This document shows, in pieces, positions 1 to 64,000 of a stretch of DNA of 64,000 nucleotides. Origin of the DNA: Homalodisca vitripennis (Eukaryota; Arthropoda; Insecta; Hemiptera; Cicadellidae); NCBI RefSeq assembly GCF_021130785.1, contig NC_060207.1:193617501-193681500 (forward strand), read 5' to 3'. The notes beneath the pieces are model-generated. The model was not told the origin of the DNA and did no database searches. It saw nothing but the letters and a program-made list of their open reading frames with translations. A program made the translations under genes and the position numbers. Each line of letters begins with the position of its first letter. Position 1 is the stretch's first letter.

Positions 1-143
1 GTAATTAGTAGAATCTATTATTTTTGTAGTTTCATCATTCAGAATGACTTTTTATGCAACAGCAGCATTTTGTCTAAATTATTTTTGGTTGTGACACCAT
101 ATATGCCATAGAGCATAAATTAATGAAGGTATTATATATTGCT

Positions 144-275
144 TTCAAAGTTTCCAAGTATCACATTTCAGAAATTTGGCACAGCGGATAAAAATCAAAG
201 GACATTTGTGTACAACATAATCCACATGCTCATCCCAAGAGAGATGTTCATCAATGACGAGTCCCTTTCAATGAT
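144..275 (-). pseudogene. Non-LTR retrotransposon RT fragment
   Basis: One frame reads KGLVIDEHLSWDEHVDYV and continues HKC. This is the block downstream of the RT active site in Jockey/CR1-type ORF2 (compare [14 protein letters not shown] in the element at 61.5 kb). It is bounded by stops and has no other recognisable parts. Confidence 0.6.
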
Positions 276-417
276 AGAAAACGTGTGTCTGGAGTGAATT
301 TAGAACTGTTTTCTACTTGATAAAAAGTTATGAAAAATGGATTTAGAGGGAATTTAAAAGAAGATTGTTATTATCAACACATTTGCTGCGGGGGACTGGA
401 ATACTAGGTTCACTTAA

Positions 418-900
418 CCCTGACTTATTGCCCCAGTGTAAGGTTAGTGGGGAAGGTTATGAAGCTTGCTGAGTGCAGTGCCGGTTCCACTATTTTTTTT
501 TTTACACAAATCGTTCATGGATTGCCATCTTGGTTTTTTTCTCTGTTGCATGTTGTCTTTAGTGTATTGTGACTGTGTATTCATAACTGTAGTCCAATGG
601 AGGAGAATAATGAAATTGTTGAACACTTGTTTTCTGACAGAGAAGAATCCAATTCTGATGATTACGACTTGTGTGAAAGTGGATATTGTTGTTGTGGGGG
701 AGGGGAAGAGAATTGTAAACTTTTTTCAACACATAATTATTTTAAAATTAAACAAACTGATTTGCGGGAGCCAATGGGGATGGAAGCTGAAAAACCAGTA
801 CAATATTGAGTATGGACTTGATGTGAACTAGCACAAATGTTGGTGTGCTGGAATTCTAGCCCCAAAAAATGAAGGAATATTGCCTTTAACTTACCAAAAT
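418..900 (+). other. Possible piggyBac-like relic
   Basis: A TTAACCCT sequence at 414-421 resembles the TTAA target plus CCC terminus of piggyBac-type elements. About 180 bp later an ATG (597) opens 70 codons with an acidic start (EENNEIVEHLFSDREES, then SDD), reminiscent of the acidic N-terminus of these transposases. No catalytic part and no second terminus are seen, so this is a weak call. Confidence 0.25.
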
Positions 901-1748
901 CCATGATATTGCTAATAATTTACCTCAAAATAATTTATTACTAGAATATAAAACAGAAAGATGTTTTTATTATAGGAAGTAGTAACACTGAGCATTTCTC
1001 AGATCTCACTTTTTGATTATAGATATAAATTTTGCCACTTTTAGCTTATTAGGAAAAATCCTACACTAAAATATATTTAATTACATACAAGTTTCTGAAC
1101 CATAGACATGGCTTATTAAAACAATATTTAAATTAAAAAAATTATTTCCTGCAGAGAATTGATTTCCAAAATATAATTTTTTCAGCTATTCAAATACTGG
1201 TAAAAATTGAAAACGCCTGTTAGTAGAAGAAATATCGGGAGTTGAAGAAATGTCTGGCATTACAAGACTACCTAGCCCAGCATCCAAAGTCATTAACCAC
1301 CAAAAAAGGGAACTTACTAAAATCCTTTTATAAAAAACTCATATATTTGAAATGGAGCTAAGTTATTACCAACTTTGAATTTGATCAATTTATAAGTGGT
1401 TCTAGCTTTTTTATTTGGATTTATGCTTTAGTTTAGCCTAAATTCTAGTTTGCAAATCTTTGTCTCTGGAAATTCTAAGATGTAGAGCCAAGATAATTTC
1501 ATTTTGTTATTTTCATTTCATCTGTAAATAATTTAAAGCTGTTTTTAGTAACAGAACATAGTTTTAGAAATATGTACATAAAAACTATAGACACACATAG
1601 ACTACTATAAAACACATTTACTTTTTCAGATTATCAATGAAAGCTTGGTAGACCCCTATCCATAATTTATTTGACAAATCTTTCAAAAATACTTTTTTGT
1701 TATCTTTAGAAAATTGTTAATAAATTTTGTTAGTTACATTTTTATTTT
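900..1748. other. AT-rich stretch, nothing recognised
   Basis: I searched both strands for the missing last TRNT1 exon and for TE proteins and saw neither. Confidence 0.5.
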
Positions 1749-1798
1749 TCAATTTGTATAAAATATGTGAAAAAGTTGTGTTGCTGGTCCCAACTTAC

Positions 1799-1977
1799 TC
1801 GGAACACCATGGTCTTTTAACACTCTACCACTGACTGGGAACCTGGGAATCTGCCACTTAGCATACTCATCTAACAATGCAGTCTCATGCTTGTAAGTGA
1901 GCATCTCCTTTATCCACTCCTGGATAGATGACAACTTGGCACGTTGCTGCAGCATGATTGTGTTATACTTGCACCAC
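1799..1977 (-). CDS. TRNT1: TRNT1 exon 8
   Basis: The acceptor is TCAACAG. The exon encodes [29 protein letters not shown] and [12 protein letters not shown]. The strong donor CGA|GTAAGT lies exactly where the family continues as SGK..LG, so a last exon of ~30 codons should follow. I found nothing convincing between 1 and 1798, so it probably lies beyond the left edge. Read-through instead gives a stop at 1749 after an unrelated tail. Confidence 0.9.
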
Positions 1978-4900
1978 CTGTTGACATAGAAGACATTTAA
2001 GTAAAAATATATTCGTTCAATAATTTATATAACATTTAAGAATAATATTGATTTATTAAATTAAAAATATTGTACTAGAAAAGTATTAAAAAGTTATTTC
2101 CTCAAATTCAAAAGTGTGTAATATTAGCAATAATTTATAAATCTACAAGAAGGTGTGTTTGATCCAGTATTTGTGTAGAAAGAGGAAGAACTCACCTTAA
2201 AAAAAATTTAAGTTCCATGATTCTTATAATTAGTTAAAAAATTATATTTATTTAAAAACCATTAAAATGAGTGGTAGTGTAAGAAAGTTGTCAAAATTAG
2301 GAGGTGGCAGTGAAAGTGTTAATATTTTGCATAGTTATCGTTATTTGAGAGAACACTAAATGGATGTGAATGTTGAGAGTCACTCCATTTCACCTTCCTC
2401 TTAGTGTAGTGTATGAAATGTGACGCTGCCACAGACTTAACTCCTGGAATCTGGAGTCATGTTCGTCTGAAGAAATGCAAAAAAAAGTAGACGACGAAGA
2501 AGCTCAAAATAAACTCTTTATATCGTTTCGACATCAGAGACAAAAGTAGTGAGAGAAAAAAGTAATTTATTAATGTGTCAAAAAATATATGTCTAAAAGT
2601 GTGGAACTACAGTTGCTGGGTATTAGAAAAAAGTCAAGGAATTAATTTCATAAGGTATCGGCTTATTTTATATTTGAGATAATGCAACCCTTTGGAAGTT
2701 TGACAAATGACTTACCTTAAAGTAATATTGTCATTTCTGTGAGCGATGATAAAGAGTCCCATGTCTCTGTGAGACGAGGACATCTTCAGTCTTGCATTCA
2801 AATCCAAAAACTGAAATCACACACATTCAGAAACGTTTGTATAGAATAGTTTATAGTAATAGATATAGTATTCTATAACAATCATACTATAGACAACAAA
2901 AGAGCCAGAACTTCTGTGCAGTAGTTTTTTTAGTAGCTGCACAACTGGATCAGTATTAGATAATGACTTTTATATCTGATCTAACCTCGAGTCCAGAGAA
3001 TCTTCTGAAGCACTGAAAACTCCAAAATGCCGAAACATATGGAATTACATACGGAGAGTCTTAAGACTCTGCGTCCATATATATTGTGTTAACATTTGTG
3101 GTCCAAAGTCATTTTCAATCTTTATGATTTATTTTAGAGAAGGGAGAAGAGTAAGCAAAGTGTTATATTCTTTGTATAAACTGGGTACCTTTAATGATTA
3201 TGAACAATATTTTCCTTCATTTATTTGCTGTCAACTTTCCCAGTCTAGACAATTGGGTGCCAAAATAAGCTGTAGAAGGAAAACTTTAAAACAAGTTTTT
3301 TATTATTTTAACCTACAATCAACCCCTCTTAATGCTAACTTCCAACCCCTACCAGCAGCGAACGTTGTTTGTATTAATGACTCATCAGAGATCTCTCCTC
3401 AATATCTTGCCCTTAATACAACTGATCTGAAGTTGGCCTCATCCCAGATTACTGATTTATTTAATTATTTAGCTATTATATGGTATATTTAAATAATACA
3501 CCATTTTATAAATCAGTCACAATTTGCAAATTCTTATAAATTGCACTATTCTTCGTAGAAGTAGGCAATTCCTGCAGAGATTGATAATTTTAATGATCTA
3601 GGAGGTTTTAGACTTGACATCCTCTACAAGTAAGAATCACAGGTCATTGCAATTAGGATCATTGTTGAAGTTACAAGAGCCTCAATGCCTCTCTTTCATC
3701 CACTGGCCACCTTGGCCATGTCCATAGTAAACCTGTCTTCATTGACTTGCCCCACATACTTGATGTGGTGTAGACTTGTGGCCAACTAGGGTAGAAGTGC
3801 TATCCACCAGGTGCCTGATTTTACAACCAGGTAACCACAAACTAACAAGTAGAGCTACAATAACAAGAACTACATTAAAGTTTAACATGTTTACTTCTGC
3901 GTTTAAGCAACACCATCCAGTTTTTGTGTTCTAAAATTTTCAAATTTCACACTCAAAAACAGTACATATGAACTTATTTTGTATAAAAATTGTGTTTTAA
4001 TCAAATCATAAGTTTCCGATTATTGTAACTCTACTAGTTAATTTGCGGTTGACGTTCAAACTCGGGTATACTTTTTGATCCGAGAGTATGTCCGTAACAA
4101 GAAGTAAAAAGGCATAAAAACAAAAGGCATAAAAACAAATCACTGAATTTTGTCCACATATTAAATTTAAAGAGTTATACCTGTACCAAAGAACAACAAA
4201 TTAAGACAGTTTGTGGGTATTAACCTCCTTCCTGTATGTGTCCGAATGACATTGAAGCATTTAAGCAAGGGTATTATCAGAAGAGATGTACTAGTGTTTG
4301 AAAAATTAAACTTTTTATTACCTCGTCTTCATTCCTGAATAAAGGTGTCATCCTTGAGACTGGATTCAGCTCAATGTTTTTGCCACTGTTGTATAGTTCA
4401 ATAAAACTTTCCACATCTGGTTCCTTTGGCATTCCTGCAAAAAAATTACTACCATAATATTGATTTTCCCCTTGATTTATTTTATTATATAGAAAAGCAT
4501 GTATCCCATATTTCAGTGTACCAAACATCTTTATTAAGAATAAAAACTATACCCAAAAAAATTATGCGCATTAAAACACACTTGTAATGTTTTCTTACAA
4601 TCATAGAAGTAATCATATAAATATGGCAAAACTTTGTATATATAAAGTAGATAATGCAATATTGTATATAAGTATATTTACCCATGTGTGGGCCAAGTCC
4701 ACATTTGATAATGTCCTCGACAAGGGAACCCCAGAAGTTGCCAGCCAATATAAGTGAGAACTCCATCCATATTCTCTCTCCAGATATCTGAGCAAGACCG
4801 GCCCCATTCTCCTTGATGGCATCCAAGGTGTCTCTGTCATGGTTATCAGGCACTTCTGCTATCCTCCCATAAAACCTGCACATTACTAGAGTTAAGCTGG

Positions 4901-7900
4901 ACAAGGGTACTCTAGAAGTTGCCAGCCAATATAGGTGAGAGCTCCATCCATATTCTCTCCCCCAGATACCTCAGCAAGACCGGCCCCATTCACCTTGATG
5001 GCATCCAAGGTGTCTCTGTCCATGGTTTTATCAGGCACTTCTGCTATCCTCCCATAAAACCTGCACATTACTAGAGTTAAGCTGTACAAGGGTACTCTAG
5101 AAGTTGCCAGCCAATATAGGTGAGAGCTCCATCCATATTCTCTCCCCAGATACCTCAGCAAGACCGGCCCCATTCTCCTTGATGGCATCCAAGGTGTCCT
5201 CTGTCATGGTTATCAGGCACTTCTGCTATCCTCCCATAAAACCTGCACATTACTAGAGTTAAGCTGTACAAGGGTACTCTAGAAGTTGCCAGCCAATATA
5301 GGTGAGAGCTCCATCCATATTCTCTCCCCAGATACCTCAGCAAGACCGGCCCATTCTCCTTGATGGCATCCAAGGTGTCTCTGTCATGGTTATCAGGCAC
5401 TTCTGCTATCCTCCCATAAAACCTGCACATTACTAGAGTTAAGCTGGACAAGGGTACTCTAGAAGTTGCCAGCCAATATAGGTGAGAGCTCCATCCATAT
5501 TCTCTCCCCAGATACCTCAGCAAGACCGGCCCCATTCTCCTTGATGGCATCCAAGGTGTCTCTGTCATGGTTATCAGGCACTTCTGCTATCCTCCCATAA
5601 AACCTGCACATTACTAGAGTTAAGCTGTACAAGGGTACTCTAGAAGTTGCCAGCCAATATAGGTGAGAGCTCCATCCATATTCTCTCCCCAGATACCTCA
5701 GCAAGACCGGCCCCCATTCTCCTTGATGGCATCCAAGGTGTCCTCTGTCATGGTTATCAGGCACTTCTGCTATCCTCCCATAAAACCTGCACATTACTAG
5801 AGTTAAGCTGTACAAGGGTACTCTAGAAGGTGTCAGGCAATATAAGTGAGAGCTCCATCCATATTCTCTCCCCAGATACCTCAGCAAGAACCGGCCCCAT
5901 ACTCCTTGATGGCATCCAAGGTGTCTCTGTCATGGTTATCAGGCACTTCTGCTATCCTCCCATAAAACCTGCACATTACTAGAGTTAAGCTGTACAAGGG
6001 TACTCTAGAAGTTGCCAGCCAATATAGGTGAGAGCTCCATCCATATTCTCTCCCCAGATACCTCAGCAAGACCGGCCCCATTCTCCTTGATGGCATCCAA
6101 GGTGTCTCTGTCATGGTTATCAGGCACTTCTGCTATCCTCCCATAAAACCTGCACATTACTAGAGTTAAGCTGGACAAGGGTACTCTAGAAGTTGCCAGC
6201 CAATATAGGTGAGAGCTCCATCCATATTCTCTCCCCAGATACCTCAGCAAGACCGCCCCATTCTCCTTGATGGCATCCAAGGTGTCTCTGTCATGGTTAT
6301 CAGGCACTTCTGCTATCCTCCCATAAAACCTGCACATTACTAGAGTTAAGCTGTACAAGGGTACTCTAGAAGTTGCCAGCCAATATAGGTGAGAGCTCCA
6401 TCCATATTCTCTCCCCAGATACCTCAGCAAGACCGGCCCCATTCTCCTTGATGGCATCCAAGGTGTCTCTGTCATGGTTATCAGGCACTTCTGCTATCCT
6501 CCCATAAAACCTGCACATTACTAGAGTTAAGCTGTACAAGGGTACTCTAGAAGTTGCCAGCCAATATAGGTGAGAGCTCCATCCATATTCTCTCCCCAGA
6601 TACCTCAGCAAGACCGGCCCCCATTCTCCTTGATGGCATCCAAGGTGTCTCTGTCATGGTTATCAGGCACTTCTGCTATCCTCCCATAAAACCTGCACAT
6701 TACTAGAGTTAAGCTGGACAAGGGTACTCTAGAAGTTGCCAGCCAATATAGGTGAGAGCTCCATCCATATTCTCTCCCCAGATACCTCAGCAAGACCGGC
6801 CCCATTCTCCTTGATGGCATCCAAGGTGTCTCTGTCATGGTTATCAGGCACTTCTGCTATCCTCCCATAAAACCTGCACATTACTAGAGTTTAAGCTGTA
6901 CAAGGGTACTCTAGAAGTTTGCCAGCCAATATAGGTGAGAGCTCCATCCATATTCTCTCCCCAGATACCTCAGCAAGACCGGCCCCATTCTCCTTGATGG
7001 CATCCAAGGTGTCTCTGTCATGGTTATCAGGCACTTCTGCTATCCTCCCATAAAACCTGCACATTACTAGAGTTAAGCTGTACAAGGGTACTCTAGAAGG
7101 TGTCAGGCAATATAAGTGAGAGCTCCATCCATATTCTCTCCCCAGATACCTCAGCAAGACCGGCCCCATTCTCCTTGATGGCATCCAAGGTGTCTCTGTC
7201 ATGGTTATCAGGCACTTCTGCTATCCTCCCATAAAACCTGCACATTACTAAGTTAAGCTGTACAAGGGTACTCTAGAAGTTGCCAGCCAATATAGGTGAG
7301 AGCTCCATCCATATTCTCTCCCCAGATACCTCAGCAAGACCGGCCCCATTCTCCTTGATGGCATCCAAGGTGTCTCTGTCATGGTTATCAGGCACTTCTG
7401 CTATCCTCCCATAAAACCTGCACATTACTAGAGTTAAGCTGTACAAGGGTACTCTAGAAGGTGTCAGGCAATATAAGTGAGAGCTCCATCCATATTCTCT
7501 CCCCAGATACCTCAGCAAGACCGGCCCCCCATTCTCCTTGATGGCATCCAAGGTGTCTCTGTCATGGTTATCAGGCACTTCTGCTATCCTCCCATAAAAC
7601 CTGCACATTACTAGAGTTAAGCTGTACAAGGGTACTCTAGAAGGTGTCAGGCAATATAAGTGAGTAGAGCTCCATCCATATTCTCTCCCCAGATACCTCA
7701 GCAAGACCGGCCCATTCTCCTTGATGGCATCCAAGGTGTCTCTGTCATGGTTATCAGGCACTTCTGCTATCCTCCCATAAAACCTGCACATTACTAGAGT
7801 TAAGCTGTACAAGGGTACTCTAGAAGGTGTCAGGCAATATAAGTGAGAGCTCCATCCATATTCTCTCCCCAGATACCTCAGCAAGACCGGCCCTATTCTC

Positions 7901-10900
7901 CTTGATGGCATCCAAGGTGTCTCTGTCATGGTTGTTAGGCACTTCTGCTATCCTCCCATAAAACCAGTACATTACTCAAGTTTACGCTCCACTAACAAAT
8001 GAAAGACCTTAATACAAATTAGGTGTACTGTAAGCTATTTTTTATTTTTATTTTTAAATCTATGTAGTGTTTATTCCATAGTTCTTTCTTAAAGCTCCTG
8101 TACAAGGTCAGATATAACACAATTAACAAACCAGACATAAATTCTGGAAATGGTGGTCAAATTTCTCTCAATGGCAGAGTGTTCTTGGTACTTTGCTCAT
8201 TGCCTTATATTTATTTATAGACTAGATTTTGTTTTATACACATACTAGCGAAAGGGTTATCTGCAGTAATTAAAATGCAACATGTCCTGCTTCTTATCTT
8301 AGTATTTTGTTGTCTACAAGGACTATTTTGTTTTTGGTAGTTAGTATGTACAAAATATTTACGTGAATCGAAATAACAGCTGTATAAATTTTACCAAATG
8401 TTTAATATCAGTTTATAGATCTCTGTTTCTTATTAATACTAAATTTTACAGTGAAACAGACACACAAACGAATCTGGTCTTCTCCTGGTGCAAGATTTGT
8501 TATGATTTCAGGTCACAGTGAATTACATGTCATACTTATAAGCAATAGTGTTTACGTAATTATGATCCATGTTCCGAAGTGTTTCTGTAGATGATGAAGG
8601 CAAAATTATTTGTTTACCAATAGCATCGTTTTGGAGAGCACTTCTTTAGACAAAGTGAGCAATATTCAGATATAGGTCAGTATGTAGAGTACTTTGATTA
8701 ACTCGTAGATAGTTTAAACATGTGCTCTCAATCCTAGAATACAAGTCCACTATTCATTGTAGGAAGAGTTTTTGTGATCTTTTTGATAGACTGAAATCTG
8801 AACAAAAAGTTCAATTAGGAACAGAACTATATATGTGGATAGAAAAAATAATTTTGAAGCAATAATATTGCTACAAGTATGATGCCACCAAGAAGTTAAG
8901 ATTAAAAAATTATTAAAAAAATGTCAACATTGATTAATTTTTGGTTTACTCTTGCTAAAAAGTCTTGTCTTTTCTAAATACAAAAATTACTTTAAATACA
9001 TTAAAATACAACAAACATAAACAAAGTTAAATAAAAAAATATCTGTTATCTGGTAATATTAGCTATGACAAAAATAAGTATTCCCGAATGTCAATCGTAA
9101 AAAGTGAATGTTGCTAATATTCTTCTACCTTGCACATCAGCTGTTACGAAATATAGTATGTTAGTATACAAACCATATTGAACAAATCCAACACAATGTC
9201 AGGCAACTGGATATTATATGTCAATGTTAAAATTTAGGTATGCATGTGAATTCTATTTTTAAGAACTTTAGGGGATCTATAATGAGGGCCAGTTCTTTTC
9301 ATATTATCCACTAACAATTTATATGCCTCAATATCTTGGTGAATATTGCTTTCTATGCTGATGACACCACGCTACTTCTAAATGGAAAGGCACCAGATGA
9401 CATCGAAAAACCTTCCTGTACTGCTCTTAACATGGCATATCAGTATTGCTTTATTATTATCAGTATAGATGGAAACCTCACCTGGACACCACATCTTGAC
9501 AATATTAGTAAAATATTGAACACCAGCCTTTACGTTATAAAGCAAATAAAACTAAATAAGTGATCATACTGCTAAAACAGCATACTTCTCTCTTTTTTGA
9601 GGCACATTTTCGGTAAGGTCTAATGGTTTAGAGTACAAATTTGAAAAGGATACTTGTCTTACGAAAAAAGGCCATTAGGATCCTCTTTGACCTCCAAAGC
9701 CAAGATTCCTGTAAAGAAGCTTTTAAAGCACAGAGTATCTTGACAGTGGTTGCATTATACATTCAGGAAGTATTCCTGTATGTCGACGGTTAAGATCTGC
9801 CAAAGCTGAATAGCATACACCAACACAACATAAGAAATGACACAAAGTACATTCTACCCAACAACAATCTCACATTGTATGAGAAAAAACCTTCGTAGAT
9901 TGGTAGAAAACCGTTCAACCATATTATCGAAGATGTAAGAGTGGGAAACCTTTGAAGACTTCACTACACAGATGGCTTCTAGAACGACCCTATAGTAGGG
10001 TCGTTCTAGCTATAGCCTGGAATAATTCCTACTAAATACAATTTGATAACACTACAATTATTGTACTTTTATTTATTGAAAATACAGGTATTTGTAATCT
10101 TAACGATTACAAATAAAGATGATTCTGAATTAAACCATTTCAAACTTTGAAAAATAAGGTAAATTGAACAAAATAAATATTTAAATCTAACTTGTTCTTA
10201 TAACAAACTTTACATAATTATCTTTTAGTTCTTGGAAGTATCCCATTTTCCGAGGCATTTCAGAATGCTTTTCACGCCTTATATGAGTTTTCAGAATAAA
10301 AATAAGTTATTGTAAAAATACATACCTGAAATATCTCAGTATCCTCAAGTAATCTTCTTGAATCCTTTTCCTGGCATCACCAACGAACACAACTCTTCTC
10401 TTCATCAGATCATCATATCCATGGAAGTAATCGTACAGTGTACCATCCAAACCTAAGCAATTTCAAATATATCGCAACAGAATCATTGATAAATAATAAA
10501 TTGCGCATAGTGAATTATTTCAAAATTAAGAAATGACAAAACCCATGTGTGACCAAAGAGGTACAATGATTTGTTACTTCCAAATCCAATAAACAAATCT
10601 CTTTATTACTGTACATTTCTGAACTTGAGAAGCTGAAATACTTGAGTATATCAAGATGAATGAAAGATGTACAGTAATGGGTGAATGTAGTGTAATGTGG
10701 ATACTGGCAAGTCCTACAATTCCTAGGCAAATACAAATCTCTGAGACTCCGGTTATCTCTTCAAGCTACTGAAATCTAATTTCTGATCAAAATTCCAACC
10801 ACTTATCACCTGAGATGATCTGAACAGTTTTGCAGACCTTTCGTCATCAAAGTTATTTCTTGGGCATGCTGTTCATATATCTGCCAGGTTTATTTTGATA

Positions 10901-13900
10901 ACATTACAAAATTATCAGCAACATTTTTAATGATAATTTCTCATAGTAAAACAATTAACATAAATAGAAATGATATGTATGTAGATTCATTACTAGAAAT
11001 AAATCATACATTGGGTTTATATACTCGGGCAATGTTAACTTAAGAGTTTTTTTTTCCCTTAAAAAATGGGTTTATATCCCATTTGAAAAGAGTATTTCAG
11101 AATGGTCACTCTGCCAAAACTCAATTCAGAACTGTGTAAAATCTTTAAAAAAAACAATAATAAGTTAATATCACCATTGTTAATACTGTGATCCATCGAA
11201 AAATGCATACAGTTCAACCATAATAAAAAGTATAAGAAATGGGACACTGCTATTCTTCTGTTAGTCAAGCAGTAATCAGAGCACTGAATTCTTCTGCAAT
11301 AAGCTGTGATATGGTGTGGAACTAAGCCAATGTGGAGGCCTTCAATGATAAAGCAAAACTCACGTTGTACAACATTATATACTGACAAAGCATTATAACC
11401 ACCTCACCACATACTTCTGTAATTGTTTCGTAGTTAGCCACTACAGAGCACTAACAATCAAAGTATGTTACTGTCCGATTCTTTTAGTTCAAGCAAACAC
11501 CACTGCTAGGCTCTCTAGTTTATAGTGTAAACACGTTTCACCCTTGTTAACACAAGCTTAGCAGTACAGGGGTTACTCATATAATGTTTTATACTGGTCA
11601 TGCAAAATTGTAGGACACAATCATAATTGAAAGTACAATAATACTGATTTTTGTTCTTGAACAAGTTCCTCAGTTCCATGATATGTTAGCATGTAATTGT
11701 TTTAAAATGTTTTGAACACAAATTTCCAATACAGTAATAATATTTAAGTAACTCTCATTTTGTAGAAGATCTCCTTATTTAACCTCAATTTGCCTGTGTA
11801 ATGATATTACGAAACAGAACAATTAGTACAGTTTAAGAGGATAGTTATACTCAAAAATGTTGAGTTTACTGACAGGATTTGAGTCTTCACTATTTCTAAC
11901 AAAGACTCAAAACCTGTTGAGGTGTGCAGCCACTAGCTGTTTCTGTACACCAGTATAATCTATTTTGATACAAACACTGTTCAAGTCCTCCACATGAAGG
12001 AAGCCTACCTAGAAACATGGAGTTGATGGTTAGGTCTCGTCTATTGGCATCCAACTTCCAGTCTTTGGTGAACTCCACCTCTGCATGACGGCCATCAGTC
12101 TTTTTATCAATTCTCAAGGTTGTCACCTAGAAATGTAGATTGAAACTTAACTTTTTGAATTTGGTTACACACATTCTATTATACTGAATGTACAAATTGC
12201 TACCAATATTAAAGAAAAAAGAAATAAATAGGAAACATAAACAAATTGTAACAATCATACACATTTCAACCAACAAAATTTATACATAGCACATCATCAC
12301 TTTGAAACTGAGAAGAAAAGAGTAAGACCGAAGGCATCTGGCCTTCATTCCTTGCCTTACTGACCGTTGCCTTCTTGTTCTCTTTGTTTCAGATGATGCG
12401 CTGCAACACCACAGACATTGCCGATATTGATTTTTTTCAATACTCTTTCTCCTTACCTAATACTTTGTGACATGTGTTGTTGTAATGAAATGCTCATTAT
12501 ATCTTACTATGCTTTTTTCACACACATTTGATATACAGTGTCAATTTATGGGGTAACAGTAGAGTATCTAATAAAGCTTTTATATGGCAAATAGAAAGCT
12601 CTTAATTAAAGGAGTACCAGACAGAGAGACATGTTTGCCAATTTTTTAAGAATTTCACATTATGACATTGCCTTGTATATATATTTTTTGTTGTCTCATG
12701 AAAGTTAAAGAAAATTTAAATGAATATCAAATCAGAGGAAATACTCACGATTATAATACAAGAAACTTATATATAAGCTTGACTTACCACCAATTAGACT
12801 AGAAAAAACTAAGAAAAGTCATATTTATATGGAAATAAAACTTTTTAATAAATTGCCAGAAGGAGCTTAGTTAGTTAGTACTGATAGGTTTAAGTCTGTA
12901 ATTAATAGCTGGTTAAAAGAAAAAGCATTTTATTGTGTCAATGAATACTTTGCCTGTGATACTAGTGATATAAGTTTTTAGACACGTTTCATTCTTTCGT
13001 TGTTTTTATTCTCTTGTTATTGTTATTTGTAATGTTCTTGTTGTTAATTATTTATTAATTTATTATCCTTGTTAAATCTTCTATTTTGTTAATATTTTAG
13101 ACTTTAGAGTGGTTGTACAAAATAACCGTAATTATTACTAAGTATTTTGACGAAGTCAATTGCATATGTGTACTGTGTTTAAAGACTAATAAAGATCTAG
13201 ATTCTTGATTCTTAGTACTCTAGGTTATGTGCAGTGAAATTGTTTTCACTCTCAGTGCTGTGTGTTCCATTCTCACATAGTACAGGAATGTACTTTGTTT
13301 TGTTTTTTACATACAACTGGTTCTGCTGTCATATTTACACTTTGGTGAGCTTATCACCACACGCTATAGTAATCTTGATCACAGAGGACAGCCCTTTGAC
13401 CTTTCGACCCCAAAATGAATAGGATTCTTCCTTGGACCAGGTGGATCCTATCTACGAAGATTAATATCAACAGAATATTTCTATAAAACATCATTACACA
13501 GACAAAAGAGACAGACAGATGAGAGGACTACCATTATACAGTGTGAGTTAAACGTATGGATATACTCTGTTTAGTTTTTGATGGCTAAAGATGGAGGGAT
13601 GGAACTTGGGACACCTTTCTAGGTAATAGGAAATAGAAATGAACTTTTTTGTTATTGTTACAACTTTGCCAATTTCCCCAAAATAGGATTTGGGGGGAAG
13701 GCTCAAAATTTGTAAATGTAAAGACCCATTAAGTGACACCTCATTTGAAAGGTCTTGATAAAAGAAGAAGAACAGTGGAAACTAGAGCTTTCTATATCAA
13801 TCCAGTATCTTTATCCATCAAAAACTAAACAAGGTGAATCCATACTTTTAACTCACACTGTATTACAAAATCAATAGAGCTCTTCCTTTAACAAGGAAAG

Positions 13901-16400
13901 TCTATGCACCAATTTTCAAGTCTCTACAACATTTTATAAATAGTTATGCACAGACGTACAGACAAGGACATTTTAACAAGGCCTTGTTGTGTCCTTAAGA
14001 AAACGGAGCTGATGAATATTGTTCATATTCTAATTTTGAAATATTAATTGATAATACTGCAGTAAATCGAGTTGTTTTAGATCATTATTGATTGAGGAGA
14101 AAACTATTTTATTTTTTTACAAAATATGTACATCTATCTAATGTTTGTGCCAATATATAACACATTATAAATCTTGTATGTATAAACCACTTACTTCAAA
14201 ATTTTGATTGTTATTTATTCTTGGTGTAATTGTACCATGCTTTTCACCATTATTATTTATCATTCTCACACCCTCTTTGTTAAACATCTCCTTCATCTGA
14301 TCAGGTGTTGCATTTGTAGCAAAATCTAAGTCTTTGGGCTTTTTGTTCATTAACAAATCTCTGAAAAAAAAAAACAAATAGATTAGATTTTAAATTGTTA
14401 TACCTCTAATTTTTCAGTTAACTTTTAAAAATTGTCTATTTTTATAGGCTAAGAAAAGCAATCACATGTACAAAAAACTAATCTAACAATTACTTTTGGA
14501 TTAAAACCTTTTTTAGGACAGGTTGAGAAGTAGTTTTTAAAAGGCTGCTGTAACCATAAAAAATGCTGATTAAATGTGGTTTTATAAACTACTGCAATTT
14601 AACAAAAATAAAACTATTGTTTGTAAAATCTTTAAAATTACATAGATTATGATTACATAATTATGTTTATATTGTTGCAAAAATATTATTGCCTTTTTTA
14701 AATTTTCTTATATAAATGATATTTGGAAACTTTTGCATCTTATAGTTATTACAAAACTTTTACTTAAATTTACTTAAACAAACATAAATACAGCGTTTTG
14801 TTTTTTCTGAAGATTATCAAATATGTATTACTTTTAGTAACAACGGGTCTAAGATGATAGCTTTACAAATGACAGCCATACAAATCATTTTAATTGGATA
14901 ACATAAACCTAAACGAAGTGACATAACGGAATTTTCAAACAGGAGTCAGTTTTCAACCTTTCAATACCCAATGTTTTCTAAAATGAATAAACTAGAGAAA
15001 CATAATATTTGATCATTGGCTGAGCATTAGCAAAGCCTATCCTTGGGGGTTAACACAATATTTCTTCTGCAGTCTGTCTGCCCGCATGATATCTGGAAAA
15101 CAACTTAACCTATAGATTTACCAGGAAACTTCATTTCTGTATAGGCAACATTGAGTTTGTTGATGTTGCAGATCCTTTTATAGGATTTGGCTTAGTGTTA
15201 GCAAAGCCGAACTTTCCACAGGATATTTAGAAAACAAACTGAGTGATGGATCTGAAATTTTTTTTATTTTACTACCATGAAGAGGCCTGGCACTATTTCT
15301 CTTCTGTCTGCCTTTTTACCTCAGAATACCTCAAGAGATAATTTAGCTACTAGCATGAAATGTTGTAGTTAACTTATTCTACCTAGACAACATCAAGTTT
15401 GATGATGGCGATTGTCTCCCAATGGGATTTGGCAGAGTTTAGTGCAGACTTACTGACCACAGGTTATATTAAAAACAATTTAATTTATAGACTTTAAATC
15501 TTGCATGAAACTTAATTTCTATATAGATACGATTGAGTTTGATGATGGTGCATGTTGATTTTCCTCCATGGGATTTGATTGAGCAACACTGAAGCTTATT
15601 ACTTAGTGGGCTGGCAAATGTTCTCTTTTATCTATCTTGAATAAATTGATTTTGTCTGTCTGTCCACAAGATACCTTGAGCATGACATCAGCTGCAGACT
15701 TGAAATTTTGCAATCAACTTTGACACAGCCTACTGGTGTTATATAGTCATACCTTATACGTATATTAATAATCTTGACTCATTAATACTTATACTCATAG
15801 AGATTGGGCTATTCACTATAAAAAAATAATTTCACTAATATTGTAAAAACAAATAAAAACTAGCCTACAAATTGAATAAATTGTTTTTTAAACATTTTAC
15901 AGTTCTGACAATTTCATACTTTATATAATTAATTGCATATTTACCACAATGATTTACTGTAATTTGTAAAAAATTTGTATTGCTGTTCACTGAGAAATAT
16001 CATTTTAAACCAGTTTAAATTAATCTGTCATTTGTGAGAAATGTGACAGAAACTTTGTTTAATAAATTCTATTTCATCCACCCTCAATAATTATCAATCT
16101 AAGGAAATGGAGCAGATTTCAGTCTCCAAGGTATTAAAGACTTCAAATCAGACATGTTTCATTCTAAGTCTAAATTAGTACTGTGTTGGTAATCTACCTG
16201 ACAGCTCCACCAGCAATCCGAAGCTCATAATTATGGTTTTTGAAGATAGAAGCCAATGTTAATAGTTCTACAGTGAACAGTGAGCTGAACTCCGGGGTGT
16301 CCAACTTCATTATGATTGGATTCTCTCTTGCTTTGGTTTCTTGTGCATAAAATCGGAAACTGCTTTTGAAATACGGCTTTAACTGCCTGATTGACAAAAT
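1799..16400 (-). CDS. TRNT1: TRNT1, CCA-adding tRNA nucleotidyltransferase (gene level, 8 coding exons seen)
   Basis: This gene adds and repairs the 3' CCA end of cytosolic and mitochondrial tRNAs using CTP and ATP. Eight exons join in consistent phase: 16400-16198, 14360-14195, 12126-12009, 10452-10326, 4875-4682, 4434-4322, 2810-2716 and 1977-1799, about 398 codons against ~434 in the human enzyme. Class II nucleotidyltransferase motifs appear in order: GGAVRD, the DLD metal-binding carboxylates in [35 protein letters not shown] and SGERIW. Every junction uses GT-AG. The N-terminal part before MKLDTPEF looks like a mitochondrial presequence (basic, no acidic residues early on). Missing from view are a start codon for that presequence and the last ~30 codons. 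Exon 5 is the source of a large tandem array (4.7-8.0 kb). The family assignment is secure; the two ends are not. Confidence 0.95.
2716..2810 (-). CDS. TRNT1: TRNT1 exon 7
   Basis: The acceptor is ATTTCAG and the donor TTAAG|GTAAGT. The exon encodes [18 protein letters not shown], then LFIIAHRND, which aligns with LDLRLK...LGLFIVKNR of the vertebrate protein. It is too short to stand out as an ORF and was found by searching for the missing block between exons 6 and 8. Confidence 0.88.
2820..4300. other. TRNT1 intron 6, no gene seen
   Basis: This holds a 122-codon plus-strand ORF (3124-3492) with no recognised domain and a short direct repeat (AAGGCATAAAAACAA twice near 4110-4140). I give the ORF no function. 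Confidence 0.5.
4322..4434 (-). CDS. TRNT1: TRNT1 exon 6
   Basis: The acceptor is a T-run then GCAG; the donor is GACGAG|GTAATA. The exon encodes [27 protein letters not shown] and RNEDE. It matches the segment of the family after HMG, where the tRNA-binding body begins. Phase 1 in (G+GA = Gly), phase 0 out. Confidence 0.92.
4682..4875 (-). CDS. TRNT1: TRNT1 exon 5, the only intact copy
   Basis: This is the array copy nearest exon 6. It starts after GTGCAG, encodes [32 protein letters not shown] and [11 protein letters not shown], and ends G|GTAAAT. It keeps an open frame past GNFW, where the tandem copies upstream read GNF then TAG. It reads CAGATATC (Gln-Ile), matching the conserved Ile of the family, where the tandem copies read GAGGTATC (Glu-Val). 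These differences mark it as the working, ancestral-type copy. Confidence 0.93.
4700..7990 (-). repeat. Tandem array of ~18 copies of TRNT1 exon 5 with its acceptor (~182-bp period)
   Basis: Eighteen head-to-tail copies have exon starts at 4875, 5060, 5242, 5422, 5603, 5786, 5968, 6149, 6329, 6510, 6692, 6873, 7056, 7237, 7417, 7600, 7783 and 7964 (period 180-185). Each unit holds the end of intron 4 (TAGTAATGTGCAG) and the first ~150 bp of exon 5. The junction falls after GNF, where the frame meets TAG. Copies are nearly identical apart from one- or two-base indels, mostly in C runs. Some units read GTTGCCAGCCAATATAGG and others GGTGTCAGGCAATATAAG. Only the lowest-coordinate copy continues into a complete exon. 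The highest-coordinate copy has CTG instead of CAG at the splice site. Collapse or expansion by the assembler cannot be excluded, but the variants argue for real repeats. Confidence 0.95.
7990..9255. other. TRNT1 intron 4, unique part
   Basis: AT-rich sequence between the exon array and an RT relic. No coding or repeat structure was recognised. Confidence 0.5.
9260..10015 (+). pseudogene. Decayed RT fragment of the 61.5-kb LINE family, inside TRNT1 intron 4
   Basis: It starts near the RGSIMRAS block, has the RT active-site box [10 protein letters not shown] (about 9350-9375), then [13 protein letters not shown]. In shifted frames come TAYFSL, the block corresponding to ILTVVALYI, and a C-terminus WLLERPYS. 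The order and residues match the C-terminal half of the ORF at 61529-63229. Several stops and frameshifts show it is dead. Confidence 0.8.
9979..10009. repeat. Perfect 14-bp-arm palindrome at the RT relic's C-terminus
   Basis: CTAGAACGACCCTA, a 3-base loop TAG, then the exact reverse complement. The left arm encodes the LERPY codons of the RT relic, so the right arm is an inverted copy of element sequence. Confidence 0.85.
10326..10452 (-). CDS. TRNT1: TRNT1 exon 4 (DYF and [10 protein letters not shown] motifs)
   Basis: The acceptor is GCTTAG and the donor TTCAG|GTATGT. The exon encodes [27 protein letters not shown] and [11 protein letters not shown]. The last block is the D motif of class II CCA enzymes. 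The exon is in phase with exon 5 only through the Arg codon AG|G, which each copy of the downstream exon-5 array also supplies. Confidence 0.95.
10460..12000. other. TRNT1 intron 3, no gene seen
   Basis: Small ORFs only (10515-10736, 11059-11388, minus); no domain, TIR or tandem repeat recognised. Confidence 0.5.
12009..12126 (-). CDS. TRNT1: TRNT1 exon 3 (RRDLTINS motif)
   Basis: The acceptor is CTAG and the donor CTAG|GTAGGC. The exon encodes [16 protein letters not shown] and [12 protein letters not shown]. The RRD motif is part of the nucleotide-binding site of this family. Phase 0 in, phase 1 out. Confidence 0.95.
12530..13212 (+). pseudogene. 3' end of a non-LTR retrotransposon (second RT family)
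   Basis: Fragments in several frames follow the usual order of this RT C-terminus: [57 protein letters not shown], and [19 protein letters not shown]. The 3' UTR ends in AATAAAG and a short GATTCTT repeat at ~13194-13212. It is a 5'-truncated, degenerate insertion in TRNT1 intron 2. Confidence 0.75.
13539..13860. mobile_element. TA-flanked MITE (Tc1/mariner type)
   Basis: Terminal inverted repeats start CAGTGTGAGTTAAA and end TTTAACTCACACTG, continuing imperfectly for ~50 bp (GTTTAGTTTTTGATGG inside both). TA dinucleotides at 13537-13538 and 13861-13862 form the target duplication. About 322 bp, non-coding. Confidence 0.85.
14195..14360 (-). CDS. TRNT1: TRNT1 exon 2 (DLD catalytic motif)
   Basis: The acceptor is a T-run then CAG; the donor is GAA|GTAAGT. 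The exon encodes [17 protein letters not shown], with the two metal-binding aspartates, then [13 protein letters not shown] and NFE. It joins exon 1 in phase 2 (AG+A = Arg) and ends in phase 0. Confidence 0.95.
14400..15000. other. TRNT1 intron 1, left part
   Basis: AT-rich, no recognised feature. Confidence 0.5.
15010..15770. repeat. Degenerate tandem repeat, ~4 units of ~165-230 bp
   Basis: Blocks recur in the same order: CTGTCTGCC/CTGTCTGTC with a following 'GATATCT' or 'GATACCT', a 'GAAACTTCATTTCTGTATAGG' type block, 'ACATTGAGTTTG.TGATG', then 'GGGATTTGGC...AGCAAAGC'. Units begin near 15010, 15180, 15410 and 15600. They are quite diverged. No coding sequence was recognised. Confidence 0.6.
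16198..16400 (-). CDS. TRNT1: TRNT1 coding exon 1 (N-terminus, GGAVR motif)
   Basis: The exon follows an acceptor (TTTACAG) and ends CAG|GTAGAT, phase 2. It encodes a basic presequence-like stretch, then [12 protein letters not shown] and ends in LRIAGGAVR, the start of the nucleotidyltransferase motif. No ATG lies in frame before the Met of MKLDTPEF, so either a short upstream exon supplies the mitochondrial start, or this Met (codon 30 of the exon) is used for a cytosolic form. The human gene has the same layout, with an internal MKL start after the presequence. Confidence 0.93.
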
Positions 16401-17457
16401 CTGTAAAGATAAATTAACACTGTATGAGATTTTGTATTTACAGTTTCTTAGACTTATAGCAATAAATAATATAGAAGAGATAAATTAATACAGTGTTAAT
16501 AAATTCACAGCTTATACTTAAACTAATGTGTAATTTAGTTATATGTAAAACAAATAATATAAATAATAAACATTCTCTTCATATTGATTTATTGAACCAC
16601 TGAATTTTTAAAACTGTACTCCTGAATAAGTGGCAATATAATGTCAAAATATTCTTCTGTTACAACTCATTGAAATAAAACCAATTATTTCACAAATATT
16701 GTAAATTTGCCTAACATACTACAACAAAGACTCTGAAAATGTTATGACATAGCAACTAGCATGACTTAATGTCTATGTTTCAAACTAATGGACCTTTGTT
16801 TCAAACAAACAAAATTAATAAAGAATTTCTAGTACCATGATCTAAAAAAAAACAAATAACATACCTACTCAATACCAAACAAAAACTCACAAGGTGTTCA
16901 AAAGTTTCATTACTTCCATATGTTACCTTCTTTAATAATAATTCTTTGTAGCACAATAATTATTTTAAAATATGGATAGAAACAACTTAACAATGACAAC
17001 CCAAATTAAGGCAGTGGTGGATCCGGGCAGAGACCATGGCCTCCACCAAGATTTAAAAAAAGGATTTTTCTATAAGAAAAAAATTTTATTACTCTTGTAA
17101 TGTAACCATAAAAAAATGTAATTAACTCTAAAAACTAAACATTGGGTATGAGTAATTTCCGTTCCAAAAATTTAATTTTTGTTATAATAAAATGCAAAAC
17201 TGCCTGTTAGAGCAATGATAATGGTAAAAACTGAAACTAAAACTGAAGTGGCCAACTCCAAAAATGAGGATTGGATCTGCCCTTGCACTAAGGTTCATGC
17301 TATCTTATTTTCAGAATTATTTTTTAATGTATTAAGAAACCTCAAAACGTATTTGAGATACACGTATTTACTCCATTTTCCTAGGGATAAACCAAATTAC
17401 ACAATTCTAAAAAATCTCAAAACCATTTTTAACATTAACAACATTAAATTGTTACTG

Positions 17458-18778
17458 CAGGGTGACAATTAAGTCTCGAACCTCTTTTTTAATTTTTGAA
17501 CCACAATATAAAGAAATACCAAAGTTCACACGTGATTACTGGTGATAGTAACGCACACATCTGCCCAATTACCGACTGGATAATCCCTTTGGGGGACGGT
17601 CCACAAGGAGTCAGACAAAATTCTTAAATAGCAGCATAGGTCAAGTTTGGTATCAAATTAAAGGAGCAGAGTACAATACCGCAAACCAGACTTCAAAAGG
17701 TGGATTCATTCAGTAGTTATAGCTATTTGAATTTTAAAACAATTGAACAATGTAAATTATTAAGTATTACAAGTAAACACCAATTTTTAAGTACCTGTGA
17801 TCAAAGTAAGTGATCAAAATGTTCCCCTCCCATCATCTGACAATGTAGTAATCAAAGCCAGGAATCAATAATTATTACCAATAACACAACTACTGTTAGA
17901 ATGTGAAAGTGGCAGATTGAGTTCGTACACAGCATCCACAGAAACTTAACGTTTGGGCAGGTATTACAGGAAATCAAATTATGGGCCCATTATTTATCAA
18001 TGGTAATTTAAATGGTGACTCGTATCTAGCATGCTCCAAAATGAGATAATTCCCACACTACAAGCTGCTCTTGGTCGACAATTTCAAAGAATTTATTTCC
18101 AACAAGATGGCGCGCCACCACACTTTGCTCTCCTTGTTAGAGAATACTTGGATACAATATTCCTTCACAGATGGATTGGAAGACTTGGTGCAGTAGAGTG
18201 GCCTGCTCGTTTCCCTGATTTATCTCCGCTGGATTTTTTTTTTTTTCTTTGGGGATACCTCAAAGATAAAGTTTATCGTACTAAGCCTCGAGATTTGGCG
18301 CACCTAAGAAATCTCATAGTCCAAGAAACTCAAGATATTCCTCGTGACTACCTTCAAAATGCAGTGGATGGCTTTTACAACCGCCTAGGACATTGCCAGA
18401 CGATGGGAGGGAACATTTTGAACACTTACTTTCATCACAGGTACTTAAAAATTGGTGTTTACTTTTAATACTTAATAATTTACATTATTCAATTGTTTTA
18501 AAATTCAAAGAGCTATAACTACTGAATGAATCCACCCTTTGAAGTCTGGTTTGCGGCATTGTACTCTGCTCCTTTAATTTGATACCAAACTTGACCTATG
18601 CTTCTATTTAAGAATTTTGTCTGACTCCTTGTAGACCGTCCCCCAAAGGGATTATCTGGTCGGTAATTGGGCAGATGTGTGCGTTACTATCACCAGTAAG
18701 CACGTGTGAACTTTGGTATTTCTTTCTATTGTGGTTCAAAAATTAAAAAATGAGGTTCCAGACTTAATTGTCACCCTG
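17458..18778 (+). mobile_element. Mariner-like element with ~340-bp terminal inverted repeats
   Basis: The left end starts CAGGGTGACAATTAAGTCT and the right end is its near-perfect reverse complement; the similarity runs ~340 bp inward on both sides (to about 17815 and 18430). TA follows the right end; the left flank is TG, so the target site is probably mutated. The element is 1.3 kb and encodes only the C-terminal half of a transposase. Confidence 0.9.
17940..18468 (+). pseudogene. IS630/Tc1/mariner-superfamily transposase, C-terminal half
   Basis: The frame begins in VWAGITGNQIMGP and NGNLNGDSYL, shifts near 18030, then continues MLQNEIIPTLQAALG. The DDE domain shows YFQQDGAPPHF (second catalytic Asp) and PDLSPLDFF (third acidic position, Asp). 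It ends with a WGYLKDKVY block and a conserved tail. The DNA-binding N-terminus and first catalytic Asp are absent, apparently deleted between the left TIR and 17.9 kb. A TIR-only internal deletion of this kind would leave it non-autonomous. Confidence 0.85.
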
Positions 18779-18779
18779 T

Positions 18780-19840
18780 ATACAGGTTACTATCAAATTT
18801 TACTCATAATATTAATATTTAAAAATGTAATTTTGCTCTAGAAATAAACATGAGACTAATGAATGGTTAAATACCATGAACAATTCACATAGCAAACCTC
18901 CAAATAAGAGAACATGAAACTCATCTTTCTAAATCTAAAGACCTAAATAGTTACTACTAACCTTAAACAGTCTCATTGTAGAGATGATGATTATTAATGT
19001 TTTAAATGTTCATACTCTCTGTAGACAGCTTCCAAGCTTATAAACATTTTCCCAACAAATGTGCACTGAACTGATGTAATAACTATACCGGCTAAATGTA
19101 AATGCTGCAATAACCGATCTTAAATAAGATGATATCTAATTTTTATTAAATAAGCAAATTATTGAAATTGACTTCATAAATTTTCATTATTAAATATATT
19201 AATATTGAAAACAATATAAGAGAATTTAAATTAGATTCCAATTATGATATCTTATAAAGGTTATATTATGGATAAAAGAACTAGACTACACGTAGTACTT
19301 TACAAATAGAAATTAAAAGTCTCATCAAACAAAAAACACTATCACACAGGTTTTTAATTAGCTGTAGTTTTTCTTAATACATTATTGTCTTCTCTCTATT
19401 AAAAAATTGGTAAACTTAAAAAAAACAATGATCCATATATAATATATAATGCAAGATAAATTAACGTTGGTGTATTTATGTTCTTTCACTAATATTTCAA
19501 ATGTTTAATACTCAATTGTAGGTTCTTATTTAAGGTAAAACATTACAAAATTTAAAACAACAATTTTTACAAAGAAATGATACCACTTAATTAATTATTT
19601 CAACACTTTTGAGAATCTAAATTGATAAACTACCACTGGAAAGCATATTTTCATCCATGTGTTGAGTCAGACAGAATAATCAGAGAATTCTGAGCCTGAT
19701 ATTAATTCACTTGCAGTACTATCGGAAACAACTTGACTTTGTTACTGGATTTAAATTATATTGTAAATAAGTAGGTTATTTTCTTTCCCTCATTGCATTT
19801 TTCTACAACTAAACCCCCTAGTTTTAGTGACTCCTTTAAC
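18780..19840. other. Intergenic AT-rich DNA
   Basis: No ORF, TIR or RNA signal recognised. Confidence 0.5.
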
Positions 19841-20567
19841 CAAGGGGTCTCCAACCACGGCTCGTGGGCTGTCTCATCAGAGGGTTTCCACTGGTCCATG
19901 ACCGGTCAGCAAATATTAATTTCCATCAGTAGCAAAGAAGGATTTCTGTACTGTTAGTGAGAGATTGGCACCAGCTAGGCTGACTTATTAGTTACTTATA
20001 TTTAAATAATATTTATATTATTTAAATAATAATAATTATTATTATTAATATTTATTATTTACGTTACTATATGATTAAACTATAAAAGTACAATTATTAA
20101 TTAAATATTGGCCACAGCTAAATGCTCAAACCTAGCAAACATATGCTTTACTGTGATTCTGTTTCTCACCCAACTTTTAACAAGCAACTGGTTCACCGCC
20201 CGTAGCCTACCCCTCTAGCAACTCAACCAAGTACAAGTAAAAGCATCACTGAACAGTACAATGCATTTTACTTGAAGTAGTACTGAAGTAGAAGTAATCA
20301 TTTGGCGTTGCTACAAATGACTATGTACTCTGATGTGGAGTGGAGAGGGAAGGGTGACTTATACGCATGTGCTAGCCTAGATTCGAACTAGGTGACTTGG
20401 TCTGTAGCTCAAGTAAGTTAACAGTGCCAAACACATGCCACTATCCTAATCTAGCTTTACTTCTCACTCTCATCCAGTATCAGGTTCTGCTCTATTGTTG
20501 TTATTGACAATGACTAAATGCTGCCTCTAGAGTTTTCAGCATATGGTTTGTTACACTTAGTTCAGTT

Positions 20568-21660
20568 ATGTCTCGTCAAAAGAGAGAAAAGTTTATAGTG
20601 AGTCCAGTGTGTTTTATGACAAGTGTAGTATCGACTATTTTATGGCGGAATCAAAACACCACTTTGTATTTGATTTATACAGAAATAATGTCTGTAGTAA
20701 ATCAGTCTAATACTCGTATTTAACATTATGGAAAAAAAGCATTATAAAAGCAAATATGTTCAATTTACAAGTCAATCTGGAGCAAAAATGAGCAACCTTT
20801 GAAAAATATGTAGTCTCATCGTCACAATTTTACTGAGAGTAAACATCAGTACAAAGTTGCTGTTCAATACAATACATTATCAGTCCTGACTAACATTAAG
20901 AGTTATTCAATTGCTTTTGATAAGTCAATGGATATATTCAATTCAGCTCAAATGCTTCTTTTTAAAAGAGGTGAAAATAGTGATTCAGAATTCATTGAAG
21001 AATTGACTGATGTTTATTCTATGGAAATCAACATTAATGATATGTTTTTAATGTAAATTAAACTATTCTAAACTCCAACTTGATCTAAAAATAGTTATGC
21101 AGTTCAAAAATCTGAATGTGAGAAACCAATGAAATTCCACTGTATTATTTAGCAACAAGCACTATGTGAGCTTGATGAAAAATTAGTGGAGGTTTCAGAA
21201 ATAATAATGGCTGTTATTAAGACAGTGAATTATATTAGGTCTCACCTTTTGAAACATCACCAGTTTAAGCATTTCTTTCAGAAATCTAGAGTGAATATCG
21301 AAAAGTACCCTATAATATTGATATAAGTTGGCGAAGCAGCAGAAAAGCGTTATAAATATATTTTAAACTAAGCTTGATTTGCAGTAGATCTTACCACTTG
21401 AATTATTTGAAACTTCAGAACAAAAAATTGGTTTAAAAAATTTTTTTCCATCATGTGAAAGTTCAAAAGACAACACTTGCTCCTTTGAAACTCTTTAAAA
21501 TCAGTTGGGAAAGATAACTTCTGATCATCTTGGAACTTGTAAGAAATATGCTGAATAAACTTCTGTGCTTTTCCCGTCACATAATATAACTGATATCATT
21601 GTGAAACTAAGGAAAGAATTTCTAACTTGGCCTGAAAAGGTTAAACTATTTTAACATCCA
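20568..21660 (+). pseudogene. GTF2IRD2/ZBED-like hAT transposase pseudogene
   Basis: Starts MSRQKREKF. A central frame reads DKSMDIFNSAQMLLF. Further on QQALCELDEKL is followed by VIKTVNYIRSHLLKHHQF, which matches the HQQALC...VVKTVNFIRARGLNHRQF block of GTF2IRD2/FAM200-like domesticated hAT transposases. Many stops and frameshifts. The zinc-finger part is not clear. Confidence 0.65.
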
Positions 21661-21994
21661 ACTTGTTTCTTCAGAACTTTAACTTGGGTTGGTTATACTT
21701 ACTGCAAATGAGAACTTCAAAGAGTGCTACAAGGAATGCTACAAGAATGCAGATCTTTCATTTTAAAGATAGGTTTTCAAATGTATTTCGTAGCCTAAGC
21801 TTATTTATCAACTGTATTTATCGATAATTTGTTAATAGTCAATCAGCAAATTGTTACATATCTTCGTTTTTGCATTGATTTCCTTACAGGATTTTTAGTG
21901 ATCACTTCAACAGAACAAAAGACATTGCAATTTTTGCATCAACATAAATCTATGAACCAAATTCAGAAAAATGACTTGGTGAATTAAAGAACAC

Positions 21995-22695
21995 GGTACT
22001 TTGGGATTATACCGACCACACCAGTATGAAGAACACAAAAATATAAATTTATAGAAACAAACATGATAGAACGAAAAAACAACTCTTTAATTACAAAATT
22101 ACATCAATCAACCAGCATTTCCAGGTATTGTGATCGGTATTGTTGTCGCTGTTATCTTATCTTTCTCGAGAATCCCGATTACGGCAGGCCACGCGGCATC
22201 ACATGATTATTTAAGTTTTTTGCTCGGTACATAATTGCCTTTCCATTACAATTCAATTTATATTTCTGATCAGCCCCTCTAGAATTTGATATTTTACTGA
22301 TAGGTACTATCTCGAGGGATGTTTTTCTGTCGTTGACATCAGCGCGGGCTTCAGCAGCACCTTTGCCGGAGGCACTCGCATTTTGGGTGGCGGAGTGTGA
22401 TCAAGAATAAAAACAAGTTTTGTGTGTTTTTTCAATAAAGAGTTTAGTTTTTGTTTGGTAATGTTTGTTTTTGTTGAATTTTTGTGTTTAGAGAAATGTA
22501 GGAGACTCTGCAATCACGTTATCTACTAGACCGCTCGACTTTGACCTCTGTCTGAGGATGGGGAGGGGTTTGCGATAAGACAATTCCTGTTTTATATTGA
22601 CGAAATATTGTTCTACGCTAATCTAGTAATCAGTAGGAGCAAAATGTCAAATAATGATTCATGTCTGGGTGTGGTCGGTATAATCCCAAAGTACC
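21995..22695. mobile_element. Non-autonomous DNA element, copy A (8-bp TSD)
   Basis: Inverted ends GGTACTTTGGGATTATACC... and its reverse complement (about 28 bp). A perfect 8-bp target duplication AAGAACAC lies at 21987-21994 and 22696-22703. 701 bp, no transposase. A sister copy is at 41028-41754. GG...CC ends with 8-bp duplications fit Merlin, P or hAT; class not settled. Confidence 0.92.
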
Positions 22696-23428
22696 AAGAA
22701 CACAATAATAGAGAGAACCTTTTTGATGAACACCTAATTATATTTTGCACAAATCTCTCATATACACAGAAGAACAAGGAATGGCTTAACATAAAAGTGT
22801 GATCAATGTATTGTCAACAACTAGGCCTATAAAGAATATTAATTTGAGTAATTACAATGTAATATATATTACAATTTTAGTAATAAATGTATTTATTATG
22901 AAAATGTTTGACATTATTCTTTAGAAACCTACTCTATTAGCTCAGTAACTATATAACTTTCAATTATTTGTAATTAGTATACATATCTAACCATGTTTTC
23001 TTTTAATAAAATATATGTTATAGTTCTTGGCCTCTCAGCCTCCTAAAATCTTTTCGTTTGGCCTTGAACAAATAAGTTTGGAAACACCTACTCTAACATT
23101 TACAGCACTACGGCTATTTCCCAAAGTAATCTGCATTAAGTAATGGCTGTTTTTCCATGAATTTAAGTAATTTAAAGTGTTTGGCAAAATATCTATTGAA
23201 CAGTAACCATAAAACAGATTTTCTTTTTTTCTTGGTAACTCAATACAATAAAGAATGTAACTCATATCCTACTTACAAAAAGGTTGATAACTCATGTGTC
23301 AAAAATCTAACATTAATAATCAGGATTTGATGTTGCTAAAAAACCACTTTAAGACAAAATTAGTTTAAATCATCAACATAATATATAACATTAGTAAAAC
23401 AATGTTTTTTTAGCTGAAAAATTTCCTG

Positions 23429-23430
<2 letters not shown>

Positions 23431-23473
<43 letters not shown>
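23431..23473. repeat. (AT)n microsatellite
   Basis: About 20 uninterrupted AT units directly downstream (in minus sense) of the tRNA-like gene. Confidence 0.95.
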
Positions 23474-23477
<4 letters not shown>

Positions 23478-23504
23478 CAATAAACATTGAATCACAAAAA
23501 GTAC

Positions 23505-23575
23505 TTGCTCCGCCGGGAGTCGAACCCGGATCTCTCACTTGCCGGGTGAATGTGCTACCATTACACCACAGAGCG
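23505..23575 (-). tRNA. tRNA-like gene, apparent anticodon GGC with C33
   Basis: On the minus strand, A box TGGTGTAATGGTAGCAC and B box GGGTTCGACTCC are intact. The D stem, anticodon stem (TTCAC/GTGAG), T stem (CCGGG/CCCGG) and six pairs of the acceptor stem form; position 1-72 is C-A. The loop CCGGCAA puts GGC at the anticodon but C where U33 is invariant. A TTTTT terminator follows. It could be a tRNA pseudogene or a working tRNA with a mutated loop. The D arm resembles tRNA-Gly/Glu rather than Ala, so identity is open. Confidence 0.7.
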
Positions 23576-23759
23576 CTTACTTTTTCCGATTCAATTATTT
23601 TGTATTTGGCCGTATCTGTCACATTTTATACAAGTTTGACAGGTATTTGGTCTTCCGATCATATGTTAGTTTGCTTATTTAAACGCATATGTATATGACC
23701 TGTTTTGCTATTACACCTCTGAAGTTATCTGATTTATAAATAGTGGTATTGTAATATTG

Positions 23760-26700
23760 CATAAATATTTAATTTATAATATATGTATATGCCATTTATT
23801 CAACTTGCTGTACACTGTACTTTAGAGAAGCCAAATTTATTTGTAATAACAAAACAGTTAAAGTACAAAAAAAAAAAGTTATTTAATGAGGTATTCTATT
23901 TTAAATTAAATTACAATTTTTACATTTTATAATTAAAATTGCAAATAATGTTTATGCAAATAAAAATTGCAAGTGTAGAATAATTAAGTCAAATCAACAG
24001 CTTAAAGATTTGCTCAAATCTTTTAATTTCAACTGGCTTTTAATTTCACCGACTTGTGTAATGGCAACGTCGAATACTGCCACTGATAAAGTAATAACAC
24101 ACATACTTAATGGCTCGTTGCTGAATACAGCTATATCCAAACCGTTACGTATAGGAGGTCATAATCTGAGAATTTTCAATGAGTCAAGAGTCTTACAACT
24201 TTGTCTCCAACCCTATAATACGGTATTCTTGGACAAATTTTATGACACACTATTAAAAAATGTTATACAGGGTGATTCATGAAGATATGCAGAAACTGTG
24301 GGAGTTCATTCTAGATATAAAAATAATGAGAAAAGTTTATATAAACATGGATCTAGAAATACTTTGTTAGCACGTTACGGCTAACAAAAGATTTCACCCA
24401 GACCAACGATTAAAAATTGTGATTTTTCACTCCATTTTACACGGGTTTCCTCAAAAACTACTTAACAACTAAATTATTTCACAGGATTGCCAACACAACC
24501 ACATTTTAAGAAAAATTAGGTTTTTAATTATATAGATATTTAAAACAACTCTTTATAATTTGGTAGGTACGCTAAACGTATTAGCTTTAATAACATTGCG
24601 ATGACTATTCTCGTTAATGCAATCACAACTACCATTTTTGCAATGGTCTAATGGTTTGCATCACACAGTTGTGAGTTGTAGAGCTTCCAGAAATAAAGAT
24701 AATTTAGACCACTTACAAATTTGGAATTCATGTTTACCAAATGAAAATTTAAATTATTTAACTCTTACTCTTCTCCAAATACAATGTTAAACTCCAGTGA
24801 CTGCCATGTTTAATTAAAATTTGTGCTGTCCTTTTAAGAAACATAGCTCTTAATTCAGATCCCACTACATTTTTTAATACTATTCTTGGTCACAGGGATG
24901 CCCTACAGACCGGCCAGGTTGGGTTTGTGGTTTCACATGTGCAAGTATACCATAAATTATTTATTGTATCTATTTCTTACTTATTTAAATTCGTGTTTGT
25001 TTTATTAAATGTTATTTTACGTGTTTTTACCTTCCGTTAACTTTTACGTTTTTACACACGTTATGAAGGGACTTTCATCATTCTGAAACATGTAGGTTAA
25101 CATGAAATCTACATAAAACTGTCAACTGTTGTCAAGTTTTGGTACTATATAATTGCCTTTAAAGTATGCAATAAACTGGTATCTGGACATGTCTTATCTA
25201 AAAGTTAAAATTTATCATTTGGCTTTTAGGGAACCTGTATGCTTTAATGATGTCTCACTATGTAGTATTTCCATACATATCCCAAGGAATTTGTCTGTGT
25301 GGCAGTTGAGCCATACCTAACTTGGAAATAGTAGCCTGCTAATTCAGATTGTATAAAACATCAGTTCGAATCATCATGAAATTAAACTATGACAGAGCTA
25401 ACTGATTTTTTTTTTTTTTTGTTTCAGAAAGCTAACCTGATCTCGCTAACTCTGCCCAGCTTGTATTTATTAGATACACACTTTTCTTTTGATTGTAGTG
25501 TATACTGACACAGGGCAGTGATATACACTAAGACAGCAGTGATAAGACAGCTTGAAAGTGTTCTCACATCAAACAGCATTTGAATCCCTCCTTCGTCAGG
25601 CTGGGATCAAACTCAAGTTTTCCTAAAGCATTTAAATTTGAAACCAATACAAAAAAGTTCAAGCCCTTATTAAAACATGATCTGATGCCCTACTATTTAC
25701 TCAGTTTGTGAGTTCAACAAACACAATTTATTGAGATTAACATTCAGCAGTGTTATAATCCTGGAGGTTGATCACATATTATGTATTGGAAATTGTACAT
25801 GGTTTGTAAATAGATCTGTCTGCATGCAAATGAAGCATGAAAAGCCGAGTAACTATTTAGTTTTAAGCTAAATACGTTAAAAATTTGTAACTATTACTAT
25901 TAACAATTTGCAATTCCAGTATCATAATAACTCAACGTAATAGTAAATCTTTACCTTCCCAACAGTTTTTTTCTTACAAAATATAACACATTAGATTTTA
26001 TTCTACATCAAAGCCAGTAAAATTAGACCGTTTATTGTAGACTATAAATGAACTAATTAACGGTTGTTATAAAATGTATAATGTTTTATTGCAAAATTAA
26101 TCTGAAAACTCTAACCTCACTCTTCGCCACCAACCAATCAGCCTCTTCGTATCACCATAACAGTTCAACTCTTGAAATTTTGACAAAGCTGACGAAATCT
26201 TACACCAAAGTGAAAGTATCCAAACGCATTATTTACTCTTTGCTTAAGGTTGATATATTTATATGAACATTTTATGAGAGTCGTAGAAAGTAGTATTAGG
26301 TGGATATAATAATCGAGGCGCCGCTTATGAAGCTTTATTATTTTGTAAAAGGATAATAGGTGTATATAATAATTAAAGACAATATATGAGAAAGCTGAGT
26401 TAGAAGGATCATATCGTTGTGAGTGACTAACATTTCAAAATGAGAAAAAAGTTCATGTAGAAAGTAAAAATGAAAATTATTTGTTTATCATATAATGTTA
26501 TATGACAAATATCGTATACTTCCAGTTTAACTCCTGTTCTATATTATTCCCAGTTCCCATCAGTTCATTACTATATGGTAGGACATGTCCAGAAAGCAAA
26601 ACTTAATGCGATATTTTGTCAACGTTAACTCAATATTGAGCGTATCCGTGTGGGTTAAAAAGATCAGACATCTTTATTGTCATATGTTAATTTGTATTAA

Positions 26701-27420
26701 TATTTTTTAAATGGGCCGGCAGAAAATAAAATTAAGAAATAGGCTAGCCTATATACTGTTGCCTTGTACGTCTGTTAAATAATGCCTATTAATAATATTA
26801 TTTTATTTTCAATAACAAGCTATTTATCAACCAACACAGGATTTTCATATCGAGTAAGAGCAGATATATCAATAAATATAAACTTATAAAACTAAACAAT
26901 TAATTACAAAATATACTGAGATAATAGCAATAATATTCTCTGTCAAATGGGTATGATACATACATGAAAATCTCAGAAACAGCAATTTAATTGGAAGAGA
27001 GGAGATACTAAAATACACCGTTGTTTTCAATATGTGATATTATTTATGTTTTAACAATAATTGATTTATTGTATTATCAAGAAGTAATTGAATTTACAGT
27101 ACATTTTGATCAGCCGATTAAGCAGCCCGTGCAAAATAACGTCGCAACGCAAGAAAGAAGAAAAATAGAGCAGACAATCATCACAGACTGAGACAGTGAG
27201 TGAGACAGATGAAAGAAAATGGTGAATAAACAAGGGGTTTGGCCACAACATATTTTAGTGTTAACGCATTAGAAAAGTGTCAATATTTTTAACTAACGAC
27301 GTTAGATTTTTGTCCATCTAAAAAATGTAGTCATAACATTACATATATTTATTCGAGAGTTTGTATGTTCAGATTTTAAACTTAACGTGATTTGTATATG
27401 TTGGGGTTATAAAAGATTAA
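23760..27420. other. Intergenic region upstream of RalGAPA1
   Basis: Contains a plus ORF of unknown nature (24010-24282, 90 codons, no domain recognised). It runs into CAGGGTGATTCATGAAG at 24268, which resembles the end of a DNA transposon, but the partner end was not found. The remainder is AT-rich with no recognised gene. Confidence 0.4.
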
Positions 27421-27423
27421 AAA

Positions 27424-27529
27424 ATGTTTAGTAAGAAACTTCATGCTGACGTGAAGAAATCAACCCAGAAAATACAAGATGTTAAGAAAGAGTCGCCTAC
27501 TAGATTCAAGCATTTAAGAATAATTTTAG
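27424..27529 (+). CDS. RALGAPA1: RalGAPA1 exon 1 (start codon)
   Basis: ATG context AAAATG. Encodes [32 protein letters not shown] and ends TTAG|GTATGT in phase 1. This N-terminus is the hallmark of the family. Start chosen because it is the family's start and nothing upstream is in frame. Confidence 0.95.
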
Positions 27530-30500
27530 GTATGTAACTATTTTTTACTTATAAGTCTAAGTTTACTTATCTAGTCCATGGTTTTGATAGACCCTATCCT
27601 GGTTTTTATTATTTTGACACACCATAGTTTGTAAGAACCCTTAGTGTTCACTCTTTATTCATATCCTACTTAACAGATAAGTACTAGTTTACTGTATAAT
27701 TTATTTTACGTAATTGTAACCCCACTATATCATATTTATTTATAAATATGTTCAAATATAGGCCTAAGTTTACCTACATACTTTTGTGAAAAAACTTGTA
27801 ACTAAAAAGGTCTACATCACAATGAGATAAGTCCAAACATGCTGATAAGAAACATATAATTAGAATTATTAGTGATGTTTGTACATTGCTTTGATAGACT
27901 CTAAAACATTTGCTTATATTTCCATTGTAATTAGTTTAATTTTATACAATCAAGGAATAAATAAGTGAGTGATGATGATATATCAGACAAAAAGTTTGAG
28001 AGGGTGCTACAAGTAGCTTGATGTATGTACTAATGTAAACATTAGAAGTCAAATAAATGAACCCTTGGGATACAATTTTGGATATTCGCCTTGAGTAAAA
28101 TAAATTGATTTTTAATTTGTTGCTTTGGGGCATTTGTGTTTATTTTTATAGAGTTTATAGGAAATTATGTGGAATAGAATTATTTGGCTGTATAGGCTAA
28201 GGCTGGTTATGTTAACATTGGCTAGGCTAGGTAACCTACCATATTTTTACCTTTACAGGAGAGAAGCCTATCCCCTTTTAAGTCTTGCTTTTCCCACCCT
28301 TATGGACTACTGGCATGTGTGAGGAGCTTATCAATGAGAATAAGGAGGAGAGTCAATACAGTATAAGGTTGATGGTACTGATAAAAAGAGCTACCCATTC
28401 ATAAACCAGATTTGAACTTGCACTATCTCTAACACAGATCTAACACCTTAAATTGCTTGACAGGAAAAACTTTACAATGGCATCAAAGGGATATTTTCAC
28501 CCACCACAATCCTAAACATTAAACTTTCAAACTTATTGAGACCAAAATGGTGTGATGGATTTCATCATGACAGCTTGTTTCCATGATAAATAGCTTTTAA
28601 TTTAGTATAAACACCCAAACATATTGTACATGTGTTTCACTTTTCTCCTTTTTATATTATATTCAATACAATATCATAGACAGACAAAAAGTAAGGTAAT
28701 TCTAAGCAATATATGGGTCAACCTCGATTTTTCTCATATTACAATATAATGTTCCAATAGTCAATTAGAAAAGGAAATGAGTAGAATTTCTTGCCGGAAA
28801 GCAGTTATAGGGAGCAGGCAACCGCCAGACGGTCATATATTGCTTAGAGTTACCTATTAGTGATCAGGGGCACTGACGTGATCTGGGCTTCAAATTTGGA
28901 ACTACTCGAGTTAATTTTTTTTCCAAAAGAGCAAGCAGCGCGAAGCGCTGCGCAGCGGGCAGGCATCGTGCGTGACCCTTTTTTTTTATTAAAAATTTCT
29001 GATAAATTGTTATTACATATTACAATATAATGTAGGTAATGTATGTAAAACAATTTTAAACACATAATTACATGCTGGAAAGCAAAGTAAACCAATAATC
29101 CGCCCAATACAAAATCTCCGTAAAAATCTGGTAAAGGAATCTGTGTCATTCCTTTGGCCTGAATCAATTCAGTATATACGAAGATCACGCACGATGCTTG
29201 CCCGCTGCGCTGCGCTTCGCGCTGCTTGCTCTTTTAGAAAAAAAATTAACTCGAGTAGTTCCAAATTTGAAGCCCAGATCACGTCAGTGCCCCTGATCAC
29301 TAATAGGTAATTCTCGCGGTTACCTGCTCCCTATAACTGCTTTCCAGCAAGAAATTCTAGTCATTTCCTTTTCTAATTGACTATTGGAACATTATATTGT
29401 AATATGAGTTGCCTGCTCCCTATAACTGCTTTCCGGCAAGAAATTCTATTCATTTCCTTTTCTAATTGACTATTGGAACATTATATTGTAATATGAGAAA
29501 AATCGAGGTTGACCCATATATTGCTTAGAATTACCAAAAGTAAGATAAATTTAAACTAAATGAATCGGAGTAAATTTGTTTAATTTAAATTGTATTTATC
29601 TTTATAACTAATAAGAAACATATTCTGTACCATACAAAACGTATTTGATTTTCTACTATACACAGAAATCTGACAATACAGTTACAAAATCTAAGTAAAA
29701 ACAATAATGTGTATATTTCTTCTTTCCTCTCATAGGTTACTCATTTTGTTTCTGTCATCAACTACGCTTTCAAAATCAGTTTAAACAAAAAAAAGTTATA
29801 AACAAATGTTTGAACTTGACATGTTGAGGAAACAGTCTTGGGTAGCGTATGGTAAGCGGACCCAGTTTTTATATTGATTAATACAATTATTGATACCTAA
29901 TATTTATATATCAAATACACGTCTATAAATCATATCTATAGTCATAATAACAGTCGTATTTGAAATTAATATAATACACATAGTATCAATCTCATAAATA
30001 ATAAATAAGATATAACGATTAAACAAACAATTAAAAATGGAAATAGGAAAAAGTTATAAATAATAATGAAATCATAACAAACATTTATAACAGAAAATAC
30101 AAAATAGTATGCATAATTATTTATATGTTTTCTCCTGGATAGCAATGATTAACCACTTTCGAGAAGTTGTTGAAGTATCTTCTCTAGAAAACCATACATC
30201 TCTTGTGTACAAATACTCACAGAGATGATCTACAAGAAAGTCGGCTGATATGGCCCTTTTTAAACTTCCTTTCACGGTCCTCCATGAGCTTTCAACTGTG
30301 TGTTATTATCTATATAAGAAAAATACGTTTACTATGTGAAAAATTGTTGATACAAGTTAGTTAAATTGTTCAAAAATCAATATCATTTGGTTATATCAAA
30401 AGTTATAATTAAGTAATATCATTTTTCAGTATCAGTAAAAAATATCGGGTCCGCTTATTGTACTCTACCCACAGTCTCATTTTCACACTCTCCCAACATT

Positions 30501-33500
30501 ATTTCTTCTTCTTCTTCTAAGGAGTTGACTATTGTCATGCACTTATGGCTCAAGGGCCTTTTGCACACCCTGGAAATATACCATGAGGCCAGCCAGTTTA
30601 CAGTTTCAGCAGTTCTACAATCCACTGGAAACAACCAATCAGGTCCTCTTAGGGAAATTCACCACCCTTGTCCAAACTACTATAATAATAATAATTCTTT
30701 ATATTGCAGTATAAACAATTAACAAAATTGCGTTGCAAGCGTCATTTCAACATTTTGATTTAAAAAATCTATAAACTAAAAACCTATCTTATCATAGGAA
30801 CAGTTTAATTCCACATACTCATGTGTGAACCTAACAATATATTGTATTTTTTAATGTTTTTGGATATCAGAAAATGGATAAATAGAATAATAATAATAAA
30901 ATATTAATTTTCATCCCAGCGGCCCATCGTAAACTCATCAACTGAGTAAAATGCCTTTGACAACAAAAAGTGTCTTAATCGAGATTTGAATTGTTTGGGT
31001 TCATTAATTCGTTTGAGATCTCCAGGGAGCTTATTGATTAACTTGACACCCATTTGAGATGGCAAGTGTTCGAACATAGCTGTTCTATGCTGTTCTGTCC
31101 TGAAATTGTTCCTGCCTTTGGTCTCGTACTGATGGACGTCCCTGCCCCTGAACCAGTTCACATTTGGAATCGGCAGTACAGGGCAACGTCGAGAATATAG
31201 AGGCTGGGTAAGGTTAGAAATCCAAGCTCCCTGAAGGCAATTTTACAAACGACTCTCTGGTTTTAATTTCAAAATTATTCGAACAGCTTTCTTTTGTGTT
31301 CTAAATACTCTGTCAAATTTGTATTTACAACAGCTGCCCCATAGCCTCAAACCGTAGGTCAAATGTGGATGTACTATGCCAAAGTAGGCAGTTTTCAGTA
31401 CATCAAACGAGCAGAAATTTTGCTAGATTGCGTAAGACATAAGTGCCTGAGGCAACCTTTTGAGCAAACTCTGTCAATGTGATCGCTTCAGTCAGTCCCC
31501 TGTCCAGGTACATCCCCAGAAAACTTGGTGGATTCGGCTTCATCTAAGATAGCTTCATCCGCCATCACAATTGGTCTGTATTCGTATTCTTGTTGACGGA
31601 GACAAAAATTTTATTACGTTAGTTTTTGGCATAGTTAGTTTTTAGATTTATATTTGAAAAGTGCTCGATGCATGCGTTTAGTTCAATAAAGGCTTTGAAT
31701 CTCAAGATCTTGTTTCGTACTTGATCTGATGCAGAGAGTCGTATCGTCCGCATATTGAATCACCTCTCCATTTTGAATTGATGAATTCAATCTGTTGACG
31801 TAAATGAGAAAAAGTATGGGCCCCCAAAATTGAACCCTGGGGAATACCGTACTGCATTTTTACTTTGCCTGACAGGGTGTTCGCGATCTGCACACACTGC
31901 TCTCTGCCACTGAGGTATGACGAAAGCCATTTATGCGGCTGACCCCGAACACCACATGTCCATAACTGATGCAACAATGTCCCATGATGCACACAGTCAA
32001 AGGCCTTTGAAAGGTCGAGAAATATGCTGATCACTTGTTCTCACCCCTCCAAGCCATCAACAACACAGTCAATGAGTTTTATTACAGCATCAATCGTCGA
32101 TTTGTTTTTCCTGAATCCGTACTGCTCAGTAATGAGTCAGCGCTCGTTGAGGAAGGTTGTGTCTGATAAGAGCTCACGTCTCTCTTGGGGTGAGTCTTAA
32201 ATTCGCGAGTGAATCAATTGTCAACCTGCCGCGCTGTGTTAATACTATTGGTTTTTGGGAGAGTTTTATTTTGGTGACTGCCACATAATTAAATTTTTTA
32301 AAATGTCTATGTGTGGGATGTGCCTGAAAACAATTACGGTTAAGCAGATAAGGTTGTCGTGCAAAGACTGTGTTAAGGATTTTCACGCAAGTTGTCTAAA
32401 AATGAGCAAGGCTGATGTAGAGTGTGTGACAGCGGATAACCTAGTGTGGAGAATGCCAACCTTGTGCTTCAGAACGGCGAAAGAGTATGAGGTTCGAGTC
32501 TCAAGCAATGGAGGGGAAACTCACCATAGAAGACGTTATGAAGAAGATTATTGAAGTGGCAGAAAGCCAAAGGGAAATGGAGAAAAACTTCAATAAGTCG
32601 TATGAAACACTCTACAGTAAAAATCGACGAGAGTACCGAAGCCGTCAAGATACAAAACTGAGGAAGTGGAAAAATGCCTCGCAATAGTTGATGGCCTAGT
32701 TAAATGAGAATAAAATACTCAGGGAGAAAATCAGTTCTCTGGAAGCACGCATCGAGGAGCAGGAGCAGTATTCAAGAAGGAACACTGTTGAAATCCATGG
32801 TATCCCACAGGAAAAAAAATGAAGACGTGGTGTCTGTCGTAAAGGAGGTGGGAAAAGCGTTGGACTTCAATATATCCAATACAATGATTGATGCCTGCCA
32901 TCGTCTGGGAAAAAAGATCTGAGCCCAACAGTCCTCCGCCTGGAATAGTGCTGAAGTTTGTAAGCCGACTAGATAAAGAAGAGCTGCTAAGAAAAAGACG
33001 TGTCAAAAGTAACTTCTCGACGCGGCACATGAACCTGGAAATGGACAAGCCGGTCTATATCAACGAGGTCCCTGACACCGATGAAGAGGAAGCTCATGGC
33101 AGAGGCACGGAAGTTTAAGCGTGAGAACAATTATCAGTTCGTTTGGGTGCGGGATGGAAGGATCTTTTTACGAAAAGAGGAGACTTCTAAAGTTATTCAT
33201 GTAACTTGCCAGGCTGACCTGCCAAAGGTAAATGTAAATAAATAGCTTATGTATGAAGGTTAAACTCAGTACCAGTATCTATTTCTTTTGTATGTTAATA
33301 CATTAAGTGTTATTTTTTTTATTTTATTATTATTATATTATGTAGGTCAACTTTGAATAAAAAAGTATACTAGTTATTTTGTATTCAGTATTAAGTAAAT
33401 ATAAACATAAAATCTTTAATTATGACTAATCAACATTCTGTAAAAATAATCCATCAAAACATAAGAAGCCTTCGTAAAAAACTGTTGATCTTTTTATACT

Positions 33501-36500
33501 TGAAATTGAACAGAGAAATACTTTTCCCGATATAATTATTTTATCTGAAATATGGATCAACAGTAATGAAATAAATTTTTTATGAAATACCAAATTATGT
33601 TTTATATTCAAACTGTAATGATACCTACAGAGCTGGTGGCGTTATCATTTATGTTAAAAAATTCAATAACTGTTATAAATTCAACAATAGTAGAAATGCA
33701 AACAGCTGACGCATTAAAAATATCATTAAAATTATGTAACTTTGACCTTTGTATTTTGGCTCTATATAGATTATATTCATATACAATAGATTCGTTTATT
33801 AAAGAGTTTACTAATATTTTAGATGGTTTTAAAGAAGGAAAAAAGTTTTTTAGTTTGTAGGCGACATTAACATAAATATTTTGGAAAATCATTATCTTGT
33901 AGATAATTATCAAAGGTTAATGGCAGTAAAATGGTTTAGAAAGTCTTGTTAATGAACCTACAAGAATTACAGTAGATTCAGCAACATGTATAGAGATCAT
34001 GTCTATGCGCGTTTATATGATAAGCGCTCGGTAAACAATCGATGTCACAACAATACACGCTGGTATCACAGACCACTCTCTGGTATGCATTTGCTCTTGG
34101 TGGGGTGGCGGAGGGGGAGAACCCGGCCCCCTCCTCCGCCCCACCGGACGGCCAGCGTATCAATTATGTGAATCTAAAGCAGCTGTTAGCCGCTGAGGAT
34201 TGGTCTTGTGTTTACAATAAACTTGATCCGTCGTCAGCTTTTGATTCGTTTATTAAAACATTTAAAAATTGTATATGTTGTAGCAGAGAATCAATATTAC
34301 AAAAAAATAAATTCAAGAAACTAAAACCTTGGATTAATGATACAATCTGTTACAAGATTAAAAAAAGAAATTCATTATTCAAATTAGTCAAAAATCATCC
34401 TCAAAACATTCAATTGAAAAATCATTATATACGTTTTTAGAAATAAGCTATTAGAGGAAATTAGGATATTGAAAAATGATTATTATAAAAATAAATTAGA
34501 AAGGTGTGAAGGCAATACTAAAAAACACTTGGAAAGTTTTGAATGACATTACAAACCAAAGAACAAAAAATAGCAAAACCATAGTCTTAGATGTAAATGG
34601 CAAACTTGAATATGATTCAGAGTATGTAGCAAATGAATTTAATCAGTATTTTTCTTAATGTAGTAAGTGGATTAAAATTGTCCGATAATGTTCCATCTGA
34701 TTTTTTTCTAAATTAAACATAAGAAATTAACTTTATAGATAAACACCAACAAAGAACTATATTTTTAGAAACTGTATATGAGGAAGAAATCCTTGGTATA
34801 ATTAATTTATTGAAAAATAATACTTCTCCAGTATAGATGAAATTAGTTCATACACTATAAAAAACTGTCGCACCAGAAATAGTCACACTATTCTCTCATA
34901 TTTGATCAATTTTAGTTTTCAAAAAGGAATTTTTCCAACACAATTAAAAAAAACAGGCCGTTGTAATTCCTATATATAAAGGTGGACTAAGCAGTACGTG
35001 TAATAGCTATCGCCCAATCTCATTGCTTTCTTGTTTCTCAAAAATCTATGAAAAACTCATGAAAAAGAAAATTGTTAATTTTTTAAATAAGACCCGATTT
35101 TTTTTAGTAAAAATCAATTTGGCTTCAGAGAAAATATGAATACCGAAAGCGCTCTATTTAATTTTACCAAAAAATGTATACAATGGGCCTAAATTCAAGT
35201 AAATGTATAAGTGGTTTATTCTTAGATATAAAAAAAGCATTCGACACTGTAGATCATACAATTTTATTAAAAAAAACTTTATAGGTGTGGTATTCGAGGA
35301 ATAGCTTATTCTTGGTTTGAAAGTTATTTACGGGATAGGTATCAGTGTGTCAGAATGCACTCCACATATAGTGAAATGGGTAAAATCTTATATGGCGTGC
35401 CCCAAGGGTCAGTATTGGGAGCAATCCTTTTCATTATATATATAAATGATCTATGCGATGCCAGATTTCAAGGAACACTAACATCATTTGCTGATGATAC
35501 AGCCCTTAGCTATGTCAAAGATAGCTGGACTGATATCCACGTTGCTATGAGCAAAGATCTAGAAATAATTCAGTGGTGGTTCACAATGAACCATATGCTT
35601 TTAAGTACGGAAAAAACAAAATATGTCAATTTTCAGTCTCAGAAAAAATGACATTATATTTGAACCTGTTTTCTATAGATGTGCTGACTGTATTTTGAAA
35701 TCAAGCCAAATCAATAATTGCTTAACAATGGATTGTTCAACGATACAAAAATCGGATATTATAAAATATTTGGGAATTCATATGGATAGTGAATTTAATT
35801 GGAAAAAATTCACATATCGAAAATTACAAAAAAAACTCAATAATATTATATAAGAATTTTTTATTTTTTAAGAAACATTTGCAATTTAAAAATACTTAGA
35901 ATGTTATATTTTGCGCTTGTACAAAGTCGAATTGAATACGGCATATTTCTTTGGGGAAGTGCGTATGATTCAAATTTAAACTCATTACTTATGCAGCAAA
36001 AGCACTTTGTCAGATTAATAACCCACAGTCATATATTTGAACACTCACGACCATTATTTAATCAGCTTAGGATTTTCCCTATCAAGATGTTATTTATATA
36101 TAATGTATTAAAACAATACTATGATTTGATAAATACTACCAACTTAGAAGCAAATGAATACAGCTTAAAACTAAGAAATTCAGGAAATATAAGAGTTCCA
36201 AAACCAAACAATACTTTTTTTACTAAATCAATTCATTTTTTATGTCACCGTGGATTTTTAATAAATTACCTAACAATATAAAAAAACTCAAATAACAAAT
36301 TAAGTATTTTTAAAAAAATTGGGAAGGTGGTTGTTTGAACTAGAGGATATAAATTCAATTTTATATATTCAGACATAGTAACTGGTTTTTTTTTACCTCA
36401 CGGCCCATATTTATATATATTTTCAAATAATTTGAAAAATCTAATCTAACTCAAACAAGCAGGTTTGATTATAACTATTATTATATTATGTTTTTGATTA

Positions 36501-39500
36501 AATAATATATTAATTTATATCCTCAAGAGAGATCTAAATTGTTAAATTAAGTTGTTTGCTGATGTTTTTTTATGTGTTAAAATATAATAAGGAACCTCCA
36601 AACAGGCTTAGCCTTGGAGGCCCTATATTTTCTCATTTATTGTATAGTATAGGCCTAAGCGCATTTAGATGTAGGTTATATTTTAACTATAAATTTAGTT
36701 TTATAGGTATTTTGAAGAAGTAATTTTTTATTTCCAGTCTTTTGTAATGGTGCAGTCAGACCTGGCAAGATTTAGGAAATTATAACCCCATTATATTAAC
36801 TTACCGTTACGTACTGATGTATGTATGTAGCCTGTAAGAAAATGAGAAAATAAATCATTCTTTATTCTTATTCTTTATTCTTAAGAATTTCAAACTGTTC
36901 AAGAAAACCTTCAAGCCTTCTAATGAAAACCTTTTTCGAAAATTTTGCTCATGACAGGAAGAATGGATACAGGACGGGTAATTACTTGCGATGCATGGAT
37001 CATCCTTTTTAAAAGATCGGAACCACTCTTGCTGTCATCAAAGCTGAAGGGAAAACGCCTTGGGCGAAGGACAGATTTAATCAATTTAGTAAGTGGTGTC
37101 AAAATGTGCTTGAAGCAACGCTTGATCAGCCACACGGACATTCCGTTGATGTCGCTGGACTTCTTCGGCTTGAGGTCTCTCAAGACGACTGCCATCTCCA
37201 CCTCCCCCACAGGAAAACAGAACCATGGAAGAGACCGGTCTCACTACTACTAAAGATGGTGTAGCGTTCCCTTGTTATTTATTGACAATCAAAGAGCAGG
37301 TTCTTAGCAGTTGGCTCCTGCCCATCACATAATCTACAGAGTGGATCTCCCCCTTGCTTCGGCAGTACATATACTAAAATTAGAATGATATACAGAGGAT
37401 TAGCATGGCTCCTTCGCAACATTATGGAGATCGATTGTTTTAAATACACTGAAATAACATCAATAATATTAACATGTTCTCAACAACCGAAATGATCATA
37501 GGTTTTAAAATTACAGTGTAATGTCAACCAAAATTTAAAAATGCCAGTTAATTTCTGTGTTCTTTATGACATATATTTTTAATACGTACATATGTATTTG
37601 CTAACTTATAAAGCCTATTAATACTAATAACAAATAGTAGATAGGGACAGAGTGGCTTCTTTCTCTCTGTAACATTGCTTCCTTTTAGGAGCCATCTGAG
37701 ATCTCTGGTATCTAGTGGAGTTTTTTAGTTTGAACTATTATAATTATGAAGAATAAGTGTATGTAAAAACACTTTTGTTTACAGAAAATGTGGACCTGGA
37801 AGAAGCCAAAGTCTTCTTTGATGCAAACTTCAGTCACATTTACTACATATTTTATGATAACTTCATCATCGCTGAGACAAATTTGAGGCAGAAAGGTAAA
37901 TAACTTACTGATAAACATTTTTAAGTATTGTCTCGTGAAATATTGGTGTGTGATCGATCTATAAGTTTGTATATGATGTATGGGATGCTGTAGGTAAAGA
38001 ATGTATATTTGCAACCTGTTTAGAATTTGTCTTGAGTTTTCTCTTTTCATATGAGATTATCCTTTTTTTTAGAGAAGTTAATTTTTTTCTATATCTATGA
38101 TTCTTCTCTTTTTACTGATTTTATAACCGTTTATCTTCTAACTCTCACATCTGTCTTACAACATTTTTTGCTCTACTTTATAAGTTACTATTCAACAATT
38201 AAATCAATCTGTTAAAAATGAGTAAAACTATAAAAGACTTTTTATGTTTGCGATACTGTCTTAAATATTTTAACAGTTTTGATTTAAGCTAATAATCTTT
38301 TCTGTTATTGAACTTGTACCATGTGTTGAAGTGAAAAGATGGTTGTATCTAAATACAACACTTATTAGTAAATTTTAGTATATTTCCAGTTAATGTAGTA
38401 TTTTATATTCATTTCAAATCAGCAACTAATATTGAAATTAGTAGAATATGGTTTACCTTTCAGTAACTTTATTGCCATCTAACAGAATAAGAGTGTAATA
38501 TAAATTGTTTGCAATTCAATTTTTATTCACTTTATGTAATACATACCCACAATCCAAATATATACTTTAATATCTTGTTAAAATTGTGTAAATATTTTAT
38601 TAGTAAATTCTAAATGAAAAAGGCAACTTGTATTTCAAATATACATAATTTGTCATACTTATATACAATTTTTCTTTTAGAACAGTATTACAAATTTTAA
38701 TTTAAATATATATCTGTTTTTTTTTTTTTTTTTTAATAATCATGTATACAATATTCAAAACGTATATGACCAATGCATTTTCAAAATGCTTGATGCTAAC
38801 AGATATATGTAGCATTTATTAACACATTCACTGCAATAAATGCTAATTTGCATTTTGTGATGCCGTGGCGAATACAGAAGACGCCATTTGGCATTTGGAG
38901 CGGAAGTTGCTTCCCAACGGTTCAACGTTATCATTTTGTCTGGGTCAACAACTGATCTCGAGTAGCCTAGTGACGATCTGGAACATTATCCTGTGCGTTT
39001 TATTTTCTTGTATGCATTTCATAGTTTAACAAAATTATTAACAATAAGAACCACATGCCACGTGATTCTAAAAAAACTAACAATTAGTGATATCGATAGG
39101 AAGGATAGTACCTACTTTTGGCAGGCTTGGAAAGATAAGCCAGATTTATGCCTCAACGTGTTTTAAATTTTAACCCTTTGGGTGCCAAGGGCCGATATTA
39201 TCGGCTCACTATATTTAACCAAAGCGTGCCGAGAGCCGATATTTTCGGCCCGTTACGTTTAACCGAAGTGTGCCGAGAGCCGATGTTTTCGGCCCATTAC
39301 GTTTAACCGAAGTGTGCCGCGGGCCGATATTTTCGGCTTTGCTATTATATTATTTTTTTTAATTATATAGTAAGCGAATCTTCATAACAGATACATCAAA
39401 CGAAAGGGGAAGAGTTACTTAACAAATTAATATATAATTTGTCGGACAGGATATATATATAAAACGGTCCAGGACAGTATGTGTCAAGTGCACCCGGGGT

Positions 39501-42500
39501 TGCCACCTTGACTGTCTCCCCCGCCACGAGTGTAAATAGACTGAACGTTTATGTAACAATGTATATATTGTATATAGAGACATTTCTTTGCATAGTTTTT
39601 TATAGACTTAGTAACATTTTTCAATAGGCCTATGCTATAGACTATAGGCACTAAAAAATAGTGAGTGATTGAAGATTGGACTTTTTCTGACTTTCAATAA
39701 CTGAGGGTGAGTAAAAGCAAATAATATAAAAAATAGGCTGTTTGTCATGATTTTATTTTTTGTGAACATGCATTAGGGTTCTAACCAATGTTTTTCAACC
39801 ATCTCAATGCTAGTTTAATAAATATAGTTTTGTTTAGAAAAGCCCTTACAATAACATTCACTTACATTACATAGTCAATATTTTAGCATTTTAGTCCAAA
39901 TGTAAAGTTTTATCAAAAATTTTATAAAACTTTTATTTCTCAATATTTCTTTCTGAAATTTTCTATATTGGTTCATAATTATACGTACTAATGTAAAATG
40001 TAACATATGTTTACATATATAGTAAAATAATATAAGTTTTCTAATTAAAAAAAAAAATAAATAAAAATTTTGATTGGAGTTATACAATTTTTAGTCTTAC
40101 ATAACAAAATAGCTGTTTTGTGCTTGGCACACTTGGCTGTTATAGGCCATTTACCACTGGCACTCAGGAAACACCCACAGCTCACATGCATGGCATTACT
40201 CAAAACGAATCTTGAAATTTGCTTGGCATCCAAAGGGTTAAAGCGTATCTTGAGAATTATATTTACATAAAAGTTTGTGTATATTAGTAATTTAAGGACT
40301 ACTGCAACACAAACTGTATTCAGTATGTATTTTTACAACTTGTCAATGTTTTAACTGTCAGTAGTGAATGTGTCAATAACTTGTTTATAAACAGGTTTAT
40401 TAGGTTTATTTATTCCAAGGTAGTACAATTAACCAAGTTTTCCTGTCTGGTATTGTGACTTCTGAAGTTTTATTTATCAACATGAAACTCACACATCTTC
40501 TTTTATCTGAGCTAAGGAATGAATTTGTAAACAAGGAAGATAAAATAAATGTGTAACACTCAAAAGTAGTGAGGTTATTAAGATTCAAAATCACCAGAGT
40601 AATAAATAAATAATAATAGCCTTATCTACTCTTGAAACCCTCTTTTGCGAGAAACAAGTTTTCCAGGGGTTAAAGAATATGGATATTAAAAAAACACAAG
40701 GATTTAGTACGTTTTAAAGTATAAGGGTTATATTCATGCACTCACTTGCTTTCTTGTCAAATACATATAGATCTTGTCAGTCAGGCATATAGGTTTTCGG
40801 TATGTTTATTCTACAGCAGCCTTTATTGCTATGTAGCTACCTTTGCTAAGTCATTTAATATTCATGTTCTTATTTTTGTATACTAACAATAATTTCTTCA
40901 GTTTTTTTCTTATTTATCTTTAACCTATTGGTAACACACCAGAGATAAGATTTTGCCAAGACATGAATCTTTTTCTGTATAACAAAATTAAGACTTTTAT
41001 TGCTGTCCGAAATTTGATACTATCTTTGGTACTTTGGGATTATACCGACCACACCAGTATGAAGAATACAAAAATATAAATTTATAGAAACAAACATGAT
41101 AGAACGAAAAAACAACTGTTTAATTATAAAATTACAAACTTACAAGTGTTTCCAGGTATTGTGATCGGTATCGTTGTCACTGTTATCTTATCTTTCTCGA
41201 GAATCCCGATTACGGCCGCGCGGCATCACATGATTTGCACGGTACATAATTGCCTTTCCATTACAATTCAATTTATATTTCTGATCAGCCCCTCTAGAAT
41301 TTGATATTTTACTGATAGGTACTATCTCGAGGGATGTTTTTCTTTCGTCGACATCAGCGCGGGGCAGCACCAAAGGCCGGAGGCACTCGCATTTTGGGTG
41401 GCGGAGTGTGATCAAGAATAAAAAACAAGTTTTAAGTGTTTTTTCAATAAAGAGTTTAGTAATGTTTGTTTTTTTTTTTTTTTTTTTTTTGTGTGTTTGG
41501 AGAAATGTAGAGGTAAAACACGGAAGTACAACAAAGCGACGAACCAGCTGAACGGGCGGCGAGACTCTGCAATCACGTTATCTACTAGACCGCTCGACTT
41601 TGACCTCTATCTGAGGATGGGGAGGGGTTTGCGATAAGACAATTCCTGTTTTATATTGACGAAATATTGTTCTACGCTAATCTAGTAATCAGTAGAAGCA
41701 AAATGTCAAATAACGATTCATGTCTGGGTGTGGTCGGTATAATCCCAAAGTACCCTATCTTCTTTACACCTTTGTACATGTTAACAGAACTCAGAAGGTC
41801 ATTATCATACAGGGTGTTGAGAAGTATGGCACATCTTTCTACTTTTTAAATGTGTCAGTGTAAATATAATAATTTTAAACTTATTATATTTCAATGTTTA
41901 TTGTAGATTTTTCAATAAAGACTTTATGCCCTTTGGAGAATATCGTACAAGTTTGTATAGATGACAATGTTGAATTGCACATCATATAAAGCCTGTTTCT
42001 TTTCCTGAGTAAGGAGCCACAAAGGATCATCCTTTCAAAAGTGGTGACCAGTGAAAGTAATAGCATTTCATAGTAAAATCTTTAAATCTTTCATACATAA
42101 CTTACGTCATTCACAAAGGAAAGAATTTTCATTAGAAGTATCTGTCAAGTGCTGGAAAGTTAATTTACAAAACCGTTTAAGTTGTACACTATAAGCTTAT
42201 GAGCAAGGTCATACGTAATTTGGATCATGATGTCTTCTTTTAGTTAATAGACAATAGACAATAGACAATAGACAATGTACTTTTATTTGCAACAATCATA
42301 GAGAATGGCATTAGCGTCAAAAATATAACATCACATTATAAGAACAAATATTAGTTGTGTCAATATTATTACATGTTTATGTCAAAAGTTCTCCAAGATA
42401 AAAATTCATTTATGGAATAGAATGGGTGTTTCAACAGCCAGGTCTTTAATGTTTTCTTTTATGTTTTCTTGGGACTTGATGTCAGCAGGCAGGCAGTTTG

Positions 42501-45500
42501 AACAACTTCGCTCCCATATAGGATGGCTTTTCTTCAAATTGAGCAGAATGGTGTTGGGGAAGAGCGAAGTCTGCAGTATAGCGAGTGTTGTTGTTGGTGT
42601 ACGTCACGGCCACGGGTGAAGTTATTCTCATGGGCATAAGTTATTACACTGAGTATATAGAGTGATATTACAGTTAGAATTGAGTGATCAACAAAAGCAG
42701 CTCTACAACTGTCTCTTGACTGCAACCCAGCTAGTGTTTCGTATGCACTTCTTTTGTAAGATTAGGGTTCTTTGTATATTTGACGAACTAGATATACCCC
42801 AAACTAAAATACCATACCGAAGATGTGTTTCAAAAAGTGCATAATAAGCAGTTTTTTGCCGTCTGCACATCACTAATTGTCTTTATTCTTCGGATTACAT
42901 AAAGTCCAGAACTTAGCTTCCTGCAGAGACTGTCAACATGAAAGGTCCAATTAAGACTTGTGTCAATTATAACACCTAGATACTTGGCAGCTTCTACTCT
43001 ATCTATGTTAGGTAGAGTTCCCGCTTCAAGCTTTCGTCTTCCCATTTATTAAATGTTGCGATTTTGTTTTCATTTAGTACCAGGCTGTTCTGATGGCAGT
43101 ACTGAGTGGCTACATTCAGTGCTATGTACGTTGACACTTCAAGTGGCTCTGTTTCCTTGTTACTTAATAAAAAGCACAGTATCATCCGCGTACATGATAG
43201 TGGTAGCAAATTCTTGCAGATACTTAGGCAGGTCATTTGTAAAAAGTAACAAATAAAACAGGCCCCAATACAGAGCCTTGAGGTACGCCTCTCGAGTTTG
43301 TTAGCAGGCTAGATCTCACCGAACGAGTCATACCATTGTCCGAATGAACCAGCTGAACCAGTTGTTGTCTATCAGTCAAATAGCTGTCAAACCAACTCGC
43401 TGAAATTCCAGAAATTCCAAGAGCTTTCAGTTTTGTTAGGAGTTTGTTTTATGATCAAGGCTGTCAAATGCTTTACTAAAGTCTAATAAAACAGATGCAC
43501 AGGTATTGCCATTTTCAAGTTGATCAATAATGTGTTCTATTAGACTAACTATAGCGGTTGATGTAGAACGTCCTTTGATAAAACCATGTTGCTGACTAGT
43601 TAGTAAATTATTTTCCAGGAGGTGAGTAACAAGACGAGTCAGGGCCACCTTTTCAAAAACTTTAGATATTGTTGATATCAGTGATATTGGTCGATAATTA
43701 CTAGCATCAGAGGTGCTACCCTGCTTGAAAAAGGGGAATAACCTTCGCCAATTTAAGGCCTTGTTGGAAACCTCCCTTCTGCGAATGATCGGTTTATCAG
43801 TAGAGTTATTGGGTCCCGTCAGTTCCATTACACAAAATTTCAGCAGCTTCGAAGATACCAAGTCAATTCCATAAGAACATTTTGTTTTTAAAGAAGATAT
43901 GATCTTTATTACTTCGTCTGAAGTGGTAGGAAAGAGTGTTAAGGGTGGAACATTATTCTGAGCAGGTACAAGTAGGGGTGGTTTTGGATTAGCCTCTAGA
44001 GCCTTGTCTGCCGCTGTAACAAAACCTAGAATTTAGGTAATCAGCGATCTGGGTAGAGTCAGTAATTTTCCCTAATACCGGATCCATTAAATTCCTTCGG
44101 ACTATGTGATATTTTTTGTTTTTCCTTTCATTATTTACTACTGCCCATAAGGCCTTTGACTTATTTTTCTGCATGAAGAATTTTGTCTGTTACTTCTTTA
44201 CGCCTTAACTCTTTAAGTCTTAAATCATAGGCTTTCTTTTTTGAGGCAGTGTCTTGCTTATGAATCAATTGACCATAGTGTTGTATACAATCTGTGCTTG
44301 TAAAAAAAACTTTACGTAGTCTTTCAGCCTCAGCATCTGTTATTTTATTTCTCCTTTTTTTCCTTTTACTCTAGATTTTTTTAGTGGGCAAGCAGAATTT
44401 ATTATCATTCCCAAGGTGTTACTAAACAAATTGTAGGCTGTGTCTGCATCTATAGCAGTAATCAGATCTTCCCATGATTCTTGTTGTAGTTTTATTTTAA
44501 TGTCCCTCATGTTCCTTTCAGAAAATTGTCGTTTTTCAGTCATCTGGGCTGTTGGTTTTACCTGCTGGTGGTGTAGCGTACAGAGCTGTGCCGTATGGTC
44601 AGAGATCCCCTCATCCAAAACCTCCACTGTTATTGTTTCATCTTCTACATTAGTACACACACAATCTATTGATGATTGTGAAAAAGGTGTTATGCAAGTG
44701 GATGGAAGAGAAATTCTGAACATACCACAGCTTCTCATTATATCCTCCAACAGCATGTTGTCTCTGTTAACGTTTAGGCAGTCTATGTTGATGTCCCCCA
44801 TAACAATTATCGGACACCTCCATATCGGTACCACTTGTATGCATTGGGATATAAATCTCAAGGGATTCCTCTAGGTTGCCTTGGTTTCTATAAATACCTG
44901 CAATGTACAGACACCGATCCTGAAGTTTTATTCTTATAAGGCCATTTCACAAACCATCTCTACACTCTTCACTTCAATAGAGATTGGATCAATTAGAGTT
45001 ATTAGTGAGTTTTTGCAGAAAATACCCACACCTCCTTTTTTATGAAACTGCCGACAGAAATCAGCAATCAAAGTATAATCAGTCAGGTTAGTATTGTGCA
45101 GCTGGTCATTGCTCAGACCATGCTCAGTGAGGATTAGAATATCAGGCTCAAGTCGTTGAAGAAGATGAGTTATTATGTCAATTTTGTTACTGAGCCTGTC
45201 AACGTTTTGGTGTAGAATTTTTAAGTGTTCCTTGTTCAATTGGGGTATGGTAAAGCTGTTTTCATTTTGAAATTGCTGAGGCCGGTCTTGTCTAAAAAAT
45301 ATTTGTCCTGTTCATCTTCTGCTCGTGGTGGGCTCCGCTGGCCTGATTCAGATGGAGATTGTTGGCTTATAGGAGGCCGGGAATTGAACGTGAATGAATT
45401 AGACTCAATGCAATCAGCATTCGGCAATTGATTGTTTGTCATGATCGAAATGTAGTAATCAATGTTTGTGGTGTAGAACTCTTCTATACTCTCATCTTTA

Positions 45501-48500
45501 GTTCGTGATCTTGCATTCATCGAGGCTTTATTACTGAGGCTTTAGCGACTCCGTGTGTGTCTAAAACGGACGTCACCTGTAAGGTGTTACCAATGTTCAG
45601 TCCTGTGGATGCTTTAGCATTATTGTTACACATCTCAAATCCTTCTAAATTTACACATGTTGTGGTTTTTTATATTTTTGAGCTTGGAGAGACACACTAA
45701 AGAGGTTCTTTCCCTTTACGTCCCGTCTAACTCCTGATTTCCTTTGTTCCCTGAGGTAGACTTATTCAGGGTAGAATCTAGAGGATCATCTTTATGATTG
45801 CATTGTTGAGTAGATTTAGATGCTATAAAGTTAGTAGGTAGGATTCTTCCAGACTCAATTTAGATGAAGGTGAGTGTTGTCTAGAAGTGCTGACATTTGT
45901 TGCTCCAGTTGGTCTTGCCCTCCTCTTAAGGATTTAGCATCTCTGAGTTCACTGACAAGGATTGTGGTTGCAGGTAGAGGGGTGACTTCTATGGAGGTTT
46001 GGGTGGAGGTGTTTATTATTGCTTCCAGACTTTTAAACTTTTCTTTCCATGGCATTAATGGCTGTTTTTTAAGAGTCCGATTTCCAAGAGAACTGAGGGG
46101 AAGGTATTATTTGTTTGATAGTCAGGGACAATGTTTGAGTTCCTGTAGTCCTGAGCTTCCTGTCAGTTTTTTTCAGGTGTCTGTTGCTGCAGTGTCATAA
46201 TTTTACTCTCTAATTCTTCAATCTTATTTTCATAGTCTTTAATAAGTTCGATCTGTTTCCCGTCATGGTCCTCAAAAATAGTTTGTGCTTCAACCACATA
46301 CAGTTTTTCCTTGGTCAACTGTACTTCGAGCTCGGATATCTTTTCTTGGGAGCCTTTCCATATGTGCGACATACTTTCCTTCGTAGTTTTCTAACTCCTC
46401 TACTTTGGCTTCTAGACTATTCAGTTTGTCTTGGAGTCTACGATTTTCATTTTTTAAGTAGTTGTTTTCCTGGAGTAAAGCGGATCCGATTTTTGGCGGC
46501 TACTATCAAGCTTTCCTCGCTACTCTGTGTGTCACATTCTGTCAGACTTTTTTTCGAGTTCTTGGAGTGAGTTGCTTAAGGGGTTAAGTTCAGAGTTGCT
46601 GTTTATATGGGGTTTAGTTTGAGGGAGGTCTTGTGAGACAGACTCCGCCATTACTAGGGCTTCATTAAATTTTTTGTTTTTTAAAATTGTTGGTTTTTTG
46701 TTTTCCCATGTATGTGCTTGTATTCTGTGTATAGGCATATGTCATTTTTGTCTGATAATGGCGGTGGTGTCTTCCCCAAAAAATATAACTGTGTATTTCA
46801 TAGTTTTGTTGTTTTCTGTAATTTCTTTTATTTGTGCTGGCCAGTAGGGGTAACCTTTAATTTTGGCAAAGACTAAAGTGCCAACTTGATATAGAGAAAT
46901 TATTGTGTGTTGCCATCTTGATTAGAGGTGGGGCAGATTGATTAAATTCCAATAAATAAAGGTATTAAGGTCCTTCAGTAATTGGTGTGCTATTAGCAGT
47001 GAGCACAATGTGCTGTTGTTGCGTCCACAACTTCAAGGCACTGCTTGATTCCAGTTCAAATACAGTTTTATGCCAGTATTGTTTGATTCCTATTTCAATT
47101 TGTAGAGTTTAAATACAGTTTTATTAAGCCTTTTTTTTTAGCCTTAATTTATATAGATTGAAATACAGTTTTTTAGGCCAGGTTTGTCTGCTTCCTATTG
47201 TTAATTTTTAAACTTGAAATCATTAGCAACTACTCAATTCATCACCATGATACCAAGTTAAACCCTATCAATAAACTACTAAACATGTCAACTAATGACT
47301 TTGTGATTATGTTGCCTTAAGCACGACGCCCACTGCGACCAGCCCGGCTCAGTCTTTTTGTAAAGTCAAAATACACTCAATCAAATGGCACCCCAAGAGG
47401 CTGGGCTGGGCCGGGCCGGTCGCAGTGGGCGCTGTGCTTTAGCGTAAGGTACTGCCTGGAGTATTCTTTTCATTATGTGATAGGTACTATTTCAAGAAAT
47501 ATTTTTCGTTTATGCAATGTAGGCTGGAGGAATTCATATAATCAGACCTTTTGGAATCTGATCTGTTATGTGAGATCAATACTTCTAAAAGTCTGATTAT
47601 GTATGCTTCCAGCAATATAGGTGCAGCAGCATCTTATGATGCCCCGAAATGCTGGCATAAAATAAAAAACATCCCTGAAAACAGAACCTATCAATCAATG
47701 TATAACTTTCCAGAGGGTCTAATCATTAATGCAATATTCATGTTTTGCTTAAGGCCATTGTTCACATTTATCAGAGGAATGTGAGAATTTAAATAGCTCA
47801 CATAATTTCTGAAACAAAAATATAAATATTAGCTACAGAGATACATATAGGGGTATTATCATGTATGCATCCCATAGATTAACTTGACAGTCTCCTGCAA
47901 CTTCTCTGTTTGAAATCTTGTGTCAATATTTTTAGTTATATGTTGGTGGGCTATTAAATAATTTTCCCTGTGTAACGACGCTGTAAATAGCAGAATCTTC
48001 TTTAACTCATTGGTACACCAAATGCTGATTCAGACAATCTGATGCTGAAGGTGTACCAAACTGCTTCCGAAATACTACACCTGCTCCCATAGACACATAA
48101 AAGTCATTTTGAACATTTGCAGAAATAAAATGAGCAAATACTGCAGCAATAGGATCATAATAGAATTGCTGAAAGGTTCAATATTATTAATATATTGCAA
48201 TGTATTAAAATCATAATAACAACTATGCTCTTCCTTTTTTTATTTATGTGTAACCCTTGTAGAGTGAACTGGAACCTTTTTAGTTTTGTCAGATTCATAA
48301 TATGTTCAGATGGAAATCTAGAGACTATTTCTGCAATTTATTGATTGGCTTCTATTCCCTATCTTATGTATCTGAATTCTTCACTATTTAATATCATACA
48401 TTACTCATTGCTGCGAAACATTTTTATTTAGATTTCTAAGAAAACTAAACTGACTTTGCCTCCTAAATACTTAATCCTAAAAAGAATTATATTCCTTTTA

Positions 48501-51500
48501 TTGTTTCTATTGTTTATGTGGCCGAATTTTCACTATTTAATACTATATATTACTCATTGCTGTGAAACATGTTTATTTACATTTAGAAGAAAACTAAACT
48601 GACTTTGCTTTCTAATAATTAGTTCTAAAATTATGATAGTCTTTTATTGTTTTTACCATTCTACTATGGTCTTAGATTTTGTCAGTTTCTAAGATGTATC
48701 ACTCTAAATTGAACAATCTATAACAAAAATAAATTCTAACAATGTGAACTTTATTTGTCTTCATAAAAATTGATTATATTTAGCAGTCGTAAGGCCAAAT
48801 ACATTTCACAAAAAAAAAAAAACAATTTTTGGGACCACGGATATTCGGTACCCTATATTAAGAGTTTCAAGAGAAAGGTAATAATTACATCTGATTGTTA
48901 TACAATATCTGAAAATATAGCCGCTTCAAGGTTTACTGATTGTTCTGATGCTTCAGTCATGAAGAACACTACAAATTCCCTTAATTTTACATTGTACAAC
49001 ATAGTTAGTACTAACAACAATTAAATTCCACAATCTTGTATCATCTCTTGGCCGTTAAGTACTGATATTACTTCACTGAAACAAGTTTCTGACTTATAGT
49101 GGCCAAATTTTGTTATTTTATTTTATTTCTGTATTAATAGATCTCATTATAAAATTAAAGGTTTTTTCCTATACTGTCAGAATATATTGGGTTTTTCATT
49201 AGCTCCACATCCATACCTTAACTTTTGAATAGTGAATAAATGCAAACTACATCATTGATTTCAATAAACTTTTATGTCTCATTATGCATGACCATTAAAA
49301 GTAGAGAAGAGACTTTTTTATGGTAATACAAGCGAAATAAAACCATATGTTAATTATGTTTCTTCTTCAATAACAACAATTGTTTTAGAATAGTTGATTT
49401 TTTTACAAAACAAGTTAACTGTAATTTTTTTTTTAATTAGTGATGAATCTATACAATAAAACATTAGAAAAACTTATTGAGAATCAATATTATTGTGTTT
49501 TGAAAAAAAATTACAAATCAGTTGAGTTCAATTAACTTATCCTGTTTCAACTGTCAAATTAATGTTGCTATGTTTCCAGAGCTACCGTTCCATTTAGGTA
49601 AGTTGCCTTTACAGATTTCCTGGTCTTAGTAGCATGTGCCAGCTGACCGATTGACCTGTTGAGTGCATGCTCGAGGGAGTCTAGTTTTAGTGTTGTATTG
49701 TTTTGATTCAAATCGTTAAATTTTATTAGTTTTGCGAAAAAGTGCTGCATTTGCTGTTTTGATTTCAGTTTGGCACTTCTCTATTTTGTGTTGTTGCCAA
49801 TATTTTGATTCACTCATGTTTCTGTTTTCTGTTATTCATATTTATTTTAGATCATTATGAATTTTATAAGTGTTGTTTTGGTAGTGTCACATTTTATGCT
49901 ATTGAATTACAATATGTCATCTTATGTTTGTAATGATATTTAAAGCTTTTAATTTTGTCACTAAAGAAAAAGCCTTTTCTTTAATTTCTAAGATTTGTGT
50001 GTAATTGGAATTTTAATTAAATTTTAACTCTGTCTTAATTATTACAGTCACTTACAAGTTGATGATTTGTTGCTACAAAATAGAATGATTTATGTTGGTC
50101 TGTTAAATCGGCTGTAGGACAACTGAAATAATATAATCGTGTGATTTGAAAAAGAATTTTAAACATTTTGGATGGTATATTATATGCTCCATTGTTTTAT
50201 AGATATATACATCTCCATTGTTTCTAGAGTTTAAACATATTCCATAAACAATAAGTTTGATTACATTTAATCATAACCATGATGAATTACAATACTATGA
50301 ATATAGCCTACATACTGTTTTAGTGTATCAAATGTAACCCATCATTCTGCATTCATCACTTAATATGTAATACATGAATATTTTATCATACATGAATATG
50401 TCATACATGCCAATGCCTGAGCTTTGCTTCCATAACTTCAGGCTTAATTATTTCTCATTCATTGTTATCTTTTTCATCCAGCATGGCAATGAGAGGAAAA
50501 TTATCCCCCTCAACGTAGTCAAAATTATGCTTCTTGAAGTCGTTTACAATTTGAAATATTAGATGCATTTGAAAGTTTCTGAATCGTGTACATGTTTTCA
50601 GTTTTACTAGTTAAACTAAATTCAATGAAAGGCATGAAAATTTGGATACTATAAGTTAACTATGTTGGTATGTCACCCTTTCATGTGTGATATTCCAAAA
50701 TATTTCTGCATCACAGAACATATCCTGTACAGTTATGTGAGGTTTTTAGTGTAACATTAGTGACGGGCGGATTATTACTTCCTAACAGATTATTATTTTT
50801 AAACATATATTGGTGGTATTGCATCATCTCTCAAGCATGTTTAATACCAGCCTTGGTTCACACAAGAATAATTTGTAAAATTAAATTGATCTAAGTACGA
50901 GGCGTGTTTTTTAAATAAGTATTGTGGAGTGTGTAGACAAAACGTTATGAGTGATGAAATGATATTGAAATGGGTAAGAACTTTAAATTATGGCCACAAA
51001 AATGTTCATGATGAGAAACAGAGTGGACGACACTCAGTGATCACCAACAATTTGGTGCAAAAAGTGAAAATGAACAGACATTCCACAATTTTTTTATTAT
51101 TTTAAGTAATTTTCTCAAGTTTTAAGATGTTTTTTTTTTAGTAACATATTTCAAGAATCCACATGTGGCAAAACAAACTCAAAATCTCATAACAGCATTC
51201 TGATAGCAACAATTTCATAGTTCCCCAAACAGCTTCAATTTAGCCCAGTGACTATCATTTCTTCTTCATCACAAGAAGCATCTTGAAAGTCAGTACCACG
51301 ACTACGACAATATGCATCAAATGTTTGCATTATAGTCTCTGTTAAATCAGGCAAGAATTTTCTATAACAATAATATACAAAAGTTTATTTTTAGATATGA
51401 CAATTGCCTTAATATTGATGTAAATTATGTAAAAAAGTAGATAAAAGTGTGGACTTTCATATAAAAATAAAACTTACAAAAAGTTTACTTTTATTTTTAT

Positions 51501-54500
51501 ATATCAAAATGGTACTTACTTACAAAACATGTCTCGTATTATACTCTTTAAATTTTATTTTTGCATGTTTACTGAAATTAAAAATCATTAAATTGAAGAG
51601 ATAATTCAATTATTCTTACGTATAGATCTAATTCAGATATTGTACAAAATTTAAGTTTTGTTACTTTTCTAATTTTTTATTCTTATTTGTTAATATGATA
51701 TAAGTTCCCTTTGCTTAAAAATTTTAAAACTTTTCAGCCATATGTTGTTGTGTACGTGTTGTCTACTTAAAAATTAGTAATAAAAATTGTTTTAGCTACG
51801 TCATTGCCTATCATTTTCACAAAATAATCCAATCACCTTACTTAATGCAAAAAATACTTTTCTATAAATTATGCGTTTAAATCTCAATTCGTATATCGAA
51901 TTTTATAAAACAATTTTATCGTTTCAAAAGTGTTATGAATAATTGATGAGATAATAATTGTATTAAACTATATAATTTGTGATTAAATGGAAAATAACTG
52001 AGAATATATTAGGTTTAATTATATATAGGTTTACTTTAATAATGATTATAGTAATTTGTGACATAATAGTTAATCATTATTCAGAAGTGAAGGATCTGTG
52101 TGTATTATTTCCACCACTTAAAGCCTCACGTATTGATGTTGCTGCTTTTATGCAATGCTCCCTTAGTTTTCTAGATTGTTTCATTTCTTAGTATGATTAA
52201 ACAATTTTAAAGAAAACATTCTTTAAGGAAAAAATTAAAATGCGTTGGAGTGCTGAATAGATTATTGTTAAACCTTTTAGTACGGGTGGTTTTATGTTTC
52301 TTTTTTCAAGACCATAAACATTTATACAAGATTTCTGATCAGTTTACATATTTACGTAGAACATATTTGGACTTTTACACAAGCACCTAAAAAATTATAC
52401 TTACAGGATTATTCTCAAGCTTGTTGAATAATCTAACCTCAAACAGGAAGAAATCGGATAATGAAATCGTATCACATAAAAGACACCAATAGGCTTGTCT
52501 CCTCCACTAAGTGGTAATAAATAGCTGTTAGTGAACGGAGAGTTGTTGTTGTCTATGAACTGACGAGAGTGTGACATGTCGAACAGTACACAAGGCCCAC
52601 CGAGAGGAATTGGAAGCAGTGCTGCTGACACTGGACAAGATCCTGACGTTGTGCCCGGAGCTACTGTCTCGTCGATGGCAGGTGCACAGTCTCTCCCGTA
52701 TCATCACCAAGCTCCTCCATCCCGGCAACAGCTGGAAATTGCGGCGGGAAGCAATCAGGTACATTTGATTTTGTTAGTAGGAGAGTTTAGATTTTGATAA
52801 CGTAATACAGGATAGCGCAAAAAGAACACATGTATTTTAAAATGCTATAAGTAAGTTTATGTTAATCACAAAAAATGGTAATTAACACCAAATCAATCAG
52901 CAAACAACTCAATTTAAAAATAGGGCATTAAGAATTTCAAACCACTTTTTTTTAATAACATCGGAAAGATGGCATCCTTCTGCGGTAATACACATTAAAA
53001 ATCTCTCCTCAAAGTTTTCCATAACTGTTGTCAAAAGTGTCCTGTGATACAACAACAATATTTCTTTGCATATTCCAGCTTTCATATATTCGAGTGAACG
53101 AGTTTTATGAAAATTACTTTTGAACTTCATGTGACCCCATAAGAAGAAGTCGCACAGTGATGGATCTGGCGTATGTGCAGGCTAATAGACATCGTCTAAA
53201 CGTGATCATTTCTCTAACAACTTCCATAGATGTATTACTCATATAAATTGTAGCTTCATCCTGTTAAAACTATATTTATGCTGAATTTATCCCCAAAGCT
53301 TCAGGTTGTGGCTGCAAAAATGTGCATAAAATTTCCACATAACGTTGAGAATTAACTGTGACAGTCGCATCATCCTCTTCAAATTTTCGAGACCATACAC
53401 AAAACCATAACTTTAAGACTGCAGGTTTTTAGTGCATTTCTTGTATGTTGTTAGCTGATTTTTAAACACCATTGTCTTTTGCAAAAGCATTCTTTCACAA
53501 AAATTCTTCGTTGATCAAAATTGATGTTGCACGATCCACTGCGCTATTGATACTAAAACTGGACGCTCTAACCTACAAAATGGCATCTTTCAATGTTCAC
53601 TGACAGCTCCTCTCCACTGATACTATACTACTCAAATTCATGCATTCTTTTTGCACCACCCTGTATTTACCTAATTTTTTTGTAATTTCCACTGCTTAAA
53701 TCGATAAAGGAAGTATAGTTGGTTAAGTGTTCTCATTCCTGATTTATTATTTTGAAGCAGAATGTCTACTTTAATTCTGCAATATAATGTTTACTCATGT
53801 CAAATATCTCATTTAATAATTTTTAATCTAAAATGGTAAATAAAAGATTTTTTTTATTGTGACTGAACTCTGCTGAGTAATGTTTTAAACCCAATGTGTT
53901 ACTGAATTAAAGCAACAAACTAAGTGTTTTACATGCTGTGAAAATGGCAAAGTATAGCTATAAGTTAGCATCATCAGTTTACACTGGGTTCCTAACACAT
54001 TCACAATGGCATGACTCCACCGGTGGGTCACAGGTTTTTTTATGTTTGGAAATATGTTGTAACTATTAGAAATTCGTTTTAGATGAAAAATAATATGAAC
54101 ATGAGAGCTGCATTAGGATAGTATCCTAATCCAAAACATGGGAGGTAAGTGAATACTTTGAACTTTTCTTTTCCTGTTTCAATCTATATCCCAGTTTGTC
54201 TTTTTATAAGAAAAAAAAAATTTGGTGAATAAAAAAATTAAAACCAAACTTATTAAAATAAATTGTTCTTTTTTTTATTCATACAAATCATTCATAATTA
54301 AAGACACATAATCATTAGTATTCATTAATTTACTATAATTATTGGCCCGGGATTAAAGTAATACAAAATACATTAATTGCCTTTTTTCAGTACAATATTT
54401 TTCAAGGTTATCGATTTTGGTCTTTTTCTTCATAAGATCCTATGGCATTTTCTAAAATGATGGTGGCTACTGTACACGTCTGTTATAAACTAATTATAGG

Positions 54501-57500
54501 TTAGTATACTCACAAGTTTTTATAATTATAAAATTTGTACTATATTTTGACTATGTGTAGTAAAAGTTTTGTTTAGAAAAGTTATTAAAATATATAGGTT
54601 ATAGATGGATGTAAGAATATAGTTTTATAAAATTAGTACTGTACAATAATGTTGTATTTATATTTGTTTCTCTCTACACCTGTTGATTAACTCTTCTGAT
54701 TTTCTCCACTTGTACTGTAAGGTGTGTAATTGTTGTAGGTTTTTCCTGCTTTGGTACCAAGCTCTAGGAGAGAACGCACCAGATGCAGTTCACGCTATGT
54801 TTGCTACTCTGGTGCCGGGATTTCCCAGTCCCATCCCGGACCATCCGGGCCTTACGGGACTCACCTACCAGTCTTCGGCAACTGTGTTTCATGACGTCAG
54901 CCATGGTAATTTTGAATCCTTACTCATGGCCTAGTTGTTGATTATTCATTGTACTAACTTTTAGTGTGAATTTTAGGATCATTTATTTACTACTCTTACT
55001 TTTGTACCAATGAAAGTCAGCTGGCATCAGACTTCACCAAATATGCAACCCTACATCCTCATATTCTAGTATCTGTAGTTGCTTGAAATATCAACATCGG
55101 GTCTTGTCTTCTTCCAATATACTGGTGATGTGTTCCCTTTTCCTCATAACACAACTCGAGTCGTGTTACTAACCAGAGTTTATTATACTCAATATTCCAC
55201 CTGATTCAGTTCAATTCAATTCAAACAGCTTTATTCATTTAGCATATATTCATATACGAGGGGGTACCTAAAAAAAAACCGGAATTATTTTATAAAAATT
55301 ATATATTATCAAATTTTTTACAATACGACCTTATCTCCTTCAAAATAATCTCCATTACAACTAATACACTTGTCCCAACAGTATTTCCATTGATCAAAAC
55401 ATTTTTTGTAGTCATCTTTAGAAATGGCTGCAAGCTCGAGCTTCGTTTTTTTCTTAACCTCCTCAACGCTGTCAAATCGTTGACCTTTCAAGCCTCTTTT
55501 CATGTGTGGAAATAAAAAAAAAGTCGCATGGAGCGAGGTCAGGCGAGTAAGGTGCGTGGGGCAGCGGAACCATGCTGTTTTTGGCTAAAAACTGCCTAAC
55601 TGAGATGGCTGTGTGTGCCGGTGCGTTGTCGTGGTAGAAGAACCAATCTCCAGTCTGCCACAAATCGGGTCTTTTCTGGCGAACACTGTTGCGCAATCTT
55701 CTTAAAATCTCCAAATAAAATGTTTGGTTGACAGTCTGACCTGGAGGAACAAACTCAGAAAGAACAATGCCTTTAGCATCAAAAAAGCAAATCAACATGG
55801 TTTTGATGTTTGATTTGACTTGCCGACATTTTTTTTGGACGAGGTGAAGATGGCGACTTCCATTGGCTTGACTGTTGCTTCGTTTCTGGGTCATAACCAT
55901 AGCACCATGACTCATCACTAGTAATTACCTTTTCCAGAAAATCGAGATCATTTTCGAGATGTTCTTTCAGAAGGCGGCAAGTTTCAACTCGATGTGCCTT
56001 TTGATGGTCAGTCAGAAGTCGAGGAACAAATTTGGCAGCAACCCTTTTCAGTCCTAAATCTCCTGTTAAAATTCGCTGAACCGAGCTCCAAGTTAACCCA
56101 CTACTCTCTGATAGTTCCTCAATTGTCTGTCGACGGTCGGTGAGCACAAGTTCACGAATTTTCTCAACATTTTCGTCCGTTCGAGAGGTTGATGGACGTC
56201 CAGAACGAGGTTTGTCTTCAATCGACATGTCGCCATTTTTAAATCGAGCGAACCACTTGTAGACCTGAGTTTTCTCCATAGCATCATCTTTGTAAGCTGT
56301 ATTCAACATTAAAATAGTTTCTGCAGCATTTTTACCAAGTAAAATACAAAATTCACAGCTGCACGTTGTTCACTTAAACTTGCCATGACAAAAAACTAAA
56401 CAAGAACAAAACAGGGTTAGCGAAAACAGTCACTACGAACGAACAGAATGCACTAGGACAACGGAACTGGGGTCACTGAGCTCGCAATGGGTTGCGCGAC
56501 ACACGCCTAGCGGCAGGAATGTGTACTACACGCTGCCGGCTGCCAGCAATACAATTCCGGTTACTTTTGGGTACCCCCTCGTATACAAGAATAATGTCAG
56601 TATTTTAATTCATATCCTTACTATATAAAAAAACAAGAATACATACAGAAAATACAAGATATGTCACAGAAAATAAAGAAAGTTTAAAATACAAATATTA
56701 CAGTTAAAAGGTTACAATTTTAAAACAGTTAAAATTTAAACCATTACAATTTAAACAGATTTGAGTGTAAAACTTAATCATGGAGTACCCTACCTCCACA
56801 ATCATCACAGGAATTCATCAAAGGAATATATGGCCTTGTTGATGAGGAACTTTTCAAAATTTTATTTTAAATTTATTGAACGTAGCCTCTGACTTAATTT
56901 CAATTGGAAGATTGTTGTAAAATTTTGATCCAATATTTTGGATACTTTTTAAAAATTTGTAAGGTATGTGAGCTTATTGCTACATTATTACGATTTCTTG
57001 TGAAATGGATGTGATTACCTCCTACTGATTCCAGTTCCTGAAGTTTATTTTTTTTATAAAATAGTTTCAAAGCAATGATGTTATTGCCTATGAGCTTTAT
57101 ATTTCAAATAGTAGTGTTCATAGCATTCTTAATAAGGATTTGAACATGCACTGTTTTTGTTTTTTCATGGTTCAAAAAATGTTATCACCTGAACAAATAG
57201 AAATAAGAGAGGTCAGGTCCCTAAGTACCTAATTGAGATAGCTGAAGAAGGTAATGGTTTCAGATATTGTTATATTTTCAGGTCCCATTAGTGCTGCAGA
57301 AATTCAGCCTGTTTTTCCACCTCAAGGAGGCGAAAAACAACCAGATGATCCCATGAAGTTCTTTTTGGATGCCCTCTTGGAGTTCATGGTTACTCAGGTA
57401 AATACAAGACATTTTTGATTTCAAGAATTGATCGCAGCAAATATTTAGAATTATAATGCATGCTGGATTAATTTAAACTTAAGAATTGTATAAAGGTTGT

Positions 57501-60500
57501 TAACATGTAATCAGTGATTTAAAGTCACTAGTATTTAATTATATCAATGGTATTATAAACGCTGTAGATAATCCTTAAAATAGATTTTTTTAGAATTTTG
57601 GTGATATTTAAGAATATTTTAACTAAAACTTAGGTTATTAAATTCTTAAGCCATGATTGACTAATTAAAACATTTCACTCATCTTTTGGGTTTACAACTA
57701 TTTATCTGAAGACAAATTATTCTTTATTAACCTTACTTTTGTTGTGTTCAGGTGGCTAGAGTTGAATGGAAGGACAAGATCTACAAACAACACAAAAGTT
57801 TTATGTTCCTGTTTGATCGCTTCAAGATGTATTATCTTCCTCACATGTTTCCCACATTTTCCCATGCCACTAGTCTTTATAAACCAGTCTTGGGTAAGTT
57901 TGGCTCTTATAAACCATGTGGTTTTTTTCAGTGGAAATTTATATTTAGTTGTTTTTCATTATATCAGAAAAAAGTACTGTTCAAATACAGGATTGTTCAA
58001 ATCATGTACCACTGCTTTATTAAAATGCCATTTTATTAATTTCTTACTATTTTTATTAATTTACTAATGGTATTCACTTCAAATTTTGTTACTATATGGT
58101 ATATATTATGTTGTTTTTTATTGGTAGGAAAATTCAAATACAAACATTTAAGTAAAATGTAAAAATATTTAATATTTTCACGTAAAATAATTTTTACAAT
58201 TGAAATGAAATGAAATATGCCTTTATTCAAGAGGCAATTCTATCTGCTGTATGTTTTGAAACATTTGTAGTGTAAATAATGTTTTGGTGTACATAGCCTA
58301 ACTTGTTTTCCAAGATATTCTGAGACAGGCATAAAAACAGACTGAAAAACAATTAGAAATCCTTTTTATTAATAGAATTCAAAAAAAGAAACACCATGCT
58401 CTAGTATTTTTTGGCGTGTTAATGGTTCAAAATATCAGTTCAAGTTGTAATATTTTTGTATGTACCTTATCCTCTAATGAATAAAAATCCTTAGTAAATA
58501 TTTGAATATTCCCAATCTTCAACGACTATGATGTTCTGCAGACTTGGCGCTGTTGAGGCCACGGTTCACCAGCGAGGACAGGAAGCGAGTGGAACCTTAC
58601 ATCAATTGTCGGGTTGCTTTCATCAAGTGGATCGCCAACTTCACTCATTCCACCAAGAAAGATCAACCAGCCCATCCTTTCGGTAGATCTGCCAGGTTAG
58701 ATCATTTTATCACAACTGATTTGTAGTAAAAGTAGTACAAAAATAGTAAAAGACATTAAGCTATTCCTTGTCCTTTCGTTCAGACATATAGACACTTTTT
58801 TATTTAACATATTTTACCGAGATAAAGTACTGATAGATGACAGTCATAGTAATCGATTACACGAGGAACTCAACTATTTGCAAGCAATGATGACAACCAG
58901 AAGTATTTTTATCCGTAGTAATCAATATTTCTCAGACAAACAGTGTTATTATATCTAGCCTAAAATTACTTTGAACATCTCTTAGCTTATTTTGTGAATG
59001 AAATTATTTTGAGATGTTAGCGATTGTTGCAGTGTGACCCCCAGTGAGAGTGAGGGTGAAAGGTCACCCAGCTCGGACCTGCGAAGGGTCAGTGTTGGCA
59101 CCAGTGTGACACCCTCCAGCAGCCTCACAGTCACATCGGACGACTCTTCATCTCTGATTCCGTTCTTGGCCCATTCTGACCACTCCTTGAGGTAACTAGT
59201 GCAGAAAAGTTGTACAGTAAGGCGTCGTGTATGAATAAGATCCAGGAACTATTTTAACAACTGGAAGATGTTTGAGTAATTTTTCATGCTATTATATATC
59301 AAGGAAAATTTATTTTTTTATCTAACTGGTAAAAATTTGTATAATTGTTATAGTGAAGACCCGAATATAACAGCCATCAACATTGTGAGGGACGTGCTGT
59401 ACGGAAGTAGAGAGAACGTGAACATGATCCACGAAGTGTACCGCCAAGCATTCCTGCTGAACTTTGCGTACTCTCCAGCTATCCGTCGAGCCATCACTGT
59501 TTACAAGGACTGGATACAGATGAACGTAAGTTGAAATTTGTGCTCTTTTGTCACATTTGAATGTAGTAGTATTTTCTGTTTAACTTTTTTATGTTATAAA
59601 TTATTTGTTTTACTATAAATATATTCAAAAACAGTATTGGTTGTAACTATTTTTGGAATAGATATATTTTTAAGTTATTACCATAAGAAAATTTCTTTTT
59701 TCAAGCTGCCTTTCTTTGTCCTTCTTCAATCATATCTTGAACCTCTTTTTTAAAGAGTGCAGGCTTGATTTCTTCTTCTAACATGCAATCCACTGGTTCC
59801 TCAGGTGTAACCCTGAGTATTACATCCTCATCTACAATTTTTGTATCAATATGTAGGCCTAGTAAGATTATGGTATTTCAGAGTGTACTATGTTGAAGTG
59901 GCATGTTTATTGTTAGAGTAGTAAAGATCTATAGTGATGTACATATGTTATAAAGTATGTCTGGTATAGGTACCTGAATTACCTCCATTCATGCTAGAGC
60001 CACTGGACAGTCATCGTAGTTCTGGTCCCTCTTCCGCAGAGTACAACAGTATTGAGGTGAGAGCATACAACTATTACATGTATTAAATCTCTATCAAAAT
60101 TTACGAGAAGCTGTTTGATTGTAACAAATTGTCATACATTTTTAAGCAGTGGTTGAGTGATTTGATTTCTGTGGTTGAGTATCAAGGCCAGCTTGTTATC
60201 TCGATTTTCAGAATGTAATGAAACAAAAAGATTAACTCATCTAATATTCTGTCAAAGCAGTGACTAATAGTACACTATGTGTACCAGTTTTAACTTCTAA
60301 ATGTCAGTCACTTAACCCGTGGATCTAGGCATTATTAACAGTTTATCCTGGCAGACTGTGTGTCAACACACTTTCTTAACTTATCAAAACTCTTGTGCTA
60401 AAACCAGACTTTTTGCCTTCTAAAATCGTAAAAACAACTAGAAAATGGAATAAAACACTGGCTATCAGTATTAAAATTACTTAAAAATACAGTATTTTTG

Positions 60501-63500
60501 TTTACAACTACATGACCACAACTCAAAAGGTCTACAGAAAGTTTGAAGGCACACAATCTACTAGGATAAATTGGTATTAATGCCAAATACTACATCGGAA
60601 ATTCAAGATAGCACTGAGGTCATGAGTCCAGCCAGATCAATGGGTTGAATTATTAATGTCTAGAAGTAAAAAACTGGTTCAATTCAATTCACAATTTCTT
60701 TATTTATCAAAGCACAAGTGTACATGAATGGTGTCAAACATAATGTATACAATTTATGTGTATAAAATAGCAGAAGCTTAAACATTTTAATTAAAACATT
60801 AGTAAGCTGAACTATTCATCAGTATTTTCTGGAAAAAACCTCTAATGAATAAATAGGTTTTCCAATTAGAAATGTTTTAATTTTCTTTTTGAATATGTTT
60901 CTGTTTTCTATGTTTTTTTTTTAATCAAATGGCACATGAAAAACTTAATTTCTGCATAGCTAGATTTCTTGGCATACAGTTCTAGTCTATGACTATCATA
61001 AGCACTGGTTGCTGACTGTTTCTTGTGAAATAACTGTGGGAACTTCCCATTTTGGGTAGTTGGTCTAAATTTCCCTTAATATGAATTATCAACTGATTTT
61101 ATATGATTAATATAAAATTCTATGAATTTACAATCCGTAAACAGTAGTAAATCCTAATTATCCGAAAATGTTTTTACGGAATCCTGAAAACCTAATTTTA
61201 ATATTATTCTAATAATAGCCTTTTTTGTAAAATTAGAATTGTATTTTACTGTTTGATTTTGCACCATATAGGAACAGGCCAAATAATATTTGAGATTTCA
61301 CAAAAAAATTTAATTTTAATTTTTTATAATTGTTTACTTTTTTACATCATTCTTAGTGCTTACAGTCCAGAGGATATTTTTAAAAGAACTTTATTGATAC
61401 TTATTATTGAGACTCATAGTTTACAGGTTATCCTATTTTTCATACAAAATCCTAGTACTGCGTAACTTTTTTTATAATTAACCTTTTTACGTCCTGACCA
61501 TACAAAATCTAATCTAATCTATAACCCTATGGATATAGCAAACCAACTGAATATCTACCTAACTAGTGTTGCTAAAACAACCTTAGCACAACAACCTAAG
61601 CCCAGACAGAACACAATGACGAGCAGGATTACTAACTGTCCCTGCTTGGAACTTCACCCAACCACTTCAATAGAGGTAAAACAAGTCATCCAGTCAATGA
61701 AATCAAAAACCTCCTCAGGAATAGATGAACTGTCACCAAAAACATTGAAGCGACGTAAAGACGAACTTGCACAACCACTAGTAAATATTGTCAACAAGTC
61801 TCTCTTACAGGGCACATTTCCTTCTCAGCTAAAAATCGCTAAAGTGCTACCAAAACATAAGAAAGGTGATAAAAAGCAACCATCAAACTATCGGCCGATT
61901 TCACTTCTGTCAGCTTTCTCTAAAATTATAGAAAAAATAGTACTGAACAGACTCCTACAACATATCAAAACCTTTAATATGCTTACAGTTCATCAACATG
62001 GCTTCACTGCGGGTAGGTCAACAGTAACAGCATTAATCAGCCTAATAGAAGGACTTATAGACAATATAGAGGCAGGAAACACTGTGACAACCATACTCCT
62101 AGATTACAGCAAGGCATTTGATTGCCTTAACCATGAAATGCTTTTAAAGAAATTAGAGGGAATCGGAGTGACCGGTGTTGCTGCAAGTTGGTTTAAGAGT
62201 TACTTGGAAGGCAGAACCCAAGTGGTTGAAATAAGTCATACAGATCACAAAGGGACAATGCAAACAATTCGGTCGGAAAGCCAAAAGCTAGATAGAGGTG
62301 TCCCGCAAGGATCAGTCCTGGGCCCTGTCCTGTACATCATTTTCACCAGCGACATGCCAAATTTCCTTGAGCGGCACTGCTCATTGCTTATGTATGCAGA
62401 CGACACAGTTCTTATAAATAGTACAAAAACCCCTGAAGAACTTGAAATTAAAGCATACATAGCATTTAACATGGCACTTGAGTACTGCCATAGCAATGAT
62501 TTGGCTGTTAATGAGAGTAAAAGCACACAGCTCTTCTTTGGATCAAAAAAACACCAAGTAACTGAAATACCTGGACTAAACCAAACCGAATATGCTAAAC
62601 ACCTAGGCCTCACCATTGACTCAGACCTGTCATGGAGTCTCCATGTGGATACGGTATGCTCTAAACTCAGTTCTGGTGTATTCGTTATAAAAAGACTCAA
62701 ATCGATCACAGAAGATCAGAGCATACTCCGAACAGCATACTTTGCTCTTGCTGAGTCACATCTTCGATATGGCCTTGTACTATGGGGAAACTCTTCCAAA
62801 ACAAACCTCCAAAGAGTACTGATACACCAGAAGAAAATCATCAGAGCCATGCTGGGTCTAGGTCCTCAGGAGTCCTGCCGAGGAGCTTTTATAAATTTAA
62901 AAATCCTCACAGTGGTAGCTCTCTACATTCTTGAGGTAATCCTCCATGCTGCACGTCAAGATCTCCCCAGAAGAAACAACTTACATAACCACTTCACAAG
63001 AAACGGTAGCGACTATGTTCTTCCCAATCACAGACTGGCACTCTATGAGAAGAAGCCCTCATACATCGGTGCCAAACTTGCCAACTACCTGCCTGATGAG
63101 CTGAAAACTCCAGGGCCAATCAAGAATATGAGACAGCGACTTATCAACTGGCTCCTAGTTCGACCCCTTTACTCAATCGACGAGTACATTCGGTGGAGGG
63201 AAGACCCGACTTTTCAAAATCAAAACTAATTTTCGTACATGGATTCATCAATTTCCAACTCTTGCAAACTTTTGACGACATTTCTGTACTCAAAGTTCAT
63301 GAAATAAAGAGATTTGTCTATTGTCTATTGTCTATTGTCTACACCCCACTCTATTGTTGACAGATTATAGATGGTTACTCTAATCTTTAAGTCTTACATA
63401 TTGTATGATTTATATCATGTATGATTTTTTGTTCCATGACAAAGTCTCCAGATGAAAGTTCACGGCAGACTAGACTGCGAAATGACTCCTACATCGGGGC

Positions 63501-63540
63501 TGTTCACAAGGAAAATCTTCTTGTTCGGGCTGGACTTCAG
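27424..63540 (+). CDS. RALGAPA1: Ral GTPase-activating protein subunit alpha (RalGAPA1, CG5521-like), 11 5' exons
   Basis: RalGAPA with the beta subunit forms a complex that switches off RalA/RalB; the catalytic GAP domain is C-terminal and lies beyond this window. Eleven exons, 1482 bp or ~494 codons in unbroken phase, are visible: 27424-27529, 37785-37895, 52587-52758, 54739-54905, 57282-57397, 57752-57893, 58542-58695, 59033-59191, 59354-59525, 59970-60056 and 63445-63540. The N-terminus [17 protein letters not shown], then [27 protein letters not shown] and FRQAFLL-type blocks align in order with the animal RalGAPA1 N-terminal helical region. Introns 1 and 2 are ~10 and ~15 kb and packed with transposons. 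No frame damage is seen in the exons. Confidence 0.93.
27530..28694. other. RalGAPA1 intron 1, first part
   Basis: AT-rich; no gene or repeat recognised up to the fold-back element. Confidence 0.5.
28695..29535. mobile_element. Fold-back element with 8-bp TSD
   Basis: Ends are GGTAATTCTAAGCAATATA and its reverse complement. Inverted arms extend ~280 bp (28695-28980 against 29185-29535). Perfect target duplication AAAAGTAA at 28687-28694 and 29536-29543. The arms carry a GC-rich inner block (GCAAGCAGCGCGAAGCGCTG...). The right arm has an internal ~88-bp tandem duplication (CCTGCTCCCTATAACTG... twice, ~29320-29410 and ~29410-29500). The ~200-bp middle has no transposase. Confidence 0.93.
29840..30470 (-). 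mobile_element. Merlin-like (IS1595/ISXO2-type) DNA element
   Basis: Ends GGGTAGCGTATGGTAAGCGG and the matching right end (GGGTAGAGTACAATAAGCGG as reverse complement). 8-bp target duplication ACAGTCTT at 29832-29839 and ACAGTCTC at 30471-30478 (7 of 8). GG-ended TIRs, an 8-bp duplication and the encoded fragment all point to Merlin. Confidence 0.82.
30118..30325 (-). pseudogene. Merlin/ISXO2-type transposase C-terminal fragment
   Basis: One open frame reads [37 protein letters not shown]. The NTVESSWR..K motif is the last catalytic block (Glu/Asp region with W) of IS1595-superfamily transposases. The rest of the protein is missing. Confidence 0.65.
32303..33245 (+). pseudogene. LINE ORF1 with PHD-like zinc finger
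   Basis: [11 protein letters not shown] begins a Cys-rich module with the order CxxC, CxxC, H, C ([15 protein letters not shown]), then a W and a further C; this resembles the PHD finger of CR1/Daphne-type ORF1 proteins. A coiled-coil stretch follows ([33 protein letters not shown]), then a block [37 protein letters not shown] typical of the ORF1 transposase_22-like/RRM region, ending PKVNVNK-stop. Three or more frameshifts. Confidence 0.75.
33422..36290 (+). pseudogene. LINE ORF2: APE endonuclease and reverse transcriptase
   Basis: The endonuclease starts [11 protein letters not shown], has ILSEIWI (catalytic Glu) and GITDHSLV (the SDH/TDH motif, ~34050-34085). The RT has RPISLL (frame at ~35005), [25 protein letters not shown] and SFADDTALS (FADD active-site box, ~35490). 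The C-terminal block [15 protein letters not shown] follows. A GC-rich insertion at 34095-34165 breaks the EN-RT linker. Stops and frameshifts throughout. Confidence 0.85.
34098..34147. repeat. GC-rich near-palindrome inside the LINE ORF2
   Basis: GGTGGGGTGGCGGAGGGGG, a short loop, then CCCCCTCCTCCGCCCCACC. It is about 80% G+C in an element that is ~30% G+C, and it interrupts the linker between endonuclease and RT. Confidence 0.85.
37350..37440 (+). pseudogene. U6 snRNA pseudogene
   Basis: CTTGCTTCGGCAGTACATAT, then ACTAAAATTAGAATGATA, CAGAGGATTAGCATGGC and CTTCGCAACATTATGGAGATCG. The first half is close to U6, including most of the ACAGAGA-box region (here ACAGAGG). The second half diverges and no T-run ends it. 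It sits at the truncated 5' edge of the outer LINE in the opposite orientation. Confidence 0.8.
37785..37895 (+). CDS. RALGAPA1: RalGAPA1 exon 2
   Basis: Acceptor TTTACAG, donor AAAG|GTAAAT. Encodes [31 protein letters not shown] and TNLRQK. FSHIYY is strongly conserved in the family. Phase 1 in, phase 1 out. Confidence 0.94.
37900..38815. other. RalGAPA1 intron 2, first part
   Basis: AT-rich, with a T run at ~38720. Nothing recognised. Confidence 0.5.
39174..39350. repeat. Subterminal ~50-bp tandem repeats with GCCGATATTTTCGGC hairpins
   Basis: Four units, each with CC(G/A)AAG(T/C)GTGCC, a short palindrome GCCGATATTTTCGGC (or GCCGATATTATCGGC) and TTACGTTTAA. They lie only at the left end of the piggyBac-like element. 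Confidence 0.88.
39174..40237. mobile_element. Inner piggyBac-like element, TTAA target
   Basis: TTAA (39170-39173) then CCCTTTGGGTGCCA; the right end is TGGCATCCAAAGGG then TTAA (40238-40241). 1064 bp, non-autonomous. CCCTTT termini on a TTAA duplication are characteristic of piggyBac. Confidence 0.85.
40380..41019. other. RalGAPA1 intron 2 interval
   Basis: No recognised feature. Confidence 0.5.
41028..41754. mobile_element. Non-autonomous DNA element, copy B (8-bp TSD)
   Basis: Same inverted ends as the element at 21995 (GGTACTTTGGGATTATACC). Target duplication CTATCTTT/CTATCTTC (7 of 8). It differs from copy A by several indels: a T-run of ~21, and ~45 extra bases before GAGACTCTGC. Confidence 0.9.
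42530..44180 (-). pseudogene. LINE ORF2 part 2: reverse transcriptase
   Basis: Minus-strand fragments in order: [55 protein letters not shown], an MYADDTVL box (~43170-43200), [18 protein letters not shown], then [20 protein letters not shown]. This is closely parallel to the intact ORF at 61529-63229. Confidence 0.88.
44340..45239 (-). pseudogene. LINE ORF2 part 1: APE-type endonuclease
   Basis: [17 protein letters not shown] starts the domain. [10 protein letters not shown] carries the catalytic Glu. [10 protein letters not shown] follows. In a shifted frame are [18 protein letters not shown] and GISDHTAQL (SDH motif with catalytic Asp-His). All the main motifs of APE endonucleases of Jockey/I-type elements are present. 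Confidence 0.85.
45530..46920 (-). pseudogene. LINE ORF1: HDGF-type PWWP domain plus coiled coil
   Basis: One frame from 46891 reads [20 protein letters not shown], then [26 protein letters not shown]. This has the PWWP module's KxKGYPxWPA core and VxFFG strand. After a frameshift, [14 protein letters not shown] and FNEALVMAE match the end of HDGF/LEDGF PWWP domains. PWWP domains bind methylated H3K36 and DNA. Then come coiled-coil parts: [35 protein letters not shown] and a C-terminal low-complexity part. The ATG at 46916 is out of frame with the PWWP block. Confidence 0.75.
47040..47215. repeat. Short degenerate tandem repeat upstream of the PWWP LINE
   Basis: Three blocks of the type 'AAATACAGTTTTAT..GCC' at about 47060, 47112 and 47162. 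They lie just 5' of the LINE's coding start and could be part of its 5' UTR. Confidence 0.4.
47316..47448. repeat. GC-rich inverted repeat (fold-back)
   Basis: Left arm AAGCACGACGCCCACTGCG continuing ACCAGCCCGG. Right arm reads CCGGTCGCAGTGGGCGCTG then TGCTT. The arms are ~30 bp with few mismatches and a ~50-bp loop. Possibly a small MITE; no clear target duplication. Confidence 0.75.
47450..48370. other. RalGAPA1 intron 2 interval
   Basis: Contains a 77-codon ORF (47551-47784, plus) without a recognised domain. Confidence 0.45.
48374..48660. repeat. Tandem duplication, period ~160 bp
   Basis: Two copies share CACTATTTAATA, ATTACTCATTGCTG(C/T)GAA, ACATTT and AAACTAAACTGACTTTGC. They start near 48374 and 48534. 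Confidence 0.75.
48670..50890. other. RalGAPA1 intron 2 interval
   Basis: AT-rich. A minus-strand 60-codon ORF at 49568-49750 includes [20 protein letters not shown], which I cannot place. No repeats or RNA genes recognised. Confidence 0.4.
50897..51065 (+). pseudogene. Mariner-like 5' end with transposase N-terminal fragment
   Basis: TACGAGGCGTGTTTTTTAAA resembles a mariner inverted repeat. A frame soon after reads [35 protein letters not shown] and VQKVK, matching the helix-turn-helix region (…WVRKFNDGR…VHDEPRSGRPS) of mariner transposases. The rest is missing. Confidence 0.6.
51230..51375 (-). other. Short unidentified coding-like segment
   Basis: On the minus strand [20 protein letters not shown], then [14 protein letters not shown] and a stop. 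It looks like protein-coding sequence but I do not recognise it; it could be a TE remnant. Confidence 0.25.
51380..52580. other. RalGAPA1 intron 2, last part
   Basis: AT-rich; one 70-codon ORF (51979-52191) without a domain. The region runs into the exon 3 acceptor, whose pyrimidine tract is weak. Confidence 0.45.
52587..52758 (+). CDS. RALGAPA1: RalGAPA1 exon 3
   Basis: Acceptor GTCGAACAG, donor ATCAG|GTACAT. Encodes [35 protein letters not shown] and [17 protein letters not shown], which align with the REELDAILFIFEKIL...GNSLKIRREGVR block of the vertebrate protein. Phase 1 in, phase 2 out. G+C-rich compared with flanks. Confidence 0.94.
52808..53663 (-). mobile_element. Tc1/mariner-superfamily element, decayed
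   Basis: Ends CAGGATAGCGCAAAAAGAA and, as reverse complement, CAGGGTGGTGCAAAAAGAA; TA at 52806-52807 and 53664-53665. The minus strand has a transposase relic: frames with DEATIYMSN, then [17 protein letters not shown] and a C-terminal [20 protein letters not shown]. It begins only 49 bp after the exon 3 donor. Confidence 0.82.
53670..54730. other. RalGAPA1 intron 3 remainder
   Basis: At ~53990-54040 a CTAACACATTCACAATGG sequence followed by a CCACCGGTGG palindrome looks like one end of another TTAA-type element (compare 38819). No partner end was identified. Otherwise AT-rich. Confidence 0.35.
54739..54905 (+). CDS. RALGAPA1: RalGAPA1 exon 4
   Basis: Acceptor TTGTTGTAG, donor CCATG|GTAATT. 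Encodes [32 protein letters not shown] and [18 protein letters not shown] and LVPGF are the conserved anchors. Phase 2 in, phase 1 out. Confidence 0.94.
55257..56581 (-). mobile_element. Mariner element, nearly complete
   Basis: Inverted ends CGAGGGGGTACC and GGTACCCCCTCG with TA target duplication (55255-55256, 56582-56583). 1325 bp, the usual size of mariners, with one transposase gene spanning most of it. Confidence 0.95.
55318..56386 (-). pseudogene. Mariner transposase with three small frameshifts
   Basis: The N-terminus [11 protein letters not shown] is followed by a helix-turn-helix region ([37 protein letters not shown]). The catalytic triad is visible: [23 protein letters not shown] and [11 protein letters not shown], the D,D34D mariner signature. 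Length is close to the ~345 codons of the family. The frame is broken near 56352, in an A/T run near 55830 and in an A run near 55515. It is so well preserved that a recent insertion or sequencing errors in homopolymers should be considered. Confidence 0.93.
57282..57397 (+). CDS. RALGAPA1: RalGAPA1 exon 5
   Basis: Acceptor ATTTTCAG, donor ACTCAG|GTAAAT. Encodes [18 protein letters not shown] and [16 protein letters not shown], equivalent to EEITPLVPPQSGDK...YFLEALLKYIVIQ. Phase 1 in, phase 0 out. Confidence 0.94.
57752..57893 (+). CDS. RALGAPA1: RalGAPA1 exon 6
   Basis: Acceptor TGTTCAG, donor TTGG|GTAAGT. Encodes [34 protein letters not shown] and SLYKPVL; the FKKYYLP..FP pattern is conserved. 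Phase 0 in, phase 1 out. Confidence 0.94.
57900..58530. other. RalGAPA1 intron 6
   Basis: No recognised feature. Confidence 0.5.
58542..58695 (+). CDS. RALGAPA1: RalGAPA1 exon 7
   Basis: Acceptor TTCTGCAG, donor GCCAG|GTTAGA. Encodes [36 protein letters not shown] and HPFGRSA. Phase 1 in, phase 2 out. Confidence 0.93.
59033..59191 (+). CDS. RALGAPA1: RalGAPA1 exon 8 (Ser-rich linker)
   Basis: Acceptor GTTGCAG, donor TTGAG|GTAACT. Encodes a Ser/Thr-rich, probably disordered segment ([36 protein letters not shown]). It occupies the place of the Ser-rich linker before the IEIVRRVF block of the vertebrate protein. Phase 2 in and out. Confidence 0.9.
59354..59525 (+). CDS. RALGAPA1: RalGAPA1 exon 9
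   Basis: Acceptor TTATAG, donor ATGAAC|GTAAGT. Encodes [20 protein letters not shown], then [20 protein letters not shown] and VYKDWIQMN, matching the IVRRVFSSKRSNVN...FRQAFLLP...VYQEWIQ block. Phase 2 in, phase 0 out. Confidence 0.95.
59970..60056 (+). CDS. RALGAPA1: RalGAPA1 exon 10
   Basis: Acceptor GGTATAG, donor TTGAG|GTGAGA. Encodes [18 protein letters not shown] and AEYNSIE; compare KPLFMQEP of the vertebrate protein. 87 bp, phase 0 both sides. Confidence 0.88.
60060..60670. other. RalGAPA1 intron 10, first part
   Basis: No recognised feature. Confidence 0.5.
60672..61290 (-). mobile_element. LINE 3' end (RT C-terminus), antisense in intron 10
   Basis: The minus strand reads [50 protein letters not shown] text and [18 protein letters not shown], then AATAAAG and a GAATTGAATTGAA tail (~60672-60690). 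The tail matches that of the LINE fragment at 55.2 kb. Confidence 0.72.
61507..63345 (+). mobile_element. 5'-truncated non-LTR retrotransposon with intact RT frame
   Basis: Begins abruptly just before the RT domain and ends in AATAAAGAG plus four TTGTCTA units (~63318-63343). It belongs to the family of the 42.2-47.0 kb element (same tail, same RT). It sits in sense orientation in RalGAPA1 intron 10. No convincing target duplication was found. Confidence 0.9.
61529..63229 (+). CDS. Reverse transcriptase part of LINE ORF2, 566 codons uninterrupted
   Basis: RNA-dependent DNA polymerase of a Jockey/I-type LINE. Motifs by codon: SSGIDELSP (~60), [17 protein letters not shown] (~120), [18 protein letters not shown] (~150), [13 protein letters not shown] (~192), [15 protein letters not shown] (~250) and MYADDTVL with catalytic YADD at 289-292. 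The thumb-like block [16 protein letters not shown] and the C-terminal [33 protein letters not shown] follow. ORF1 and the endonuclease are missing by 5' truncation, so it is not autonomous. The start at 61529 is simply the first Met after the truncation point. The absence of stops points to a young insertion. Confidence 0.93.
   Translation: MDIANQLNIYLTSVAKTTLAQQPKPRQNTMTSRITNCPCLELHPTTSIEVKQVIQSMKSKTSSGIDELSPKTLKRRKDELAQPLVNIVNKSLLQGTFPSQLKIAKVLPKHKKGDKKQPSNYRPISLLSAFSKIIEKIVLNRLLQHIKTFNMLTVHQHGFTAGRSTVTALISLIEGLIDNIEAGNTVTTILLDYSKAFDCLNHEMLLKKLEGIGVTGVAASWFKSYLEGRTQVVEISHTDHKGTMQTIRSESQKLDRGVPQGSVLGPVLYIIFTSDMPNFLERHCSLLMYADDTVLINSTKTPEELEIKAYIAFNMALEYCHSNDLAVNESKSTQLFFGSKKHQVTEIPGLNQTEYAKHLGLTIDSDLSWSLHVDTVCSKLSSGVFVIKRLKSITEDQSILRTAYFALAESHLRYGLVLWGNSSKTNLQRVLIHQKKIIRAMLGLGPQESCRGAFINLKILTVVALYILEVILHAARQDLPRRNNLHNHFTRNGSDYVLPNHRLALYEKKPSYIGAKLANYLPDELKTPGPIKNMRQRLINWLLVRPLYSIDEYIRWREDPTFQNQN
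63445..63540 (+). CDS. RALGAPA1: RalGAPA1 exon 11
   Basis: Acceptor GACAAAG after a T-rich tract, donor CTTCAG|GTAATC. Encodes [17 protein letters not shown] and [15 protein letters not shown], equivalent to RNSSWAKNGSYQGALH...NIRAGTQ. Phase 0 both sides. The exact 5' limit is less certain; CCAG nine bases further in is an alternative. The gene continues past the right edge. Confidence 0.85.
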
Positions 63541-63776
63541 GTAATCAATGATTTGGTTCAATTGTTTTTCTTATTACTGTTTGTTTCTACAGTCTGTTAC
63601 ATTTGTACACAATAGGTACAAGTAGTTATCATTGTTGATTAACAGTCAAGTATTAACATTTCACAAACTATTATGTTATAGACTATATTTTTATAAATAT
63701 GGCAAGCAATTAAAAATCACTTTGTTTATACTAAGCTATTTTCAATAGTGTGACATAAATAGCAAGACCTACGTAA

Positions 63777-64000
63777 CCCTTTCAGTGCTGCGATGTCTTC
63801 ATAGTAGACAATATGAACAATATGAAGTAGGTATGCTTAAATTGCCGCTGTCTACATAGTAGATTAACTGCGTATTTTATTATTATTTCATATATTACAT
63901 TTTTGTTTTAACTGATCATTTAGTTTACGGCATTCTCCGAGAACCGAACTATCAATTGTTATTGATTTTTCTCGTTCACTGTCTCCCCTAGTAGTGCTAT
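63777..64000. other. Possible left end of a piggyBac-like element, cut by the window edge
   Basis: GTAACCCTTTCAGTGCTGCG resembles the CCCTTT ends of TTAA-type elements, here on GTAA. Two nearby TACATAGTAGA/TTCATAGTAGA motifs may be subterminal repeats. The other end would lie outside. Confidence 0.3.

Follow-up and report, generated by a model that had tools for sequence, protein, structure and literature searches.

Tandem arrays of alternative exons, such as those of insect Dscam, are made of head-to-tail exon copies that are open, diverged and alternatively used. Satellite DNA with ~180-bp monomers has its units in head-to-tail order, with a uniform interior and diverged edge units. Tandem repeats are also found in introns of coding genes, as in the ABCA7 VNTR (PMC5954066), and exon-like segments with an acceptor and a donor-like site occur in the retained introns of OGT, SF3B1 and ARGLU1, where they are termed decoy exons; a premature stop is reported for that of OGT in the part of the source consulted (PMC12017769). 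In human segmental duplications, intragenic tandem repeats can give rise to introns and switch on cryptic splice sites, as described in the portion of PMC2812944 consulted. The locus analysed here lies in a stretch of 64,000 nucleotides of the Homalodisca vitripennis genome (NC_060207.1, positions 193,617,501 to 193,681,500), hereafter the window, and it shares features with each of these systems.

The host gene, on the minus strand, is TRNT1. Eight consecutive exons with GT-AG borders form a single open frame of 398 residues that matches at 100% the NCBI H. vitripennis "CCA tRNA nucleotidyltransferase 1, mitochondrial" (P0001), an agreement that is not independent, since P0001 was apparently annotated on the same contig. 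The domain search with P0001 returned PF01743 (1e-35) and PF12627 (9.4e-8), so that the nucleotidyltransferase head and the RNA-binding domains of a CCA-adding enzyme stand in one open frame, and the best PDB matches, 4x4w and 1ou5, are TRNT1 / CCA-adding enzyme structures. The open exons with their GT-AG borders rule out a dead gene or pseudogene. Coding exons were located by tblastn and delimited by splice borders and frame; the likely first one came from a search for the MRLF + A pattern, with the N-terminus taken from P0001, which gave one candidate only (18976-18962) in the minus-strand region upstream of 16400. The intact exon holds the same residues as P0001. The features are as follows, with the exon numbers of the first-pass annotation in parentheses:

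18962..18976, minus strand: likely first coding exon of TRNT1 (MRLFK), donor AAG/GTTAGT
16198..16400, minus strand: coding exon (exon 1)
14195..14360, minus strand: coding exon (exon 2)
12009..12126, minus strand: coding exon (exon 3)
10326..10452, minus strand: coding exon (exon 4), donor CAG/GTATGT
7784..7964, minus strand: array unit 1, the 5'-most, type B, acceptor lost (ACTG/GTTTT), 5' flank diverged from the other units
4876..7783, minus strand: array units 2-17, with CAG/GTTTTATG acceptor, GAG/GTATCT donor-like site and CTAG at the stop position
4682..4875, minus strand: unit 18, the intact exon (exon 5), 194 bp, donor TGG/GTAAAT
4322..4434, minus strand: coding exon (exon 6)
2716..2810, minus strand: coding exon
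1799..1977, minus strand: coding exon
C1:193616720-193616548, minus strand: likely last coding exon, located in the assembly beyond the window

The array occupies positions 4876-7964 and is composed of 17 head-to-tail units of ~181 bp ahead of the intact exon, each made of the first ~161 bp of that exon and the end of the preceding intron. TRF reports a period of 181, 17.9 copies and 97% matches over 4720-7976, and the minus strand holds 18 exon-like starts, of which the final one, at 4875, belongs to the intact exon. The exon model places the array (~3.1 kb) within a 5.4-kb intron, and its length and identity exclude a chance origin. The proposal of the first-pass annotation that a TRNT1 coding exon turned into a tandem array within its own gene is borne out, and the gene is intact in other respects. 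Its count of seventeen copies also stands, with lengths of 180-185 bp (181 in 6 of 17) in place of the ~182 bp given, but the CAG acceptor that it ascribed to every copy, and called usable-looking, is present in 16 of the 17, unit 1 having no AG. The exon it numbered 5 is real; it becomes the sixth coding exon, because the five-codon first exon is probably that at 18976-18962.

Two unit types were distinguished, A (U04, U06-U11, U13-U17) and B (U01, U02, U03, U05, U12), and the interior of the array is uniform, as in satellite DNA: outside the block that defines the types, units 2-17 carry 6 substitutions in total, 4 of which represent one shared marker. In unit 1, 5 of the 23 intron bases and 3 of the 85 exon bases compared depart from the others, with an indel in the intron part, and beyond these it shows no difference from type B, a mirror image of the edge of unit 18. 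Changes private to single units within units 2-17 amount to 16 indel events (13 of them one base long, several within runs of G) and only 2 substitutions, the profile of residual long-read error, and the letters of the array are therefore probably not error-free. The same profile could point to an array inflated during long-read assembly, or to a few true copies multiplied by it, and the copy number comes from one assembly. Such an artefact appears very unlikely, since the window contains no N, the two types alternate without a simple period (B at 1, 2, 3, 5 and 12), the junction is on no other contig, and read error does not produce two diverged edge units around a uniform interior. Repeats are, moreover, collapsed in assemblies more often than they are expanded.

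The array is confined to one locus. A 24-base junction pattern (CTAG...) scanned through the 2.3-Gb assembly matched all 17 upstream units without mismatch and elsewhere gave just 2 matches, each with 3 mismatches, so that spread as a satellite is not supported and the array is no major multi-locus fraction of the genome; the first-pass annotation had raised an early stage of satellite birth. A DNA search with 621 bp of the array found this locus only (8 overlapping matches); this search passes over very common words, a restriction of which the pattern scan is independent, and together they rule out a dispersed repeat. The possibility of a second intact TRNT1 elsewhere, which would have undermined the original proposal, was also checked in the assembly and none was found: 27 of 28 protein matches are this locus, with 38 of 38 candidates scored. 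A match on C6079, a 39-kb contig, was rejected as a second TRNT1 at 36% identity; the contig looks foreign, given a GC content of 53% in the 3.9 kb sampled compared with the 32.87% that the consulted part of PMC8496328 reports for the species. That source also describes Nanopore sequencing of three H. vitripennis individuals and leg RNA-seq libraries from 16. The array-bearing locus is the only TRNT1 found in the assembly.

The 17 upstream units all hit a stop before the exon donor when read on. The more specific claim that every copy meets TAG right after GNF holds, as assembled, for 5 of them (U04, U07, U09, U11, U14), with U01 and U05 reaching their own TAG after DTF. Indels shift the frame of the remaining 10 of 17, of which 4 (U02, U03, U10, U13) continue to the GNF-TAG of a later unit. 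An 88-nt mini-exon made from a unit would also break the frame by length arithmetic. No truncated isoform was seen among the protein-database matches listed (best 120 of 4506, of 146 and of 1626), a weak absence. Apart from P0001, none of the matches listed exceeds 78% identity over most of the query, and those of at least 86% (best 120 of 146) cover ~48% of it or less; for three of them, P0177, P0184 and P0189, exon 4 alone is matched.

The working exon itself is a mosaic. Compared with the array consensus, it shows 0 differences over the first 108 columns and then 10 over 75, dividing it into two parts:

4791..4875, minus strand: first 85 bp of the working exon, equal to the array consensus (the homogenised part) and also to unit 11, along with 45 intron bases
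4716..4790, minus strand: the following 75 bp of this exon, not homogenised, where unit comparison shows 10 departures from the array consensus

A clean start of this length would arise by chance with a probability of 9e-5 if the differences were random, or 5e-4 excluding the two of the 10 that sit at the join itself. The second part has TGG where the units have TAG, and CAGATATCT where they have GAGGTATCT. With the units matching through exon base 85, a fragment must extend to base 86 or further to separate unit 18 (CAGATATCT) from the array (GAGGTATCT). Relative to Macrosteles P0002 (LAQISGERIWMEL, GNFW), the E and TAG codons of the array are derived states in place of Q and W, and the array retains L at a position where the working exon has F. 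The array-like start followed by a divergent stretch suggests that array sequence probably overwrote part of the working TRNT1 exon, a mosaic newly recognised here. The probable overwriting ends at the point at which a cryptic donor would come in, the stop codon following further along.

Regarding the splice signals, between -45 and +87 unit 11 differs from unit 18 by one base, and units 9 and 14 by two. Production of TRNT1 is therefore likely to require that 16 near-identical splice signals be passed and the seventeenth used, and, the acceptors being locally so similar, the choice of the last must rest on downstream context. The most likely such context is pairing with the real exon donor, that is, exon definition, which is expected for an intron of 5.4 kb. 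The distance from acceptor to exon donor is 194 nt for unit 18 and 379 nt for unit 17, and more for the remaining units. On the letters of the locus, the explanation we favour, and judge somewhat better than even, is that the array is removed as an ordinary intron, only the last unit running directly into the real exon donor, so that exon definition would pick its acceptor among the 17. This account is weakened in its pure form by donor-like sites that rival the real one and could allow units to be recognised as short exons. For the GAG/GTATCT present in all 17 units, U1 pairing energy by a crude estimate is -5.8, inside the range of the eight TRNT1 donors tested (-5.1 to -10.1), and AAG/GTGAAT in unit 17, at -6.9, surpasses the donor of the working exon (-6.5). 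Looping out of the array by RNA structure was rejected, the one unit folded (U15) being no better than shuffles (z 0.91).

Structurally, the units resemble decoy exons, 16 of 17 units having a CAG acceptor 88 nt from the GAG/GTATCT, and 17 of 17 having stops. Units 2-17 might then occupy splicing factors and delay or hold back excision of the intron, or send some transcripts to decay, with TRNT1 output falling as copy number rises. As described in the parts of the sources consulted, the decoy exons of OGT and other genes promote intron retention (PMC12017769), and the length of the ABCA7 repeat accompanies altered splicing and lower expression (PMC5954066). These are, however, different systems, any such effect in TRNT1 may be merely tolerated, and we consider this reading unlikely.

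A further property of the borders bears on what follows the use of an upstream acceptor. The exon starts with GT, so every border of units 2-18 reads CAG/GT (17 CAG/GTTTTA borders), and a junction rebuilt by splicing could be a new donor, as at a recursive splice site. Exon 4 might accordingly join any unit, with the rebuilt TTTCAG/GTTTTA re-spliced hand over hand as far as unit 18, and the array would correct itself. The rebuilt donor, with a crude U1 pairing energy of -5.6, lies within the range of the eight TRNT1 donors tested, but GTTTTA is weak by consensus, having neither the +3 purine nor the +5 G typical of good donors, and the border sequence is the exon's own, with no sign of selection for such use; this route is very doubtful. 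Equally hard to credit is its extension to a self-amplifying exon piece, in which gene conversion would rewrite the start of the working exon while the CAG/GT borders acted as a ratchet correcting wrong acceptors, copy number growing at little cost in a vital single-locus gene.

As part of the favoured explanation, the locus would have arisen through an old duplication with breakpoints within the exon and at the intron end, possibly at a GAG microhomology, after which the outermost unit would have lost its acceptor. Repeated unequal crossing-over or gene conversion would have kept the interior units almost identical, and the same homogenisation probably wrote array letters across the beginning of the working exon, while selection would have eliminated conversions extending to the cryptic donor and TAG. 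Splicing to any of the upstream acceptors would yield truncated TRNT1 and probably nonsense-mediated decay.

At this locus a single intron has 17 acceptors that are near-identical from -45 to +85, of which the last alone can give the enzyme. This makes the array a natural test of acceptor choice, for which first-come scanning, pairing with a downstream donor and step-wise re-splicing predict different outcomes on the same transcript. It is also a satellite-like array that was likely homogenised with, and partly overwrote, the working coding sequence of a housekeeping gene. Among the titles and abstract openings listed in a literature search none described an exon-derived array of this kind. 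The TRNT1 array is an intragenic tandem duplication of a new form. As in Dscam, copies of a single exon follow each other head to tail within the gene; unlike those exons, its upstream units are nearly identical and all 17 reach a stop before the exon donor, so that they are not mutually exclusive alternatives. With satellites it has in common unit length, head-to-tail order, a uniform interior and diverged edges, in only ~3.1 kb at a single locus and with no further copies found in the genome. As far as the consulted parts of the respective sources go, it resembles the ABCA7 VNTR (PMC5954066) in being, on the exon model, a tandem repeat in an intron of a coding gene, and differs in that it repeats coding exon together with an acceptor, the final unit serving as the working exon; it resembles the decoys of OGT, SF3B1 and ARGLU1 (PMC12017769) in its exon-like intronic segments, but holds 17 copies of the neighbouring exon itself; and, whereas the repeats of PMC2812944 average 30-bp units present four times, it comprises 17 copies of 181 bp in a one-locus gene.

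The exons of TRNT1 were located on the minus strand with a human TRNT1 sequence, and eight were matched. The eight follow one another with GT-AG borders and give a single open frame of 398 residues, which is identical over its whole length to the NCBI H. vitripennis CCA tRNA nucleotidyltransferase 1, mitochondrial (P0001), an agreement that is not independent because the contig of P0001 has the same length, 251,804,026 bases, as the contig of the window. As assembled, one of the exons is preceded by 17 head-to-tail units of 180–185 bp each (181 bp being the commonest length, in 6 of 17), and is itself the eighteenth:

18976-18962, minus strand: likely first coding exon of TRNT1, five codons
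7964-4876, minus strand: the 17 upstream units
4875-4682, minus strand: eighteenth unit, the intact exon, directly after the 17 units
C1:193616720-193616548 (on the contig holding the window), just beyond the window: last coding exon of TRNT1

Each unit is built of ~161 bp from the exon start and about 20 bp from the end of the intron that precedes it. The border between units reads CTTGT(A/C)CAG|CTTAACTCTAGTAATGTGCAG|GTTTTATGG, the corresponding exon stretch being CTTGTCGAGGACATT and the corresponding intron stretch, ahead of the 5'-most copy (unit 1), GTGGAGCGTAAACTTGAG. Judging from three bases, the founding join of the array could lie at a GAG common to exon and intron. The same intron contains a 33-bp near-perfect palindrome (9978-10010; chance expectation from 100 shuffles, none), perhaps a mobile-element end. 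Elsewhere in the window are an apparently broken Mos1/mariner-like transposase in two overlapping frames (55472-56369, minus strand; HTH_48 and Transposase_1), a reverse-transcriptase frame that stays open for about 580 aa (61478-63229, plus strand; RVT_1, 5.6e-31), further RVT_1 pieces on the minus strand (31702-32040 and 43436-44032), and two short tandem repeats (39182-39337, 44 bp x 3.5; 29319-29497, 89 bp x 2).

A second intact TRNT1 elsewhere, which the first-pass annotation had named as telling against its reading, was not found by protein search of the H. vitripennis assembly (2,304,811,887 bases, 14,901 contigs): 27 of the 28 matches belong to this locus, as exons or as units, and the other (36%) is on contig C6079. 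This distant CCA-adding-enzyme match (L022, G000:C6079:35500-39403) has a GC content of 53% over the 3.9 kb examined of a 39-kb contig, which, by its sequence, is probably foreign to the insect assembly. Neither a copy of the array elsewhere nor its junction on another contig was found in the assembly by pattern and DNA searches. A 621-bp array query gave eight overlapping matches, all at the TRNT1 array, and a junction pattern of 24 bases, allowing three mismatches at most, gave 19, of which 17 are exact and in the array and two are elsewhere with three mismatches each.

Reading on in the exon frame, all 17 upstream units meet a stop codon ahead of the exon donor. A TAG right after GNF had been described for every copy; as assembled, the stop is the unit's own TAG after GNF or DTF in only seven, the GNF-TAG of a later unit, reached through a frame shift, in four, and elsewhere in six. 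In the 460-residue protein the F of GNF is number 257 and falls within the RNA-binding domain match (223-270); a product ending at that point would therefore be without 203 residues. The CAG acceptor attributed to each copy is present as CAG|GTTTT in 16 of 17, unit 1 reading ACTG|GTTTT. Starting at exon base 86, where CAG|ATATCT stands in the working exon, all 17 also carry GAG|GTATCT. Its crude U1 pairing energy is -5.8, the eight tested donors of the gene spanning -5.1 to -10.1. Because a mini-exon of 88 nt would be frame-shifting, its inclusion would act as a poison cassette. Unit 17 alone has AAG|GTGAAT, created by a private substitution, with an energy of -6.9, a better score than that of the donor of the working exon itself (-6.5).

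From -45 to exon base 87, units 2-17 differ from unit 18, the working exon, by one to three substitutions and zero to six gap columns (one difference in unit 11, two each in units 9 and 14), so little in this span can mark the productive acceptor off from the others. The donor TGG|GTAAAT lies 194 nt from the acceptor of unit 18, 379 nt from that of unit 17 and farther from the rest. Exon definition is the expected mode in a 5.4-kb intron, and the best explanation is therefore that the last acceptor would be selected through pairing with this downstream donor, a reading of the sequence that we consider rather probable. The donor-like sites of the units make exon definition in its pure form less likely. 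Units bearing such sites along with acceptors might instead act as decoys, which seems unlikely, and hand-over-hand splicing at the CAG|GTTTTA of successive borders is quite improbable. 

The working exon that exon definition would select is a mosaic. Compared with the array consensus, it shows no differences over the last 23 intron and first 85 exon bases, and then 10 in 75; with ten differences placed at random, so long a clean start has a probability of 9e-5, or 5e-4 without the two at the join. Unit 1 is its mirror image: it differs at 5 of the 23 intron bases, with an indel besides, and at 3 of the 85 bases of exon, and from there on is identical to type B, one of two sequence classes of units. 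Unequal crossing-over or conversion leaves tandem arrays with a uniform interior and diverged edges. Against Macrosteles (P0002), E and TAG are derived in the array, and at a site where Macrosteles shares L with the array the working exon has F; array and working exon have thus each changed after the duplication. In the working exon, the homogenised part stops where the changes introducing GAG|GTATCT and, further on, TAG begin, a limit for which selection against longer conversion tracts would account.

Four linked substitutions in a span of about 16 bp separate types A and B, units 1, 2, 3, 5 and 12 being type B, and a further A/C marker is C in units 7, 10, 14 and 17. Besides these, units 2-17 have two private substitutions, against 16 indel events that are likewise private, a single base long in 13 cases. 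Residual long-read error typically leaves a ratio of this kind in repeats that short reads cannot polish. The frame shifts of the ten units concerned may therefore be spurious, and a TAG in every copy may be nearer the truth than the assembled sequence.

In the literature searched, no report was found of an array built from a gene's own coding exon in which the last unit is the working exon. Some of its elements belong to kinds already known: intronic repeats that influence splicing (PMC5954066), decoy exons (PMC12017769) and internal tandem repeats with an effect on gene structure (PMC2812944).
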